Shown one piece after another: positions 1 through 64,000 of a stretch of DNA of 64,000 nucleotides. Origin of the DNA: Roseicyclus persicicus (lineage in GTDB: Bacteria > Pseudomonadota > Alphaproteobacteria > Rhodobacterales > Rhodobacteraceae). The stretch spans positions 310,001 through 374,000 of the forward strand of contig NZ_JAAZQQ010000002.1 of assembly GCF_012395815.1 (NCBI RefSeq). The letters run 5' to 3'. The position numbers and the translations under genes were made by a program. How positions within the stretch are numbered: the first letter of the stretch is position 1; each line of letters begins with the position of its first letter. The notes under the pieces were generated by a model, which was not told the origin of the DNA, searched no databases, and saw nothing but the letters and a program-made list of their open reading frames with translations.

Positions 1-1
1 C

Positions 2-505
2 TACGAGGCGGCCTTCGGCGCGGGCACCCGCGTCGTGCGCTCCATGCCCAACACGCCCGCCGCCGTGGGCAAGGGGATCACCGCGATCATCGGTAACGGC
101 GCGGCGACGGCCGCCGACCTCGACACCGCCGAAAGCCTGCTCAGCGCCATCGGCCAGGTCGTCCGGCTGGAGACCGAGGACCAGATCGACGCCGTCACCG
201 GCGTCTCGGGCTCCGGCCCCGCCTACATCTTCTACATGATCGACGCGCTCGCCGCGGCGGGCGAGGCCGAGGGGCTGCCCCCCGCGCTGGCCATGCAGCT
301 CGCCAAGGCAACCGTCGCGGGCGCCGGCGCGCTCGCCGAACAGGCGGGCGAGACCCCTGAACAGCTGCGCATCAACGTGACCTCGCCCAACGGCACCACG
401 CAGGCCGGCCTCGGCGTGCTGATGGACGCGGGCACCGGCCTGATGCCGCTGATGCGCGCCACCGTCGCCGCCGCCACCCGCCGCAGCCGGGAGCTGCGCG
501 GATGA
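2..505 (+). CDS. proC: Pyrroline-5-carboxylate reductase, C-terminal part (5' end outside window)
   Basis: Reduces pyrroline-5-carboxylate to L-proline with NAD(P)H, the last step of proline synthesis, in the cytoplasm. The frame is open from base 2 without a start, so the N-terminal Rossmann half lies upstream of the window and 167 residues remain. Visible are SMPNTPA close to the left edge, the family signature VTGVSGSGPAYIFYMIDAL, and NVTSPNGTT in the helical dimerisation domain. The stop codon overlaps the ATG of the next gene (ATGA), which suggests translational coupling. Confidence 0.95.
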   Translation, partial: YEAAFGAGTRVVRSMPNTPAAVGKGITAIIGNGAATAADLDTAESLLSAIGQVVRLETEDQIDAVTGVSGSGPAYIFYMIDALAAAGEAEGLPPALAMQLAKATVAGAGALAEQAGETPEQLRINVTSPNGTTQAGLGVLMDAGTGLMPLMRATVAAATRRSRELRG

Positions 506-843
506 GCGACACCATCGGCTTCGACGACTTCCTCAAGGTCGACATCCGCGTCGGCACCGTGATCCGCGCCGAACCCTTCCCCGAGGCGCGCAAGCCCGCG
601 ATCAAGCTCTGGGTCGACTACGGCCCCGACATCGGCACCCGGAAAAGCTCGGCCCAGATCACTGCCCACTACGCGCCCGAGGCGCTCGTCGGCCGGCAGG
701 TGCTGGGCGTGGTGAACTTTCCCCCGCGCCAGATCGGCCCCTTCATGTCCGAGGCCCTCGTCCTCGGCCTGCACGACGAAAACGGCCGCGTCGTGCTGAT
801 CGCCCCCGACCATCCCGTCCCGAACGGAGAAAAGATGTGCTGA
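502..843 (+). CDS. csaA: CsaA-like tRNA-binding domain protein
   Basis: A 113-residue stand-alone tRNA-binding OB-fold protein of the CsaA/YgjH type. The family binds tRNA and has been described as chaperone-like in Bacillus; the role here is inferred from the fold only. The length matches the family. Visible are the N-terminal DFLKVDIRVGTVIRAE strand region, the SSAQIT segment, and the C-terminal SEALVLGLHDENG region. The start overlaps the proC stop by ATGA, and the end overlaps the next start, so the three genes at the left edge form one tightly packed transcription unit. Confidence 0.88.
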   Translation: MSDTIGFDDFLKVDIRVGTVIRAEPFPEARKPAIKLWVDYGPDIGTRKSSAQITAHYAPEALVGRQVLGVVNFPPRQIGPFMSEALVLGLHDENGRVVLIAPDHPVPNGEKMC

Positions 844-1787
844 GCCTCCTGATCTCCCGCCCCCTGCCCAAGGCCGTGATGGCCGAGGCCGAGGCCCGCT
901 TCGCCGTCACCTGCCGGCCGGTCACGACGCCGATGGACCACGCCGAATGCGTCGCCGCCCTGCAGGACCACGACCTGATCCTGCCCACGCTGGGCGACGC
1001 CTTCCGCGCCCCCGCCTTCGCCGCCGTCCCGTCGCCGCGGGCACGGCTGCTGGCCAACTTCGGCGTCGGCTACAACCACATCGACGTCGCCGCCGCCCGC
1101 GCGGCCGGCCTCGAGGTCACCAACACGCCGGGCGCCGTCACCGACGCCACCGCCGACATCGCGCTGACCCTGATCCTGATGACCGCGCGGCGCGCCGGCG
1201 AGGGCGAGCGGATGCTGCGCGCGGGCCAATGGACCGGCTGGCACCCGACCCAGATGCTGGGCCTCCACGTCTCGGGCAAGACGGTCTGCATCGTCGGCAT
1301 GGGCCGCATCGGGCAGGCCATCGCCCGGCGCTGCCACCATGGCTTCGGCTGCCGCATCGTCTACGCCAACCGCTCGCCGAAAGCGATGGATTTCCCCGCC
1401 GAGCAGATGGACCTTCCCGCCGCGCTCGCCGCCGCCGACATCGTGGTGCTGGCCACCCCCGGCGGCGCGGACACCCACCACCTGATGGGCGCGCCCGAGT
1501 TCGCGGCGATGCGGCCCCACGCCATCTTCGTCAACATCTCCCGCGGCGACGTGGTGGACGAGGCGGCACTGGTCGCGGCCCTTGAAGCGGGCACGATCGC
1601 CGGCGCGGGCCTCGACGTCTACGAGTTCGAGCCGCAGGTCCCCGCGGCGCTCATGCGGATGGAGAACGTCACCCTTCTCCCCCACCTCGGCACCGCCGCG
1701 CTCGAGGTCCGCGAAGCCATGGGCCGGATGGCGCTTGCCAACTGCATCGCCTTCGCCGAGGGGAAAGCCCTCCCCAACAGGGTCTGA
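837..1787 (+). CDS. D-2-hydroxyacid dehydrogenase (glyoxylate/hydroxypyruvate reductase-like)
   Basis: NAD(P)-dependent reductase of the D-isomer 2-hydroxyacid dehydrogenase family, 316 residues, most like glyoxylate/hydroxypyruvate reductases. The nucleotide-binding motif GMGRIGQ is at residues 154-160. The catalytic triad positions are present: Arg236 in SRGD, Glu265 in YEFEP and His283 in LLPHLG. The GTG start lies inside the last codons of the csaA-like gene (7-base overlap), and no later in-frame start keeps the N-terminal strand. The substrate (glyoxylate, hydroxypyruvate or another 2-oxoacid) cannot be fixed from sequence alone. Confidence 0.88.
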   Translation: MLSLLISRPLPKAVMAEAEARFAVTCRPVTTPMDHAECVAALQDHDLILPTLGDAFRAPAFAAVPSPRARLLANFGVGYNHIDVAAARAAGLEVTNTPGAVTDATADIALTLILMTARRAGEGERMLRAGQWTGWHPTQMLGLHVSGKTVCIVGMGRIGQAIARRCHHGFGCRIVYANRSPKAMDFPAEQMDLPAALAAADIVVLATPGGADTHHLMGAPEFAAMRPHAIFVNISRGDVVDEAALVAALEAGTIAGAGLDVYEFEPQVPAALMRMENVTLLPHLGTAALEVREAMGRMALANCIAFAEGKALPNRV

Positions 1788-1795
1788 CCCCCCCT

Positions 1796-1845
1796 CATCT
1801 TTGCTTCGAAAATACTCCGGGGGGTCCGGGGGGCTGGCCCCCCGG
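1796..1845. repeat. Dispersed intergenic repeat R1 with GC hairpin
   Basis: The 85-bp gap between the convergent ends of the dehydrogenase and tdk holds CATCTTTGCTTCGAAAATAC followed by TCCGGGGGGT. A hairpin follows at 1826-1845 with arms CCGGGGGG and CCCCCCGG around a CTGG loop. Nearly the same block recurs at 19235-19284, and inverted at 41681-41740. Between convergent genes it may act as a two-way terminator. It is read here as one copy of a dispersed repeat family. Confidence 0.8.
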
Positions 1846-1871
1846 CGGGTCGCCGCCAAAGGCGGCGATCC

Positions 1872-2462
1872 CTACGAAAGACTCCGATCCCCCGTCGCCT
1901 CGCGGAAATGCCGCCGGCAGAGCGATACGTAACGGTCGTTCCCCCCCACCTCGATCTGCGCCCCCTCGGTCAGCGCGCGGCCCGCGGCGTCCACCCGGAT
2001 CACCATGGTCGCCTTCTTCCCGCAATGGCAGATCGTGCGCACCTCGCGCATCTCGTCGGCCAGCGCCAGCAGCGCCGCCGACCCGGGGAACAGCTCGCCC
2101 CGGAAATCCACGCGCAGCCCGTAGCACATCACCGGCACGTCCAGGTCGTCGACCACACGCGCCAGCTGCCAGACCTGCTCGCGCGTCATCCACTGCGCCT
2201 CGTCCACCAGCACGCAGGCGCAGGGCCCGGCCTCCAGTCGCGCGGCGATCTTGGCGAACAGGTCGGTGCCTTGCGTGTAGGTATCCGCCTCGGCGTCGAT
2301 CCCGATGCGGCTGGCGATCCGGCCCGGCCCCGCGCGGTCGTCGAAATCGGCGGTCAGCAGGTAGGTCCGCATCCCCCGCTCGATGTAGTTGTAGGAGGCT
2401 TGCAGCAGCAGGGTCGATTTCCCCGCGTTCATCGTCGAGTAGTGGAAGTAGAGCTTGGCCAT
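1872..2462 (-). CDS. tdk: Thymidine kinase (type II)
   Basis: Phosphorylates thymidine to dTMP with ATP, the pyrimidine salvage entry step. The 196 residues match the family. The P-loop NAGKST is at residues 12-17, the Walker B segment VLVDEAQ at 84-90 with the probable catalytic Glu88, and the lasso region GGNDRYV near 173-179. The zinc site is C-H-C at Cys145/Cys147 plus Cys182 and His185; the first pair is CxC rather than the CxxC of E. coli. The start is the ATG giving MAKLYFHYST. Upstream frame continues without family similarity and was excluded. Confidence 0.93.
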   Translation of the reverse strand: MAKLYFHYSTMNAGKSTLLLQASYNYIERGMRTYLLTADFDDRAGPGRIASRIGIDAEADTYTQGTDLFAKIAARLEAGPCACVLVDEAQWMTREQVWQLARVVDDLDVPVMCYGLRVDFRGELFPGSAALLALADEMREVRTICHCGKKATMVIRVDAAGRALTEGAQIEVGGNDRYVSLCRRHFREATGDRSLS

Positions 2463-2499
2463 GGCCCGGTTCTGCCCCAGCCCCGCGGGACGGGCAAGA

Positions 2500-2528
2500 T
2501 TGACCGCGCGCGGCAAACCGCGTTTGCT
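2500..2528 (+). promoter_or_regulatory. Candidate sigma-70 promoter for the 2550 gene
   Basis: TTGACC at 2500-2505 and TTTGCT at 2523-2528 are separated by 17 bp, about 20 bp before the ATG at 2550. The -10 box is weak, so this is a suggestion only. It lies in the divergent gap between tdk and the 2550 gene. Confidence 0.35.
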
Positions 2529-2549
2529 GGGGAAAACGGCGGGGGCGGC

Positions 2550-3023
2550 ATGGGCGACGCGGCGAAACTCTACCTCAAGCGGCACACCGAGCGGCTGATC
2601 AAGGACGTGGGCTATGCCGCGGCCTGCGCGCTGACCGGGCGGTCCAAGGCGACGCTCGGGCGCTACTTCTCCGAGGACGGCGACCACGCCGACCGCTTCA
2701 TGCCGGTCGACGCAGTGGCCGCGCTCGAGGCGGCGGCGAGCTTTCCCCATGTCACCGCCGCGCTGGCCGAGCTGAACGGCGGGCAGATCGCCCATGGCCG
2801 CGACCGGCGCAACGCGCCCAGGGGCGCGGACGAGCGCGGCGTCAACGGCCATGTGATCGCGCTCAGCCAGCGCTTCGCGATCCTGATGGCCGAGTATCAC
2901 AGCGCCATCGGCGACGGCATCATCTCGGTCAACGAGGCGCGGCGTCTACTGGAGGAGACGCTGGAGCTGCAGAAGGTGCTGGTCGAGATGAAGCTGCGCC
3001 TCGAGGCCGACAGCGCGGGGTGA
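2550..3023 (+). CDS. Unknown protein, possibly helix-turn-helix DNA-binding
   Basis: 157 residues, not assigned to a named family. Residues about 8-45 (KLYLKRHTERLIKDVGYAAA, then ALTGRSKATLGRYFS) look like a helix-turn-helix of the kind found in small phage-type or replication regulators: a helix, a turn, then GRSKATLGRYFS as a possible recognition helix. The C-terminal third (QRFAILMAEYHSAIGDG to the end) is helical and could be a coiled-coil dimerisation region. The start is the ATG after a purine-rich stretch. The gene stands alone between divergent tdk and the convergent FabH-like gene. The function is unknown and DNA binding is inferred. Confidence 0.7.
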   Translation: MGDAAKLYLKRHTERLIKDVGYAAACALTGRSKATLGRYFSEDGDHADRFMPVDAVAALEAAASFPHVTAALAELNGGQIAHGRDRRNAPRGADERGVNGHVIALSQRFAILMAEYHSAIGDGIISVNEARRLLEETLELQKVLVEMKLRLEADSAG

Positions 3024-3058
3024 GGCCATGGCGCGCCTTCAGGCGCACCGGCCACGGA

Positions 3059-4186
<1,128 letters not shown>

Positions 4187-4234
4187 CTCACTCTCCCCCT
4201 ACGTCGCGTCACTTGCGCGTGAAACCGCGCAGAG

Positions 4235-4276
4235 GTCAAGCCGCGCCCCTGCGTCACGGCCCGGGCGCGGCTTGAC
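4235..4276. promoter_or_regulatory. 14-bp perfect inverted repeat between divergent FabH-like gene and lolC
   Basis: GTCAAGCCGCGCCC (4235-4248) and its exact complement GGGCGCGGCTTGAC (4263-4276) flank a 14-bp spacer. The outer end of each arm makes TTGAC(A/C), a good -35 box, on each strand: TTGACA at 4272-4277 reading toward lolC, and TTGACC reading toward the FabH-like gene. The -10 boxes are poor. This looks like a symmetrical divergent promoter or operator; the binding protein is unknown. Confidence 0.5.
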
Positions 4277-4327
4277 AGGGGCGGCAAACTCGCCACGGTG
4301 CCCCCGGACCGCAGAGGAGACCCCGGC

Positions 4328-5617
4328 GTGACCCGCACCCCCCCGCCGTTTGCCCGTTTCGAGCTGATGATCGCCTGGCGCTACCTGCGCGCCCGCCGCG
4401 CCGAGGGCGGGGTCAGCACCATGACGGTGATCAGCTTCCTCGGCATCATGCTGGCCGTCGCCGCCCTGATCGCCACCCTGGCGGTGCGGTCGGGGTTCCG
4501 GCACGAGTTCGTCGGCACGATCCTGGGCGCGAACCCGCACATCAGCGTCTACGACCGCATCGAGGTGGACGACGCGGGCCGCAGCGACCGCAGCTTCGAG
4601 GACTACGAGGCCGCCGCCGCCGCGGTCGCCGCGGTGCCGGGCGTGGCCCATGCGGCCGCCGTGATCCGCGGGCAGGTGATGGCCACCAACGCCGGCCGCA
4701 ATGCGGGCGTCGAGGTGATCGGGATCGAGGCGGCGGACCTTGCCACCGTTCCGCTGGTGGCCGAGCCCGAGGCCGCCATGGGCGACCTGGCCCGCTTCGG
4801 CGAGGGCGAGGGCGTGGCCATCGGCATGGGGGTCGCGCGCGAGCTGGGCCTGTCGGTCGGCGACCGGGTGCGGCTGATCTCGCCCGACGGGGCGCGCACG
4901 CCCTTCGGCACCTCGCCGCGGGTGTCGGCCTACGAGGTGGTCTACATCTTCCAGGTCGGGCGCTGGGACATCGACCGGGTGCGCGTCTACATGCCCTTCG
5001 CCGAGGCGCAGAGCTACTTCAACCGCGACGGGGTGGCCGACGAGATCGAGGTGTTCCTCGACGACCCCGAGGCGGTCGACGGCATGGTGCTGCCCGTCCT
5101 GATGGCCGCGGGCGACGTGTCGGTCTGGACCTGGCGGGACAGCTCGGGCGCCTTCCTCCAGGCGCTGCAGATGGAGGACAACATCATGTTCATCATCCTG
5201 TCGATCCTCGTGCTGATCGCCACGCTGAACATCGTGTCGGGCCTGATCATGCTGGTGAAGAACAAGTCGCGCGACATCGGCATCCTGCGGACCATGGGCC
5301 TGTCCGAAGGCTCGGTCCTGCGGGTGTTCTTCCTCTGCGGGTCCTCCATCGGGGTGGCGGGCACCATCGCGGGCGTGGCGCTGGGCTGCGCCTTCGCGAT
5401 CTGGATCGACCCGATCTTCGAGTTCGTGAACTTCATCGCCGGCGGCGGGGTCTGGGACCCCTCGATCCGGCTGATCTCGCGGCTGCCGGCGCGGCTCGAG
5501 GCGGGCGACGTGCTGTCGGCCGTCGCCCTGTCGCTGGGCCTCAGCTTCGTCGTGACGATCTTCCCGGCGCGGCGGGCGGCGCGGATGAACCCGGTCGAGG
5601 CGCTGCGCTATGAGTGA
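4328..5617 (+). CDS. lolC: Lipoprotein-releasing ABC transporter permease (LolC/LolE family)
   Basis: Inner-membrane permease that, with the LolD ATPase, extracts lipoproteins from the inner membrane for transfer to LolA. 429 residues with the FtsX/MacB layout: one membrane segment near residues 30-55, a large periplasmic domain, then three segments near 286-310, 332-360 and 395-415. The GTG start is chosen because AGAGGAGA lies just upstream at 4313-4320. In-frame codons further upstream lack a ribosome site. The end overlaps lolD by 8 bases. Alphaproteobacteria often have a single LolC/E-type permease acting as a homodimer; that is inferred here. Confidence 0.9.
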
Positions 5618-6293
5618 GACGGTGCTGCGCCTGACGGGGATCGAAAAGGGCTACAAGCTGGGCCGGCCGAACGAGGTGCGGGTGCTGCGCGGCGCCGACC
5701 TGACGCTGGCGGCGGGCGAGGTGGTCGCGCTGGTGGCGCCCTCGGGGGCGGGCAAGTCCACGCTCCTGCACATCGCGGGTCTGCTGGACACGCCCGACGC
5801 AGGGCGGGTGGAGATCGGCGGCCAGGACCTGTCTGCGGCCTCCGACCGGGCCCGCACGGCGGCGCGGCGGGGGATGGTGGGGTTCGTCTACCAGTTCCAC
5901 CACCTGCTGCCCGAGTTCACCGCGGCCGAGAACATCGTGCTGCCGCAGCTGGCCAACGGTGCCGGGCCGGCCGAGGCCGAGGCGCGCGCGGTGGCGCTGC
6001 TGTCCGCCGTCGGCCTTGCGGCGCGCACCGACCATCGGCCCGCGGCCCTGTCGGGGGGCGAGCAGCAGCGCGTCGCCTTCTGCCGGGCGCTGGCGAACGC
6101 GCCGCGCCTGCTGCTGGCCGACGAGCCCACCGGCAACCTCGACCCCGCGACCTCGGACACGGTGTTCGGCACGCTGATGGGGCTGGTGCGCGAGACCGGG
6201 CTGTCGGCGCTGATCGCCACCCACAACCTCGACCTCGCGGCCCGGATGGACCGGGTCGTGCGGCTGGAGGCGGGGCGGCTGGTGCCGGGCTGA
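5610..6293 (+). CDS. lolD: Lipoprotein-releasing ABC transporter ATPase
   Basis: ATPase partner of the permease immediately upstream; drives lipoprotein release from the inner membrane. 227 residues, the normal LolD length. Walker [10 protein letters not shown] is near residues 43-52, the ABC signature LSGGEQQR at 147-154, Walker B LLLADEP at 167-173, and the switch histidine in ATHN at 205. [15 protein letters not shown] around 94-108 is the typical LolD Q-loop region. The ATG lies within the last codons of lolC, which supports coupled translation and a LolC:LolD complex. Confidence 0.93.
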
Positions 6294-6299
6294 GCCCGC

Positions 6300-7250
6300 T
6301 CAGGCGTCGGCGAACAGCGCCAGGATCGCGTCGAGGGTCTGCCGCCGCCGGGCGGGGCTTTCCATCAGCACCTCGTGCTCGGCGCCCTCGATGACCAGCA
6401 GGCGCCCGCGCGGCCAGCGCTGCATCCGCTGCGCCACCGCACCGGGTTCGACGATCTTCTCGCGGCTGCCGACGATGCCCAGCGCCGGCAGGTCGGGGGC
6501 GGGCCGGCGCATCAGCGCCTCGGTCTCGCGCAGCGCGGCGCGCACCCAGAGCGTCGAGGGGCCGCCCAGCGTCAGCTCGGGGTAGGCGCGCATCTGCCGC
6601 GACATGTAGTCGAACTGGTCGCGGTCGGTGGTCAGCGGGTTGTCGTCGAACTCCATCGGCACGTAGGGGCCGGTGGTCGGCGCGAAGCTGCGGCCGAAGC
6701 CCAGCGGCCCGGCCAGCCCCAGCACGATCCCCGAGATCGACTTGAGGAACGGGGTCATCTGGATGCCCCACATCGGCCCGGTGAAGGCCGCGGCGACGAC
6801 CGGCAGCCCGTCGTGCAGCGCGCGCAGGCCGATGGCGCCGCCCATCGAATGGCCGATCAGGTACCAGGGCCGGGGCAGGTCGAGCGTGTCGAGCGCGGCG
6901 CGAAACGCCGCCACGTCCTCGCGGTACTCGTCGAAGCTGACCACGTGGCCCATGTCGCGGCGGTGCTGCGGCCGGTCGGCCAGCCCCTGGCCGCGCCAGT
7001 CGAAGGCCACCATGCCATAGCCCGCCGCCGCGAACTCGGCCGCGACGCGCCCGTATTTCTCGCAATACTCGGTGCGGCCCGGGAACAGGAGCACGGTGCC
7101 CCGCGCCCCGCCCGGCCAGACCGCGAACCGCAGCCGGGTGCGGTCCGCGCTCTCGACCCACCAGGCGCGCGCGCCCTCGGGCCCCTCGGCGACGTCGTCG
7201 AAGAAGGGCGCGGGCTCGAGGGCCGGGAGGGGGCGCGCGGCGGCCTGCAT
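6300..7250 (-). CDS. Alpha/beta hydrolase (lysophospholipase/monoacylglycerol lipase-like)
   Basis: 316-residue cytoplasmic serine hydrolase of the PldB/monoglyceride lipase group. The nucleophile is Ser135 in GHSMGG, the oxyanion segment is FPGRTEY near 56-62, and the catalytic His292 is in GAEHEV. No signal peptide is visible. Its start overlaps the stop of the SCP2 gene by one base (ATGA), so the lipid-binding protein and the hydrolase are co-translated. That pairing suggests lysophospholipid or acylglycerol turnover, but the true substrate is not shown. It converges on lolD with a 6-bp gap. Confidence 0.85.
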   Translation of the reverse strand: MQAAARPLPALEPAPFFDDVAEGPEGARAWWVESADRTRLRFAVWPGGARGTVLLFPGRTEYCEKYGRVAAEFAAAGYGMVAFDWRGQGLADRPQHRRDMGHVVSFDEYREDVAAFRAALDTLDLPRPWYLIGHSMGGAIGLRALHDGLPVVAAAFTGPMWGIQMTPFLKSISGIVLGLAGPLGFGRSFAPTTGPYVPMEFDDNPLTTDRDQFDYMSRQMRAYPELTLGGPSTLWVRAALRETEALMRRPAPDLPALGIVGSREKIVEPGAVAQRMQRWPRGRLLVIEGAEHEVLMESPARRRQTLDAILALFADA

Positions 7251-7540
7251 CAGCCCAGCACCGATCCGAGCTTCATCGCCGTGCCCATGTCGCCGTCGAG
7301 CTTGAGCCGGCCGGTCATGAAGGCGGTGGTCGGGTTCACGTCGCCCGACAGGATGCCCTGGAAGGTGTCGACATCGGCCGTCATCGTCACGTCGGCCTCG
7401 TCGTCCTCGGTCGCGGCGCGCACGCCGCCGCCGTCGACCATCACCGCGCCCTCGCCGGAGATGACGAACTTGACCGACCCGTCGAAGCCGTCCGACAGCT
7501 TCTCCGACAGGGCCGCAACCGCCGCATCAATCACGCTCAT
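7250..7540 (-). CDS. SCP2 sterol-binding domain protein
   Basis: 96-residue single-domain protein of the sterol carrier protein 2 family, which binds acyl chains or other hydrophobic ligands. The pattern is typical: an N-terminal helix (IDAAVAALSEKL), GSVKFVISGEGAVMVD strands, ADVTMTADVDTFQGILSGD, and the C-terminal MTGRLKLDGDMGTAMKLGS. The start at 7540 has GAGG a few bases upstream; an in-frame extension to 7654 was rejected because it crosses the neighbouring promoter region and lacks family similarity. It is the first gene of a two-gene unit with the hydrolase. Confidence 0.9.
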   Translation of the reverse strand: MSVIDAAVAALSEKLSDGFDGSVKFVISGEGAVMVDGGGVRAATEDDEADVTMTADVDTFQGILSGDVNPTTAFMTGRLKLDGDMGTAMKLGSVLG

Positions 7541-7630
7541 ATCGCCTCGTTTCCTTTCCCAATCCATGTCCCGGAACGCTCGCACGGGATTGATATGGAC
7601 CCCCCGCGCGAACATGCTAGCTTGCCCAAC

Positions 7631-8188
7631 ATGAGGTTCCTGCGCGCCCTTCACAACAATGCCCTTGCGGCACTCCTCTGCGGGGTTCCCTTACTTGCCT
7701 CGGCACAGCATTCCGCACGCGCCGACGAGCTGCTCGACCGGCTGGCCCAGCCCGACCTGCGCAACTGGCAGGTGGTCGAGGAGGAACTCCTGATGCTGTG
7801 GTCGCGCTCGGGCTCGGCCTCGGCGGATTACCTGCTCGACCGTGGCCGCGAGGCGCTGGCGGCGGGCGAGATGGACGACGCCTACCAGCACCTCACCGCG
7901 CTGACCGACCACGCCCCGGACTTCGCCGAGGGCTGGAACGCGCGGGCCACCCTGTTCTTCCAGTCGAATCGCTACGGCCCCTCGATCGCCGACATCCAGC
8001 GCGTCCTGGCGCTGGAGCCGCGGCATTTCGGGGCGCTGACGGGCCTGGGCTTCATGCTGGAGGAGATGGGCGAGCCCGAGCGCGCGCTGGAGGCGTTCCG
8101 GGCGGCGCAGGCTATACATCCCCACCGCGAAGAAATAAACGAGGCCGTGGCCCGGATCGAGCGGGCGCTGGGCGGCCAGGCGCTCTGA
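7631..8188 (+). CDS. Exported tetratricopeptide repeat protein
   Basis: 185 residues. Residues 1-27 look like a Sec signal peptide (MRFLRALHNN, then a hydrophobic stretch ending LLASAQ). The mature part carries about three TPR-like helix pairs: AGEMDDAYQHLTALTDHAPD, EGWNARATLFFQSNRYGPSI and HFGALTGLGFMLEEMGEPER with LEAFRAAQAIHPH. TPRs mediate protein contacts, so a periplasmic scaffold role is likely and no partner is visible. The ATG at 7631 was chosen over 7595 because it begins the signal peptide. The gene is divergent from the SCP2 gene. Confidence 0.8.
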   Translation: MRFLRALHNNALAALLCGVPLLASAQHSARADELLDRLAQPDLRNWQVVEEELLMLWSRSGSASADYLLDRGREALAAGEMDDAYQHLTALTDHAPDFAEGWNARATLFFQSNRYGPSIADIQRVLALEPRHFGALTGLGFMLEEMGEPERALEAFRAAQAIHPHREEINEAVARIERALGGQAL

Positions 8189-8228
8189 CGCACGGCTGCC
8201 TGCGGGCGAGGGGACGGGGGCCCCGAGG

Positions 8229-11128
<2,900 letters not shown>

Positions 11129-11132
<4 letters not shown>

Positions 11133-11497
11133 CCGACCCTCGCCCCACCGACCGGCTGGACAAGTGGCTCTGGCAGGCGCGTTTCTTCAAGACGCGCAGC
11201 CTCGCCACCCGGCTGGTCGCCGACGGGCAGGTCCGGGTCAACGCGGCCCGCGCGGTCAAGCCCGCGACGGCGGTGGGGCCGGGCGACGTGCTGACCTTCG
11301 CCCAGGGCGGGCGCATCCGCGTGATCCGCATCTTGGCGCTGGCCACCCGCCGCGGCCCCGCGCCCGAGGCGCAGGCGCTCTACGAGGACCTGACGCCGCC
11401 GGAGGCCCCCGAGACCCCGCGCACCGGCCCGCGCCCGACGAAAAAGGACCGTCGCGCGCTCGACGCGCTGCGCGACCCCGAGGACGGGCCCGCATAA
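11129..11497 (+). CDS. hslR: S4-domain RNA-binding protein, Hsp15/HslR-like, with apparent CTG start
   Basis: 122-residue S4-domain protein: RLDKWLWQARFFKTRSLATR, then DGQVRVNAARAVKPATAVGPGD, the usual alpha-L fold, with a basic tail KKDRRALDAL. Hsp15 binds stalled 50S subunits carrying peptidyl-tRNA. No ATG, GTG or TTG precedes the S4 core in frame. The only sensible start is CTG at 11129, which overlaps the helicase stop (CTGA) exactly where relatives would have ATGA. Coupled translation from the helicase could allow this rare start. The product is confident, the start less so. Confidence 0.82.
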
Positions 11498-11522
11498 GGC
11501 GAAAACGCCGCAGAGAATCCGC

Positions 11523-11552
11523 TTGAAATGTGTCAACTCAAGTTTACACTTG
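11523..11552. promoter_or_regulatory. AT-rich palindromic region upstream of fdxA
   Basis: In the 146-bp gap before fdxA the only AT-rich patch contains GTGTCAACTCAAGTTTACAC (11530-11549), a near-perfect palindrome, and the overlapping pair CAAGT-TTAC-ACTTG (11539-11552). TTGAAA at 11523-11528 could be a -35 box with ACACTT 17 bp later. It is probably the fdxA promoter with an operator, but the regulator is not identifiable. Confidence 0.35.
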
Positions 11553-11643
11553 GATGACAGATCAAGGGGCGGGCCCGGTCTTGCACTGGCCTTGCCCGCC
11601 CTGTAGCAGACAGACTGACAGACCGACCAGCCGAGGATGACCG

Positions 11644-11979
11644 ATGACCTACGTCGTGACGGAGAATTGCATCGCCTGCAAATACACCGATTGCGTGGAG
11701 GTCTGCCCCGTGGACTGTTTCTACGAGGGCGAGAACATGCTGGTGATCCACCCCGACGAGTGCATCGACTGCGGCGTCTGCGAGCCCGAGTGCCCCGCCG
11801 ACGCGATCCGGCCCGACACCGAGCCGGACATGGAGAAATGGGTCGAGTTCAACCGCAAGTACTCGGAGCTGTGGCCGGTCATCATCACCAAGAAGGACCC
11901 GCTGCCGGACGCCGACGCCAATGACGGCAAGCCCGGCAAGATGGACGTCTTCTCGGAGGCCGCCGGCGAGGGCGGCTGA
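11644..11979 (+). CDS. fdxA: 7Fe-8S type ferredoxin
   Basis: 111-residue low-potential ferredoxin of the FdxA type. Cys9, Cys17 and Cys50 fit the [3Fe-4S] cluster, and Cys21, Cys40, Cys43 and Cys46 the [4Fe-4S] cluster; Cys12 and Cys25 are extra cysteines also common in the group. The C-terminal helix region ([20 protein letters not shown]) is the usual extension. It carries electrons in the cytoplasm; partners are not shown. The ATG follows GAGGATGACCG. The hslR-fdxA-carD order fits a housekeeping locus of this group. Confidence 0.95.
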
Positions 11980-12260
11980 TCCAAGGCCCCCGATTCGCGG
12001 CCCGCGGGCCGCTGCGGGGCAGCATCCTGCACGGCTGACGTCTGCAAATGCAGGGGTTTGGGCCTGCTGCATGGCACGCATCTGGAAATGAGGTGCGGCC
12101 TGTGCTATGTATTGGGCACTGTAATCTGTCTGTCGGCACCCAACAGCAGGTCTGCCAACCTGCCCGGTTCTCAACGCGACCGCAAAGCCCTGGTGGAAAA
12201 CATCCGTTTTCCGCGGGCCCTTTTTGTCGCGTGTGACCGGGGGAAGGAAAGGAACCAGGA
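11980..12260. other. Longest intergenic gap (281 bp), between fdxA and carD
   Basis: No convincing gene. It begins with a 16-bp perfect GC palindrome at 11997-12012 (GCGGCCCG and its complement), a possible fdxA terminator without a T-tract. A small CTGCA-AA-TGCAG palindrome lies at 12042-12053. The TATGTA at 12106-12111 could be a -10 box for carD, with a weak TGGAAA about 17 bp before. A hairpin GGAAAAC-ATCC-GTTTTCC at 12195-12212 is followed by a T-rich stretch at 12221-12225, about 50 bp before carD. Its stem matches the palindrome arrays elsewhere in the window, and its place in the carD leader could make it an attenuator. Confidence 0.5.
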
Positions 12261-12773
12261 ATGACGAAGGCCCGGAAGTCGCAAGAGTTCAGCCCCAATG
12301 ATTATGTCGTCTACCCCGCCCACGGGGTCGGCAAGATCGTGTCGATCGAGGAGCAGGAAATCGCTGGCCTCAAGCTGGAACTCTTCGTGATCTCCTTCGA
12401 GAAGGACAAGATGACGCTGCGCGTCCCGACCGCCAAGGCGGCCGAGGTGGGCATGCGGTCGCTGTCCTCTCCCGACATCGTGTCGAAGGCGATGGACACG
12501 CTCAAGGGCAAGGCCCGGGTCAAGCGCGCCATGTGGTCCCGCCGCGCGCAGGAATACGAGCAGAAGATCAACTCGGGCGACCTGATCTCGATCGCCGAGG
12601 TGGTCCGCGACCTGCACCGGGCCGACGACCAGCGCGAGCAGTCCTATTCCGAGCGCCAGCTCTACGAGGCCGCGCTGGAGCGGCTGACCCGCGAGCTGGC
12701 CGCCGTCAAGGGCATGGACGAGGCCGGCGCCCAGAAACAGGTCGACGCCGTCCTGACCGCCCGCGCGGCGTAA
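12261..12773 (+). CDS. carD: CarD-family RNA polymerase-binding regulator
   Basis: 170 residues. The N-terminal Tudor-like RNAP-interaction domain (FSPNDYVVYPAHGVGKIVSI, residues about 10-65) resembles the TRCF beta-binding domain. The helical C-terminal domain has the basic KARVKRAMWSRRAQEYEQKI segment and a conserved Trp. In Rhodobacter and related groups CarD stabilises open complexes at promoters that deviate from consensus. A clear intrinsic terminator follows at 12798. The ATG follows AGGAACCAGGA. A hairpin in the leader may control it. Confidence 0.93.
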   Translation: MTKARKSQEFSPNDYVVYPAHGVGKIVSIEEQEIAGLKLELFVISFEKDKMTLRVPTAKAAEVGMRSLSSPDIVSKAMDTLKGKARVKRAMWSRRAQEYEQKINSGDLISIAEVVRDLHRADDQREQSYSERQLYEAALERLTRELAAVKGMDEAGAQKQVDAVLTARAA

Positions 12774-12797
12774 TCCCGCCTGCGTCAGAAAGTATGG

Positions 12798-12833
12798 CCC
12801 GCCGTACCTTTGGTGCGGCGGGTTTTCTGTTAT
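12798..12833 (+). terminator. Intrinsic terminator of carD
   Basis: Arms CCCGCCG (12798-12804) and CGGCGGG (12816-12822) form a GC stem followed immediately by TTTTCTGTTAT. This is one of the few textbook rho-independent terminators in the window. It lies 24 bp after the carD stop, so the downstream lipoprotein gene probably has its own promoter. Confidence 0.85.
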
Positions 12834-12896
12834 GCTCGCCCCCGGGACCTGACCCAGATGCGCCGGCCCCCGGCCGGCATTGACGAAGGATTGACC

Positions 12897-13169
12897 ATGA
12901 AGCTCAAGATCACCGCCGCCCTGTTCACGGCCGCGCTTGCCCTCGCGGCCTGCCAGCCGACGCCGCAGAACCAGGCGGCGCTCGGCGCCGTCGTCGGCGG
13001 CGCCACCGGCCTTGCCATCGCGGAACTGACCGACGCGAACCCGCAGTGGACGGCCGTGGCCGTCATCGGCGGCGCCGCCGCGGGTTCTGTCATCGCCCAG
13101 AACCAGACCACCCGCGAATGCGCCTACGCCGACGGGCGCGGCGGCTACTACACGGCACCCTGCCGCTGA
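12897..13169 (+). CDS. Small glycine-zipper lipoprotein
   Basis: 90 residues. The signal peptide MKLKITAALFTAALALAAC ends in the lipobox LAAC with Cys19 as the lipidated residue. The mature part contains GAVVGGATGLAIAEL and VIGGAAAGSVIAQ, two glycine-zipper segments able to enter or pack against a membrane. A short C-terminus with two Cys (RECAYADGRGGYYTAPCR) could form a disulfide. Such proteins are common envelope components of unknown role. The ATG at 12897 follows GAAGGA with good spacing. Confidence 0.82.
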   Translation: MKLKITAALFTAALALAACQPTPQNQAALGAVVGGATGLAIAELTDANPQWTAVAVIGGAAAGSVIAQNQTTRECAYADGRGGYYTAPCR

Positions 13170-13181
13170 CACCGCCCGCGC

Positions 13182-13206
13182 GGCCCGTGCCCGGTGGGCG
13201 CGGGCC
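13182..13206. terminator. Two-way terminator hairpin between lipoprotein gene and antiporter
   Basis: Arms GGCCCGTGCCC and GGGCGCGGGCC pair over 11 positions (one G-T) around a GGT loop, in the 42-bp gap between convergent genes. TT follows on the plus side, but there is no long T-tract, so termination strength is uncertain. Confidence 0.6.
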
Positions 13207-13211
13207 TTGCC

Positions 13212-15194
13212 TCAGGCCTCCCGCCCGCCCGGCCGGCGCGGCGGCACGCGGCTGTCCATCGTGCCGCGGAGCGCACCCGCGTCGCCCGGCCGGCGCGGTG
13301 GCGCGGCCTCCGCCCCCGGCTCGGCCGCGGTGCGGGCCATCTCGTCCAGCTGCGACACCAGCGCCAGTTCCACGTTCGCGTTCAGCTCCCGGGCCCGGGC
13401 GACATAGGCCTCGTTCTCGGTCACCGGCACGCCGGGCTTCCACAGCTCGGCCAGTTCCCGCAGGGTCTGCCGGTCGTGGCGGTAGAAGGCCATCTCCAGC
13501 TCGTGCGCCTCGTAGTCGCTGAGGCCCATGTCCTCCAGCACGTAGCGCGCCGCGCGCAGGCTCGAGTCGAACATCTCGCGCACGATGTGGTCGGCGCCGG
13601 CCTCGTACAGCTCGTAGACATGCAGCCGGTCCTGCGCGCGGGCGGTGATCGACAGGTCGGGGCGGAGCTTGCGGGCGTAGCGCACAAGGTTCACCGCCGC
13701 CTTGCGGTCGTCCACCGCCACCACCAGCACCCGCGCCGTGTCCAGCCCCGCCGCGGCCAGAAGCTCGGGCCGGGTCGGGTCGCCGAAATAGCCGTGGAAG
13801 CCGAAGCGCCGCATCAGCTGGATCGTGGCAAGGTCGCTGTCCAGCACCACGGTGCGAAAGCCCGACGCCTGCACCATCCGCATCACCACCTGCCCGAAGC
13901 GCCCGATGCCGGCGATGATGATCGGCGCCTCCTCGGCGATCTCGTCGGGCTCCGGCGTCTCGGGCGCCTCGACCAGCCGCTTGCGCAGGTAGTCGGACGC
14001 GATGAAGCTGAGCGGCGTCAGCAGCATCGACAGCGCGATGATGAGGAGCAGGATCTCGGCCACCCGGTCGGGGAACACCAGCTGCTGCACCCCGAAGGCG
14101 ATCAGAACGAAGCCGAATTCGCCGGCCTGCGCGAGCCCGAGGGTGAACAGCCAGCGGTCCCCGCCCCTGAGCCCGAAGGCGAGCGTGATGCCGAGGAGCA
14201 CGAGCCCCTTCAGCACCATCACCGCAAGGGTCAGACCGAGGATCAGCACGGGGTTGGCGAACAGCGTGCCAAAGCTGATGCCGGCGCCCACGGTGATGAA
14301 GAACAGGCCGAGGAGCAGGCCCTTGAAGGGCTCGATGTTGGCCTCGAGCTCGTGCTTGAACTCGGAGTTGGCCAGCACCACGCCGGCGACGAAGGCCCCC
14401 AGCGCGGGGCTGAGGCCGACGAGGATCATCAGCACCGCGATGGCGACCACGATCACCAGCGCCACGGCCGTATACATCTCGCGCAGCCGCGACATGTGGA
14501 TGAAGCGGAACAGGTGCGGCGACAGGTAACGCCCGGCGAGGATCACGGCGGCGACGGCCCCGAGGGTGACGAGGGTCACGCCCCAGGCGGGCAGCCCCTC
14601 GACCAGCGAGATGGCGTGGTGGGCGTCCTCCTCGGCGTGGCGCTGGATCGAGCCGTCCTGGGCAAAGCGGGGGAACACCGCGGCGCTGGCCAGCAGCGGC
14701 AGGAGCGCGAGGAAGGGGATCACGGCGATGTCCTGGGTCAGCAGCACCGAAAATGCCGAGCGCCCGCCGTTCGTCTGCATCAGCTGCTTTTCGTTCAGCG
14801 TCTTGAGCACGATGGCGGTGGAGGACAGGGCCAGCGTCATGCCGATGGCGACGGCCAGCGGCAGGGGCAGGCCGATCGCCACGGCGCCCGCCGCAAGCAC
14901 CGCGATGGTCACGACGATCTGCGCGCCGCCCAGCCCGAACAGCTTGCGCCGCATCTCCCACAGGCCCTTGGGGTCGAGTTCCAGCCCGATCAGGAACAGC
15001 ATCAGGACGACGCCGAACTCGGCGTAATGCTGCAGGTCCGCGGCCTCGGACCCGACCAGACCCAGCACCGGCCCGATGGCGATGCCCGCGATCAGGTAGC
15101 CCAGCACCGACCCGAGGCCGAAGCGCACCGACAACGGCACGGCGATGACCATGGCGGTCAGGTAGATGGTGGCCTGCAGAAGGATGCCTTCCAT
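13212..15194 (-). CDS. Kef-type monovalent cation:proton antiporter (CPA2) with TrkA-N domain
   Basis: 660 residues. The N-terminal two thirds (about 1-385) is a multi-helix Na+/H+ exchanger domain: LIAGIAIGPVLGLV, FGVVLMLFLIGLELDPK and LALSSTAIVLKTLNEK with the conserved AIV and TQDIAV helices. From about 400 a TrkA-N Rossmann domain follows with IIIAGIGRFGQ. This is the KefB/KefC architecture, a potassium efflux system gated by nucleotide or glutathione in E. coli. No KefF/G-type partner gene is adjacent. The start is the ATG giving MEGILLQATIYLTAMV. It stands alone, divergent from the isomerase gene. Confidence 0.9.
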   Translation of the reverse strand: MEGILLQATIYLTAMVIAVPLSVRFGLGSVLGYLIAGIAIGPVLGLVGSEAADLQHYAEFGVVLMLFLIGLELDPKGLWEMRRKLFGLGGAQIVVTIAVLAAGAVAIGLPLPLAVAIGMTLALSSTAIVLKTLNEKQLMQTNGGRSAFSVLLTQDIAVIPFLALLPLLASAAVFPRFAQDGSIQRHAEEDAHHAISLVEGLPAWGVTLVTLGAVAAVILAGRYLSPHLFRFIHMSRLREMYTAVALVIVVAIAVLMILVGLSPALGAFVAGVVLANSEFKHELEANIEPFKGLLLGLFFITVGAGISFGTLFANPVLILGLTLAVMVLKGLVLLGITLAFGLRGGDRWLFTLGLAQAGEFGFVLIAFGVQQLVFPDRVAEILLLIIALSMLLTPLSFIASDYLRKRLVEAPETPEPDEIAEEAPIIIAGIGRFGQVVMRMVQASGFRTVVLDSDLATIQLMRRFGFHGYFGDPTRPELLAAAGLDTARVLVVAVDDRKAAVNLVRYARKLRPDLSITARAQDRLHVYELYEAGADHIVREMFDSSLRAARYVLEDMGLSDYEAHELEMAFYRHDRQTLRELAELWKPGVPVTENEAYVARARELNANVELALVSQLDEMARTAAEPGAEAAPPRRPGDAGALRGTMDSRVPPRRPGGREA

Positions 15195-15345
15195 GGCGGC
15201 TCCGCGTGATGGGTGTCCGTCCCCACCCTAGGGGGCCGTTCCCGGGGCGTCCATGCCCAGCCCCGTGCGGCAGGGTGCGCGAGCCCCTTGAGCCGCACCC
15301 CGGAATCGGCGCAACTGGGCCGTCAGCCTCAGGAGGTCACGGGCG

Positions 15346-16029
15346 ATGAAACGGTCGGAGATCAACGCAATCATGGCGGAGGCAGAGGCCTTCATGGCCG
15401 CCTTCGGCTTCGTGCTGCCGCCCTTCGCCTACTGGACACCCGACGACATGCTGGCCCGCAAGGACGCGGCCCGCGCCATCATCGACGGGCGCATGGGCTG
15501 GGACATCACCGATTACGGGCAGGGGCGCTATGCCGAGATGGGGCTGTTCCTGTTCACGCTGCGCAACGGCCGGCTGGCCGACCTGCAGCGGGGCGGGGGC
15601 ATGTGCTATGCCGAGAAGCTGCTGATCTCCAAGAAGAACCAGCTGTCGCCGATGCACCGGCACTACCTCAAGGCCGAGGACATCATCAACCGCGGCGGCG
15701 CGACGCTGGCGGTGGAGCTCTACGGCTCGGCGCCCGACGGCTCCTTCGACGGCGATGCGGGCGGGCGCGTGATGTGCGACGGCATCGCGCGGGACTTCGC
15801 ACCCGGCGACGTGCTCAGGCTGGCGCCCGGGGAAAGCGTGACGCTGATGCCCGGCGACTGGCACGCCTTCTGGGGCGAGGGGGGCGATGTGCTGATCGGC
15901 GAGGTGTCGACCGTCAACGACGACGAGACCGACAACTGGTTCCGCGAGCCCATCGGCCGCTTCGCCGCCATCGAGGAGGACGTGGCGCCGACGCACCTCT
16001 TGGTGTCGGACTACGCGCGCTGGCTGTAG
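15346..16029 (+). CDS. D-lyxose/D-mannose ketol-isomerase (cupin)
   Basis: 227-residue cupin of the D-lyxose isomerase family, which interconverts D-lyxose with D-xylulose and D-mannose with D-fructose. The metal site is visible: His104 and His106 in MHRHYLKAED, Glu111 in the same motif, and His173 in DWHAFW. The GEVSTVNDDETDNWFREPIG segment is the family C-terminal signature. The ATG at 15346 follows AGGAGGT. No sugar transporter or kinase is adjacent, so the natural substrate is uncertain. The end leads straight into palindrome array A. Confidence 0.88.
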   Translation: MKRSEINAIMAEAEAFMAAFGFVLPPFAYWTPDDMLARKDAARAIIDGRMGWDITDYGQGRYAEMGLFLFTLRNGRLADLQRGGGMCYAEKLLISKKNQLSPMHRHYLKAEDIINRGGATLAVELYGSAPDGSFDGDAGGRVMCDGIARDFAPGDVLRLAPGESVTLMPGDWHAFWGEGGDVLIGEVSTVNDDETDNWFREPIGRFAAIEEDVAPTHLLVSDYARWL

Positions 16030-16033
16030 CGGA

Positions 16034-16101
16034 GCGGAAAACCCGGGTTTTCCGCATGGGAAACCTCGAGGTTTCCCGTGCGTTTTCCTTGAGGAAAACG
16101 C
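16034..16101. repeat. Palindrome array A (three palindromes, 23-bp spacing)
   Basis: Three palindromes fill the gap between the convergent isomerase and purD genes. P1 (16034-16055) is perfect over 22 bp with GCGGAAAACCC as left arm. P2 (16058-16077) is perfect over 20 bp with GGGAAACCTC as left arm. P3 (16080-16101) has GCGTTTTCCT and its complement around a 2-base centre. The centres lie at 16044.5, 16067.5 and 16090.5, exactly 23 bp apart. There is no T-tract. It may stop transcription from both sides, but the regular spacing links it to the other arrays. Confidence 0.85.
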
Positions 16102-16102
16102 G

Positions 16103-17365
16103 CTAGAGCGCCCGCCACCCGATATCCCGGCGAAAGACCCCCTCGGGCCAGTCGATCGCCTCGACCATCCCGTAGGCCCGGTCCCGCGCCTCCTGCAGGC
16201 TCTCGCCCCGGGCGGTGACGTTCAGCACCCGCCCGCCGTTGGCCCGCAGGGTGCCCTCGGTGACGACCGTCCCGGCGTGGAACACCATGTGGTGCGAATC
16301 CTCGGGCAGCCCCTCGAGGCCCCGGATCTCGGACCCCTTGGCATAGCTGCCCGGATACCCCTTTGCCGCCATCACCACGGTCAGCGCGTGGTCGTCGGCC
16401 CAGGTCACCTGCATCTCGGCCAGCCGCCCCTCGGCGCAGGCCAGCATCAGGTCCAGCGCCTGCCCCCCCAGCCGCATCATCAGCACCTGGCATTCCGGGT
16501 CGCCGAAGCGGACGTTGTATTCCACCAGCCGCGGCTGCCCGTCCGCGATCATCAGCCCGGCATAGAGCACGCCCCGGAACGGTGTCCCCCGCCGCGCCAT
16601 CTCGGCCACGGTCGGCTTGACGATCCGCTCCAGCGCCGCCGTGGCCACCGCGTCGGTCAGCACGGGCGCGGGCGAATAGGCCCCCATGCCGCCCGTGTTC
16701 GGCCCGGTGTCGCCCTCGCCGATGCGCTTGTGGTCCTGCGCGGTGCCGATGGGCAGCACCGTCTCGCCGTCCGACAGCACGAAGAACGACGCCTCCTCGC
16801 CGGCCATGAACTCCTCGATCACCACCTCGGCGCCGGCTGCGCCAAAGGCGCCGCCGAACATCTCGTCGATGGCGGCCTCCGCCTCGGCGACCGTCATCGC
16901 CACGACCACGCCCTTGCCGGCCGCCAGCCCGTCGGCCTTGACCACGATGGGCGCGCCCGCGGCCCGGACATGGGCCCTGGCGGCCGCCGCGTCGGTGAAC
17001 CGCGCCCAGCCCGCCGTGGGCGCGCCGCAGGCGTCGCAGATCTCCTTGGTGAAGCCCTTCGACGCCTCCAGCCGCGCGGCCTCGGCCGAGGGGCCGAACA
17101 CCAGGATCCCCGCTGCCACCAGCGCATCCGACACCCCGGCGGCCAGCGGCGCCTCGGGCCCGACGATGACGAAGTCGATCGATTCCTCCACCGCGAAGCC
17201 CACCACGGCCTCGCCATCGGTGACGTCGAGGTCGGCGCATTCCGCGATCTGGTCGATCCCGGCATTGCCCGGCGCCACGATCAGCCGGTCGCACTTGGGG
17301 TTCTGCAGCACCGCCCAGGCCAGCGCGTGTTCGCGCCCGCCGCCACCGAGGATCAGGATATTCAC
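16103..17365 (-). CDS. purD: Phosphoribosylamine--glycine ligase
   Basis: GAR synthetase, second step of purine synthesis: joins glycine to phosphoribosylamine with ATP. 420 residues from the GTG start, matching the family; the start is set by MNILILGGGGREHALAWA, and 19 upstream in-frame residues lack similarity. Visible are the N-domain GGGGREHA, FVIVGPEAPLAAG, the ATP-grasp IVVKADGLAAGKGVVVA, the signature YNVRFGDPECQV and GTGPNTGGMGAYSPAP-type sequence. The gene stands alone and converges on the isomerase. Confidence 0.96.
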   Translation of the reverse strand: MNILILGGGGREHALAWAVLQNPKCDRLIVAPGNAGIDQIAECADLDVTDGEAVVGFAVEESIDFVIVGPEAPLAAGVSDALVAAGILVFGPSAEAARLEASKGFTKEICDACGAPTAGWARFTDAAAARAHVRAAGAPIVVKADGLAAGKGVVVAMTVAEAEAAIDEMFGGAFGAAGAEVVIEEFMAGEEASFFVLSDGETVLPIGTAQDHKRIGEGDTGPNTGGMGAYSPAPVLTDAVATAALERIVKPTVAEMARRGTPFRGVLYAGLMIADGQPRLVEYNVRFGDPECQVLMMRLGGQALDLMLACAEGRLAEMQVTWADDHALTVVMAAKGYPGSYAKGSEIRGLEGLPEDSHHMVFHAGTVVTEGTLRANGGRVLNVTARGESLQEARDRAYGMVEAIDWPEGVFRRDIGWRAL

Positions 17366-17425
17366 GCGGGTCTCCCGGCTTGCTAGTCTGCCCCCGCAAT
17401 ACAAAGCGGCAGAGGCAGGCACAAC

Positions 17426-17656
17426 ATGCGCAACCCGGACCCTTCGTCACGCCTCGGGGCCTTTGCGCGGTCCAGCGCGGGCTCGGTCACGACGGCCGTG
17501 GCGCTCTTCGCGGTGGCCCTGCTCGCGCTGGCCGCCTTCGCGCTGCTGCAGGCGACGGGCCGGATGCAGGCGCCGCCGCTGATCTTCGCCGTCCTCGGCG
17601 TCGCCGTGCTGGCCGCCGGCTGGGACCTGCTGCGCGAACGCCGCAAGGGCCGCTGA
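17426..17656 (+). CDS. Small two-helix membrane protein
   Basis: 76 residues, no named family. Two hydrophobic segments, about 20-42 (VTTAVALFAVALLALAAFAL) and 49-66 (APPLIFAVLGVAVLAAGWDL), are joined by a short loop, with a basic C-terminus RERRKGR that probably stays in the cytoplasm. It is divergent from purD and ends 4 bp before xseA, so the two are likely co-transcribed. The function is unknown. Confidence 0.65.
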   Translation: MRNPDPSSRLGAFARSSAGSVTTAVALFAVALLALAAFALLQATGRMQAPPLIFAVLGVAVLAAGWDLLRERRKGR

Positions 17657-17660
17657 GCGC

Positions 17661-19220
17661 ATGGACGACCTGATCGAGGACGCCGGCCCCGGCAACGCCC
17701 CCGAATTCACCGTCTCGGAGATCTCGGGCGCCGTAAAGCGCGCCATCGAGAGCGGCTTTTCCCATGTCCGCGTGCGGGGCGAGGTCGGCCGCCTGTCGAT
17801 GCCGCGCTCGGGCCATGTCTACCTCGACCTCAAGGACGACCGCAGCGTTCTGGCGGCCGTGATCTGGAAGGGCACCGCCACCCGCCTCGCCCACCCGCCC
17901 GAGGAGGGGATGGAGGTGATCGCCACCGGCCGCCTCACAACCTTCCCCGGCCAGTCGAAATACCAGCTGGTGATCGAGGACCTGCGCCCCGCCGGCGCTG
18001 GCGCCCTGATGGCGATGCTGGAAAAACGCCGGGCGATGCTGGCCGCCGAGGGGCTGTTCGACGCCGGCCGCAAGAAACGCCTGCCGTTCCTGCCCGAGGT
18101 GATCGGCGTCGTCACCTCGCCGTCCGGCGCCGTCATCCGCGACATCCTGCACCGCCTGCGCGACCGCTTCCCGCGCCGCGTCCTGATCTGGCCGGTCGCG
18201 GTGCAGGGCGCCAACTGCGCCCCCGAGGTCGCCCGCGCCATCCGCGGCTTCAACGCGCTGCCCGAGGGCGGGCGCATCCCGCGGCCGGACCTGCTCATCG
18301 TCGCCCGCGGCGGCGGGTCGCTCGAGGACCTCTGGGGCTTCAACGAGGAGATCGTGGTCCGCGCCGCCGCCGACAGCGCGATCCCCCTGATCTCGGCGGT
18401 GGGCCACGAGACCGACACCACGCTGATCGACCACGCCGCCGACTGGCGCGCGCCCACGCCGACGGCGGCGGCCGAAAAGGCGGTGCCGGTGCGGCTGGAC
18501 CTGCTGAACTGGCTCCGCACGCAGGACGGCATCCTGACCCGCGGGATGACGCAGGCGCTGGACCGCCGGCGGCAGCGCCTTGCCGACCTCTCCCGCGCGC
18601 TGCCCCGGCCCGAGAGCCTGCTCGACCAGGCCCGCCAGCGCCTCGACCTCGCCGCGGCCGGCCTCGCGCCCGCGCTGCGCCACCGGGCGGCGACGGCGCG
18701 CGGCCGCCTCGACGGCGCCGCGGCGCGGCTGGCCCCGGCGCTGGACCGCGCGGTGGGCAGGAAACGCCTTGCGCTGGGGCAGGGGGCGGCGCGGCTCAGC
18801 CCCGCCGCGCTGCAGGGGCTGGTGCGGCAGGGCCGGCGCGATCTTGCGGCGCTCGACCGGCGGCTCGACCCCGCCCGGCAACAGCGCCGCCTCGCGGACG
18901 CCCGCGCCCGGCTCGACGACCTGTCGGCCCGCTTCGCCCGGGTGGCCGAGACCGGCCTTGCCGCCCGCCGCGACCGCCTCGCCGCGCTCGACCGGCTGCA
19001 CCAGACGCTCGGCTACACCGAAACCCTCCGCCGCGGCTACGCCGTCGTCCGCGCCGGCGAGGCCGTCCTGACCCGCAAGACTGAGGCCGAAACCCACGCC
19101 GCGCTCGAGATCGAGTTCGCCGACGGCAAGCTCGCGGTCACCCCCACGGGCGCCACGCCGCGCCCCGCCCCGAAACGCCAGAGCGGCCCCAGCGAACCGG
19201 GGCAGGGCAGCCTCTTCTGA
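17661..19220 (+). CDS. xseA: Exodeoxyribonuclease VII large subunit
   Basis: Large subunit of the two-way single-strand exonuclease ExoVII, which degrades ssDNA to oligonucleotides. 519 residues. The N-terminal OB fold has SEISGAVKRAIESGFSHVRV and GHVYLDLKDDRSVLAAVIWK. The catalytic core has IGVVTSPSGAVIRDILHRL, LLIVARGGGSLEDLWGFNEE and SAVGHETDTTLIDHAADWRA with the family residues. The helical C-terminal part is long and Ala/Arg-rich. xseB is not adjacent. The start follows the small membrane protein by 4 bp. Confidence 0.95.
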   Translation: MDDLIEDAGPGNAPEFTVSEISGAVKRAIESGFSHVRVRGEVGRLSMPRSGHVYLDLKDDRSVLAAVIWKGTATRLAHPPEEGMEVIATGRLTTFPGQSKYQLVIEDLRPAGAGALMAMLEKRRAMLAAEGLFDAGRKKRLPFLPEVIGVVTSPSGAVIRDILHRLRDRFPRRVLIWPVAVQGANCAPEVARAIRGFNALPEGGRIPRPDLLIVARGGGSLEDLWGFNEEIVVRAAADSAIPLISAVGHETDTTLIDHAADWRAPTPTAAAEKAVPVRLDLLNWLRTQDGILTRGMTQALDRRRQRLADLSRALPRPESLLDQARQRLDLAAAGLAPALRHRAATARGRLDGAAARLAPALDRAVGRKRLALGQGAARLSPAALQGLVRQGRRDLAALDRRLDPARQQRRLADARARLDDLSARFARVAETGLAARRDRLAALDRLHQTLGYTETLRRGYAVVRAGEAVLTRKTEAETHAALEIEFADGKLAVTPTGATPRPAPKRQSGPSEPGQGSLF

Positions 19221-19234
19221 CCACCCCCCCCCCT

Positions 19235-19284
19235 CATCTTTGCTTCAAAAATACTCCGGGGGGTGCGGGGGGCTGGCCCCCCGC
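19235..19284. repeat. Dispersed intergenic repeat R2 with GC hairpin
   Basis: CATCTTTGCTTCAAAAATAC plus TCCGGGGGGT at 19235-19264, then a hairpin at 19265-19284 with arms GCGGGGGG and CCCCCCGC around CTGG. It is the same block and orientation as R1 at 1796. It sits between the convergent ends of xseA and the class III aminotransferase gene, consistent with a terminator role. Confidence 0.8.
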
Positions 19285-19293
19285 GGCGCTACC

Positions 19294-20661
19294 TCACCCC
19301 ACCTCGGCGAACACCTTCCTCAGCGCCGCGTCCAGCTTCTCGAACATCTCGTCCATCTGCGCGTCGGTCAGGGTGAAGGGCGGGCACAGCACGATCGACT
19401 GCCCCAGCGGACGGCAGATCAGCCCGTGGTCGGTGCAGGTGTTGGCGATCCGCTCGGATACCGACAGCTTGCCGTCGAAGGGCACCTTGCCCTCGCGGTT
19501 CTTCACGGCCTCCAGCGCCCACATGTAGCCGATGCCGCGCAGCTCGCCGATGTTGGGGTGCTTGGCGATCTCGCGCAGCCCCGCCTCCATCCGCGGGGCG
19601 CCGGCGCGGACCATGTCCATAAGCCCCTCGTTCATCACCACGTCGATGGCCTTGAGCGCCACCGCGCAGCCGACCGGGTGGCCGGACGCCGTGAAGCCGT
19701 GCGGGAACTCCTCGATCGGGTCGATGGCCGCCTGCAGCCGGTCGGTCAGCTCGGGGCCGAGGATCACCGCGCCCATCGGGAAATACCCCGCCGTCAGCGC
19801 CTTGGACGAGATGATGGCGTCGGGCACGAAGTCGTAGGTCTGGCAGCCCCAGGTGTTGCCGGTGCGCCCGAAGCCGCAGATCACCTCGTCGGCGATCAGG
19901 GGAATTCCGTGCTTCTTCAGGATCGGCTGGATCGCCTGGAAATACCCCGCGCTGGGCGGGATCACGCCGCCCGCGCCCATCACCGGTTCCGCGAAGAAGC
20001 CCGCGATGGTGTCAGCGCCTTCGCGCGCGATGACGTCCTCCAGCTCCTGCGCCAGCCGCGCGGTGAACTCCGCCTCGGTCTCGCCCTCCGCGCCGTAGCG
20101 CCAGTAATGCGGGCAGCCGAGGTGGAGGAAGCCCTCCAGCGGGAGGCCGAACACGCTGTTGTAGGGTTTGCCGGTCATCGAGGCCGAGACCACGGTGACG
20201 CCGTGGTAGCCGTTCCAGCGGGTCAGGATCTTGCGCGCCTGCGGCCGGTCCTCGGCGCGGTTCAGGAACCACAGCATCTTGACCATGGTGTCGTTCGCCT
20301 CGGACCCCGAGTTGGTGTAGAACACCTTGCCGCGGGGGAAGGGCGAGACCTCGACCAGCTTCTCGGACAGCGCGACGGTCTGGTCCGACATCCGGCCGAA
20401 AAAGGCGTGGTAGCCCGGGAACCGGTCGTATTGCGCCTTGGCGGCCTCGGCCAGCCCCTTGTGGTCGAAGCCCGCGATCATGTTCCAAAGGCCGGCGTTG
20501 GCGTCGAGGTACCGCTTGCCGTTGGTGTCGACGACGTAGGGCCCCTCGCCATGGGTCAGCACCACGGTGCCGCGCTCGCGGACCGAGGGCAGGTCGGTGA
20601 AACCGTAGAGGGAATGCGCCTCGGCGCGGGCTTCCCAGGAATTCGGGGCGTGGTCCTTCAT
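19294..20661 (-). CDS. Class III pyridoxal-phosphate aminotransferase (amine/omega-amino acid:pyruvate type)
   Basis: 455-residue fold type I aminotransferase. The PLP lysine is Lys287 in ISSKALTAGY, with Asp258 in IADEVICGFGRTG holding the ring nitrogen. NSGSEAND (about 117-124) binds phosphate. The sequence style (NMIAGFDHKGL, GYHGVTVVSASMTG) is that of putrescine/omega-amine:pyruvate transaminases of Rhodobacterales. At the end of a polyamine-type catabolic cluster it could remove an amino group from diamines or from the omega-aldehyde route. The start MKDHAPNSWE is chosen because GGAGA precedes it. Confidence 0.88.
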   Translation of the reverse strand: MKDHAPNSWEARAEAHSLYGFTDLPSVRERGTVVLTHGEGPYVVDTNGKRYLDANAGLWNMIAGFDHKGLAEAAKAQYDRFPGYHAFFGRMSDQTVALSEKLVEVSPFPRGKVFYTNSGSEANDTMVKMLWFLNRAEDRPQARKILTRWNGYHGVTVVSASMTGKPYNSVFGLPLEGFLHLGCPHYWRYGAEGETEAEFTARLAQELEDVIAREGADTIAGFFAEPVMGAGGVIPPSAGYFQAIQPILKKHGIPLIADEVICGFGRTGNTWGCQTYDFVPDAIISSKALTAGYFPMGAVILGPELTDRLQAAIDPIEEFPHGFTASGHPVGCAVALKAIDVVMNEGLMDMVRAGAPRMEAGLREIAKHPNIGELRGIGYMWALEAVKNREGKVPFDGKLSVSERIANTCTDHGLICRPLGQSIVLCPPFTLTDAQMDEMFEKLDAALRKVFAEVG

Positions 20662-20761
20662 GGCGGTCTCCTGTTCGGGTCTGGCGCGCAGGCTAGACGG
20701 GCGGAGGCGCCGCTGCAATCGGGGCCGGCGAAGTGACTGCGGCCATCGTCAGAAATGCGAA

Positions 20762-20813
20762 GCGGGCAGAGTTTTCCTGAAAACTCTGCCCGCGGCCAGG
20801 TCTTCTGAAAGAC
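20762..20813. repeat. Palindrome pair B downstream of the DegT gene
   Basis: A strong hairpin at 20762-20793 has arms GCGGGCAGAGTTTTC and their complement, 15 bp with a 2-base centre. It is preceded on the minus strand by a weaker GTCTT-CTGA-AAGAC hairpin at 20800-20813. Both lie just after the stop of the DegT gene (minus strand), so they may terminate or protect its mRNA. The inner GAGTTTTCCTGAAAACTC resembles the stems in arrays A, C and F. Confidence 0.7.
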
Positions 20814-20820
20814 GTGCGGA

Positions 20821-22062
20821 TCAGGTCCCGTAGGCGCGGGTCTCGCCCTTCACGTCCTCGGCGGCCGCGATCAGCGCGTCGGCGATCACGTCGAGCTCGG
20901 GCTTGGTCAGCCGCACGGGCAGGCGCACGTCGCAGGCGCGCATCAGCATCGCGCGGGTCTGCGGCAGGTCGGGCCGGTCGCCCGGGATGAACTGCCAGTT
21001 CCAGAAGGCGCGCGCGTTGTCGGTGGACAGGCCGAAGATCTGCACCTTGACGCCGCGCGCCTCGGCGGCGGCGGCGAAGGCGCGGGCCTCGGCGTCGGTC
21101 TCGAAACCCACGAGGTTGAACTGGATCGAGTCCGGCGCGCGGGTCTCGGGTGCCAGCGGCGGGGGCACGTGCAGCCAGGGCGTCGCGTTCAGGAGGTCGG
21201 CCACGTAGTCGTGGTTCTTCAGGCCGTCGCGCACGCGCCGTTCCAGCTCGGGCAGCTGCGGGCGGATCACCGCGGCAGACAGGTTCTGCAGCCGCATGTT
21301 GTAGAGCGGCAGCCGGTTCTGCCAGCGCGCGAAGGCCAGCGCCAGCTCGGGGTCGTTCTGCCCCTCGGGGCCCTTGTGCTTCTTCCAGTTGTGCTCGTAG
21401 GCACCCGACATGATGACCGCACGCGCCACCAGGTCGGCGTCGTCGGTGATCAGGATGCCGCCCTCGCCCGCGTTCACCATCTTGTAGGACTGGAACGAGA
21501 AGCAGCCGATCTTGCCGATGGTCCCGATCTTGCGGCCGTGCCAGAGGGTGCCGAGCGAATGGGCCGCGTCCTCGATCACGGGGATGCCGCGGGCGTCGCA
21601 GAGCGCCATGATGGCGTCCATGTCGCTGGTGTGGCCGCGCATGTGGCTGATGATGACGGCCTCGATGCCGTCGTCGAGCTTGGCCTCGAAATCGGCCATG
21701 TCGATGCGGTAGTTCTCGCCGACCTCGGCCAGCACCGGCTGGCAGAAGGCGTGGACGACGGCCGAGGGCACGGCGGCGAAGGTGAAGGCCGGGATCAGCA
21801 CGCGGGCGCCGGGCGCCAGGTCCAGCGCGCGCAGCGACAGGAAGATCGCGGCCGAGCAGGACGAGACGGCCAGCGCGTATTTCGCGCCCATCAGGTCGGC
21901 GAATTCGCGCTCCAGCAGAGCCACGGGCGCGTCTGCGGGGGCGGTGTAGCGGAACAGGTCGCCCGACTGCAGCAGGCGGTCGATCTCGGCCCGGGCGGCC
22001 TCGGGGATCGGTTCCGCGTCGTAGACGTTCGGGGCGGGGGCCGTGGCCATGTTGCTCGCCAT
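20821..22062 (-). CDS. DegT/DnrJ/EryC1/StrS family aminotransferase
   Basis: 413-residue PLP enzyme of the DegT family, usually acting on keto-sugars or cyclitols. The PLP lysine is Lys194 in FQSYKMVNAGEGG, and the aspartate is in VIEDAAHSLGT (about 162-172). It is complete. Its place inside an amine-catabolism cluster is odd, since there are no sugar-nucleotide genes nearby. It may be an unrelated insertion between PuuB-like and class III aminotransferase genes, or a non-sugar member. AAAGGTGAA precedes the ATG with good spacing. An AT-rich leader with a palindrome lies just upstream. Confidence 0.88.
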   Translation of the reverse strand: MASNMATAPAPNVYDAEPIPEAARAEIDRLLQSGDLFRYTAPADAPVALLEREFADLMGAKYALAVSSCSAAIFLSLRALDLAPGARVLIPAFTFAAVPSAVVHAFCQPVLAEVGENYRIDMADFEAKLDDGIEAVIISHMRGHTSDMDAIMALCDARGIPVIEDAAHSLGTLWHGRKIGTIGKIGCFSFQSYKMVNAGEGGILITDDADLVARAVIMSGAYEHNWKKHKGPEGQNDPELALAFARWQNRLPLYNMRLQNLSAAVIRPQLPELERRVRDGLKNHDYVADLLNATPWLHVPPPLAPETRAPDSIQFNLVGFETDAEARAFAAAAEARGVKVQIFGLSTDNARAFWNWQFIPGDRPDLPQTRAMLMRACDVRLPVRLTKPELDVIADALIAAAEDVKGETRAYGT

Positions 22063-22074
22063 GGTTTCACCTTT

Positions 22075-22096
22075 TTGAAATCTAGTCTTTCAAGAA
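22075..22096 (-). promoter_or_regulatory. AT-rich leader with TTGAAA-N7-TTTCAA palindrome upstream of DegT gene
   Basis: TTGAAA (22075-22080) and TTTCAA (22088-22093) form an inverted repeat around 7 bp, extendable imperfectly on both sides, about 13 bp before the DegT start codon. The region 22063-22110 is strikingly AT-rich for this genome. On the minus strand TTAACA and a GACTAG-like box sit 17 bp apart. It is a likely own promoter with an operator for the DegT gene. Confidence 0.4.
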
Positions 22097-22141
22097 TCTT
22101 ATCCTGTTAAGCGCGGGGAATCCAGCGCGCTGTGCCGGTGT

Positions 22142-22220
22142 CACGAAAGCTTCGTGCGGCGGGATGCGGCGGGGCGCGGAAAACTCGAGTTTTCCGCGCC
22201 GAAAAACTCGGGTTTTCGGC
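22142..22220. repeat. Palindrome array C (three palindromes)
   Basis: Between the PuuB-like gene stop and the DegT start, reading the plus strand: CACGAA-AAG-TTCGTG-like palindrome at 22142-22156; a 28-bp perfect palindrome at 22173-22200 with left arm GGCGCGGAAAACTC; and an imperfect palindrome at 22198-22220 (GCCGAAAA and complement) that shares 3 bp with its neighbour. The last two centres are 22.5 bp apart. The GGAAAAC/GTTTTCC core is shared with arrays A and F and the carD leader. Confidence 0.8.
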
Positions 22221-22246
22221 ATCTTCCCGGTGGCCGGCGTCTGGCC

Positions 22247-23548
22247 TCAGACCCCCAGCCGGTCGCGCAGCGCGTACCAGGTCATCGCCAGCGTCAGGAG
22301 CGGCGCGCGCAGCGCCGTGCCGCCCGGAAAGCGCGGCACCGGCAGCGCCTCGAAACTCGCCAGCCCGTCTTCCTGCCCCATCACGGCCTCGGCCATCACG
22401 CGGCCCGCCATCCCCGACAGCGCCACGCCATGCCCCGAGAACCCCGCCCCCGACAGGATGTTGGGCGCCACCCGCACCACGTGCGGCAGCCGCGTCATGG
22501 TGATCCCGAGCGAGCCGCCCCAGACATGGTCGACGCCCACGCCGCCCAGCTGCGGGAACAGCCGCTGCATCCGGGCGACCAGCGGCCCCGCGATGTCGCG
22601 CGGGAAGCCGAGGCCATAGCTTTCGCGGCCGCCGAACAGGAACCGGCGGTCGGCCGAGAAGCGGTAATAGTTCACCACGAACTTGCTGTCCGACACCGCG
22701 ATGTCCTCGGCCAGCACGTCCTGCCAGCGGTCGGACAGGGGCTCGGTCGCGGCGATGAAGGAGTTGATCGGCATCACCCGCGCGTTCACCTGCGGCAAGA
22801 TGTTCGGCAGGTAGCCGTTGCCCGCGATGATGGCATGGCCCGCCGTGACCTGCCCGCGCGCGGTCTTGAGCACCAGCCGGGGCCGGGTGACGACAGCCGT
22901 CACCTCGCTGGTCTCGTGGATCACGGCGCCCGCGACCTCGGCGGCGCGGGCCAGCGCCTGGGCATAGGCGAGCGGCTGGATGTGGCCGGCCGAGCGGTCG
23001 AGCATCCCGCCGACGTAGAGCGGCGACTTGACCAGCGCGGCGAAGGCGTCGCGCTCCATCACGCTGACCTGGTGGCCGTAGCGCTGGGCCATGTGGTCGG
23101 CCTCGGCGCGCAGGTGGTCGAGGTCGGCGCGGGTGTATTCCCCGTGCGCCACGCCGGGGCGATAGGCCGCCTCGGGCGCGTGCGACAGGCAGAAGTCGCG
23201 CAGCTGCGTCTTGGCCTCGACCGACAGGTCCCAGAGCGCGCGGGCGCGGGCATCGCCCAGCTGCGCCTCGAGCCAGCTCTGTTCCTTGTTGAAGCCCGAC
23301 TGCACCTGTCCGCCGTTGCGCCCCGAGGCGCCGAAGCCCACCCGGTGCGCCTCGAGCACCACCACGCGGCGGCCCGCCCGCGCCAGCGTCAGCGCGGCCC
23401 AGAGCCCGGTGAAGCCCGCGCCCAGGATCACCACATCGGCCTCGACCGCGCCGGTCAGCGCCGGGCGTGGCGCGGCCTCGGGCAGGCTGGCCGCGTACCA
23501 GGACGGCGCGTGCACCCCCGCCCGGTCGTTGCGGTAGAGCGGGTTCAC
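22247..23548 (-). CDS. puuB: FAD-dependent amine oxidoreductase (PuuB-like)
   Basis: 433-residue DAO-fold flavoenzyme. The dinucleotide-binding motif is GAGFTG at 43-48 with Glu66 (VVVLEAHRVG) for the ribose. The GFGASGRNGGQ motif typical of gamma-glutamylputrescine oxidase and relatives follows. The C-terminal part has GGSLGITMTRLPH and SGAGFSGHGVALS. In the Puu pathway this step oxidises gamma-glutamylated amine to the aldehyde. The two adjacent glutamine-synthetase-like ligases support that role; the exact amine is unknown. The GTG start overlaps the stop of the 36-residue microprotein gene. Confidence 0.82.
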   Translation of the reverse strand: MNPLYRNDRAGVHAPSWYAASLPEAAPRPALTGAVEADVVILGAGFTGLWAALTLARAGRRVVVLEAHRVGFGASGRNGGQVQSGFNKEQSWLEAQLGDARARALWDLSVEAKTQLRDFCLSHAPEAAYRPGVAHGEYTRADLDHLRAEADHMAQRYGHQVSVMERDAFAALVKSPLYVGGMLDRSAGHIQPLAYAQALARAAEVAGAVIHETSEVTAVVTRPRLVLKTARGQVTAGHAIIAGNGYLPNILPQVNARVMPINSFIAATEPLSDRWQDVLAEDIAVSDSKFVVNYYRFSADRRFLFGGRESYGLGFPRDIAGPLVARMQRLFPQLGGVGVDHVWGGSLGITMTRLPHVVRVAPNILSGAGFSGHGVALSGMAGRVMAEAVMGQEDGLASFEALPVPRFPGGTALRAPLLTLAMTWYALRDRLGV

Positions 23549-23655
23549 GCCGCGCTCCCGCCCGTGGCGAAGGCGGGCGCGAAGGCCCAGGCCAGCAGCA
23601 GCGCGCCCAGCGTGGTGGCGAGCACCACGAGCAGGATCGTCAGCGACCGCCCCAT
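23545..23655 (-). CDS. 36-residue single-helix membrane microprotein
   Basis: A short frame, MGRSLTILLVVLATTLGALL onward to ATGGSAA, 36 residues with one hydrophobic helix (about 5-28) and little else. Its ATG overlaps the stop of the glutamine-synthetase-like gene (ATGA), and its TGA overlaps the GTG start of the oxidase gene (GTGA), so it sits stop-to-start on both sides in the operon. That perfect fit is the main argument that it is translated. It could anchor the oxidase or a neighbour at the membrane. There is no homology claim. Confidence 0.6.
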   Translation of the reverse strand: MGRSLTILLVVLATTLGALLLAWAFAPAFATGGSAA

Positions 23656-25025
23656 CACACGTTGAGGAGCAGGTGCTCCCGCTCCCAGGGGCTGATGACG
23701 TGCAGGAACTCGTTGTATTCCAGCTCCTTCACGGCGGTGTAGACGCGGCAGAATTCCTCGCCCAGCACCTGCTGGATGGTCGGGTTCGCCTCCAGCAGCC
23801 CCAGCGCGTCGCCAAGCCCGCGCGGCACGCCGCTTTCCAGCTGGTAGGCGTCGCCCGCGAAGGGCTCGGAGGGTTCGGTCTTTTCCAGGAGCCCCACCAG
23901 CCCGCATGCCAGCGACGCGGCGATGCCGAGGTAGGGGTTGCAGTCCATCCCCGGCAGCCGGTTCTCGACCCGCCGCGCGGACGGCTCGGACACCGGCACG
24001 CGCAGGCCCGTGGTGCGGTTGTCGCGGCCCCATTCCAGGTTGATCGGCGCGGCGAAGTCGGGGACGTAGCGCCGGTAGCTGTTCACGTAGGGCGCCAGCA
24101 GGGCGATCACGGCGGGCAGGTTGCGCTGCATCCCGCCGATGAAATGCATGAACTCGGGCGTTTCCGACCCGTCGGGGTTGGAAAAGATGTTCTCGCCGGT
24201 CTCGAGGCTGACCACCGAGTGGTGGATGTGCATCGCGCTGCCCGGCTCGCCCTCGATCGGCTTGGCCATGAAGGTGGCGTAGGTGTCGTGGCGCAGCGCC
24301 GCCTCGCGGATCATGCGTTTGAAGAAGAACATCTCGTCGGCGAGCTTGACCGGGTCGCCGTGGCGCAGGTTCAGCTCGATCTGCCCCGAGCCGCCTTCCT
24401 GCAGGATGCCGTCGATTTCCAGACCCATGGCCTCGGCGAAGTCGTAGATGTCGTCGATGACGCGGCCGTATTCGTCCACGGCCGACATCGAATAGGCCTG
24501 CCGCGCCGCCGCGCGCCGGCCCGAGCGGCCCATGGGCGGTTCGATCTCGCGGGCGGGGTCGGTGTTCGGGGCGACGAGGTAGAATTCCATCTCGGGCGCC
24601 ACGATCGGCTTCAGCCCGCGCGCGTTGTAGAGGCCGACCACCCGCTTGAGCACGTTGCGCGGCGCGTAGGGCACCGGGTTGCCCTTCTGGTCGTCGATGT
24701 CGTGGATCACCTGCAGCGTGGTGTCCGCGGTCCAGGGCGCGGGCGTCGCCGTCTCGTAATCCGGCGTCAGGATCATGTCCGGCTCGGTGAAGCCGTCGGC
24801 CACCTCGTCGGCCCAGTCGCCGGTGATGGTCTGGAAGAAGATCGAGTTCGGCAGGTAGAAGAACGGCTGCCGGGCGAACTTCTGGCCCGGCATGGCCTTG
24901 CCGCGGGCGATGCCCGCCAGGTCGGCGACGATGCATTCCACCTCGTCGATGGAGCGCCCGTGCAGGTAGGTCTGCGCGATGTCGGGCAGCTTCTCGATCA
25001 GGTCGTTGACGGGGCTCGAGCTCAT
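23655..25025 (-). CDS. Glutamine synthetase family ligase (gamma-glutamylamine synthetase-like, copy 1)
   Basis: 456 residues with the glutamine synthetase catalytic domain. MEFYLVAPNTDP (about 142-153) carries the metal glutamate, GSGQIELNLRHGDPV the second metal and ammonia site, and AMHIHHSVVSLETGENIF the ATP/metal His region, with NRTTGLRVP and VENRLPGMDCNPYL toward the end. This style is that of PuuA and other gamma-glutamyl-amine ligases rather than GlnA. It probably attaches glutamate to an amine for oxidation by the PuuB-like enzyme. The ATG overlaps the amidotransferase stop. Confidence 0.87.
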   Translation of the reverse strand: MSSSPVNDLIEKLPDIAQTYLHGRSIDEVECIVADLAGIARGKAMPGQKFARQPFFYLPNSIFFQTITGDWADEVADGFTEPDMILTPDYETATPAPWTADTTLQVIHDIDDQKGNPVPYAPRNVLKRVVGLYNARGLKPIVAPEMEFYLVAPNTDPAREIEPPMGRSGRRAAARQAYSMSAVDEYGRVIDDIYDFAEAMGLEIDGILQEGGSGQIELNLRHGDPVKLADEMFFFKRMIREAALRHDTYATFMAKPIEGEPGSAMHIHHSVVSLETGENIFSNPDGSETPEFMHFIGGMQRNLPAVIALLAPYVNSYRRYVPDFAAPINLEWGRDNRTTGLRVPVSEPSARRVENRLPGMDCNPYLGIAASLACGLVGLLEKTEPSEPFAGDAYQLESGVPRGLGDALGLLEANPTIQQVLGEEFCRVYTAVKELEYNEFLHVISPWEREHLLLNV

Positions 25026-25732
25026 GCGCCGGCCCTCTCTGCAAAGGGCACCCGGGTGGCGGGCTGGCCCTCCAGCACGTCGGCCAGCCAGTCGGCGATC
25101 AGGTGGCTGTCGGTGGGTGCCTCCAGCGCCTCGCGCGCGGCCTCGACCAGCGGCGCGGGCACGGCGCCCGAGCGGTGCTCGATCAGCGCCTCGACGACCG
25201 AGGCGGGAAATTCCGGGTGCGGCTGCACGGTCAGGATGCGGTCGCCATGGGCCAGCACCGCGTGGCGGGTGAACGGGTTCTCGCCCAGCACGGTCGCGCC
25301 CTCGGGCAGCTCCACCACCTGGTCCTGGTGCCAGGCGTTCAGCGCCAGCTCGCGCCCGCCGATGCTGTAGTGGCGCCGGCCGACGGCCCAGCCGCCGGAA
25401 AACTTCTCGACCCGGCCGCCGAGCGCCTGGGCGATGATCTGGTGCCCGAAGCAGATGCCGACCAGCGGCTTGCCCGCGTCGCGGATGGCGCGGATCAGCG
25501 CCTCGAGCGGCGGGATCCAGGCGTGGTCCTCGTAGGCGCCGTGGCGCGAGCCGGTGATGAGCCAGGCGTCGGCGGCATCTGGCCCCTCGGGGAACTCCAT
25601 GTCGACGACCGAATAGGTGCGCAGGGTGAAGCCGCGGTGGGCGAAGAGGCGGGCGAACAGGTCGGTATAGGTTCCGTCCCGTGCCGCGACTTGGTCGGGA
25701 ACGTGGCCGGTCTGCAGGATGCCGAGGATCAT
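25022..25732 (-). CDS. Class I glutamine amidotransferase-like hydrolase
   Basis: 236-residue triad amidotransferase domain protein. The nucleophile is Cys94 in GICFGHQI, and the His172 and Glu174 pair is in VQPHPEFP. There is no synthetase domain, so it acts alone or with a partner. In a gamma-glutamylation pathway such a protein could release glutamate from the gamma-glutamyl intermediate, the job PuuD does in E. coli. It is, however, closer in layout to GMP-synthase-type amidotransferases than to PuuD. It is co-translated with the downstream ligase by ATGA overlap. Confidence 0.83.
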   Translation of the reverse strand: MILGILQTGHVPDQVAARDGTYTDLFARLFAHRGFTLRTYSVVDMEFPEGPDAADAWLITGSRHGAYEDHAWIPPLEALIRAIRDAGKPLVGICFGHQIIAQALGGRVEKFSGGWAVGRRHYSIGGRELALNAWHQDQVVELPEGATVLGENPFTRHAVLAHGDRILTVQPHPEFPASVVEALIEHRSGAVPAPLVEAAREALEAPTDSHLIADWLADVLEGQPATRVPFAERAGA

Positions 25733-25811
25733 GGGGTACTCGTGGGCTTGGATGGCGCCAAGCTATGCCTGCCCGCGCCGGCGGGCAAGGGGGCGGGCGC
25801 GGGCCGCGGCG

Positions 25812-27149
25812 TCACACGATGTCGAGGTAGAGCTCGGTCTGCTCCTCGGGGCCGAGCCCGGCCATGTAGTGCAGCTCCTGCCGCTTGGTGGCGAGGAAGT
25901 TGGTGATCAGCTCGGGCGCGAAGATGCGCGCGATCTCGGGGCTGGTGGCAAAGGCGTCGACCGCCGCGGCCCAGCTGTCGGGCAGCTGCGGCAGCGCCTG
26001 CTGGTAGGCGTTGCCGGTGATCGGCGGCGGCGGCTCGGCGGCGTCCTCGATCCCGTTCAGCGCGGCGCCGAGGATGGCGGTGATGAGCAGGTAGGGGTTG
26101 ATGTCGCCGCCCGCGACGCGGTGCTCGATCCGCCGCGCGGCGGGGCTGCCCGAGGGGATGCGCAGCGCGGTGGTGCGGTTCTCGTAGGCCCAGGCGATGC
26201 CAGTGGGGGCGTGGGCGCCGGGGACCAGCCGGTCGTAGCTGGTGGCGTGCGGCGCCAGGATCAGCATCGAGCCCGGCATGGCGGCGAGGCAGCCGGCCAC
26301 CGCGTGGCGCAGCGCGGCCGACCCCTGCGGCGTGCCGTCGTCGAAGATGTTGCGCCCCTCCGCGTCGAGGATCGAGAAATGCGTGTGCAGCCCGTTGCCG
26401 GAATATTCCGGGTAGGGCTTGGCCATGAAGCTGGCGGCGAAGCCGTGCCGGCGCGCGAGCCCGCTGACCAGGAGCTTGAAGAACCAGGCGTCGTCCGCGG
26501 CCTTGAGCGCGTCGGACTGGTGCATCAGGTTGATCTCGAACTGCCCCGGCCCGGCCTCGGAGATGGTGGTGTCGGCGGGAATGTCCATCGCCTCGCAAGC
26601 GTCGTAGAGCGCGGTGAAGAAGGCGTCCCAGGCGTCGAGCTGGCGCAGCGCGAGGATCTCGGCCTGGTGGCGGCGCTTGCCCGAGCGCGGGCTGGGCGGC
26701 ACCCGCAGCTCCTTGCCGCGGTCGTCGATCAGGTAGAACTCCATCTCGGTCGCCACCACCGGCGTCAGGCCGCGGGCGGTGTAGCGCTCGACCACGCGGG
26801 CCAGCGCCTGGCGCGGGTCGCCGGCGAAGGGGCGGCCGTCCTCGTGGAACATCCAGATCGGCAGGAGCGCGGTGGGCGCGTCGATCCAGGGCATCGGGAC
26901 GAAGCCGCGCTCGGTCGGCTTGAGGATGCCGTCGGGGTCGCCGGCGGCGAAGACCAGCGGGCTGTCGTCGATGTCCTCGCCCCAGATGTCGAGGTTCAGC
27001 ACCGAGAAGGGAAAGCGCGTCCCCTCGGTGATCGCCTTGTCGGCGTAGCGGCGCGGGATGCGCTTGCCGCGGGGCTGGCCGTTGAGGTCGGCGGCAGCCA
27101 CGCGAATGGAGCGCACCTCGGGGTGCTCGAGAAGATAGTCGTCCGTCAT
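25812..27149 (-). CDS. Glutamine synthetase family ligase (gamma-glutamylamine synthetase-like, copy 2)
   Basis: 445-residue paralogue of the 23655-25025 ligase with the same motifs: MEFYLIDDRGKE, GPGQFEINLMHQ, LHTHFSILDAEGRNIF, NRTTALRIPSG and EHRVAGGDINPYL. The N-terminal domain (SIRVAAADLNGQPRGKRIPR) is the short beta-grasp region. Two non-identical ligases in one operon suggest two amine substrates or a heteromeric enzyme. The ATG overlaps the permease stop. There is a 79-bp gap to the amidotransferase gene. Confidence 0.87.
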   Translation of the reverse strand: MTDDYLLEHPEVRSIRVAAADLNGQPRGKRIPRRYADKAITEGTRFPFSVLNLDIWGEDIDDSPLVFAAGDPDGILKPTERGFVPMPWIDAPTALLPIWMFHEDGRPFAGDPRQALARVVERYTARGLTPVVATEMEFYLIDDRGKELRVPPSPRSGKRRHQAEILALRQLDAWDAFFTALYDACEAMDIPADTTISEAGPGQFEINLMHQSDALKAADDAWFFKLLVSGLARRHGFAASFMAKPYPEYSGNGLHTHFSILDAEGRNIFDDGTPQGSAALRHAVAGCLAAMPGSMLILAPHATSYDRLVPGAHAPTGIAWAYENRTTALRIPSGSPAARRIEHRVAGGDINPYLLITAILGAALNGIEDAAEPPPPITGNAYQQALPQLPDSWAAAVDAFATSPEIARIFAPELITNFLATKRQELHYMAGLGPEEQTELYLDIV

Positions 27150-27985
27150 CTTATGACCTGGGGCCTGATGCGAAGGCGCTGCCGGCGCTCGGCGGGCAGG
27201 TGCCGGTTGAGGCGCGTGTTGATCGCGCCGAAAACCCAGATGATGACCAGCGTCAGGGCGACGAAGTAGAGCGCCACGATCGGGTAGGGGATGAAAGGGT
27301 TGAAGGTGCGGTCGGCGAAGTAGTTGGCGTAGTAGAGCGCGTCGCCCTGCTGCCGGAAGGCGGGGAAGGACGAGAAGAACACCAGCGCGGTGGACTGGAA
27401 CAGGAAGATCGCCTCGTTGGTGTAGGCGGGCCAGGCCAGCCGCATGGTGGTGGGGAACACGACGCGGCGGAACTTGGCCCAGCCCGACAGGCCGTAGGCG
27501 TCGGCGGCCTCGAGGTCGCCCCGGGGCACCGAGCGCAGCGCGCCGTAGAAGATCTCGGCGGCGTAGGCCGAGGTGTTGAGGAACAGCACGATCAGCGCGC
27601 CGAGCCAGGCGCGCGAGAACCAGCGCGTCTCGGCCGCGATCTCGATGCCGAGGAGCGTGAACTCGATGCCGACGCGGGGCAGCATCACGAAGGCCTCGTA
27701 GGCCATGAAGAACTGGATGAAGAGCGGCGAGCCGCGGAACACGAAGATGAACCATTCGGCGGGCTTGCGCACCAGCCAGCGGCGCGACGCCTTGGCCACC
27801 GCGAGGGCCACGGCGAAGAAGAAGCCGAAGGCGAGCGCGAGTACACCGAAATAGACGTTCCAGATCATGCCCGAGCCGATCAGCACGATCTGTTCGCACA
27901 GCGTGATCTCGGATTGCGGCAGGAGGCGCTCGCCGATCCCGAGCGAGCGCAGGGCATAGGCCTGTATCGCCTCGGCGCAGGTCAT
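27146..27985 (-). CDS. ABC transporter permease, polar amino acid/amine type (HisM-like)
   Basis: 279-residue inner-membrane permease with five or six hydrophobic segments. The EAA loop EAADAYGLSGWAKFRRVVFP that contacts the ATPase is clear. The start at 27985 has CCGGAGG upstream with good spacing; the frame stays open through the palindrome array to 28063, but that extension is only palindrome sequence and was rejected. It forms an importer with the 28113 permease, the 29100 binding protein and the 29860 ATPase. It is placed directly before a gamma-glutamyl ligase, so the substrate is probably an amine or amino acid. Confidence 0.88.
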   Translation of the reverse strand: MTCAEAIQAYALRSLGIGERLLPQSEITLCEQIVLIGSGMIWNVYFGVLALAFGFFFAVALAVAKASRRWLVRKPAEWFIFVFRGSPLFIQFFMAYEAFVMLPRVGIEFTLLGIEIAAETRWFSRAWLGALIVLFLNTSAYAAEIFYGALRSVPRGDLEAADAYGLSGWAKFRRVVFPTTMRLAWPAYTNEAIFLFQSTALVFFSSFPAFRQQGDALYYANYFADRTFNPFIPYPIVALYFVALTLVIIWVFGAINTRLNRHLPAERRQRLRIRPQVIR

Positions 27986-28003
27986 CGCGCGGCCTCCGGG
28001 TCG

Positions 28004-28094
28004 GGCAAGACCCTTGCAAGGGTCTTGCCACGCCCTTGCAAGGGCGTTGCCAGAGCCTTGCAAGGCTCTGGCCGGTTTCTTGCAAGAAACCGGC
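28004..28094. repeat. Palindrome array D: four CTTGCAAG-centred palindromes at exact 22-bp spacing
   Basis: Between two permease genes of the same operon lie four perfect palindromes. P1 is 28004-28029 (left arm GGCAAGACCCTTG), P2 is 28030-28047 (ACGCCCTTG), P3 is 28049-28072 (GCCAGAGCCTTG) and P4 is 28071-28094 (GCCGGTTTCTTG). All share the central CTTGCAAG; the outer arms differ. The centres are at 28016.5, 28038.5, 28060.5 and 28082.5. The array begins 18 bp after one stop and ends 18 bp before the next gene. Almost the same array recurs at 39129-39217. Confidence 0.95.
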
Positions 28095-28112
28095 GCGGCG
28101 GGGTCCGGTGAG

Positions 28113-28994
28113 TCATGCCGCGGCCTTTCTGAGCTCTTCGCCCGCCGCGGTGGCCTGCCCGTGCGACAGGCGCCGGGTGAGCCGGCCGAGCACGATCTCG
28201 GAGACCCGCGTGAAGCAGAGGTAGAAGACGAGGAGGCCGAGGAAGTACCAGAAGCGCCAGTCGGGGTGCGGGTACTGGTAGGCCGAGGTCCGGCTGCCGC
28301 CCAGTTCGCGGGCCCAGTAGACGATGTCCTCGATGCCGAGCAGGAACAGCAGCGGCGTGGCCTTGATCAGGATCATCCAGATGTTCGACAGGCCGGGCAG
28401 GGCGTAGATCCACATCTGCGGGACCAGCACGCGCCAGAACACCTGCCGGCGCGACATGCCGTAGGCCTCTGCGGTCTCCAGCTGCGGCCGGGGCACCGCC
28501 CGCATCGCGCCGAACAGGACGTTGCCGCAGAACGCGCCGAAGACGATGGCGTAGGTGAACACCGCCAGCGCGAAACCGTAGGCCTCGTGCACCCATTGCG
28601 GCGCGTTGCCCGCGGGCGTGCGCGCCTCGGGGCAGACGAGGAAGTTCGCGCCCTGCCGGATCGGGTCCGTCCAGTCGGGGCAGGAGATGCGGTGGCGGGC
28701 GTACTCGATGGCCTGGTCGAGCACGAGCACGAAGAACAGGAAGAACACGATGTCCGGCACGCCGCGGACCATGGCGGTGTAGAGCTTGCCGGCCCAGGCC
28801 AGGGGCGGCACGTGGCTGCGCGACGCGGCGGCGGCGGCGAAGCCGAAGGCGAGCGAGACCGGGGCGGTGACGGCGAGCAGCGCGAAGACCACCAGGAAGG
28901 ACTGGTAGAACAGCATGTGCGCGCCGTTGGTCAGGTAGCAGCCGAACCAGCGGGCCGTGTCGAGGGTCGAGGGGTCGGTGCAGTACTCGAACAT
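28113..28994 (-). CDS. ABC transporter permease, polar amino acid/amine type (HisQ-like)
   Basis: 293-residue permease, partner of the 27146 gene. The EAA loop ETAEAYGMSRRQVFWRVLVP is visible, and MVRGVPDIVFFLFFVLVLDQ is typical of the His/Glu/Gln permease subfamily. It carries an insert with two Cys (SCPDWTDPIRQGANFLVCPE) between membrane segments, probably periplasmic. It is followed on the minus strand by array D, then the second permease. The gene order binding protein, permease, permease, ligase is consistent with a solute uptake and use operon. Confidence 0.88.
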   Translation of the reverse strand: MFEYCTDPSTLDTARWFGCYLTNGAHMLFYQSFLVVFALLAVTAPVSLAFGFAAAAASRSHVPPLAWAGKLYTAMVRGVPDIVFFLFFVLVLDQAIEYARHRISCPDWTDPIRQGANFLVCPEARTPAGNAPQWVHEAYGFALAVFTYAIVFGAFCGNVLFGAMRAVPRPQLETAEAYGMSRRQVFWRVLVPQMWIYALPGLSNIWMILIKATPLLFLLGIEDIVYWARELGGSRTSAYQYPHPDWRFWYFLGLLVFYLCFTRVSEIVLGRLTRRLSHGQATAAGEELRKAAA

Positions 28995-29017
28995 GCGGGG
29001 GCCTTGCGGCGGCGGTC

Positions 29018-29044
29018 TTGCGTATTTGGGGAAAGATGAAGCGG
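29018..29044. repeat. Dispersed intergenic repeat, variant R4
   Basis: TTGCGTATTTGGGGAAAGAT plus GAAGCGG, 27 bp, in the 105-bp gap between the binding protein and the first permease. It is identical over 27 bp to 36732-36758. On the opposite strand it reads CATCTTTCCCCAAATACGCA, a variant of the CATCTTTGCTTC/AAATACTCC element. Confidence 0.8.
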
Positions 29045-29099
29045 CAGGAGGGAAGGGCGGGGGCGGGCGCCGGGCCCGCCCCCGTCCGGTCGGGTCAGG

Positions 29100-29819
29100 T
29101 CACCAGGTGGCGGCCTCGGGGCCGAACCACTCGAGGATCAGCGCGTTCAGGGTGCCGTCCTCCTTCATCGCGGTGATCGCCGCGTTGAAGGCGGCCAGCC
29201 GTTCGTCGCCCTCGCGCAGCGCCATGCCGACGCCGCCGCCCAGTTGAACGGGCTCGCCCACGATCATCAGGTCGGCGTCCTCGTCGGCGATTGGCAGCAG
29301 GTAGTCGCCGTCGGCGAAGACCGCGTCGGCCTCGCCGTTGCGCACCGCGGCCACGGTCTCGTCCGGGGTGGCGAACTCGATCAGGGTCGCGCCCGAGGCG
29401 GCGATGTAGCCGGCCTGGATGGTGTTGGTCTGGGCCGCGATCACGCCGCCCGCCAGGTCGGCATCCTCGCTCAGCGCCATGAACAGCGACGAGGCCGGCG
29501 GGATGTAGGGCTGGGTGAAGTCGACGACTTCCTCGCGCTCCTCGGTGATCGACATGCCGGCGATGATGGTGTCGTAGTTGCCCGAGGTCAGGTTCGGGAT
29601 GATCGAATCCCAGTCGTTGGTGACCCATTCGCAGGTCAGCTCGGCGCGGGCGCAGAGCTCGTCGCCGAGCGCGCGCTCGAAGCCGTCGACCTCGCCGTTG
29701 TCATTGATGAAGTTGTACGGAGGGTAGGCGCCCTCCGTGCCCATGCGGACGACATCCTGCGCGGCGGCGGCGCCGGCGGAGATCGCCAGCAGGCTGGCAG
29801 TCAGGATCAGGTATTTCAT
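29100..29819 (-). CDS. Periplasmic amino acid/amine-binding protein of ABC transporter
   Basis: 239 residues. The signal peptide MKYLILTASLLAISAGAAAA is cleaved before QDVV. The mature part is a family 3 binding fold: RMGTEGAYPPYNFINDNGEV, GFERALGDELC, then IAGMSITEEREEVVDFTQPY, the standard signature. One Cys pair (LCARAELTCEW) is present. It captures the substrate for the downstream permeases; ligand residues cannot fix whether it is a polyamine, basic amino acid or other. It is transcribed between the ATPase and permease genes. Confidence 0.92.
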   Translation of the reverse strand: MKYLILTASLLAISAGAAAAQDVVRMGTEGAYPPYNFINDNGEVDGFERALGDELCARAELTCEWVTNDWDSIIPNLTSGNYDTIIAGMSITEEREEVVDFTQPYIPPASSLFMALSEDADLAGGVIAAQTNTIQAGYIAASGATLIEFATPDETVAAVRNGEADAVFADGDYLLPIADEDADLMIVGEPVQLGGGVGMALREGDERLAAFNAAITAMKEDGTLNALILEWFGPEAATW

Positions 29820-29859
29820 CGGTATCTCCCTGGAGTTTTCGGGTGGTCTTGCCTCAGTC

Positions 29860-30636
29860 TCACGCCGCCTGGCTGTGGCTGAGGAACTGTTGCAGGCGCT
29901 CGGAGCTGGGCGCGCCGAACAGCGCGTCGGGCGGGCCCTCCTCCTCGATCTTCCCCTGGTGGAGGAAGATGGTGTGGGTCGACAGGTCGCGCGCCATGCG
30001 CATGTCGTGGGTGACGAGGATCATGGTGCGCCCCTCCTCGGCCAGCGCCCGGATCACGCGCACCACCTCCTGTTCCAGCTCGGGGTCGAGCGCGGAGGTG
30101 GGTTCGTCGAACAGCAGCGCCCGCGGCTCCATGCACAGCGCGCGGGCGATCGCGGCGCGCTGCTGCTGGCCGCCCGACAGCTGCGCCGGCCAGGCATCGC
30201 ATTTCTCGCCGATGCCGACCTTGTCGAGATAGGCGCGGGCGCGGTCCTCGACCTCGGCGCGGTCCTGGCCTAGCACGGTGACGGGGGCCTCCATGACGTT
30301 CTGCAGGATCGTCATGTGGGACCAGAGGTTGAACTGCTGGAACACCATCGACAGGTTGGTGCGGATGCGGCGCACCTGCTCGGCGTCGGCGGGGCGCCGG
30401 TGGTGGCCCGTGCCCTTCCAGTGGACCGGTTCGCCCTCGAAGATGATGTCGCCCTTCTGGCTGTCCTCGAGCAGGTTGGCGCAGCGCAGCAGCGTGGACT
30501 TGCCCGACCCAGACGAGCCGATCAGCGACACCACGTCGCCCGCCCGCGCGGCCAGGTCGACCCCGCGCAGCACCTCCAGCGTGCCGAAACTCTTGTGCAG
30601 GCCGGTGATCTGGATGACCGGCGGTGTGGCAGACAT
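29860..30636 (-). CDS. ABC transporter ATPase, polar amino acid/amine type (HisP-like)
   Basis: 258 residues. Walker A is GSSGSGKST near 40-48, the Q-loop MVFQQFNLWSHMT, the signature LSGGQQQRAAIARAL, Walker B ALLFDEPTSALDPE and the switch His in THDMRMA. GHHRRPADAEQVRRIRTNL is the longer insert found in HisP/ArtP-like proteins. It energises the importer whose other parts follow. As the first gene of the cluster it is probably preceded by the operon promoter. Confidence 0.93.
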   Translation of the reverse strand: MSATPPVIQITGLHKSFGTLEVLRGVDLAARAGDVVSLIGSSGSGKSTLLRCANLLEDSQKGDIIFEGEPVHWKGTGHHRRPADAEQVRRIRTNLSMVFQQFNLWSHMTILQNVMEAPVTVLGQDRAEVEDRARAYLDKVGIGEKCDAWPAQLSGGQQQRAAIARALCMEPRALLFDEPTSALDPELEQEVVRVIRALAEEGRTMILVTHDMRMARDLSTHTIFLHQGKIEEEGPPDALFGAPSSERLQQFLSHSQAA

Positions 30637-30665
30637 GCGGGCCCCGTCCCTGTCTTGGTCTGCGG

Positions 30666-30694
30666 ATTTGTGCCGATGGAACGCGCAAATGCAA
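30666..30694 (-). promoter_or_regulatory. Candidate promoter of the amine-uptake operon
   Basis: Reading the minus strand, TTGCAT (30689-30694) and ACAAAT (30666-30671) are 17 bp apart, about 30 bp before the ATPase start codon. The boxes are only moderate. A small palindrome AATCGC-GG-GCGATT lies further up at 30741-30754, next to the PhnD-like gene stop. Confidence 0.3.
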
Positions 30695-30756
30695 CGGTCT
30701 TGTGCAGGCTGACCTTGGGGAAACGCGCCTGCCGAGGCCGAATCGCGGGCGATTGG

Positions 30757-31482
30757 TCAGGGATTGGGCGGGATCGGGACGGCCCGGTAGGCGTCGGCGC
30801 CGATCTCGACCACGCCGCGCAGCCCCAGCGCGGACAGGGTGGCGGGCGGCAGGGCGGCCAGCGCCTCGGCCAGCGCGGCGCGGATCGGGCCGGGGTCGCG
30901 GGTGGCCGCCGTGACGTAGGGCAGGGCCGGGGTCGGCGCCGTCCGGTCGATCTCGAGGCCCGCGTCGGCGCCGTCGAAGCGCAGGAGCAGGCGCCAGGTC
31001 TGGGCGTCGATGGCGGCCAGGTCGGCGGCGCCCGTCGCCACCGCCCGGGCCGAGGCGGCGTGGCTTCCGGTCAGCGTCACCGGCCCGGGCGCAATGCCCC
31101 GCCCGCCCATCCAGGCGTGCAGCGCCGCCCAGCCCGACTGGCTGAGCGGGTCGTTGACGGCCAGGCGCGGGCGCGGCGGCAGGCGGCCGTCCCGGGCCAG
31201 CACGACGGAATTGTAGTGGCCGGCCGGGCAGCCGGGCAGCGCGAAGTCCGGCGTCGCCACGAGGCTCACGGTCCCGTGCAGCCGGGCGCGGAAGGGCAGG
31301 CCGCAGGTCTGCGCGAAGACGAGGCCGGGGTCGGTCCAGACCGCCCACGGATCGCGGTCGCGGGTCAACGCCTCGGGCGCGTCGATGCCCCGGCGGCGGA
31401 GCGCGTCGCGGATGGCGGCCCAGAGCGCGTCGGTCTCGGCGCGCAACTCGGGGCGGTCGTACATCGGCAGGGCGGCGATCAT
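30757..31482 (-). CDS. PhnD/TauA-like solute-binding-fold protein without signal peptide
   Basis: 241 residues resembling phosphonate/phosphite-type binding proteins: ALPMYDRPELRAETDALWAA, then FAQTCGLPFRARLHGTVSLV, GHYNSVVLARDG, RLAVNDPLSQSGWAALHAWM, and VTLTGSHAASARAVATGAAD. These mark ligand-binding loops of the PhnD family. No signal peptide or lipobox is visible, so it may work in the cytoplasm as a sensor or be mis-started. No phosphonate genes are nearby. It is followed by the TerB-like gene upstream on the same strand, 10 bp apart. Confidence 0.75.
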   Translation of the reverse strand: MIAALPMYDRPELRAETDALWAAIRDALRRRGIDAPEALTRDRDPWAVWTDPGLVFAQTCGLPFRARLHGTVSLVATPDFALPGCPAGHYNSVVLARDGRLPPRPRLAVNDPLSQSGWAALHAWMGGRGIAPGPVTLTGSHAASARAVATGAADLAAIDAQTWRLLLRFDGADAGLEIDRTAPTPALPYVTAATRDPGPIRAALAEALAALPPATLSALGLRGVVEIGADAYRAVPIPPNP

Positions 31483-31492
31483 GGCCGCGCGC

Positions 31493-31942
31493 TCAGTCGC
31501 CGTAATGGGCGTCCTCGACCCGTTTCCGGGCGAGGTTCGAGTCGCGGTCGTTCACGCCCAGCATGGGCGCGATCATCCGCAGGAGCGAATCCTCCTCGCT
31601 GTCGCGCGCGCCGTCGGCCAGCACGATGAACCACAGCGCCTCGATGACATGGACGCGGTCCTCGTAAGGGACGCTGTCCTTGATCGCGCGGGTGAAGCGG
31701 ACGGTGTCGGGCGCCTCGGCCTCGAGCCGTTCGGATTCGGCCCGCAGCGCGGCGGCCTCGGCGTCGGACAGGCCGTAGCGGTGGGCAAGCACGCGGTCGA
31801 TCTGGGCCTGCTCGATGCCGGCATAATCGCCGTCCGAGCGGGCGATGCGGACCAGCAGCGCGCCGAGCGCCAGCCGGGCGTCGTCGTAGGGCAGGGGTTC
31901 GGGGTCGGGCGCCGTGAGGCGGCGGAGGAGGTCGCTGAACAT
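31493..31942 (-). CDS. TerB-like (tellurite resistance/COG4103) protein
   Basis: 149 residues, nearly all helical, with the TerB-domain pattern ALGALLVRIARSDGDYAGIE, then QIDRVLAHRYGLSDAEA and a matching second half DSVPYEDRVHVIEALWFIVL, ADGARDSEEDSLLRMIAPML. The acidic loops (DGDYAGIE, DGARDSEED) are the metal-binding type of TerB. The function is unknown in single-gene relatives, and no ter operon is present. The start MFSDLLRRL was chosen where GGAGG-like bases precede it. Confidence 0.78.
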   Translation of the reverse strand: MFSDLLRRLTAPDPEPLPYDDARLALGALLVRIARSDGDYAGIEQAQIDRVLAHRYGLSDAEAAALRAESERLEAEAPDTVRFTRAIKDSVPYEDRVHVIEALWFIVLADGARDSEEDSLLRMIAPMLGVNDRDSNLARKRVEDAHYGD

Positions 31943-31986
31943 GGGGTCCGATATAGGATGGCCGGGGCGGGGTGGAAAGCGCGGGC

Positions 31987-32853
31987 TCAGGGGATGCGGA
32001 TCGTCCCCTCGGCGATCTTCACCGCCGACCCCGCGACGCGGATCGCGGCGATCGCGCCGGCGTCGACGTCGACGGTCAGGCGCAGGTCCGACGGGCGGCC
32101 CATCTCGACGCCCTGTCGCAGCCGCAGCGTGGTGGTGCCGCCGGGCAGCGCCCCGTTGGCCAGCAGCTGCCCCGCGAGGATCGCGGTGGCCGATCCTGTG
32201 GCCGGGTCCTCGGGGATGCCGGCGGTGGGTGAGAACATGCGCGACCGGATGCCTTCGGGCGTGGCGGTGTAGAGATAGGCGCTGTCGACCCGCGCCGCGG
32301 CCATCAGTTCGGACCAGACGGGCTCGATGGGGCGGGCGGCGGCCAGCGTGTCCAGGTCGGTGACGGGGACGTAGAGGAAGGCCGGGCCGCCCTGCCAGAC
32401 GCCGGGGTCGTGCGGGCCGATGCGGGCCGGGGTCAGGTCGAGCGCGGCGGCGATCAGCGCGTGGGGCGGTACGGGGGCGTGGCGGACGGGAAGCCTCGGG
32501 GCGGTGAACTCGGCCAGCGTCGCGCCGCCGTCGCGGGTGATGGTGACGGGCACGAGGCCCGCGACCTCCTCCAGCGTGATCTCGCTGGCCGTGTCGCCGG
32601 CGAGGTGGAGGGCGCAGCCGATGGTCGGGTGGCCGGCGAAGGGGATTTCCGCCGTGGGAAAGAAGATGCGCACCTTGGCGGTGTGGGCCGGGTCGTCCGG
32701 GGGCTGGACGAAGATCGTTTCCGACAGGTTGAACTGTCGGGCCAGGGTCTGCATCTGCGCCGTCGTCAGGCCGCCCGCGCCCTCGACGATGGCGAGCGGG
32801 TTGCCGGTGAAGGGCGTCGTGGTGAACACGTCGTAGATGTGGAAGCGAAGCAT
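31987..32853 (-). CDS. PhzF-family isomerase/epimerase
   Basis: 288-residue diaminopimelate-epimerase-fold protein of the PhzF family. Glu45 (FNLSETIF) matches the catalytic glutamate of PhzF, with His75 in PFAGHPTIG and Asp in [10 protein letters not shown]. The N-terminal start [19 protein letters not shown] is typical. The family includes phenazine enzymes, but single genes like this usually have unknown substrates. No phenazine genes are seen. The ATG at 32853 begins a gene divergent from the ivd operon, with palindrome array F in the shared gap. Confidence 0.88.
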
Positions 32854-32916
32854 GGCGCGGTCCCTGCCGTGGGTCGGGGCCGAGGGGACCACCGCGGGGC
32901 GGCGGTGGCAAGGGGG

Positions 32917-32983
32917 CGTTTTCCTGCGGGAAAACGATGGCGCGAAGCCGCAGCTTCGCGGGACGGAAAACTGCGGTTTTCCG
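32917..32983. repeat. Palindrome array F (three hairpins) in a divergent gap
   Basis: P1 is 32917-32936 (CGTTTTCC and complement), P2 32941-32960 (CGCGAAGC and complement) and P3 32964-32983 (CGGAAAAC and complement), each with a 4-base centre. The centres lie 24 and 23 bp apart. The array lies between PhzF (minus) and ivd (plus), 20 bp upstream of the ivd -35 box, so it is upstream of both genes and cannot be a plain terminator for either. Confidence 0.85.
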
Positions 32984-33002
32984 CAACCGGCCCGCGAATC
33001 CT

Positions 33003-33031
33003 TTGACAGCCCGGCGCCCGCGCGGTATGAA
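33003..33031 (+). promoter_or_regulatory. Sigma-70 promoter of the leucine-degradation operon
   Basis: TTGACA (33003-33008) and TATGAA (33026-33031) are separated by 17 bp, a near-consensus promoter and the best in the window. Transcription should begin near 33038, about 30 bp before the ivd ATG. The -10 box is overlapped by the palindromic operator at 33030-33049. Confidence 0.78.
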
Positions 33032-33049
33032 TTGAACAAGCGTTCAATT
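33030..33049. promoter_or_regulatory. TetR-type palindromic operator over the ivd promoter
   Basis: AATTGAAC-AAGC-GTTCAATT: perfect 8-bp arms around a 4-bp spacer. It covers the -10 box and the likely start point, so a bound protein would block transcription. The shape fits TetR-family regulators of acyl-CoA and branched-chain amino acid catabolism. No such regulator gene is adjacent in the window. Confidence 0.75.
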
Positions 33050-33067
33050 AACGGGAGGGTTGGCGCC

Positions 33068-34231
33068 ATGTTTCTCGGTTCGATGACCTTCGACCTGGGC
33101 GACGAGGTCAATGCGCTGCGCGAGATGGTGCACCGCTGGGCGCAGGAGCGGGTGAAGCCGCTGGCCGCCGAGACCGACCAGACCAACCAGTTCCCCAACC
33201 AGCTGTGGCGCGAGATGGGGGAGCTCGGGCTTCTCGGCATCACGGTGGATGAAGAGTATGGCGGGGCCGGCATGGGCTACCTCGCCCATATCGTCGCGGT
33301 GGAGGAAATCAGCCGCTGCTCGGCCTCGATCGGGCTCAGCTACGGGGCGCACTCCAACCTCTGCGTGAACCAGATCAAGCTGAACGGCACGGCGGAGCAG
33401 AAGGCGAAATACCTGCCCGGGCTGATCTCGGGCGAGCATGTCGGCGCGCTGGCCATGTCCGAGGCGGGCGCGGGGTCGGACGTGGTGGGCATGAAGCTGC
33501 GGGCCGAGAAACGGAACGACCGCTACGTCCTGAACGGCACGAAATACTGGATCACCAACGGGCCGGACGCCGACACGCTGGTCGTCTATGCCAAGACCGA
33601 CCCCGAGGCGGGATCGAAGGGGATCACCGCCTTCCTGATCGAGAAGACGATGAAGGGCTTCTCCACCTCGCCGCATTTCGACAAGCTCGGGATGCGCGGG
33701 TCGAACACGGCGGAACTGATCTTCGACGACGTCGAGGTGCCGTTCGAGAACGTGCTGGGCGAGGAGGGCAAGGGCGTGCGCGTGCTGATGTCGGGCCTCG
33801 ACTACGAGCGCGTGGTGCTGTCGGGGGTCAACATCGGGATCATGGCGGGCTGCCTCGACGAGGTGATGCCCTACATGCGCGACCGCCACCAGTTCGGCCA
33901 GCCGATCGGGAATTTCCAGCTGATGCAGGGCAAGATCGCGGACATGTACACCGCGATGAACTCGGCCCGCGCCTATGCCTACGAGGTCGCCAAGGCCTGC
34001 GACCGGGGCGAGGTGACGCGGGCGGACGCGGCGGCCTGCGTGCTCTACGCCTCCGAGGAGGGGATGAAGGTCGCCCACCAGGCGGTGCAGGCGATGGGCG
34101 GCGCGGGGTTCCTGGCCGACGCGCCGGTGGCCCGCATGTTCCGCGACGCCAAGCTGATGGAGATCGGCGCCGGCACGTCGGAGATCCGGCGGATGCTGGT
34201 CGGGCGCGAACTGATGGCGGCGATGGGGTGA
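33068..34231 (+). CDS. ivd: Isovaleryl-CoA dehydrogenase
   Basis: FAD acyl-CoA dehydrogenase that turns isovaleryl-CoA into 3-methylcrotonyl-CoA, the first committed step of leucine breakdown after transamination and decarboxylation. 387 residues. Glu247 in [12 protein letters not shown] is at the position of the catalytic base special to isovaleryl-CoA dehydrogenases (other family members place it later). [36 protein letters not shown] and the C-terminal [17 protein letters not shown] are present. First gene of the operon; GGGAGGG precedes the ATG at 33068. Confidence 0.95.
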
Positions 34232-34237
34232 GGGGCG

Positions 34238-34522
34238 ATGCGGCGCGGGCTGATCCTGCCGCTTGCGGGGCTGGTGACCGCCGCGGGGGCCTTCGGGCTC
34301 TGGCAGGGGCTGCGGGCCGTGCCGCCGACCGAGACCGAGATCATCCTGGCCGCGGCGGCCCGCTACGTCGCCGAGACCGGCGGGGCCGCGACCGACTGCG
34401 CGGGGCGGCCCGCGGCGGTCGAGGGGGTGCGGCTGGTGGTGACCTGCGGCGCGGACTGGGCGCTGGCGGTGGACCTGTGGGGGCGGCCGGTGGCGCTGCC
34501 CGGCGCGGGGCCGCGGACATGA
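34238..34522 (+). CDS. Unknown small exported/anchored protein
   Basis: 94 residues with an N-terminal hydrophobic segment (MRRGLILPLAGLVTAAGAFGLW) that may be a signal peptide or anchor. The mature part has two Cys (ATDCAGRP and VVTCGADW) that could pair in the periplasm. No family recognised. It begins 6 bp after ivd, and its stop overlaps the next ATG (ATGA). It is probably a passenger of the leucine operon of unknown role. Confidence 0.65.
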   Translation: MRRGLILPLAGLVTAAGAFGLWQGLRAVPPTETEIILAAAARYVAETGGAATDCAGRPAAVEGVRLVVTCGADWALAVDLWGRPVALPGAGPRT

Positions 34523-35103
34523 GGGCGGCGGCGCTCATCGCGCTTGCGCTCTTCGCCGCGCCGGCGGGGGCCGGGGCGCTGGAGGGGTTCGACACCTGCT
34601 TCGCCCGCGCCATCGCGCATTTCGAGATGGAGGCGGCGCGGCTCGGCACCGCGGGCTTGGTCGAGGATTTCGAGCTGGTCACGCGCGACCGGGTGCACCA
34701 CTGCGGCTCGCTCGCCATCGTCGCCTGCGACCGGGGCCCGGAGCCGCAGGCCTGCCAGCGCCGGCTCGCCGCCGCGCAGCTGGCGCTGCGCGACCGGGTG
34801 CTGGCCGGGCTGCCCGCGCCGGAGGACGTGACCGCGGCCGCGCCCTTCGGCGCCGCGCTCTACCCCCGGCTCTGGGCGGTGGCGCGGGGCGCCTCGGCCG
34901 GGGACGACTGCGCGGGGGCCGAGGACCCGGTGGCGGCCTGGTGCGAGACGCACGAGGCGCGGCTGCAGCTGACCGAGGCGGTGGCCGCCTGGCAGGTCGC
35001 GCGGCTGATCGGGATGGCCGCGCCGGCGGTGGCGCTGGGCTCGGTCGACAGCGCGATGCCCTTTGAGCCGGTGCCCCGGCCGGGGCGGGAGGAGGACGAA
35101 TGA
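34519..35103 (+). CDS. Unknown cysteine-rich exported protein
   Basis: 194 residues. Residues 1-20 ([20 protein letters not shown]) form a signal peptide. The mature part has seven Cys ([44 protein letters not shown]), suggesting disulfides in the periplasm, and is otherwise helical. No family recognised. It lies between and overlaps both the 34238 gene and mccB by ATGA, so it is translated with the leucine genes. Why a secreted protein should belong there is not clear. Confidence 0.7.
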
Positions 35104-36710
35104 GGCTGACATCGCAGCTGGTGGCCGGGTCGGAGGAGGCGCGCGCCAACCGCGCCGCGCATCTCGCGGCGCTGGCCGAGATCGAGGCGGCCGCGGCGCT
35201 GGCCGCAGCGGGGGGCGGCGACAAGGCGCGCGAGCGGCATGTGAGCCGCGGCAAGATGTTGCCGCGGGACCGGGTGGCGGGGCTGCTCGACCCCGGCTCG
35301 CCCTTCCTCGAGGTCGGCGCGACGGCCGGGCACGGCCTGTACGACGGCGCGGCGCCCTGCGGCGGCGTGATCGCGGGGGTGGGGCTCGTCGAAGGCCGGC
35401 AGGTGATGGTCGTCTGCAACGACGCGACGGTGAAGGGCGGTACCTACTACCCGGTGACGGTCAAGAAGCACCTGCGCGCCCAGGAGATCGCCGAGGAGTG
35501 CCGGCTGCCCTGCGTCTACCTGGTCGACTCGGGCGGCGCCAACCTGCCGAACCAGGACGAGGTGTTCCCCGACCGCGACCATTTCGGGCGCATCTTCTAC
35601 AACCAGGCGCGGATGAGCGCGGCCGGCATCGCGCAGATCGCGGTGGTGATGGGCTCCTGCACCGCCGGGGGCGCCTATGTGCCGGCCATGTCGGACGTGA
35701 CCATCATCGTGAAGGAGCAGGGGACGATCTTCCTCGCCGGGCCGCCGCTGGTGAAGGCGGCGACGGGCGAGGTGGTGAGCGCCGAGGAGCTGGGCGGCGG
35801 CGACGTGCACACGCGGCTGTCGGGCGTGGCGGATTACCTGGCCGAGGACGATGGGCATGCGCTGGCCCTGGCGCGGCGGGCGGTGCGGTCGCTGGGGGCG
35901 GGGGCCGGGCTGAAGCCCGGCCTACCGGGTTTGGGTGGGCGTGCGCCGGCCTACGACCCCGACGAGCTGTTCGACGTGGTGCCGGCGCGGCTGACGACGC
36001 CCTACGACATCCGCGAGGTGATCGCGCGGATCGTGGACGACAGCTGGTTCGACGAGTTCAAGCCGCGCTTCGGCGAGACCATCGTGACGGGCTTCGCGCA
36101 GGTCATGGGGATGGACGTGGGGATCGTGGCGAACAACGGCGTCCTGTTCTCCGAGTCGGCGCAGAAGGCCGCGCATTTCGTGCAGCTGTGTTCGCAGCGC
36201 CGGATCCCGTTGGTGTTCCTGCAGAACATCACCGGCTTCATGGTGGGCCGGAAATACGAGAACGAGGGCATCGCCCGGCACGGCGCCAAGATGGTGACGG
36301 CGGTGGCGACGACCGCGGTGCCGAAGATCACCATGCTGGTCGGCGGCAGCTTCGGCGCGGGGAACTACGGGATGGCGGGCCGGGCCTACAGCCCGCGGTT
36401 CCTGTGGACCTGGCCCAATTCGCGGATCTCCGTCATGGGCGGCGCGCAGGCGGCGGGCGTGCTGGCCACCGTCAGGCGCGAGGCGATGGAGCGGGCCGGG
36501 CAGGACTGGTCGGCCGAGGCCGAGGCCGAGTTCAAGCGGCCCACGATCGAGATGTTCGAGCGGCAGTCGCACCCGCTCTATGCCTCGGCGCGGCTCTGGG
36601 ACGACGGGGTGGTGGACCCGCGCAAGTCGCGCGAGGTGCTGGCCCTGTCGCTGGCCGCCGCGCTGAACGCGCCGATCGACGAGACGCGGTTCGGCCTGTT
36701 CCGGATGTAG
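35100..36710 (+). CDS. mccB: Methylcrotonoyl-CoA carboxylase, carboxyltransferase (beta) subunit
   Basis: Transfers CO2 from biotin to 3-methylcrotonyl-CoA, giving 3-methylglutaconyl-CoA. 536 residues, the MCC-beta length, with the crotonase-like halves: [20 protein letters not shown] and [20 protein letters not shown] in the N-half, then [40 protein letters not shown] and [20 protein letters not shown]. These are typical of MCC rather than propionyl-CoA carboxylase. It overlaps the upstream exported protein by ATGA. The biotin subunit mccA follows after an ASCH gene. Confidence 0.95.
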
Positions 36711-36730
36711 GCGCGGGGCGGCGGGCCGGG

Positions 36731-36758
36731 TTTGCGTATTTGGGGAAAGATGAAGCGG
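36731..36758. repeat. Dispersed intergenic repeat, variant R5
   Basis: TTTGCGTATTTGGGGAAAGA plus TGAAGCGG. 36732-36758 is identical over 27 bp to 29018-29044. Here it ends at, and supplies an in-frame ATG for, the start of the ASCH gene. It lies 20 bp after the mccB stop. Confidence 0.8.
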
Positions 36759-37172
36759 ATGGGTCAGAGTCTGGATGAGCTGCGGGCGCGCTACCCCGGC
36801 GCGGTCGCCTACCGCTTCGGGGCGAGCCCCGAGGGGTCGGCGGCGCTGCTGGCGCTTGTGCGGGCGGGCAGGAAACGGGCGACCTGCCTCGCCGAGGCGG
36901 AGGTCGAGGCGGGCGAGGCGCCGCCCGTGGTCGGGCGCTGCGACATCGCGGTGGATTTCGAGGGCGTGCCGCAGCTGGTGACGCGGACGCTGGAGCTGCG
37001 CCGGGTGCGGTTCTGCGACATGACCGAGGAGATGGCGCTGGTCGAGGGCGAGGACGAGGACCTTGCCGGCTGGCGCGAGGGTCACGAGCGGTATTACCGG
37101 CGCGCGGGGATCTTCCATCCCGAGATGGGGCTGATCTGGGAGCGCTTCGAGCTGGTGGAGGACCTGGCGTGA
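36759..37172 (+). CDS. ASCH-domain protein
   Basis: 137 residues from ATG 36759 (140 from ATG 36750, which lies inside repeat R5). The ASCH beta-barrel resembles PUA domains and is thought to bind RNA or modified nucleotides. Visible are AYRFGASPEGSAALLALVRA, GRKRATCLAEAEVEAGEAPP, CDIAVDFEGVPQLVTRTLEL and EGHERYYRRAGIFHPEMGLI. It sits between the two carboxylase subunit genes, and its stop is close to the mccA start. The link to leucine breakdown is unexplained. Confidence 0.82.
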   Translation: MGQSLDELRARYPGAVAYRFGASPEGSAALLALVRAGRKRATCLAEAEVEAGEAPPVVGRCDIAVDFEGVPQLVTRTLELRRVRFCDMTEEMALVEGEDEDLAGWREGHERYYRRAGIFHPEMGLIWERFELVEDLA

Positions 37173-37195
37173 CCGGCCGGGCGGGGGAGGGGCGC

Positions 37196-39124
37196 ATGTT
37201 CCGCAAGATCCTGATCGCGAACCGGGGCGAGATCGCCTGTCGCGTCATCGACACCTGCCGGCGCATGGGCGTGGCCACGGTGGCGGTCCATTCCGACGCC
37301 GACGCGGGCGCGCGCCATGTCGCCATGGCGGACGAGGCGGTTCGGATCGGCGGCCCGGCCCCGGCCGACAGCTACCTGCGCGGCGAGGCGATCATCGCGG
37401 CGGCGCAGGCCACGGGGGCAGAGGCGATCCATCCGGGCTATGGCTTTTTGTCGGAGAACCCGGATTTCGTCGAGGCGGTGGAGGCGGCGGGGCTGGTGTT
37501 CATCGGGCCCTCGGCGGCGGCGATCCGGGCGATGGGGCTGAAGGACGCGGCCAAGCGGCTGATGGCCGAGGCGGGCGTGCCGGTGGTGCCGGGCTACCAC
37601 GGCGACAACCAGGACCCCGAGCACCTGGCGGGGGCGGCCGACGCCATCGGCTACCCGGTGCTGATCAAGGCGGTGGCGGGCGGCGGCGGCAAGGGGATGC
37701 GGCGGGTGGACCGGCCGGCGGACTTCGCCGCGGCGCTGGCCTCGGCGCAGGCGGAGGCAAGGGGGGCCTTCGGCAACGCGGCGGTGCTGGTCGAGAAATA
37801 CGTGGAGAAGCCGCGCCACATCGAGGTGCAGGTCTTTGGCGACGGCACCCGCGCCGTGCACCTGTTCGAGCGGGACTGCTCGCTGCAGCGGCGCCACCAG
37901 AAGGTGATCGAGGAGGCGCCTGCGCCGGGCATGACGGCCGAGATGCGCGAGGCGATGGGGGCGGCCGCCGTGCGTGCGGCCGAGGCCATCGGCTACAGCG
38001 GCGCGGGGACGGTGGAGTTCATCGTGGACGGCAGCCGGGGGCTCAGGCCCGACGGGTTCTGGTTCATGGAGATGAACACGCGCCTGCAGGTGGAGCATCC
38101 GGTGACGGAAGCCGTCACCGGCGTGGACCTTGTGGAATGGCAGCTGCGGGTCGCGGCCGGCGAGCGGCTGTGGGTCCGGCAGGAAGACCTGGCGATCACC
38201 GGCCACGCCTTCGAGGCGCGGCTCTATGCCGAGGACGTGGCGGCGGGGTTCCTGCCCGCGACGGGGCGGCTGGCGCATCTTGCCTTCCCCGAGGGCGTCA
38301 GGGCCGACACGGGCGTGCGGACGGGCGACACGATCAGCCCCTGGTACGACCCGATGATCGCCAAGGTGATCGTGCATGGGCCGACGCGGGCGGTCGCGCT
38401 GGCGCGGCTGGCGCGCGCGCTCGACCAGACGCAGGTGGCGGGCACGGTGACGAACCTGGCCTTCCTCGCGGCGCTGGCGCGGCATGAGGGGTTTGGCCGG
38501 GGCGAGGTGGATACGGGGCTGATCGCGCGTGACCTCGAGGCGCTGACGGCGGAGCGGGAGCCGGATGACCTGGACCGCGCGATGGCGGCGGCGGCGGTGC
38601 TGCAGGCGGCGGGGCTGCCCGAGGGGCCGCTGGCGGGGTTCAGCCTGTGGACGCCGTCGCGGGTGCGGGTGGAGCTCGACGGGGTGTCGGGCCTCCTGTG
38701 GATGACCGGGCCAGACGCGGCGCAGGTGGTGGTGGACGGGATCGAGCTCGCCGCGTGCCGCGACGCGCAGGGCTGGGCGATCGCGGGGCGCCGGCCGCAG
38801 GTGGTGGAGGCGGGGGGCGTGATCCACGTCTTCGCGGGCGGGCGGACGGCCAGCTTCCGCCGGGTCGATCCGCTGGCGCGGGCGGGGGCCGTGGCCGAGG
38901 CCGGGAACGTGACGCGGGCGCCGATGCCGGGGCTGGTCCGCGAGGTGACGGTGACGGCGGGGCAGAGGGTCGCGGCGGGCGACCGGCTGGCGGTGATGGA
39001 GGCGATGAAGATGGAGCACGTGCTGACGGCCGCCCGCGACGGGGTGGTGGCCGAGGTGCTGACGGCGCCGGGCGCGCAGGTCGAGGCGGGCGCGGCGCTG
39101 ATCCGGCTGGAGGAGGAGGCATGA
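37196..39124 (+). CDS. mccA: Methylcrotonoyl-CoA carboxylase, biotin carboxylase/biotin carrier (alpha) subunit
   Basis: Carboxylates biotin with bicarbonate and ATP for MccB. 642 residues. The biotin carboxylase N-domain begins KILIANRGEIACRVIDTCRR; ATP-grasp GGGGKGMRRV, HIEVQVFGDGT, QRRHQKVIEEAPAPG and EMNTRLQVEHPVTE follow. The biotinyl lysine is Lys605 in VMEAMKMEHVL near the C-terminus. ATG 37196 is preferred (GGAGGGG upstream) over GTG 37169. The stop is only 4 bp before palindrome array E. Confidence 0.94.
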   Translation: MFRKILIANRGEIACRVIDTCRRMGVATVAVHSDADAGARHVAMADEAVRIGGPAPADSYLRGEAIIAAAQATGAEAIHPGYGFLSENPDFVEAVEAAGLVFIGPSAAAIRAMGLKDAAKRLMAEAGVPVVPGYHGDNQDPEHLAGAADAIGYPVLIKAVAGGGGKGMRRVDRPADFAAALASAQAEARGAFGNAAVLVEKYVEKPRHIEVQVFGDGTRAVHLFERDCSLQRRHQKVIEEAPAPGMTAEMREAMGAAAVRAAEAIGYSGAGTVEFIVDGSRGLRPDGFWFMEMNTRLQVEHPVTEAVTGVDLVEWQLRVAAGERLWVRQEDLAITGHAFEARLYAEDVAAGFLPATGRLAHLAFPEGVRADTGVRTGDTISPWYDPMIAKVIVHGPTRAVALARLARALDQTQVAGTVTNLAFLAALARHEGFGRGEVDTGLIARDLEALTAEREPDDLDRAMAAAAVLQAAGLPEGPLAGFSLWTPSRVRVELDGVSGLLWMTGPDAAQVVVDGIELAACRDAQGWAIAGRRPQVVEAGGVIHVFAGGRTASFRRVDPLARAGAVAEAGNVTRAPMPGLVREVTVTAGQRVAAGDRLAVMEAMKMEHVLTAARDGVVAEVLTAPGAQVEAGAALIRLEEEA

Positions 39125-39128
39125 GCGG

Positions 39129-39217
39129 GCAAGACCCTTGCAAGGGTCTTGCGACGCCCTTGCAAGGGCGTGGGCAGAGCCTTGCAAGGCTCTGGCCGGT
39201 TTCTTGCAAGAAACCGG
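39129..39217. repeat. Palindrome array E: second copy of the four CTTGCAAG-centred palindromes
   Basis: P1 is 39129-39152 (left arm GCAAGACCCTTG), P2 39154-39171 (ACGCCCTTG), P3 39175-39194 (CAGAGCCTTG) and P4 39196-39217 (CCGGTTTCTTG), each a perfect palindrome centred on CTTGCAAG. The centres are at 39140.5, 39162.5, 39184.5 and 39206.5, exactly 22 bp apart. It matches array D at 28004-28094 in order, stems and spacing with only a few base changes, mostly between palindromes. It lies 4 bp after mccA and ends 10 bp before the GST start codon. Confidence 0.95.
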
Positions 39218-39227
39218 TGCGGCGGCC

Positions 39228-39890
39228 ATGATCCGGCTGCACCACGTCCCCTGGGGCCGCTCCTTCCGCGTGCTGTGGCTGCTGCAGGAAATGGGGATCA
39301 CCCCCGACGAGATCGTCCGCTACCGGATCGGCGACCGGGCGATGCGCGGGGCGGGGCTGCTGGGCGTCTCGCCCGCCGGCCGGATCCCGGCGCTGGAGAT
39401 CGACGGCATCACCATCTTCGAAAGCGCCGCGATCCTGCAGTATCTCTGCGAGAGCCGCCCGGAGCCCGGCTTCGGCCGCCCGCCCGGCCACCCCGAGCGG
39501 GTGCGCTACCTGGAACTGATGGGCTTTGCCGAGACGCAGGCCTCGCTGGTGGAGCAGCTGAACCTCAACCACCTGTTCCTGCGCCCGCCCGCGAAGCCGT
39601 CGCCCACCGTGGTCAAGCTCAACACGCTGCGCCTGGCCGACACGCTGCGCGCGCTCGAGGGCATGGTGGAGGGGGAGTACCTCCTGCCGTCGGGGTTCTC
39701 GGCGGCGGACGCGATGCTGGGCTTCAACCTCTTCGCCGCGCCCTTCTACGTGAGGATGGACCCGTTCCCCCGTTTGCGCGACTACTGGGGGCGGATCTCG
39801 GCGCGGCCGGGGTTCCGGGCGGCCGCGGCGATCGAGGGGCCGCAGGATTTCTATGCGCGGGACTTCTACGAGGTGCCGGGCGATGGGTGA
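39228..39890 (+). CDS. Glutathione S-transferase family protein
   Basis: 220 residues. The thioredoxin-fold N-domain shows HHVPWGRSFRVLWLLQEMG and the cis-Pro/Glu-Ser glutathione motif (RIPALEIDGITIFESAAILQ). The all-helical C-domain follows from about residue 90. The ATG at 39228 is right after array E, and no good ribosome-binding sequence is seen there; AAGAA is inside the last palindrome, so array folding could affect translation. Family members conjugate glutathione or act as peroxidases; the role in leucine use is unknown. Confidence 0.85.
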   Translation: MIRLHHVPWGRSFRVLWLLQEMGITPDEIVRYRIGDRAMRGAGLLGVSPAGRIPALEIDGITIFESAAILQYLCESRPEPGFGRPPGHPERVRYLELMGFAETQASLVEQLNLNHLFLRPPAKPSPTVVKLNTLRLADTLRALEGMVEGEYLLPSGFSAADAMLGFNLFAAPFYVRMDPFPRLRDYWGRISARPGFRAAAAIEGPQDFYARDFYEVPGDG

Positions 39891-39929
39891 CAGGGCCGCC
39901 GCGACGCGGTCACGGGGAGGGATCGGCAG

Positions 39930-40790
39930 ATGACCGGGTTCGTGGAGATATTCGAGGTCGGCCCCCGCGACGGGCTGCAGAACGAGAAGCGCCCGATCCC
40001 CGCGGCCGAGAAGATCGCGCTGGTCGACGCCCTGTCGGCGGCGGGCTTCCGGCGGATCGAGGTGGCGAGCTTCGTATCCCCGAAATGGGTGCCGCAGATG
40101 GCCGACGGGGCCGAGGTGCTGGCCGGCATCGCCCGGGCCGATGGTGTCCGCTACGCGGCGCTGGTGCCGAACATGCAGGGCTACGAGGCCGCCGTCGCGG
40201 CCGGGGTGGACGAGATCGCGATCTTCGCCGCGGCTTCGGAGGGGTTCTCGCGCGCCAACATCAACGCCACCATCGCCGAGAGCCTGGAGCGGTTCCGCCC
40301 CGTGGTCGCGGCCGCCCGCCACATCGACCTGCCGGTGCGCGGCTACGTCAGCTGCGTCACCGACTGCCCCTATGACGGGCCGGTCGCGCCCGAGGCGGTG
40401 GCCCGCGTGGCCGACGCGCTGTTCGCGATGGGCTGCTACGAGATCTCGCTCGGCGACACCATCGGGGCGGGGACGCCCGACAAGATCGCAAGGATGCTCC
40501 TGAAGGTGCGCGAGGTGGTGCCGGTGGGGCGGCTGGCCGGGCATTACCATGACACCGGGGGGCGGGCACTGGCCAACATCGACGCGTCCCTGAGCCTCGG
40601 GGTGCGGGTGTTCGACGCCGCGGTGGGCGGCCTCGGCGGCTGTCCCTACGCGCCGGGGGCGAAGGGCAACGTGGCGACCGAGGCCGTGGCGCGGCACCTG
40701 GAGGCGCTGGGCTACGACACCGGGCTGGACCTGGACGCCGTGGACCGCGCGGCGGCGCTGGCGAGGGGGATGCGCGATGGACACGCTTGA
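39930..40790 (+). CDS. mvaB: Hydroxymethylglutaryl-CoA lyase
   Basis: Splits HMG-CoA into acetyl-CoA and acetoacetate, the last step of leucine degradation. 286-residue TIM barrel. VGPRDGLQNE near residues 11-20 carries the catalytic Arg-Asp, HYHDTGGRALANIDASL the metal His pair, and the family signature GGLGGCPYAPGAKGN contains Cys238, the active-site loop cysteine. SLGDTIGAGTP is also standard. The end overlaps the start of the hydratase gene. Confidence 0.96.
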   Translation: MTGFVEIFEVGPRDGLQNEKRPIPAAEKIALVDALSAAGFRRIEVASFVSPKWVPQMADGAEVLAGIARADGVRYAALVPNMQGYEAAVAAGVDEIAIFAAASEGFSRANINATIAESLERFRPVVAAARHIDLPVRGYVSCVTDCPYDGPVAPEAVARVADALFAMGCYEISLGDTIGAGTPDKIARMLLKVREVVPVGRLAGHYHDTGGRALANIDASLSLGVRVFDAAVGGLGGCPYAPGAKGNVATEAVARHLEALGYDTGLDLDAVDRAAALARGMRDGHA

Positions 40791-41556
40791 GTTGCAGGTC
40801 GACCGGCGCGGGGTGGCCTGGCTGCGCCTGAACCGGCCCGACAAGCACAACGCGATGGACGCCGCGATGATCGCGGAGCTGACCGAGGCGGCCGGCCGGC
40901 TCGGGCGCGACCCCGCCGTGCGGGTGGTGGTGCTGACGGGCAACGGGCGGAGTTTCTGCGCCGGCGGCGACCTCGGCTGGATGCGGGCGCAGATGGCGGC
41001 CGATGCCGCGACGCGGGCAAGGGAGGCGCGGAGCCTGGCCGGGATGCTGGGCGCGCTCGACCGGATGCCGAAGCCGCTGATCGGGCGGGTGCAGGGGCAG
41101 GCCTTCGGCGGCGGCGTCGGGTTGATGAGCGTCTGCGACGTGGCCATCGGCGTGGACAGCGCGAAGTTCGGGCTGACCGAGGTGCGGCTGGGGCTGATCC
41201 CGGCGACGATCGGGCCCTATGTGGTGGCCCGCATGGGGGCCGCGCGGGCGCGCCGCGTGTTCTTCTCGGGGCGCGTGTTCGACGCGGCCGAGGCGGTGGC
41301 GCTGGGACTTCTGGCCCGGGCGGTGTCGGACGAGGAGTTGGACGCGGCGGTGGAGGCCGAGATCGCGCCCTACCTGAGTGCCGCGCCGGGGGCGGTGGCG
41401 GCGGGCAAGCGGCTGGTGGCCGATCTGGCCCCGTCGGTGGACGAGGCGCAGGTTGCGCTGACCATCGAGGCGCTGGTGGCGCGCTGGGAGAGCGCGGAGA
41501 GCGCCGAGGGGATCGGGGCCTTCTTCGACAAGCGGAAGGCGGCCTGGGTGGAGTAG
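40777..41556 (+). CDS. Enoyl-CoA hydratase family protein, probable methylglutaconyl-CoA hydratase
   Basis: 259-residue crotonase. The oxyanion hole is formed by RSFCAGGDLGWM and QGQAFGGGVGLMSVCDVAIG; the LTEVRLGLIPATIGPYVVAR segment carries the catalytic glutamate region. By position it should hydrate 3-methylglutaconyl-CoA to HMG-CoA, the step missing between MccAB and the lyase; the assignment is from context because crotonases are hard to tell apart by motif. Its ATG lies within the last codons of the HMG-CoA lyase gene (14-base overlap), so the pathway genes are translationally linked. Confidence 0.88.
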   Translation: MDTLELQVDRRGVAWLRLNRPDKHNAMDAAMIAELTEAAGRLGRDPAVRVVVLTGNGRSFCAGGDLGWMRAQMAADAATRAREARSLAGMLGALDRMPKPLIGRVQGQAFGGGVGLMSVCDVAIGVDSAKFGLTEVRLGLIPATIGPYVVARMGAARARRVFFSGRVFDAAEAVALGLLARAVSDEELDAAVEAEIAPYLSAAPGAVAAGKRLVADLAPSVDEAQVALTIEALVARWESAESAEGIGAFFDKRKAAWVE

Positions 41557-41680
41557 GGGTGCCGCGGCGTGGCCGTCGCGGGATGCAGGGATTGCGCCGG
41601 CTTCGCCGTCGCCGGGGCGCGCGCCGCTGGCGCGGCGCGGGCGCGAGGTTCGGCCCGCTGTGCGGGGTGGGGATGTGGTT

Positions 41681-41740
41681 TGGGGGGCTCTGCCCCCCGG
41701 CCTGCGGCCTCCCCCCGGAGTATTTGGGAAGCAAAGATGA
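41681..41740. repeat. Dispersed intergenic repeat R3 (inverted) with GC hairpin
   Basis: GGGGGGC-TCT-GCCCCCC hairpin at 41682-41698 then GGAGTATTTGGGAAGCAAAG plus ATGA at 41717-41740. This is the inverse of R1 and R2, with the hairpin on the other side of the conserved core. It lies in the 217-bp gap between the hydratase and the quinone reductase genes. It may end the leucine operon or attenuate it. The rest of the gap (41557-41680) is GC-rich with a CGCGCCG/CGGCGCG hairpin and no gene. Confidence 0.75.
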
Positions 41741-41773
41741 GGGGGCCTTGGTCCCGGTGAGGGAGGGATGCGC

Positions 41774-42751
41774 ATGAAGGCGGTGTGGTACGAACGGTTC
41801 GGGCCGGCGGTGGAGGTGCTGCGCGTCGGCGAGATGCCGGAGCCGGTGGCGGGGCCGGGCGAGGTGCTGGTGCGGCTGCGGGCGTCGGGGGTGAACCCCT
41901 CGGACGTGAAGCTGCGCGCCGGCGCGCGGCCGGGGGCGGTGATGGCCTTCCCGCGGATCGTGCCGCATTCGGACGGGGCGGGCGTGATCGAGGCGGTGGG
42001 CCCCGGGGTCGACCCGGGGCGCGTGGGCGAGCGGGTCTGGGTCTGGAACGCCGCCTGGCAGCGGGCGATGGGGACGGCGGCGGAGCATGTCGCGCTGCCC
42101 GCCGAGCAGGCGGTGCGGCTGCCGGACGGGACCGGCTTCGCCGAAGGGGCCTGTTTCGGCATCCCGGCGATGACGGCCTGGTACGCGGTGATGGGCGACG
42201 GGCCGGTGGCGGGGCAGACCATCCTGGTCACGGGTGGCGCGGGCACGGTCGGGCGCTACGCGGTGCAGATGGCGCGGGCGGGGGGTGCGCGGGTGATCGC
42301 GACGGTCTCGTCCCCCGAGAAGGGCGCGCATTCCACCGCGGAGGAGTGGATCAACTACCGCGACACCGACGTGGCGGGCGCGGTGATGGACCTGACCGGG
42401 GGCGCGGGCGTGGACCGCGTCGTCGAGGTGGATTTCGGGGCGAACCAGGCCGTCGACCTGGCGCTGGTCAAGCCCGGCGGGGTGATCGCCGCCTATGCCA
42501 GCGCCGCCGAGATGGTGCCGCGGCTGGAGTTCTACCCCTTCATGTTCAAGAACGTGCGGCTGCACATGCTGATCGTCTACCAGCTGGCGGGCGCGAAGCG
42601 GCGCGAGGGGGAGCGCCAGCTGACCGAGTGGCTGGAGGCCGGCGCCCTGACCCATGCCGTGGTGCCGGGCGGCGGGCTGGCCGATTGCGCGGCGGCCCAT
42701 GACATGGTGGCCGCGGGCGCCAAGCTCGGGACGGTTGTGCTGGACATCTGA
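41774..42751 (+). CDS. NADPH:quinone oxidoreductase-like MDR protein
   Basis: 325-residue medium-chain reductase without the structural or catalytic zinc cysteines. The GroES-like N-domain starts MKAVWYERFGPAVEVLRVGE with SGVNPSDVKLRAGA. The Rossmann motif ILVTGGAGTVGRYAVQMAR follows. GGREG-type purines (GGGAGGG at 41761-41767) are 6 bp before ATG 41774, favouring it over ATG 41768. The family reduces quinones or enones. It may belong with the acyl-CoA synthetase that follows rather than with the leucine genes, from which repeat R3 separates it. Confidence 0.85.
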   Translation: MKAVWYERFGPAVEVLRVGEMPEPVAGPGEVLVRLRASGVNPSDVKLRAGARPGAVMAFPRIVPHSDGAGVIEAVGPGVDPGRVGERVWVWNAAWQRAMGTAAEHVALPAEQAVRLPDGTGFAEGACFGIPAMTAWYAVMGDGPVAGQTILVTGGAGTVGRYAVQMARAGGARVIATVSSPEKGAHSTAEEWINYRDTDVAGAVMDLTGGAGVDRVVEVDFGANQAVDLALVKPGGVIAAYASAAEMVPRLEFYPFMFKNVRLHMLIVYQLAGAKRREGERQLTEWLEAGALTHAVVPGGGLADCAAAHDMVAAGAKLGTVVLDI

Positions 42752-42830
42752 CCCCGCGCCCGTGCTAGCCTGCCGCAAAACGGGCGGTGCGGCGGGAGGG
42801 CCGGAGACCGCGCGAGGGGAGGACATCGCG

Positions 42831-44378
42831 ATGACGGGATACCCGAGCCTTTACGGCACGGTCGAGGTTGCGCCGATCAGCATCACGGAAAAGCTGTTCG
42901 AGGGGCTGGTGGGCCGGGAGGCCGAGCCGGCGATCATCGACGGCCCCACGGGCCGCGTTCTGACCGCGGGCGACCTGATCGACCGCATCCGGCGGCTGGC
43001 CGGCGGGCTGACCGAGCGCGGCGTGCTGCCGGGCGGGACGGTGGCGATCCTGGCCCCGAACATGCCGGAATACCCGGTCGTGTTCCACGGCGTCGCCTGG
43101 GGCGGCGGCACGGTCACCACGCTCAACCCGACCTACACCGCGCCCGAGATCCATCATCAGCTGAACGATTCGGGCGCCGTGATGCTGGTGACCATCCCCG
43201 CCTTCGCCGAGGTGGCCCGCGCCGCGGTGGAGGGCACGGGCGTGCGCGACATCGTGGTGATCGGCGGGCAGAACTGCCTGTCGCTCGACGACGTGATGGG
43301 GGTGCCGCTGCTGGCCCAGGCGCCGGTGGACGTGGCCGAGCATGTCGTCGTCCTGCCCTATTCCTCGGGCACCACGGGGCGGCCCAAGGGGGTGATGCTG
43401 ACGCACCGCAACATGGTGGCCAACGTCACCCAGGCGGGCGCGGTGGCGGGCGTCACGGAGAAGGACGTGGCGATCGCCTTCCTGCCCTTCTTCCACATCT
43501 ACGGCATGACCGTCCTGATGAACCTGTTCCTGCAGCGGCGGGCGAAGCTCGTGACCATGCCGCGCTTCGAGCTGGAGATGTTCCTGCGGCTGATCCAGGA
43601 CCACCGGGCGACGCGCCTCTACATCGTGCCGCCGGTGGCGCTGGCGCTGGCCAAGCATCCGATGGTGGAGCAGTTCGACGTCTCGAGCGTCGAGGAGATC
43701 TTTTCCGGCGCCGCGCCGCTCGGCCCCGAGACCGAGATCGCGGTGGGCGAGCGCTTCGGCGCGCGGTCGGTGCAGGGCTACGGCATGACCGAGATGGCGC
43801 CGATCAGCCACATGACCGTGGGCGGCGACGTGCGGCATGGCTCAAGCGGTCGGGCCGTGCCCTCGACCGAGTGCCGGATCGTCGACCCGGTGACGCTGCA
43901 GGACGTGCCGTCCGGGCAGGAGGGCGAGCTGTGGGTGCGCGGGCCGCAGGTGATGAAGGGCTACCTCAACAACCCCGAGGCCACCGCGACCACGCTGACG
44001 CCGGACGGCTGGCTGCGCACGGGCGACCTCGCGATCATCGACGCCGACGGCTTCATGTTCATCCGCGACCGGCTGAAGGAGCTGATCAAGTACAAGGGCT
44101 TCCAGGTGGCGCCGGCCGAGGTGGAGGCCGCGCTCTGCGCACATCCCGGCGTCGCGGACGCGGCCGTGGTGGGCAAGCCCGACGAGGCGGCGGGCGAGGT
44201 GCCGGTGGCCTTCGTGGTGCGCGCGCCCGGGTCCGAGGTGGCCGAGGCCGAGCTGCAGGCCCATGTCGAGGGCTGCCTCGCGCATTACAAGCACCCGGGC
44301 GAATACCGCTTTGTGCCGAGCGTGCCCAAGAGCGCCTCGGGCAAGATCCTCCGGCGGGAGCTGCGGGCGGGGCTGTAG
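42831..44378 (+). CDS. Acyl-CoA synthetase, 4-coumarate-CoA ligase-like
   Basis: 515-residue AMP-forming ligase of the ANL family. The P-loop YSSGTTGRPKGVMLTHRN is near residue 180, the A5 motif VQGYGMTEMAP follows, A7/A8 GWLRTGDLAIIDADGFMFI and RLKELIKYKGFQVAPAEVEA, and the C-terminal lysine motif KSASGKILRREL. It is closest in look to 4CL-like medium-chain or aromatic acid CoA ligases; the substrate is open. GAGGGGAGGA precedes the ATG. It may feed an acid into the neighbouring acyl-CoA pathway. Confidence 0.88.
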   Translation: MTGYPSLYGTVEVAPISITEKLFEGLVGREAEPAIIDGPTGRVLTAGDLIDRIRRLAGGLTERGVLPGGTVAILAPNMPEYPVVFHGVAWGGGTVTTLNPTYTAPEIHHQLNDSGAVMLVTIPAFAEVARAAVEGTGVRDIVVIGGQNCLSLDDVMGVPLLAQAPVDVAEHVVVLPYSSGTTGRPKGVMLTHRNMVANVTQAGAVAGVTEKDVAIAFLPFFHIYGMTVLMNLFLQRRAKLVTMPRFELEMFLRLIQDHRATRLYIVPPVALALAKHPMVEQFDVSSVEEIFSGAAPLGPETEIAVGERFGARSVQGYGMTEMAPISHMTVGGDVRHGSSGRAVPSTECRIVDPVTLQDVPSGQEGELWVRGPQVMKGYLNNPEATATTLTPDGWLRTGDLAIIDADGFMFIRDRLKELIKYKGFQVAPAEVEAALCAHPGVADAAVVGKPDEAAGEVPVAFVVRAPGSEVAEAELQAHVEGCLAHYKHPGEYRFVPSVPKSASGKILRRELRAGL

Positions 44379-44475
44379 GCCGCCGGCGGGGGCAGGGAAA
44401 CCACCCTTGAGGCGCCGCACGCGCCGGGGCACTCTGAAGGCCAGGCCGGTTGGCCGGGGCGGAGGATGGGCGGCG

Positions 44476-44946
44476 ATGCGGGTGGTCTTGGGTGCGATCC
44501 TGATGGTGCTGTGGGCGCTTCCCGCGCTGGCGCAGGAGGCCGGCCGCATGACGGTCGAGACCGGCGGGGAAACCCACGGCTTCGTCGCGACGGGTGTCTG
44601 GTCCGAGGTCTACGGCTACGCCGCGCCCGCGCTGCAGATCGAGGTCGACGCCGAACACCCCGACGGCACCGTCGTCTACCTGCGCTTCGTCGCGGTGGAG
44701 GGGCAGGTGAGCGACATCCTGTTCCGCTTCCGCGAGCCCGACACCGCGGAGGTCTACGGGCGGGAATGGACCGAGGCGCCGGGCTTCCGCGTCACGCTGG
44801 CCGAGCTGCGCCGCGAGGGTGACACCGTGGCCGTGTCGGGCGCCTTTCGCGGGCCGATCCTCGACCCCAACGCGCCCGACGGCCGCGCCCGCATCCGGGG
44901 CAGTTTCGCCGTGACGCTGGTCGAGCCGATCTGGCCGTCGCGCTGA
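44476..44946 (+). CDS. Unknown exported beta-rich protein
   Basis: 156 residues. Signal peptide MRVVLGAILMVLWALPALAQ, predicted cut after AQ or ALA. The mature part alternates hydrophobic and polar residues (GFVATGVWSEVYGYAAPALQ, TVVYLRFVAVEGQVSDILFR, ALRIEVDAEHP-like strands), suggesting a beta-sandwich. No Cys. No family recognised. The ATG sits after AGGATGGGCGGCG. It converges on the 44954 gene with a 7-bp gap. Confidence 0.7.
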   Translation: MRVVLGAILMVLWALPALAQEAGRMTVETGGETHGFVATGVWSEVYGYAAPALQIEVDAEHPDGTVVYLRFVAVEGQVSDILFRFREPDTAEVYGREWTEAPGFRVTLAELRREGDTVAVSGAFRGPILDPNAPDGRARIRGSFAVTLVEPIWPSR

Positions 44947-44953
44947 GGGGCCG

Positions 44954-45550
44954 CTACCGGCCGCGCTGCATCATCATCTCGTGCACCGCCGCCATGCCGC
45001 GGTCGGCCATGGCGCTGACCTCGGCGGCGTGGACCTGCAGGGCCGTGACCAGCTCGGGGTCGGTGCTGGTCTGGGTCACGACGAGGCACGCCTCGGTCAT
45101 CTCGATGATGGTCTCGATCCGGTCCCCGCGCTGGAAGAAGATGTCGAGCGTCGGGCTCTGGATGAAGATCTGCGGGTCGCGCCCCTCCTCGACGCGGGCG
45201 ATCATGCCGACCACGTGGGAGGTGAGCGCCGCCATGACCCCGGGGTCGGCCGAGCCGGTGACGGTGCGGATCCCGTCGGGCAGGTTCTCCACGCTGCGGT
45301 GGATCGCGGGGAAGTGGTGGAACATCACCGCCAGCTCGGCGCTTTCCTCCGGCGTCGCGTCGAGACCGCGCAGGCCGGGCATCCCCATGCCGCCCGGCCC
45401 GTGGCCGTGGGGGCCATGCATCATGCCCATGCCCGTGCCCATCCCGTGGCCCATCATCTGCGCCACCGCGCCGGGGGCCACGGCCCAGAGCAGCCCGCCC
45501 GCGACGATCAGGGTGCCGAGGACGGGCAGGGCGAGGCGGCGGACGGACAT
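44954..45550 (-). CDS. Unknown exported His/Met-rich protein
   Basis: 198 residues. Signal peptide MSVRRLALPVLGTLIVAGGL onward to AVAQ. After it a Met/His/Gly-rich stretch (MMGHGMGTGMGMMHGPHGHG) resembles metal-binding tails of copper-handling proteins; the rest is helical (HHFPAIHRSVENLPDGIRTV, SHVVGMIARVEEGRDPQIFI) and ends in EMMMQRGR. Copper or other metal binding is inferred from composition only. GGAGG lies 9 bp before the ATG. Divergent from nuoA, sharing its promoter gap. Confidence 0.7.
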   Translation of the reverse strand: MSVRRLALPVLGTLIVAGGLLWAVAPGAVAQMMGHGMGTGMGMMHGPHGHGPGGMGMPGLRGLDATPEESAELAVMFHHFPAIHRSVENLPDGIRTVTGSADPGVMAALTSHVVGMIARVEEGRDPQIFIQSPTLDIFFQRGDRIETIIEMTEACLVVTQTSTDPELVTALQVHAAEVSAMADRGMAAVHEMMMQRGR

Positions 45551-45662
45551 GGCGGGGGCCTCCGGCTGGGTGATGATTGGCAATGTCATGTAGCACGGCC
45601 GGCCCGCGCTGTCGCGCCCTGACCGCGACCGGCAGGCCCCCGTTTTGCCGCACCCCGCCCCG

Positions 45663-45691
45663 TTGACCCCTTCCGGCGCGGCGCGTAAATC
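45663..45691 (+). promoter_or_regulatory. Probable promoter of the nuo operon
   Basis: TTGACC (45663-45668) and TAAATC (45686-45691) separated by 17 bp, about 85 bp upstream of the nuoA ATG, in the 226-bp gap divergent from the His/Met-rich gene. It is the only clear promoter in front of the operon. No further genes or hairpins are convincing in the gap (45551-45776). Confidence 0.6.
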
Positions 45692-45776
45692 AACCAGCAA
45701 GCGACCGGACCGGCCGGGGGGCGCAGCGCGCCGCCGGGCAACAGGCCATTCCAGGGAACGAGCCAAGGGACACCCG

Positions 45777-46142
45777 ATGTCAGAGCTCCTGTCAAACTAC
45801 GCCCCGATCCTGATCTTCCTGGCCCTTGCGATCGGGCTGGGGCTGGTCCTGATCCTCGCCGCGGTGGTGGTGGCGGTGAAGAACCCCGACCCCGAGAAGC
45901 TGTCGGCCTACGAGTGCGGGTTCAACGCCTTCGACGATGCGCGGATGAAGTTCGACGTGCGGTTCTACCTGGTGTCGATCCTGTTCATCATCTTCGACCT
46001 CGAAATCGCCTTCCTGTTCCCCTGGGCCGTGGCCTTCCCCGGCCTGTCGGACGTGGCGTTCTGGTCGATGATGGCGTTCCTCGGCGTGCTCACGGTCGGC
46101 TTTGCCTATGAATGGAAGAAGGGGGCGCTGGAATGGGAGTGA
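45777..46142 (+). CDS. nuoA: NADH-quinone oxidoreductase subunit A
   Basis: Membrane subunit of complex I, 121 residues with three helices: about 8-32 ([20 protein letters not shown]), 62-84 and 89-111. The conserved matrix loop [20 protein letters not shown] carries the invariant Cys and Glu near the quinone channel. The C-terminus [13 protein letters not shown] is typical. First gene of the operon. Confidence 0.96.
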
Positions 46143-46666
46143 TGACCGGCACCAACACGGCGGGCGTCGACCTCGACGTCAGCGCCGCCGCGCTGAACCG
46201 CGACCTGCAGGACAAGGGGTTCCTCGTCACCTCGACCGAGGACATCATCAACTGGGCCCGCACCGGGTCGCTGCACTGGATGACCTTCGGGCTCGCGTGC
46301 TGCGCGGTCGAGATGATGCACACCTCGATGCCGCGCTACGACGCCGAACGCTTCGGCATCGCGCCGCGCGCGTCCCCGCGCCAGTCCGACGTGATGATCG
46401 TCGCGGGCACGCTGACCAACAAGATGGCGCCGGCGCTGCGCAAGGTCTACGACCAGATGCCCGAGCCCCGCTACGTCATCAGCATGGGCTCCTGCGCCAA
46501 CGGCGGCGGCTACTACCACTACAGCTACAGTGTGGTGCGCGGCTGCGACCGGATCGTGCCGGTCGACATCTACGTGCCGGGCTGCCCGCCCACGGCCGAG
46601 GCGCTGCTCTACGGCATCCTCCAGCTGCAGCGGAAGATCCGCCGCACCGGCACCATCACGCGCTGA
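46133..46666 (+). CDS. nuoB: NADH-quinone oxidoreductase subunit B
   Basis: Carries the terminal cluster N2 that hands electrons to quinone. 177 residues from ATG 46133; ATG 46142, which overlaps the nuoA stop, is the alternative start. Cluster ligands are the tandem cysteines in [20 protein letters not shown] and [22 protein letters not shown] is also conserved. It overlaps the nuoA end. Confidence 0.97.
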
Positions 46667-46691
46667 ACGCCCCCGGGCGAAGGAGATGGAC

Positions 46692-47309
46692 ATGAACCTG
46701 GACGCTCTCGAGGAACTGGGCGCCTACATCGCCGAGAAGCAGCCCGATGCCGTGCTCGGCACGCAGGTCTCGGCTCATGGCGAGCTGACGGTCGAGATCA
46801 CCGCGGCCTCGGTCGCGGGCTTCATCGAGTGGCTGCGCGCCGACCCGACCTGCAAGTTCTCGACGCTGATCGACATCACCGCCGTGGACTGGCCCGAGCG
46901 CGACCGCCGCTTCGACGTGGTGTGGCATTTCCTCAGCATGTACCAGAACCAGCGCGTCCGCGTGAAATGCGCGATCCGCGAGGATGACATGCTGCCCTCG
47001 ATCACGCAGGTCCACATGTCGGCCGGCTGGTACGAGCGCGAGATCTACGACATGTTCGGGATCCTGTTCACCGGCCACCCCGACCTGCGCCGCATCCTGA
47101 CCGACTACGGCTTCCGCGGGCACCCGCTGCGCAAGGATTTCCCGACCACGGGCTACACCGAGGTGCGCTACGACGAGGAGCTGAAGCGCGTCGTCTACGA
47201 GCCGGTCAAGCTGGTGCAGGAATACCGGCAGTTCGACTTCATGTCGCCCTGGGAAGGCGCCGACTACGTGCTGCCCGGCGACGAAAAGGCCAAGGAGGCC
47301 GCGAAATGA
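46692..47309 (+). CDS. nuoC: NADH-quinone oxidoreductase subunit C
   Basis: 30-kDa-type peripheral arm subunit that packs on NuoD. 205 residues. The family motif [20 protein letters not shown] with [18 protein letters not shown] is complete. ATG 46692 is preferred because AAGGAG lies 6 bp before it; ATG 46686 would have no spacing. The stop overlaps the start of a small membrane protein gene. Confidence 0.96.
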
Positions 47310-47500
47310 TGGGCTTCGGCGGCGGCGGGTCCCTGTGGTTCCTGATCCTCGCGGTGCTCGTGGTGGTGCCGCTCTGGCGGCTCCTGCCGCAGTACGGCAT
47401 CCCGTCCTGGGTCGCGCTGGCCGCGCTGATCCCGTTCGGGCTGGTGGTGCTGCTGTGGGTGATGGCGTTCCGCGACAAACTGAACGGAGGTGCGCGGTGA
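47306..47500 (+). CDS. Small membrane protein between nuoC and nuoD
   Basis: 64 residues with two hydrophobic segments, about 9-23 ([15 protein letters not shown]) and 33-54 ([20 protein letters not shown]), and a glycine-rich start MMGFGGGGS. The ATG overlaps the nuoC stop (ATGA), and its end overlaps the GTG/ATG of nuoD, so it is translated as part of the operon. Extra frames in the nuo operon have been described in Rhodobacter capsulatus. No function is known. Confidence 0.72.
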
Positions 47501-48720
47501 TGGACGGCTCCAAAGGCTTCCAGGACGCCCAGACGGGCGAACAGAAGATCCGCAACTTCAACATCAACTTCGGGCCCCAGCACCCGGCGGCCCACGGCGT
47601 GCTGCGCCTGGTGCTGGAGCTGGACGGCGAGATCTGCGAGCGCTGCGACCCGCATATCGGCCTGCTGCACCGCGGCACCGAGAAGCTGATGGAAAGCCGC
47701 ACCTACCTGCAGAACCTGCCCTACTTCGACCGGCTCGACTACGTCGGCACGATGAACCAGGAACACGCCTGGGTGCTGGCGATCGAGAAGCTGACGAACA
47801 CCCCCGTGCCGCGCCGGGCGCAGCTGATCCGCGTGCTCTACTGCGAGATTGGGCGCATCCTGAACCACCTGCTGAACGTGACCACGCAGGCCATGGACGT
47901 GGGCGCCCTGACGCCCCCGCTCTGGGGCTTCGAGGAGCGCGAGAAGCTGATGATCTTCTACGAGCGGGCCTGCGGCGCGCGGCTCCACGCGGCCTATTTC
48001 CGCCCCGGCGGCGTCCACCAGGACCTGCCGCCCGAGCTGATCGACGACATCGACACCTGGGCCGACGAGTTCCCCAAGGCGCTGGCCGACATCGACACGC
48101 TGCTGACCGAGAACCGCATCTTCAAGCAGCGCAACGTCGACATTGGCGTGGTGACCGAGCGCGACATCCAGGACTGGGGCTTCTCGGGCGTGATGGCCCG
48201 CGGCTCGGGCCTCGCCTGGGACCTGCGCCGCGCCCAGCCCTACGAGTGCTACGACGAGTTCGAGTTCCAGATCCCCGTCGGCAAGAACGGCGACTGCTAC
48301 GACCGCTACCTCTGCCGCATGGCCGAGATGCGGGAATCGACCAGGATCATCAAGCAGGCCTGCGCCAAGCTGCGGCTGCCCGAGAACCAGGGCGACGTGA
48401 TGGCCCGCGGCAAGATCAGCCCGCCCAAGCGCGGCGAGATGAAGACCTCGATGGAGGCGCTCATCCACCATTTCAAGCTCTACACCGAGGGCTTCCACGT
48501 CCCCGCCGGCGAGATCTACGCCGCCGTCGAGGCGCCCAAGGGCGAGTTCGGCGTCTACCTCGTCGCCGACGGCACCAACAAGCCCTACCGCGCCAAGCTG
48601 CGTGCGCCGGGCTACGCGCATCTGCAGGCGATGGACCACCTGTGCCGCGGCCACCAGCTGGCCGACGTCTCGGCGATCCTCGGCTCGCTCGACATCGTGT
48701 TCGGCGAGGTCGACCGGTGA
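47500..48720 (+). CDS. nuoD: NADH-quinone oxidoreductase subunit D
   Basis: 49-kDa-type subunit forming the quinone cavity with NuoB. 406 residues. [20 protein letters not shown] holds the His involved at the quinone head group, followed by [40 protein letters not shown] and, at the end, [21 protein letters not shown] 47500 is used; GTG 47497, just before it with GGAGG 6 bp upstream, is equally possible. Confidence 0.97.
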
Positions 48721-48735
48721 CGCCGGACGCCTGCC

Positions 48736-48767
48736 CATCTTTGCTTTCCAAATACTCCCGCCGGAGG
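48736..48767. repeat. Dispersed intergenic repeat R6, inside the nuo operon
   Basis: CATCTTTGCTTTCCAAATAC then TCCCGCCGGAGG in the 97-bp nuoD-nuoE gap. It keeps the core of R1-R3 but replaces the G-run hairpin with CGCCGG. It shows the element can sit between genes of one operon without being expected to stop transcription. Confidence 0.75.
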
Positions 48768-48817
48768 CTCCCGCAGGTGACGCCTTCGCGCGGTCCGTCA
48801 GACCGAGGACCCGCCCG

Positions 48818-49861
48818 ATGCTGAGACGCCTCCACCCCGAGCAACCCGCCAGCTTCGCCTTCACGCCCGACAACCTGGCCTGGGCGCAGGCGCAGATCAC
48901 CAAGTATCCCGAGGGCCGCCAGGCCAGCGCGATCATCCCGCTGCTGTGGCGCGCGCAGGAGCAGGAGGGCTGGCTGACCCGGCCCGCCATCGAATACGTC
49001 GCCGACATGCTGGGCATGGCACATATCCGCGCGCTCGAGGTGGCGACCTTCTACTTCATGTTCCAGCTGCAGCCGGTGGGCTCGGTCGCCCATGTGCAGA
49101 TCTGCGGCACCACGTCGTGCATGATCTGCGGCGCCGAGGACCTGATCGCGGTGTGCCGCGACAAGATCGCGCCGCGCGCGCACCAGCTCTCGGCCGACGG
49201 CAAGTTCAGCTGGGAAGAGGTCGAGTGCCTCGGCGCCTGCGCCAACGCCCCGATGGCGCAGATCGGCAAGGACTACTACGAGGACCTGACCGCCGAGAGG
49301 CTGGCCCACATCATCGACGAGATGGCCGCCGGCCGCGTGCCCACCCCGGGCCCGCAGAACGGGCGCTACGCCTCCGAACCGCTGGGCGGGGCGACCTCGC
49401 TCAAGGATCACGAGGCGGGCCGCGACCCGCTGAACGCCTCGGCCCGGCTCGCCGCCGACATCGGCGACACGATCAAGCGCATCGACGGCACCGAGGTGCC
49501 GCTGCTCGCGCCCTGGGGCCGCCAGTCGGGCGGCGACGTCGCCGTGGCCGAGCGCCCCGCGCCCGCCCGCCCCAAGGCCCCCGCCGAGGAGACCGCGGCC
49601 CCCGCCGCGGTCGAGGAGGCCGCCCCCGAGCGCCTGTCGGCCCCGCGTCCCGGCCGCCAGCCCGACGACCTCAAGCGCATCAGCGGCGTCGGCCCCAAGC
49701 TCGAGGCGCTCCTGAACGAGCTGGGCTTCTGGCATTTCGACCAGATCGCCGCCTGGACGCCCGCCGAGGTCGCCTGGGTCGACGCCCGGCTCAAGTTCAA
49801 GGGCCGCATCGCGCGCGACGGCTGGATCGACCAGGCCCGCGCCTTCGCCGCCGAGGGCTGA
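48818..49861 (+). CDS. nuoE: NADH-quinone oxidoreductase subunit E with C-terminal helix-hairpin-helix extension
   Basis: 347 residues, about twice the usual NuoE. The first ~190 residues are the 24-kDa thioredoxin-like subunit with the N1a [2Fe-2S] ligands: [10 protein letters not shown] (two Cys) and CLGACANAP (two Cys). An Ala/Pro/Glu linker follows, then residues about 285-347 with [40 protein letters not shown] and [15 protein letters not shown]. This tail is the same helix-hairpin-helix-like module seen in the next genes and, from memory, at the end of alphaproteobacterial ribosomal protein L21. Its job in complex I is unknown. Confidence 0.93.
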
Positions 49862-49917
49862 CGGGGGCGGCGCTCTGTCGCGCCCCGGCGGCTCGAAGCG
49901 CGCCGCCCGCCCGCTAG

Positions 49918-49944
49918 CTCCCCGACTGCACCACAGTTGGGGAG
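49918..49944 (+). other. Hairpin hiding the ribosome-binding site of the 49954 gene
   Basis: CTCCCCGACTG (49918-49928) pairs with CAGTTGGGGAG (49934-49944) over 11 positions (one G-T) around a 5-base loop. The likely ribosome-binding GGGGAG is in the right arm, 9 bp before the ATG. The structure could lower translation of the small gene or act as an mRNA processing site after nuoE. Confidence 0.5.
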
Positions 49945-49953
49945 AAGCAAGAC

Positions 49954-50193
49954 ATGACAACAAGATACAGGTTCGTGGCCCTCGTGACCGTCTGGACCGT
50001 CGCCGCTATCAGCGGCCTGACCGTGGCCCTGGCCGCGGTGGGCTGGCTCGGCCTCTGGGTCGCCATCGGCGCTTTCGCGGGGCTTGGCACCACCATCGTC
50101 GGGGGCTGGCTGGGCCAGCTTCTGTTCGCCACCGACCTCGACGCCCTCGCGGCCGCGCGGGTCGAGACGCGGGACCGCGACATTTCGTCCTGA
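49954..50193 (+). CDS. Small two-helix membrane protein
   Basis: 79 residues: helix about 7-27 (FVALVTVWTVAAISGLTVAL) and 29-52 (WLGLWVAIGAFAGLGTTIVG), then a polar tail FATDLDALAAARVETRDRDI. No family recognised. It sits in the operon between nuoE and the 212-residue protein, behind a hairpin. Confidence 0.65.
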   Translation: MTTRYRFVALVTVWTVAAISGLTVALAAVGWLGLWVAIGAFAGLGTTIVGGWLGQLLFATDLDALAAARVETRDRDISS

Positions 50194-50263
50194 ATCGGCG
50201 AGACGAATCCTTTTTCCCCGGTTAAACATGCGCAAAGACACGTGAAGACAGGGGGGACCTGCG

Positions 50264-50902
50264 ATGAAGTCGACTTCGGCAAGCCTGATCAGCCTTGCGA
50301 TCGTCTGGGGCGTGGCCTCGGCGGTCGGGTTCGTGGCGATGGCCATGCTCATGATGCTCGGGGACTGGACGCTGCTGCAGGCGCTGTTTGCGGCGGCGGC
50401 GGTGTTCTTCGTGCTGGGCTCGGTGCTGTCGCTGATGTTCCTCGCGCCGTTGCCGGGCCCGCAGAAGCCCGGCACCGCCGGCTGGGCCGCGCGGGGCGCC
50501 GCGCCCAAGGCCCATGGCAAGCCCGTGCACGCCGCTCCTGCCGCCGCTCCGGCTCCGGCTAAGGCCCCGGCCGCCGCCGCTGCCCCGGCTCCGGCCGCCC
50601 CGGCGTCGGCCGAGGGTGCCCGCCCGGCGGGCCTGTCGGCCGCGCGCGCGGGCGGTGCCGACGACCTCAAGCGGATCAAGGGCATCGGGCCCAAGCTGGA
50701 GCAGCTGTGCAACAGCCTCGGCTTCTACCACTTCGACCAGATCGCCGCCTGGACGCCCGCCGAGGTCGCCTGGGTCGATGACAACCTCGAGGGCTTCAAG
50801 GGCCGCGTGACCCGCGACAACTGGGTCGAGCAGGCCAAGCTTTTGGCCGCAGGCGGCCAGACGGAATTCTCGCGCAAAGTCGACAAAGGTGACGTATACT
50901 GA
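50264..50902 (+). CDS. Membrane protein with helix-hairpin-helix C-terminal module
   Basis: 212 residues. Two N-terminal membrane helices (about 7-33 and 37-60), then a long Ala/Pro linker (APAAAPAPAKAPAAAAAPAP), then the module [40 protein letters not shown] and KGRVTRDNWVEQAKLLA at about 130-195. The module is almost the same as in NuoE. It could bind DNA or RNA at the membrane, or bind another subunit. The ribosome site GGGGGGACC precedes the ATG. Confidence 0.78.
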   Translation: MKSTSASLISLAIVWGVASAVGFVAMAMLMMLGDWTLLQALFAAAAVFFVLGSVLSLMFLAPLPGPQKPGTAGWAARGAAPKAHGKPVHAAPAAAPAPAKAPAAAAAPAPAAPASAEGARPAGLSAARAGGADDLKRIKGIGPKLEQLCNSLGFYHFDQIAAWTPAEVAWVDDNLEGFKGRVTRDNWVEQAKLLAAGGQTEFSRKVDKGDVY

Positions 50903-50943
50903 CCTTCGGGAGGGTTGATGACCACGATTCCGAAGGAGCGGGT

Positions 50944-51516
50944 ATGACCATCGCCGAAGATCTGTGGCTGCGCGGCCAGGCTGCGCAGCGAAACCTCCTG
51001 CACATTGCCAGCTACAACAGCGCCTTCGCGGGCACCGCTGCGCTGCAGGGCCTGCACATGGGCCTGACCGCGCCGCAGGCGTTCTGGGCCGCCATCGCCC
51101 GCGCCGCCGCCAAGCCGTCCCCCAGGGCCCGCGCCCGGGCCGCCGCCGAGGTGGTGCCGCTGGTCGCGGAACCCGCGCCCGTGGCCGTCGCCCCGGCGCC
51201 CGCGCCCGAGCCCGTGGCGGCCGATCCCGCGCCCGCCACGGTGATCCCGCTGGTTCCGGCGGCCGAGCCAGTGGCGGCGACGCCCTCGCCGCTCCTGCTG
51301 GACGAGCCCCGCGACGGCAAGCCGGACGACCTGACCGTGCTGGCCGGCGTCGGCAGGAAGCTCGCCACCGCGCTGAACGAGTTCGGCATCTACCACTTCG
51401 ACCAGATCGCCGCGCTGGACGAGGAGGGGATCGCCTGGCTCGACGCGCAGCAGAAGGGCTTTCGCATGATCTGCGCCCGCTACGACCTGGTGGGGCAGGC
51501 CAAGGCGCTCAGCTGA
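50944..51516 (+). CDS. Soluble protein with helix-hairpin-helix C-terminal module
   Basis: 190 residues. Residues 1-55 are helical (EDLWLRGQAAQRNLLHIASY, then MGLTAPQAFWAAIARAAAK), a little like phasin or polyhydroxyalkanoate granule helices. A Pro/Ala linker follows to about residue 125, then the same module: DDLTVLAGVGRKLATALNEF, IYHFDQIAALDEEGIAWLDA and MICARYDLVGQAKALS. It is more diverged than the two copies upstream. Third member of the family in a row; function unknown. Confidence 0.75.
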   Translation: MTIAEDLWLRGQAAQRNLLHIASYNSAFAGTAALQGLHMGLTAPQAFWAAIARAAAKPSPRARARAAAEVVPLVAEPAPVAVAPAPAPEPVAADPAPATVIPLVPAAEPVAATPSPLLLDEPRDGKPDDLTVLAGVGRKLATALNEFGIYHFDQIAALDEEGIAWLDAQQKGFRMICARYDLVGQAKALS

Positions 51517-51587
51517 CCGGCCGGGGATTGCAACGCGCCCGCCCGATCCGCTAGGCAGGCGGCGACCCGACGCCACAGGCCGCCGCC

Positions 51588-51833
51588 ATGCCCCTGCCGC
51601 CCGAACACAGCGAAACCGAACGCCGCCGCCGCGGCCAGATCCGCTTGGCCGCCATCGTGATGGCGGCGACCATGGTGCTGTGGATGGGCGCCAGCTTCGT
51701 CGGCGGGCAGCTGGGGCTGCCGCCGCGCTTCGCCTTCCTGTTCGACCTTGCGGCGATTGCCGCACTGGTCTGGGCCCTCGCGGTGACGTATTGGGTGTGG
51801 AAAGCGCGGCGCGAGGATGCCTCGGACCGCTGA
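51588..51833 (+). CDS. Small membrane protein (DUF5337-like)
   Basis: 81 residues. A basic N-terminus ([11 protein letters not shown]) then two membrane helices ([20 protein letters not shown] and [20 protein letters not shown]), ending [11 protein letters not shown]. It resembles the small Rhodobacterales family known as DUF5337, which I recall beside nuo genes; this name is from memory. It lies between the HHH-module gene and nuoF. Function unknown. Confidence 0.7.
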
Positions 51834-51891
51834 CGCGAAGCCACAGTCGGCCCGACTGACCCGGGCCCGGACGACACGCGAGAGAGGCCAG

Positions 51892-53187
51892 ATGCTTCAG
51901 GACAAAGACCGGATCTTCACCAACATCTACGGCATGCACGATCGCACCCTGGCCGGGGCCAAGGCGCGCGGCCACTGGGACGGGACCAAGGACCTGATCG
52001 GCCTCGGCCGCGACAAGATCATCGAGATCATGAAGGCGTCGGGCCTGCGCGGCCGCGGCGGCGCGGGCTTCCCGACCGGCCTCAAGTGGTCCTTCATGCC
52101 CAAGGAATCGGACGGCCGGCCCAGCTACCTCGTGGTCAACGCCGACGAATCCGAACCCGGCACCTGCAAGGACCGGGAGATCATGCGCAACGATCCCCAC
52201 ACGCTGATCGAGGGCTGCCTGATCGCGTCCTTCGCGATGGGGGCGCACGCCTGCTACATCTACATCCGCGGCGAATACATCCGCGAGCGCGAGGCGCTGC
52301 AGGCCGCCATCGACGAGGCCTATGACGCGGGCCTTCTGGGCAAGAACGCCGCCGGCTCGGGCTGGGATTTCGACCTCTACCTGCACCACGGCGCCGGCGC
52401 CTACATCTGCGGCGAGGAAACCGCGCTGCTGGAATCGCTCGAGGGCAAGAAGGGCATGCCGCGGATGAAGCCGCCCTTCCCGGCGGGCGCGGGCCTCTAC
52501 GGCTGCCCGACCACGGTGAACAACGTCGAATCCATCGCCGTCGTCCCCACCATCCTGCGCCGCGGCGCCGAGTGGTTCGCGGGCTTCGGTCGGCCCAACA
52601 ACGCGGGCACCAAGCTGTTCGCGATCTCGGGCCACGTGAACCACCCCTGCGTCGTCGAGGAGGCCATGAGCATCCCCTTCGACGAGCTGATCGACCGCCA
52701 TTGCGGCGGCATCCGCGGCGGCTGGGACAACCTCAAGGCGGTGATCCCCGGCGGATCGTCGGTGCCGATGCTGCCCGCGCACATGATGCGCGAGGGCGCG
52801 ATCATGGATTTCGACTGGCTGCGCGAGCAGCGCTCGGGCCTCGGCACCGCGGCGGTGATCGTGATGGACAAGTCCACCGACATCATCAAGGCGATCTGGC
52901 GCCTGTCCAAGTTCTACAAGCACGAAAGCTGCGGCCAGTGCACGCCCTGCCGCGAGGGCACGGGCTGGATGATGCGGGTCATGGACCGGCTGGTGAAGGG
53001 CGAGGCGCGGGTCGAGGAGATCGACATGCTGCTCGACGTGACCAAGCAGGTCGAAGGCCACACCATCTGCGCGCTGGGCGACGCGGCGGCTTGGCCGATC
53101 CAGGGCCTCGTGCGGCATTTCCGCTCCGAGATCGAGGACCGCATCCGCGTCAAGCGCGACGGCAGCGTCGGCATCGCCGCGGAATGA
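51892..53187 (+). CDS. nuoF: NADH-quinone oxidoreductase subunit F
   Basis: NADH- and FMN-binding subunit with cluster N3. 431 residues. The FMN/NADH loop is [35 protein letters not shown] and [17 protein letters not shown] are standard. N3 ligands are Cys347, Cys350, Cys353 ([11 protein letters not shown]) and Cys393 (HTICALGDA). AGAGAGG precedes the ATG. Confidence 0.97.
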
Positions 53188-53510
53188 CCGGCGCGCGCGC
53201 GTCGCGCGTCGGCCTTGTCGCCGCGCTGGCCCTGTCGGCCTGCGCGGCCGAGGCGCCGTCGGCCTACCTTGTCACGGAAACCAGCTTCGACGCAGGCGCG
53301 CGCGTCGGGGCCCCGCTGCCCGCGATCGAGGTGCGCCGCACCGACGGCACCGCGCTGACCCGCGAGGACTGGACGGTGGCCGAGGCCGCCGCGCGCGACC
53401 ACTGCGCCGCCCGCGGCGCCGGCTACGACCGCCTGCCGCCCGCCCGCGACTACACCCAGATGCGGCTGGAGGAGGGCGTCTTCACCTTCCTCGCCCGCTG
53501 CACCGGCTGA
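53184..53510 (+). CDS. Small two-cysteine lipoprotein
   Basis: 108 residues. Signal with lipobox LSAC ([20 protein letters not shown]). The mature part is small and has two other Cys, in [15 protein letters not shown] and FLARCTG, likely a disulfide. It resembles the lipoproteins at 53598 and 57020 in this Cys layout. The ATG overlaps the nuoF stop. A periplasmic accessory role is inferred from position only. Confidence 0.72.
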
Positions 53511-53597
53511 GGGCGGGGCGCGCGGCGGCGGATGCTTGACGCACGGGACCGGATCGGCGAGACCGGGGCAGGGCCCCTGCTTGCGAACGGAACAGCC

Positions 53598-53939
53598 ATG
53601 ACGACCCATATCCTGCGCCTCGCCCTCGTGGTCGGCCTCGTGGCCGCCCTGTCGGCCTGCGGCTGGCGCGATCCGGGGCCGCGGGGCGTCGGCCTGCCCT
53701 TCGACGCGCGGCTGGCCACCGGCGAAACCTGGCGCGACTTCACCGTCCGCGTGGTCGCACCCGGCGCGACGCTGGTGCAGGCCCGCGAGAGCGCCCGCTA
53801 CGAGGCGACGCGCCATTGCCTCGAACGCACCGGCTTTTCCGACGTCGACTGGGTGATCGACCCGGCCACCGCCGACTGGGCCGTGGCCCGCACCGAGGCC
53901 GGCGAGCCCATCGTCTCGGGCAGCTGCGCCCGCCGCTGA
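53598..53939 (+). CDS. Small two-cysteine lipoprotein
   Basis: 113 residues with lipobox LSAC (VVGLVAALSACGWRDPGPRG). The mature part has TLVQARESARYEATRHCLER TGFSD-type helix and a second Cys near the C-terminus (SGSCARR), the same pattern as the 53184 and 57020 proteins. The ATG at 53598 begins the signal. No named family. Located between nuoF and nuoG. Confidence 0.72.
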   Translation: MTTHILRLALVVGLVAALSACGWRDPGPRGVGLPFDARLATGETWRDFTVRVVAPGATLVQARESARYEATRHCLERTGFSDVDWVIDPATADWAVARTEAGEPIVSGSCARR

Positions 53940-54093
53940 GCGGCCGGGGCGCGGCAAAGCTGCCACAGCGCGCGCGGTCGCGTGCCACCCCCGCGTTGCG
54001 AAAAAGCCCGCGATTCCGTACTCTTCCCCAAAACAAATGATCCGGGCCGCCACCGGCGCCCGGACTGGGGTGTGGCAAGAAGGGCAGCGGTTC

Positions 54094-54348
54094 ATGGTAC
54101 GCATGTATTGGTATGGGCTGGCGATCATCTACCTCGCGGCATGTGTCACGGGGATGATCCTCGGCTACACCTGGGGCATCGGCGGCTCGATCCTCGGCAT
54201 CGTCGTCGGCGCGATGGTCGCCTCGGGCGTCGCCATGGCGCTGAACACCCCCGAACGGATGGAGGCGGCCTTCTACGGCATCCTCTCCGTCGTCTTCGTC
54301 ACCGGGCTGGTCTGGCTGATCGTGACCTTCTGGGGCGTGCGCCTGTGA
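54094..54348 (+). CDS. Small membrane protein
   Basis: 84 residues with three hydrophobic segments: about 5-21 (WYGLAIIYLAACVTGMI), 25-45 (TWGIGGSILGIVVGAMVASG) and 58-80 (FYGILSVVFVTGLVWLIVTF). ATG 54094 is preferred over an upstream ATG at 54037 because AAGAAGGG lies before it and the extension has no pattern. Function unknown. Confidence 0.65.
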   Translation: MVRMYWYGLAIIYLAACVTGMILGYTWGIGGSILGIVVGAMVASGVAMALNTPERMEAAFYGILSVVFVTGLVWLIVTFWGVRL

Positions 54349-54472
54349 TCCCGCGCCCGCGTCGGCGGCGGCCCGCCGACCACGGGCCCCGCGCGGGCGG
54401 GCGTTATTGAATAACCGCGGCCGCGGGCCCCATGTCTGACCCCGGGACCAGACGCTGAGAGGCAGATTCACG

Positions 54473-54907
54473 ATGAAGACCTATGCCAGGATCATGGCGA
54501 TTTCCGTGCTGGTGACGGCCACCGGCCTGTTGACCACGCTTGGCGCGGCCCGCGCCGACCAGTTCGAGACGCTGCGCACCGACGAACGGCTGCACAACGG
54601 GCTGCTGGCGATCACCATCGGCCGCCACATCGAACGCACCTGCCCGTCGATCGAACGGCGCGACCTTGCGGCCAACGCCTTCCTTCTGGGGCTTGCGACC
54701 CACGCGATGGGCCTCGGCTACAGCCGCGCCGAGGTCACGGCCTATGTCGAGGACGACACCGAGCAGGACCGCTACATCACGCTCGCCCGCCGCTACTTCG
54801 CCGAACGCGGCGTGATGACCGAGGATGACGTCGAGGGCGCATGCCGCGTGGGGCGCGACGAAATCGCCGCGGGCTCGCCCATTGGCAGACTGCTCCGCGG
54901 GGGCTAA
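54473..54907 (+). CDS. Exported protein (DUF5333-like)
   Basis: 144 residues. Signal peptide of about 28 residues ([21 protein letters not shown]). The mature part is helical with two Cys ([10 protein letters not shown] and [10 protein letters not shown]) about 60 residues apart. It looks like a Rhodobacterales-specific family I recall as DUF5333; the label is from memory. Precedes nuoG by 85 bp. Function unknown. Confidence 0.72.
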
Positions 54908-54992
54908 AAGCGGCGGCAACCGCGAACGTGCCCGGGGGGGATCGGCCAGACCCGATCCCGCCGACCCCGCGCCGGAGAGAGGACCGCACCCC

Positions 54993-57014
54993 ATGAGCGA
55001 CTTGCGCAAGATCATCATCGACGGCCGTGAGGTCGAGGTCGATCCCGCGATGACGCTGATCCAGGCCTGCGAGGTCGCCGGCATCGAGATCCCGCGCTTC
55101 TGCTACCACGAGCGCCTGTCGATCGCCGGCAACTGCCGCATGTGCCTGGTCGAGGTCGTGGGCGGCCCGCCCAAGCCCGCCGCCTCCTGCGCGATGCAGG
55201 TGCGCGACCTGCGCCCCGGCCCCGACGGCGCGCCGCCGGTGGTCAAGACCAACAGCCCGATGGTCAAGAAGGCCCGCGAGGGGGTGATGGAGTTCCTGCT
55301 CATCAACCACCCGCTGGATTGCCCGATCTGCGACCAGGGCGGCGAATGCGACCTGCAGGACCAGGCGATGGCCTACGGCGTCGACTTCTCCCGCTACCGC
55401 GAGCCCAAGCGCGCCGCCGACAACCTCGACCTCGGCCCGCTGGTCAAGACCGAGATGACGCGCTGCATCTCCTGCACGCGCTGCGTGCGCTTCATCACCG
55501 AGGTCGCGGGCGTGCCCGAGATGGGCCAGACCGGCCGCGGCGAGGATTCCGAGATCACCTCCTACCTCGGCCAGACGCTGGAATCGGAGCTGCAGGGCAA
55601 CATCGTCGACCTGTGCCCGGTCGGCGCGCTGACGTCCAAGCCCTACGCCTTCACCGCCCGGCCCTGGGAACTGACCAAGACCGAATCCATCGACGTGATG
55701 GACGCGCTGGGGTCCAGCATCCGCATCGACACCAAGGGCCGCGAGGTCATGCGCATCCTGCCGCGCAACCATGACGGCGTGAACGAGGAATGGCTGTCGG
55801 ACAAGTCGCGCTACGTCTGGGACGGCCTGCGCCGCCAGCGGCTTGACCGGCCCTACATCCGCGAGAACGGCAAGTTGCGCCCGGCCAGCTGGGCCGAGGC
55901 GCTGTCGCTCGCCGGGGCCAAGGTCAAGGGCGCGGCGAAGCTCGCGGGCCTCGTGGGCGACCTCGCCCCGACCGAGGCCGCCTTCGCGCTGAAGCAGCTG
56001 GTCGAGGCCAGGGGCGGCCACGTGGAATGCCGCACCGACGGCGCCAAGCTGCCCGCCGGCAACCGCGCCGCCTATGTCGGCACCGCCGCGATCGAGGACA
56101 TCGACACCGCCCGCGCGATCCTGCTGATCGGCACCAACCCGCGCGCCGAGGCGCCGGTGCTGAACGCCCGCATCCGCAAGGCCTGGAGCCGCGGCGCCGA
56201 GGTCAAGCTGATCGGCGAGGCCGTCGACCTGACCTACCCCTACACGCATCTGGGCACCGACCGCGCCGCGCTGGCCGCGCAGATCGACGCCGCGCACGCG
56301 GCCGCCGAGGGCGTGCCCAGCCTGGTGATCGTGGGGCAGGGCGCGCTGCGCGAGGCCGATGGCGCCGCCGTTCTGGCCCATGCCCGGAAGATCGCCGAGC
56401 AGTCGGGCTCGGGCCTGCTGGTCCTTCACACCGCTGCGGGCCGCGTCGGCGCGATGGACGTGGGCGCCGTGACCGAGGGCGGCCTGTCCGCCGCGGTCGA
56501 GGGCGCCGACGTGATCTGGAACCTCGGCGCCGACGAGATCGACATCGAGGCCGGCCCCTTCGTCATCTACCAGGGCAGCCACGGCGACCGCGGCGCGCAT
56601 CGCGCCGACCTGATCCTGCCGGGCGCGGCCTGGACCGAGGAGCAGGGCCTGTTCGTGAACACCGAGGGCCGGCCGCAGCTGGCGCTGCGCGCGGGCTTCC
56701 CGCCGGGTGAGGCCAAGGAAAACTGGGCGATCCTGCGCGCGGTCTCGGCCGAGGCCGGCGCGCCGCAGCCCTGGAACACCCTGGCCGAGCTGCGCCGCGC
56801 GCTGGTGGCCGCGGTGCCGCACCTCGCCATGATCGACGAGGTGCCCGAGAACACGGGCGACGACCTGCCGCTGGGCACGCTGGGCAAGGCGAGCTTCGTC
56901 TACGCCGTGGCGGACCATTTCCTGACCAACCCCGTCACCCGGGCCTCGGCCCTGATGGCGGATCTGTCGGCGCGCGCCAAGGCGCGGGCCGAGACCAGGA
57001 TCGCGGCGGAGTAA
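54993..57014 (+). CDS. nuoG: NADH-quinone oxidoreductase subunit G
   Basis: 75-kDa subunit with clusters N1b, N4 and N5. 673 residues. N1b ligands are in RFCYHE, GNCRMC and AASCAMQ (Cys37, 48, 51, 66). [17 protein letters not shown] carries the His/Cys ligands of N5, and [13 protein letters not shown] with [10 protein letters not shown] those of N4. The C-terminal molybdopterin-like domain is shortened and lacks the extra N7 motif, as in many alphaproteobacteria. GAGAGGACC precedes the ATG. Confidence 0.96.
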
Positions 57015-57019
57015 CGGCC

Positions 57020-57424
57020 ATGGCGTGGGCCCGGGGAGGCGTGTCGGCCCTCGCGGGCCTGCTCGCCGTTGCGTCCTGCACGGCGGGCGAGGGGCCGCGG
57101 CCCGGCTCCATGCCGCCGGCCACCTACGACGGCGTGGAAACCCGGCTTCTCGACGATGATCTGGTGAATTTCCGGGTTCGGATGACCGGCGTGGCGACCC
57201 GCGACGACGTGGCCGCTTACGCCCGCTGCGCGGCTGCGCAATACGCCCTCATCCGCGGCTTCGGCTTTGCGCGACATGTCCGCACAAGCGTGCAGGAACA
57301 GGGTGGCGTTTGGGTCGGAGATGCGGTTTACACCATCTCGCCGGCGCTCCCGCGGGGGTTGCAGACGCTCGACGCCGAAGTCGTGGCGGCCGCGTGCGCC
57401 GAACAGGGGATACCGACGGTTTAG
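57020..57424 (+). CDS. Small two-cysteine lipoprotein
   Basis: 134 residues. N-terminus [20 protein letters not shown] has a lipobox-like VASC. The mature part contains [20 protein letters not shown] and a second Cys close to the end ([10 protein letters not shown]), again the two-Cys layout of 53184 and 53598. It starts 6 bp after nuoG and ends 10 bp before nuoH. A third related periplasmic lipoprotein in the operon. Confidence 0.7.
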
Positions 57425-57434
57425 GGAACGACCC

Positions 57435-58472
57435 ATGGACGGATTCTTTTCGACCACGCTGGGCCTGATGGCGATCATGGCGGCGCAGAGCCTGCTGGTG
57501 ATCGGCTTCGTCATGGTCAGCCTCCTGTTCCTCGTCTACGGCGACCGCAAGATCTGGGCCGCCGTGATGATGCGGCGGGGCCCCAACGTGGTGGGCGTGT
57601 TCGGCCTGCTGCAGACCGTCGCCGACGCCCTGAAATACGTTGTGAAAGAGGTGGTTATCCCCGCCGGCGCCGACCGGCCGGTGTTCCTGATGGCGCCGAT
57701 GACCAGCTTCGTTCTGGCCATCCTCGCCTGGGCCGTGATCCCCTTCAACGACACCTGGGTGCTGGCCGACATCAACGTCGCCATCCTCTACGTCTTCGCC
57801 ATGTCCTCGCTCGAGGTCTACGGCGTGATCATGGGCGGCTGGGCGTCGAACTCGAAATACCCGTTCCTCGGCTCGCTCCGGTCGGCCGCGCAGATGATTT
57901 CCTACGAGGTCTCGATCGGCCTCATCATCATCGGCGTCATCATCTCGACCGGCTCGCTCAACTTCGGCGATATCGTCGCGGCGCAGGATACGGGCTGGGG
58001 CCTGTTCGGCTGGTACTGGCTGCCGCACCTGCCGATGGTGTTCCTGTTCTTCATCTCGGCGCTGGCCGAGACCAACCGCCCGCCCTTCGACCTGCCCGAA
58101 GCGGAATCCGAACTCGTGGCCGGCTATCAGGTCGAATACTCGTCCACGCCGTTCCTGCTGTTCATGGCGGGCGAATACATCGCCATCTTCCTGATGTGCG
58201 CGCTGATCACGCTGCTGTTCTTCGGCGGCTGGCTGTCGCCCATCCCCTTCATCCCCGACAGCCCGTTGTGGATGGTGGCCAAGATGGCGTTCTTCTTCTT
58301 CCTCTTCGCGATGGTGAAGGCGATCGTGCCGCGCTACCGCTACGACCAGCTGATGCGGCTGGGCTGGAAGGTGTTCCTGCCCTTCTCGCTGGCCTGGGTG
58401 GTGCTGGTCGCCTTCTTCGCCAAGTTCGAGCTCTTCGGCGGGGCCTATGCCCGCTGGGCCATCGGAGGCTGA
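57435..58472 (+). CDS. nuoH: NADH-quinone oxidoreductase subunit H
   Basis: ND1-type membrane subunit that forms the quinone entry with NuoB and NuoD. 345 residues with eight hydrophobic helices. [19 protein letters not shown] near the first matrix loop, [20 protein letters not shown], and [20 protein letters not shown] with the charged residues of the proton route are all intact. Confidence 0.97.
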
Positions 58473-58475
58473 TCC

Positions 58476-58970
58476 ATGACTCAGATCGACTGGAACCGCG
58501 CCACGAAGTACTTCCTGCTCGGGGATATCTGGGCGGGGATGCGGCTGGGGCTGAAGTATTTCTTCTCGCCCAAGGTCACGGTGAACTACCCGCATGAAAA
58601 GGGGCCGCTGTCGCCCCGGTTCCGCGGCGAACACGCGCTGCGCCGCTATCCCAACGGCGAGGAACGCTGCATCGCCTGCAAGCTCTGCGAGGCGATCTGC
58701 CCCGCGCAGGCCATCACCATCGACGCCGAACCGCGCGAGGACGGCAGCCGCCGCACCACGCGCTACGACATCGACATGACCAAGTGCATCTACTGCGGCT
58801 TCTGCCAGGAGGCCTGCCCGGTCGATGCCATCGTCGAGGGCCCGAACTTTGAGTTCGCCACCGAGACCCGCGAAGAGCTCTACTACGACAAGGACAAGCT
58901 CCTCGAGAACGGCGCGCGCTGGGAGGCGGCCATCGCCCGCAACCTCGAGCTGGACGCGCCCTACCGATGA
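58476..58970 (+). CDS. nuoI: NADH-quinone oxidoreductase subunit I
   Basis: TYKY-type ferredoxin subunit carrying N6a and N6b. 164 residues. The two cluster motifs are [12 protein letters not shown] and [20 protein letters not shown]. It begins 3 bp after nuoH and its stop overlaps the start of the CMD-family gene. Confidence 0.97.
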
Positions 58971-59383
58971 CCGACACCCCCGCCAACCCCTTCGAGGCGC
59001 TGATGCGCCAGACCCAGAGCATGGCCCAGGACTGGGTCAAGGCCGTCAATCCCGCGCTGGCGAACTTCAACCCCGCGCAGATGGACAAGCTCTGGCCGAC
59101 GGTGCCCGCCGAGATGCTGGAGGCCTTCTTCGGCAAGCAGTTCAACCCCGAGGGGCTGGATGCCAAGACGCGGCTCCTGCTCACGCTCCTCGGCCTGACG
59201 ATCCAGGGCGCGGTGGCCGAGGCGCAGATCCGCCTGACCGTGCGCCACGCGGTCGAGGCCGGCGCCACCAAGCAGGAGGTGGCCGAGACCATCGGTCTCG
59301 CCGCGCTGTTCGGCGGCGTGCCCGCGATGAACAAGGCGATGGAACTGGCGACCGAGGCGCTCGACCGGGGCGAGGAGGATTGA
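58967..59383 (+). CDS. Carboxymuconolactone decarboxylase (AhpD-like) family protein
   Basis: 138-residue helical protein: [40 protein letters not shown] and [20 protein letters not shown], the six-helix CMD pattern with the conserved His and Glu. It has no CxxC pair, so it is not a peroxidase. The N-terminal helix [20 protein letters not shown] is an addition. ATG overlaps the nuoI stop. CMD genes do occur beside nuo genes in some alphaproteobacteria; the role is unknown. Confidence 0.8.
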
Positions 59384-59384
59384 G

Positions 59385-59999
59385 ATGAACATGGCCGATT
59401 TCACCTTCTACCTCTTTGCCGTGTCGGTGGTGACCGGCGGCCTGCTGACCGTGACCGCGAAGAACCCGGTGCACTCGGTGCTCTGGCTGATCCTCGCCTT
59501 CCTGTCGGCGGCGGGCCTGTTCGTGCTGGTTGGCGCGGAATTCGTCGCGATGCTGCTGATCATCGTCTACGTGGGCGCGGTCGCGGTGCTGTTCCTGTTC
59601 GTGGTGATGATGCTCGACATCGACTTCGCCTCGCTCAAGGCCGAGATGGCCAAGTACATGCCGCTGGCGGGGCTGATTGGCGTCGTGCTCCTGATGCAGC
59701 TGGCGCTGGCCTTCGGGGCGTGGGAGTTTTCCGACGGCATCGACGCGCGGCTGGGCAACCCGATCCCGCCGCTGACCGAGGCGCACAACACCGAGGCGCT
59801 CGGCCTCATCCTCTACGACCGCTACTTCTTGCTGTTCCAGCTGTCCGGCCTGATCCTGCTGGTCGCCATGATCGGCGCGATCGTGCTGACGCTGCGCCAC
59901 CGCCAGGACGTCAAGCGCCAGGACGTGATCGCCCAAATGATGCGCGACCCGGCCAAGGCGCTGGAACTGAAGGACGTGAAACCGGGGCAGGGCCTCTAG
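59385..59999 (+). CDS. nuoJ: NADH-quinone oxidoreductase subunit J
   Basis: ND6-type membrane subunit. 204 residues with five hydrophobic helices: [60 protein letters not shown] (the pi-bulge helix), then two more. The soluble tail is longer than in E. coli and ends [17 protein letters not shown] precedes the ATG. Confidence 0.96.
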
Positions 60000-60090
60000 G
60001 CCCCGCCCGCAACCGCCACGAGACCGCGGGCCTCACCGCGGCACGGACCGAACGACGATGCGGGGCACCAGGCCGCCGCGGAGGGACGCG

Positions 60091-60564
60091 ATGAACGACC
60101 GGACGGGACAGACCCGCAGCCGCGCCGCCTTGGCGCTTGCGGCCTGCTGCGTCGCCGGAAGCGCCGCGGCGCTGCCGCCGCCCGCGCCCTGCGTCTGGAA
60201 CGAGGGCGCCGGCCGCCTTGAGCCGGTGGTCGACGGGGTCTACGCCCCCGGCCTGCAGGAGGTGTTCCCCGCCGCGGCCGGCGACGGCTTCGTCACTTGG
60301 GTCCTCTACGGCGGGACCGGCGACGGCTACGGCCCCGAACGCTTCGTCCTGCAGCACTGCCCGACCGGGCAGGACCTGCTGATCGTGCTGCCCGAGGGCG
60401 ACGTGACCCGCCTCGAGGCCGCCTACGACGAGATGATCCGGGGCGAGGCGCCCTACACGATGCGCCAGATCGGCGAGGCGATGGCGCAGCTCGGCGCCGG
60501 GGTCCGGCGCGTGCAGAACGAATTCGGCAGCTGCGGCTGCGATGTGATCTGGGGAAATGGATAG
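60091..60564 (+). CDS. Exported cysteine-containing protein, relative of the 60882 protein
   Basis: 157 residues from ATG 60091 (GGAGGGA upstream; an earlier ATG at 60058 lacks a ribosome site). The signal ends ...GSAAALPPPA. Cys are at PAPCVWN, LQHCPTGQDLLIVLP and the C-terminal CGC. The central pattern hydrophobic-x-x-C-x-x-G-Q-x-L-x-I and the final C-x-C also occur in the 60882 protein, so they are probably distant paralogues. Function unknown; between nuoJ and nuoK. Confidence 0.7.
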   Translation: MNDRTGQTRSRAALALAACCVAGSAAALPPPAPCVWNEGAGRLEPVVDGVYAPGLQEVFPAAAGDGFVTWVLYGGTGDGYGPERFVLQHCPTGQDLLIVLPEGDVTRLEAAYDEMIRGEAPYTMRQIGEAMAQLGAGVRRVQNEFGSCGCDVIWGNG

Positions 60565-60567
60565 GCC

Positions 60568-60876
60568 ATGACCATCGGACTGGAACACTACCTGACGTTC
60601 GCCGCGGCGCTCTTCGTCATCGGCATCTTCGGCATCTTCCTGAACCGCAAGAACGTCATCATCATCCTGATGTCGATCGAGCTGATGCTGCTGGCGGTGA
60701 ACATCAACCTCGTCGCCTTCTCGGCCTTCCTCGGGGATCTCACCGGGCAGGTGTTCACCCTGTTCGTGCTGACCGTCGCCGCGGCCGAGGCCGCGATCGG
60801 CCTGGCGATCCTCGTGTGCTTCTTCCGCAACCGCGGCACCATCGCGGTGGAAGACGTCTCGAACATGCGGGGCTGA
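60568..60876 (+). CDS. nuoK: NADH-quinone oxidoreductase subunit K
   Basis: ND4L-type membrane subunit. 102 residues with three helices; the second and third carry the buried glutamates in [20 protein letters not shown] and [21 protein letters not shown]-terminus [21 protein letters not shown] frame resembling this start is found again at 61445. Confidence 0.97.
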
Positions 60877-60881
60877 TCGGC

Positions 60882-61391
60882 ATGACGCGGACCCGCCCCT
60901 TCCTCCTCTGCGCCGGGATCGCCGCCGCCACGGGGCTGACCGCCCAGGCGGCGCTGGCCTGCATGCCCGTGCCGCTGGAGGTGACGGCGGGGCCCGTGGC
61001 CGGCGAGGGCTGCAGCCAGAGCCAGGTCCTGGACGAGTATCGCGCCGTGGGCCTGTCGTCGGTGACCGCGGCCGCGGGCGGGCTTCTGATGCAGGACATC
61101 TATGACGGCAACGCCTGCTACCTCGAGGCCAACCTGCTGGTGATCGACTGCGCCGCCGGGCAGATGCTGGTGATCGGGCCCGACCAGCGCAGCCTCGAGA
61201 CCGAGCCGCGCGAGACCGGCATCGACCGCATCGCCGCCTGGCTGGGCACCGAGGGTCCCGCGCCGGGCTTCGACGAGATCGCCGCGCGGGCCATGCGCGA
61301 AGGCTACGACGCGCCGCTGCGGGCGGCGGCGGGGGCACGGCTGTCGATCAACGGGGCGGGGGTCGACACGACCTGCGCCTGCCGGGGCTGA
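60882..61391 (+). CDS. Exported cysteine-containing protein, relative of the 60091 protein
   Basis: 169 residues. Signal peptide MTRTRPFLLCAGIAAATGLT then AQAALA. Cys in LACMPVP, GEGCSQSQ, GNACYLEAN, VIDCAAGQMLVIGPDQ and the end TTCACRG. The LLVIDCAAGQMLVI and final C-x-C match the pattern in the 60091 protein across nuoK, so a gene pair flanking nuoK is likely. No family name. Begins 5 bp after nuoK. Confidence 0.7.
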   Translation: MTRTRPFLLCAGIAAATGLTAQAALACMPVPLEVTAGPVAGEGCSQSQVLDEYRAVGLSSVTAAAGGLLMQDIYDGNACYLEANLLVIDCAAGQMLVIGPDQRSLETEPRETGIDRIAAWLGTEGPAPGFDEIAARAMREGYDAPLRAAAGARLSINGAGVDTTCACRG

Positions 61392-61444
61392 GACGACCGA
61401 TGCCCCAGGACAAGACACACGGGACCAAGACCCGGAGGGACAAG

Positions 61445-61516
61445 ATGACGACCGGACTGGAGCAGTTCCTGACCCTGGCAGCAGCAGGCGCCACCGCGGC
61501 GCGGATCGAGGGCTGA
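61445..61516 (+). pseudogene. 23-residue frame echoing the NuoK N-terminus (duplicate remnant or microprotein)
   Basis: [20 protein letters not shown] then IEG and stop. The first 14 residues match NuoK ([14 protein letters not shown]) with mostly third-base changes, after which the sequence stops within ten codons. GGAGGG lies 5 bp before the ATG, so it may still be translated. The frame is open upstream to ATG 61400. Position between the 60882 gene and nuoL suggests an old partial duplication of nuoK. Calling it a pseudogene is a choice; a real microprotein is possible. Confidence 0.55.
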
Positions 61517-61523
61517 GCGACCG

Positions 61524-63701
61524 ATGGAAACGATCCTCCTCTTCTCCCCGCTGGTCGGCGCGATCATCGCGGGCTTCACCTGGCGGCTGATCGGCGAGAC
61601 CGGCGCGCAGGTCGCGGCCACCGCGCTGCTGTTCCTGTCCTGCCTCCTGTCCTGGGTGGTGTTCCTGTCCTTCGACGGGACGACCTACACCCACAGCCTG
61701 TTCACCTGGATCGAAAGCGGCACGCTGTTCACCGACTGGGCGATCCGCATCGACCGGCTGACGGCGATCATGCTGATCGTGATCACCACGGTGTCGGCGC
61801 TCGTGCACCTGTATTCCTTCGGCTACATGGCGCATGACGACAACTTCAAGCACGGCGAAAGCTACCGGCCGCGCTTCTTCGCCTACCTGTCCTTCTTCAC
61901 CTTCGCGATGCTGATGCTGGTGACGGCGGACAACCTGCTGCAGCTGTTCTTCGGCTGGGAGGGCGTGGGCGTCGCCTCCTACCTCCTGATCGGCTTCTAC
62001 TACCGCAAGCCGTCGGCGGGCGCGGCCGCGATGAAGGCCTTCATCGTCAACCGCGTCGGCGACTTCGGCTTCCTGCTCGGCATCTTCGGTCTGTTCTGGA
62101 TGGCCGACAGCATCCAGTTCGACGTGATCCTGCCGATGGGCGCCGAGTTCGCCGAGATGACCATTCCCTTCCTGGGCATGGAGCTGAACGCGGCCAACAC
62201 CATCGCGATGCTCCTGTTCATCGGCGCGATGGGCAAGTCGGCGCAGCTCATCCTGCACACCTGGCTGCCCGACGCGATGGAGGGCCCGACGCCGGTGTCG
62301 GCGCTGATCCACGCCGCCACCATGGTGACGGCGGGCGTGTTCCTGGTCTGCCGCATGTCGCCGCTGATGGAATACGCGCCCTTCGCCACGAACTTCATCA
62401 TCGTGCTCGGCGCCGCCACGGCCTTCTTCGCCGCCACGGTCGGCCTCGTGCAGAACGACATCAAGCGCGTCATCGCCTATTCGACCTGCTCGCAGCTGGG
62501 CTACATGTTCGTCGCCGCGGGCGTGGGCGTCTACTCGGTGGCGATGTTCCACCTGTTCACCCACGCCTTCTTCAAGGCGATGCTGTTCCTCGGCGCGGGC
62601 TCGGTCATCCACGCGATGCACCACGAGCAGGACATGCGGAACTACGGCGGCCTGCGGAAAAAGATCCCCTACACCTTCGCCGCCATGATGATCGGCACGC
62701 TGGCGATCACCGGCGTCGGCATCCCGACCACCTATTTCGGCTTTGCCGGGTTCTTCTCCAAGGACGCGGTCGTTGAATCCGCCTACGCCTTCGGCGGCGA
62801 CCTCGGGCAGTATGCCTTCTGGGCGCTGATCGTGGCGGCGGTGTTCACCAGCTTCTACTCCTGGCGGCTGATGTTCCTGACCTTCTTCGGCACGCCGCGG
62901 GGCAACAAGCACACCCACGACCACGCGCACGAGTCCCCCTGGACCATGCTCGCGCCGCTTGGCGTGCTGGCCGTGGGCGCGGTGTTCTCGGGCGTGGTGT
63001 GGTACAACTCCTTCTTCGGCCACACCGACACGGTCGCCCGCTTCTTCGGCGTGCCCTACGCCGTCGAGGGCCATGCCGAAGAGGGCGCGCATGGCGCGGC
63101 CGACGAGGCGCATGGCGCGGCCGACGCCCACGCCGCAGCCCCGGCCGCCGACGCCCATGCGGCTGCGCCTGCCGCCGATGCCCACGCCGCCGAGGCGGCC
63201 GCCGACGACCACGGCGGCGGCTACGCCCACTACGTGTTCACCGGCGCGCCGGGCGAGGGCGCGATCCACGCCGCCCCCGGCAACACCATCCTGAACGACG
63301 CCCACGAGGTCCCGAAATGGGTCAAGTGGAGCCCGTTCTTCGCGATGCTGCTGGGCTTCGTCACGGCGTACTGGTTCTACATCGTGAACCCGTCCCTGCC
63401 CAAGCGGCTCGCGCAGGCGCAGCGCCCGCTCTACCTGTTCCTGCTGAACAAGTGGTACTTCGACGAGGCCTACGACTTCCTGTTCGTGCGCCCCGCCCGC
63501 TGGCTCGGCCGCTTCCTGTGGAAGGGCGGCGACGGCGCCGTCATCGACGGCGGCATCAACGGGCTCGCCATGGGGATCATCCCCTTCTTCACCCGCCTCG
63601 CGGGCCGGGCGCAGTCCGGTTACATCTTCACCTATGCCTTCGCCATGGTGCTGGGGATCGTCGTCCTCGTCACCTGGGTCACCCTGAGCGTCGGAGGCTG
63701 A
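61524..63701 (+). CDS. nuoL: NADH-quinone oxidoreductase subunit L
   Basis: Largest antiporter-like pump subunit, 725 residues. [20 protein letters not shown] with the lateral Glu, [20 protein letters not shown] and [20 protein letters not shown] with the channel Lys are intact. A His/Ala/Asp-rich insert (about residues 519-566) separates two helices late in the protein and is unusual for NuoL. The C-terminal amphipathic helix and last membrane segment ([20 protein letters not shown]) are present. Confidence 0.97.
63078..63222 (+). repeat. His/Ala/Asp-rich repeat within nuoL
   Basis: Coding repeats of the type (E/D)[10 protein letters not shown] and [20 protein letters not shown], built from imperfect GCCGACGCCCA units. 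It encodes about 48 residues rich in His, Ala and Asp in a loop between membrane helices. Such tracts can grow or shrink by slippage. Confidence 0.8.
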
Positions 63702-63711
63702 GAGACGACCC

Positions 63712-64000
63712 ATGGACAACCTTCTCTCCATCGTCACCTTCCTGCCGCTGGTCGCCGCGATCATCCTCGCCGTGTTCCTGCGCGGCGACGACGCGGCCGC
63801 GCAGCTGAACGCCAAGCGCCTGGCGCTGGCCGCCACCACCGCGACCTTCCTGATCTCGCTCGCGATCCTTGTGGAGTTCGACCCCGCCAACACCGGCTTC
63901 CAGCTGGTGGAGGAAAGCGAGTGGCTGTTCGGCCTGACCTACAAGGTCGGCGTCGACGGGATCAGCGTGCTGTTCGTGCTGCTGACCACCTTCCTCATGC
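63712..64000 (+). CDS. nuoM: NADH-quinone oxidoreductase subunit M, N-terminal part (3' end outside window)
   Basis: First 96 residues of the second antiporter-like pump subunit. [20 protein letters not shown] is the first helix; [20 protein letters not shown] is the conserved periplasmic-to-helix segment of NuoM. The window ends inside the gene. AGAGACGACCC precedes the ATG, 10 bp after nuoL. Confidence 0.93.

Follow-up and report, generated by a model that had tools for sequence, protein, structure and literature searches.

Tandem palindromes between two permease genes of Roseicyclus persicicus belong to a dispersed family of hairpin arrays with a probable role at gene 3' ends

What four perfect palindromes with a common centre might do between two permease genes of an ABC transporter operon is the question raised by positions 28004-28094 of the window, that is, the whole stretch of 64,000 nucleotides of Roseicyclus persicicus DNA that was analysed (source genome G000; 3.71 Mb). 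The palindromes measure 26, 18, 24 and 24 bp. Around a shared CTTGCAAG they carry unlike arms, and each centre lies exactly 22 bp from the next; the constant centre, variable arms and exact spacing described in the initial annotation are thus confirmed for this array:

27146-27985, minus strand: ABC transporter permease (BPD_transp_1) downstream of the array, with GGAGG 7 nt before its ATG
28004-28029, no strand assigned: hairpin unit 1, GGCAAGACC-CTTGCAAG-GGTCTTGCC
28030-28047, no strand assigned: hairpin unit 2, ACGCC-CTTGCAAG-GGCGT
28049-28072, no strand assigned: hairpin unit 3, GCCAGAGC-CTTGCAAG-GCTCTGGC
28071-28094, no strand assigned: hairpin unit 4, GCCGGTTT-CTTGCAAG-AAACCGGC
28113-28994, minus strand: ABC transporter permease (BPD_transp_1) upstream of the array

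Upstream of the permeases, the operon has genes for a family-3 solute-binding protein and an ABC ATPase, and downstream follow glutamine-synthetase-like and glutamine-amidotransferase-like genes. CTTGCAAG occurs eight times in the window against 0.54 expected (eight were reached in 0 of 100 shuffles), at 28013, 28035, 28057 and 28079 and again at 39137, 39159, 39181 and 39203, with spacings of 22, 22 and 22 in each set. The prediction of four adjacent RNA hairpins between the permease genes holds in folding calculations, in which the array at 28004 forms them on either strand (z of -6.5 and -7.1); separate hairpins are found for 28000-28099 on both strands and for 39125-39224 on the plus strand (z of -5.8 to -7.1), and likewise when the window arrays are folded as DNA single strands. 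A folded unit has a stem of ca. 7-11 bp and a four-base loop and occupies ca. 22 bp, and the hairpins within both window CTTGCAAG arrays lie -2 to 3 bases apart. A CRISPR array is ruled out, since the units abut, the arms vary and there are no spacers, and a described Rfam family was dropped with 0 matches at gathering score in the window.

The array at 28004 belongs to a family of ca. 100-bp elements scattered through the genome, most of which consist of three to five hairpins placed back to back. Genome-wide, CTTGCAAG is present at 117 sites, compared to 9 for a reversed-pattern control. The initial annotation had proposed a plot of the distances between centres and had named rare, single or non-periodic sites as grounds for abandoning the idea of a regular array; what emerged instead were 49 pairs at exactly 22 bp across the whole genome, compared to 0 for the reversed control, and a distance of 22 bp in 63 of the 88 neighbour distances within the 30 arrays fetched from this genome, which holds at least that many. 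The remaining distances are 20 (1), 21 (9), 23 (12), 24 (1), 42 (1) and 69 bp (1), with 86 of the 88 falling within 20-24 bp; 22 bp is thus a strong mode but no fixed rule. Six of the fetched arrays have three units, 20 have four and 4 have five, and their most frequent unit type is the 18-mer of unit 3 (28049-28072) with 15 copies. The search for array regions relied on exact CTTGCAAG pairs and on resemblance to locus L046 or the window arrays, so that arrays with other cores are under-counted; of this genome's 117 CTTGCAAG sites, 108 lie in the fetched regions, and two of these are singles without a palindrome (L033, L042).

Beyond this genome, exact CTTGCAAG pairs are found in 4 of 13 genus genomes (49, 20, 21 and 17, own included), with G306 having one array that was picked up by similarity, and in 7 of 295 genomes of the family, own included. 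A covariance model of array triples (R1; E of 0.001 or better) matched 51 of the 295 family genomes, own included, and five in a class sample of 385 genomes that contains some of the family, namely this genome, one family member and three others; the latter three (E of 9e-5 to 4e-4) were discarded by eye as not being tandem hairpins. Copy numbers from R1 are floors because at most 17 (family) or 13 (class sample) candidates were scored per genome. With a looser pattern, among the matches listed (at least 111 genome and 22 viral stretches), 19 of 133 passed an arm filter that required half-arms of at least 7 in at least two units, and 18 of these, among the matches listed, came from Rhodobacterales, Rhodobacteraceae or Roseicyclus and one from a Bacteroidaceae assembly. 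In the latter, which comes from an unrelated phylum and has many loose-pattern matches, three TTGCAA units spaced by 22 bp have arms that pair in part (L158:1780-1860). Viral carriers were rejected, as 22 viral stretches fit the loose triple pattern and 0 passed the arm filter. A search of open-access papers gave, among the matches listed, no paper on this repeat; Rhodobacter does not occur in one survey of bacterial stem-loops (PMC2267715) or in the accessible part of another (PMC1590033), and neither Rhodobacter nor Roseobacter occurs in the accessible part of a 2026 survey of inverted repeats (PMC13155455).

The relatives differ in the core. At 19 inspected loci (18 from other genera and one from this genome), tandem hairpins have centres mostly 22-24 bp apart around TTGCAA, TTCGAA, TTGGAA, TTCCAA, TTATAA or GTGCAC. 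The TTGGAA and TTCCAA cores, found in family relatives, are non-palindromic, which fits a four-base loop TNNA but not a binding site with dyad symmetry. Another hairpin family follows the reverse design, with fixed arms GGAAAAC/GTTTTCC and a variable loop, and is present in all 13 genus genomes at 1-55 copies (reversed control 0 in each). Seven tandem groups were found in 400 kb of G298, five of the GGAAAAC kind and two with core TTCGTACGAA. These two (L313:17150-17206 and L318:11111-11166) represent a third type of tandem hairpin in a genome without TTGCAA pairs.

It is the pairing of the stems and not their letters that is conserved. Among 316 tandem TTGCAA sites in five genomes, collected from the fetched arrays as sites 18-27 bp from another and irrespective of their arms, 306 have six intact arm pairs, nine have one mismatch and one has two, and in this genome all 116 are perfect while comprising 52 different 18-mers. 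A covariation alignment of 37 of the 52 listed array triples comprises 888 pair cells, of which 869 are paired and 19 unpaired; 280 are changed on both sides relative to the commonest pair, and just 2 show a one-sided change with a standard pair kept. None of 500 shuffles reached the observed values for paired cells, both-sided cells or covariation score, and a single one reached the observed number of pairs with a both-sided change, though pair types are as numerous in the shuffles (270/500). When the partners are slid by one base, paired cells fall to 47-52%. The comparison of arms between copies that had been suggested at the outset thus found arms that vary mainly by paired changes on both sides around a fixed core.

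Arrays are kept at the same loci in sister species, where both-sided arm changes (to another Watson-Crick pair) outnumber one-sided ones by 39:1 between G000 and G295, 31:3 between G000 and G300 and 29:0 between G000 and G303. The ratio is 9:5 for G295-G300, 9:3 for G300-G303 and 1:1 for G300-G306, and in the closest pair, G295-G303, it is 0:4; one-sided states exist but, given these close and distant pairs, seem not to last. In the distant pairs, the linker, two positions next to each stem, is mostly changed (G000-G295: 15 the same, 27 changed on one side, 26 on both). Changed units differ in a single pair in 9 of 11 cases for G295-G300 and 8 of 19 for G000-G295, and the both-sided changes are transitions in 9/9 (G295-G300), 8/9 (G300-G303) and 26/39 cases (G000-G295). 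These change counts omit 17 orthologous array pairs with unequal unit number and, like the 320-unit table and the G-U table, use units with at least 8 of 9 pairs only, a filter that was not applied to the 316 sites.

With respect to genes, the 30 arrays of this genome lie in 18 convergent, 12 co-directional and 0 divergent gaps of a codon-score gene model, while the background, taken from the window alone, is 7 convergent and 7 divergent among 72 neighbour gene pairs. Convergent gaps are strongly over-represented (binomial 1.6e-11), and the evidence for a lack of divergent ones is weak (0.046). At 44 of 48 facing stop codons, the distance from stop to array is 15 bp or less, and it is 4-54 bp at all 48; together with the 18 convergent arrays, this suggests a general role at gene 3' ends. 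The array at 28004, with a stop codon 21 bp away, is one of the four exceptions. Its setting between two permease genes, which was central to the initial annotation, is real, but an operon is not where the family is typically found. Applied to four relatives, the gene model left four arrays unplaced and called two (L239 and L286, both at one orthologous locus) divergent, while the orthologues of these two (L266, L272) came out as convergent.

Two more hairpin arrays of the window, neither mentioned in the initial annotation, stand close behind stop codons:

39129-39217, no strand assigned: second TTGCAA array, four units with centres 22 bp apart, 96% identical to the array at 28004 over 100 bp
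16034-16101, no strand assigned: three-hairpin array of the GGAAAAC-N4-GTTTTCC type, filling the gap between convergent genes at 4 bp and 1 bp from their stops

The array at 39129 begins 4 bp past the stop of the gene at 37169-39124, with the next start codon 10 bp further on, and its orientation relative to the neighbouring genes is opposite to that of the array at 28004. This locus has an array in our genome and in G295, G300 and G303; in eight others with both flanks, the genes abut or overlap, with gaps of at most 10 bp. Over 39129-39228, little space is left for a usual ribosome-binding site before the start of the next gene. Elsewhere in the window, three short tandem hairpins with four-base loops (32917-32983) sit in a gap that the gene model calls divergent and are an exception to the 3'-end rule, and single long perfect hairpins with stems of 15 and 14 bp (20762-20793 and 22173-22200) lie 27 and 46 bp downstream of minus-strand genes.

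How the copy at 28004 came to its place can be read from its relatives. The permease genes overlap by four bases (ATGA) in all 11 relatives with both flanks placed and are 127 bp apart here, and by this comparison the array is a recent 131-bp insertion between them. An imperfect direct repeat, AGGCCGCGGCATGA and AGGCCGCGCGATGA (12 of 14 identical), surrounds the inserted stretch:

27982-27995, minus strand: copy 1 of the 14-bp direct repeat, containing the start codon of the downstream permease
28113-28126, minus strand: copy 2 of the 14-bp direct repeat, containing the stop codon of the upstream permease

Both codons survive because of this flanking repeat, which resembles a target-site duplication, though selection would also require keeping both. 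Across 60 flanks, the sequence next to the 30 arrays is only G+C-rich, with a G followed by C or G, and no longer end is shared. As judged from coordinates and flank matches, G295, G300 and G303 also have an array in this operon; it follows the first glutamine-synthetase-like gene and thus lies one gene further downstream.

Inspection of other junctions by eye indicates that the arrays occupy places that sisters fill with other hairpins or leave empty. The L046 junction has an array in this genome and three sisters, two tandem GGAAAAC hairpins instead in G299, G302 and G306, one hairpin in G296, one weaker hairpin in G297 and hairpin-less gaps of 21 and 13 bp in G298 and G305, while no hairpin was recognised by eye in G304 and no match was found in G301. 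At the L048 junction, where this genome has an array, an ordinary terminator with A-run, GC-stem and T-run is found in G305 and two GGAAAAC hairpins in G296, and G297, G300 and G303 have gaps of 178-382 bp without an array. L055 and L056 have orthologous arrays in some sisters and just 17-59 bp in others. With several relatives having only about 11-23 bp without a hairpin at orthologous junctions, the array is not needed there.

The reading that we favour, with reasonable though far from full confidence, is that the arrays would be dispersed two-way 3'-end hairpin clusters, acting as terminator and/or exonuclease block; inside the operon, the copy at 28004 would be a REP-like step in expression. 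Several observations suggest that the arrays act at the 3' ends of messages: they are placed after stop codons, they show no strand preference, their stems covary, and at one junction a relative has an ordinary terminator in their stead. Transcribed from either strand, an array would fold behind the last ribosome and could thus serve as a two-way 3'-end element: a hairpin cluster without U-tract might help to stop RNA polymerase, and/or the array might block 3'-to-5' exonucleases after Rho termination, and we infer the role at the 3' end as either of the two. The REP element of the histidine operon sits between genes of a transporter operon and alters expression, and by analogy the array at 28004 would uncouple the two permeases, with partial read-through, a changed permease ratio and probably more accumulation of the upstream than of the downstream part of the message; an effect on relative permease expression, as proposed initially, is plausible.

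A canonical Rho-independent terminator does not describe the two window arrays, which have no sense-strand U-tract directly after the stem: a simple scan of 24000-43000 found no sense-strand U-tract terminator at either window array, and its one site within them is unit 3 (28049-28072) on the plus strand, antisense to the permease operon. The arrangement by which hairpin-cluster terminators are recognised, at least two hairpins less than 15 bases apart and no more than 80 bases past a stop codon, is present. According to the accessible part of Gupta and Pal 2021 (PMC8355165), such clusters were matched to RNA-seq ends in 13 other genomes and poly-U is not necessary, and bacterial stem-loops in the accessible part of one survey (PMC1590033) favour convergent gaps and the first 50 bp past stop codons. 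Against the 3'-end reading, the end of the array at 39129 just 10 bp before the next start is an odd place for a strong terminator, and close species show one-sided changes that are as common as both-sided ones or, in G295-G303, commoner. The missing sense-strand U-tract, the orthologous junctions without a hairpin and the two arrays called divergent in relatives also speak against it.

The rarity of G-U pairs counts against it as well if Bacillus cereus terminators are the measure. On the sense strand of co-directional arrays, 750 arm pairs include 2 G-U, 1 A-C and 2 other mismatches, and all 1,908 arm pairs have 10 mismatches, 5 of them G-T or A-C. In predicted Bacillus cereus terminators, as far as the accessible part of that study goes, 4.02% of ancestral stem pairs are G-U, the most frequent intermediate in paired switches (PMC5381666). 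The difference between 2 of 750 and 4.02% is significant (binomial 2.3e-11), with the units counted being those with at least 8 of 9 pairs, a filter that removes few. This scarcity hints at a constraint on both strands or on DNA and would be explained by use of both strands everywhere or by arm-to-arm copying at the DNA level. Because it comes with many paired changes, it makes the arrays a clean case for asking whether palindrome perfection stems from both-strand selection or from templated copying.

Among the alternatives, a purely selfish dispersed repeat of REP/MITE kind, tolerated after stop codons and with hairpins that serve its own mobility and not the host, is unlikely in our view, although near-identical copies at distant sites, the lineage-specific insertion with its 14-bp imperfect direct repeat and the restriction of exact pairs to 4 of 13 genus genomes are what it would lead one to expect. 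Mobilisation by a RAYT was dropped: at E of 0.001 or better, this Y1 transposase (PF01797) was found in 0 of 13 genus genomes and in 5 of 14 control genomes, and GTAG/GTGG lies within 8 nt of the array at 1 of 60 flanks (30 arrays of this genome). Loci that are shared across species while their arms change in step would also be unexpected for dead selfish copies. Bolder, and decidedly unlikely, is a picture of mobile, self-perfecting two-way 3'-end modules that would spread to gene ends as intact units and in which arm-to-arm DNA copying would keep the stems perfect, with loop words that differ by lineage (TTGCAA, TTCGAA, TTGGAA, or GGAAAAC-N4-GTTTTCC); if true, the stem sequence would drift freely and its symmetry would not decay.

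That a mutational process suffices, with or without selection, in which a strand folding back on itself while being replicated would let one arm serve as template for the other (quasi-palindrome correction), so that a change in one arm would soon be present in both, seems very unlikely to us. It would account for the few intermediates (10 mismatches in 1,908 arm pairs), for the lack of G-U tolerance that sets the arrays apart from predicted Bacillus cereus terminators in the accessible part of PMC5381666 (2 in 750) and for relatives that are non-palindromic at the loop, the part that could not be templated. However, mismatches are too few for comparing their types, use of both RNA strands would equally exclude G-U, the paired changes are mainly transitions as in RNA helices, and the placement after stop codons would be left unexplained. 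Finally, it is highly improbable that a dimeric protein (nucleoid protein, gyrase-type BIME function or regulator) reads the CTTGCAAG dyad every two turns on one helix face, since exact palindromes, a modal spacing of 22 bp or ca. two turns and a core that is constant in this genome are met by TTGGAA, TTCCAA or TTATAA cores in some family relatives (not all of them palindromic, which is why we set this reading low), by symmetric arms that such a site does not require, by spacings that are also 21, 23 and 24 bp and by a placement that tracks stop codons and not promoters. The initial suggestion of a dedicated protein that binds four identical sites along one helix face is thus not supported, as a reader of CTTGCAAG would not demand complementary arms and the relatives have TTGGAA or TTCCAA cores.

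To the best of our knowledge, how messages end without U-tracts in GC-rich alphaproteobacteria is poorly mapped, and the empty-to-filled sites in sister species provide natural before-and-after pairs for the effects of hairpin clusters on transcription, stability and operon balance. Set against known systems, each as described in the accessible part of the paper cited, the arrays share features with several and differ from each. REP/BIME elements with their RAYT (PMC2817692) are likewise species-specific, extragenic palindromic clusters with many copies and complementary changes, and abundant clustered extragenic palindromes are indeed found here (49 exact pairs, 30 arrays). The present arrays differ from them by the absence of RAYT in all 13 genus genomes, by the lack of a GTAG/GTGG mark and by palindromes that are perfect instead of imperfect, so that their units have no orientation. 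The uptake-signal terminators of Neisseria and Pasteurellaceae (PMC1852404) also place one short repeated sequence in terminator hairpins genome-wide, but there the stem is the conserved word, whereas here the stem varies, the loop region is conserved and there are far fewer copies. Intrinsic terminators that serve convergent genes in both directions (PMC5381666) resemble our arrays in convergent placement and paired switches in the stems; unlike them, the arrays have no A/U tracts, usually consist of three to five tandem stems and show ca. 0.3% G-U compared to ca. 4%. With hairpin-cluster intrinsic terminators (PMC8355165), they share hairpins less than 15 bases apart that lie close past the stop codon and for which poly-U is not necessary. 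What sets the arrays described here apart from those clusters is that their units form a single repeat family, with perfect stems, a core that is fixed and a size that is nearly so, which is dispersed through the genome and newly inserted at some of its sites.
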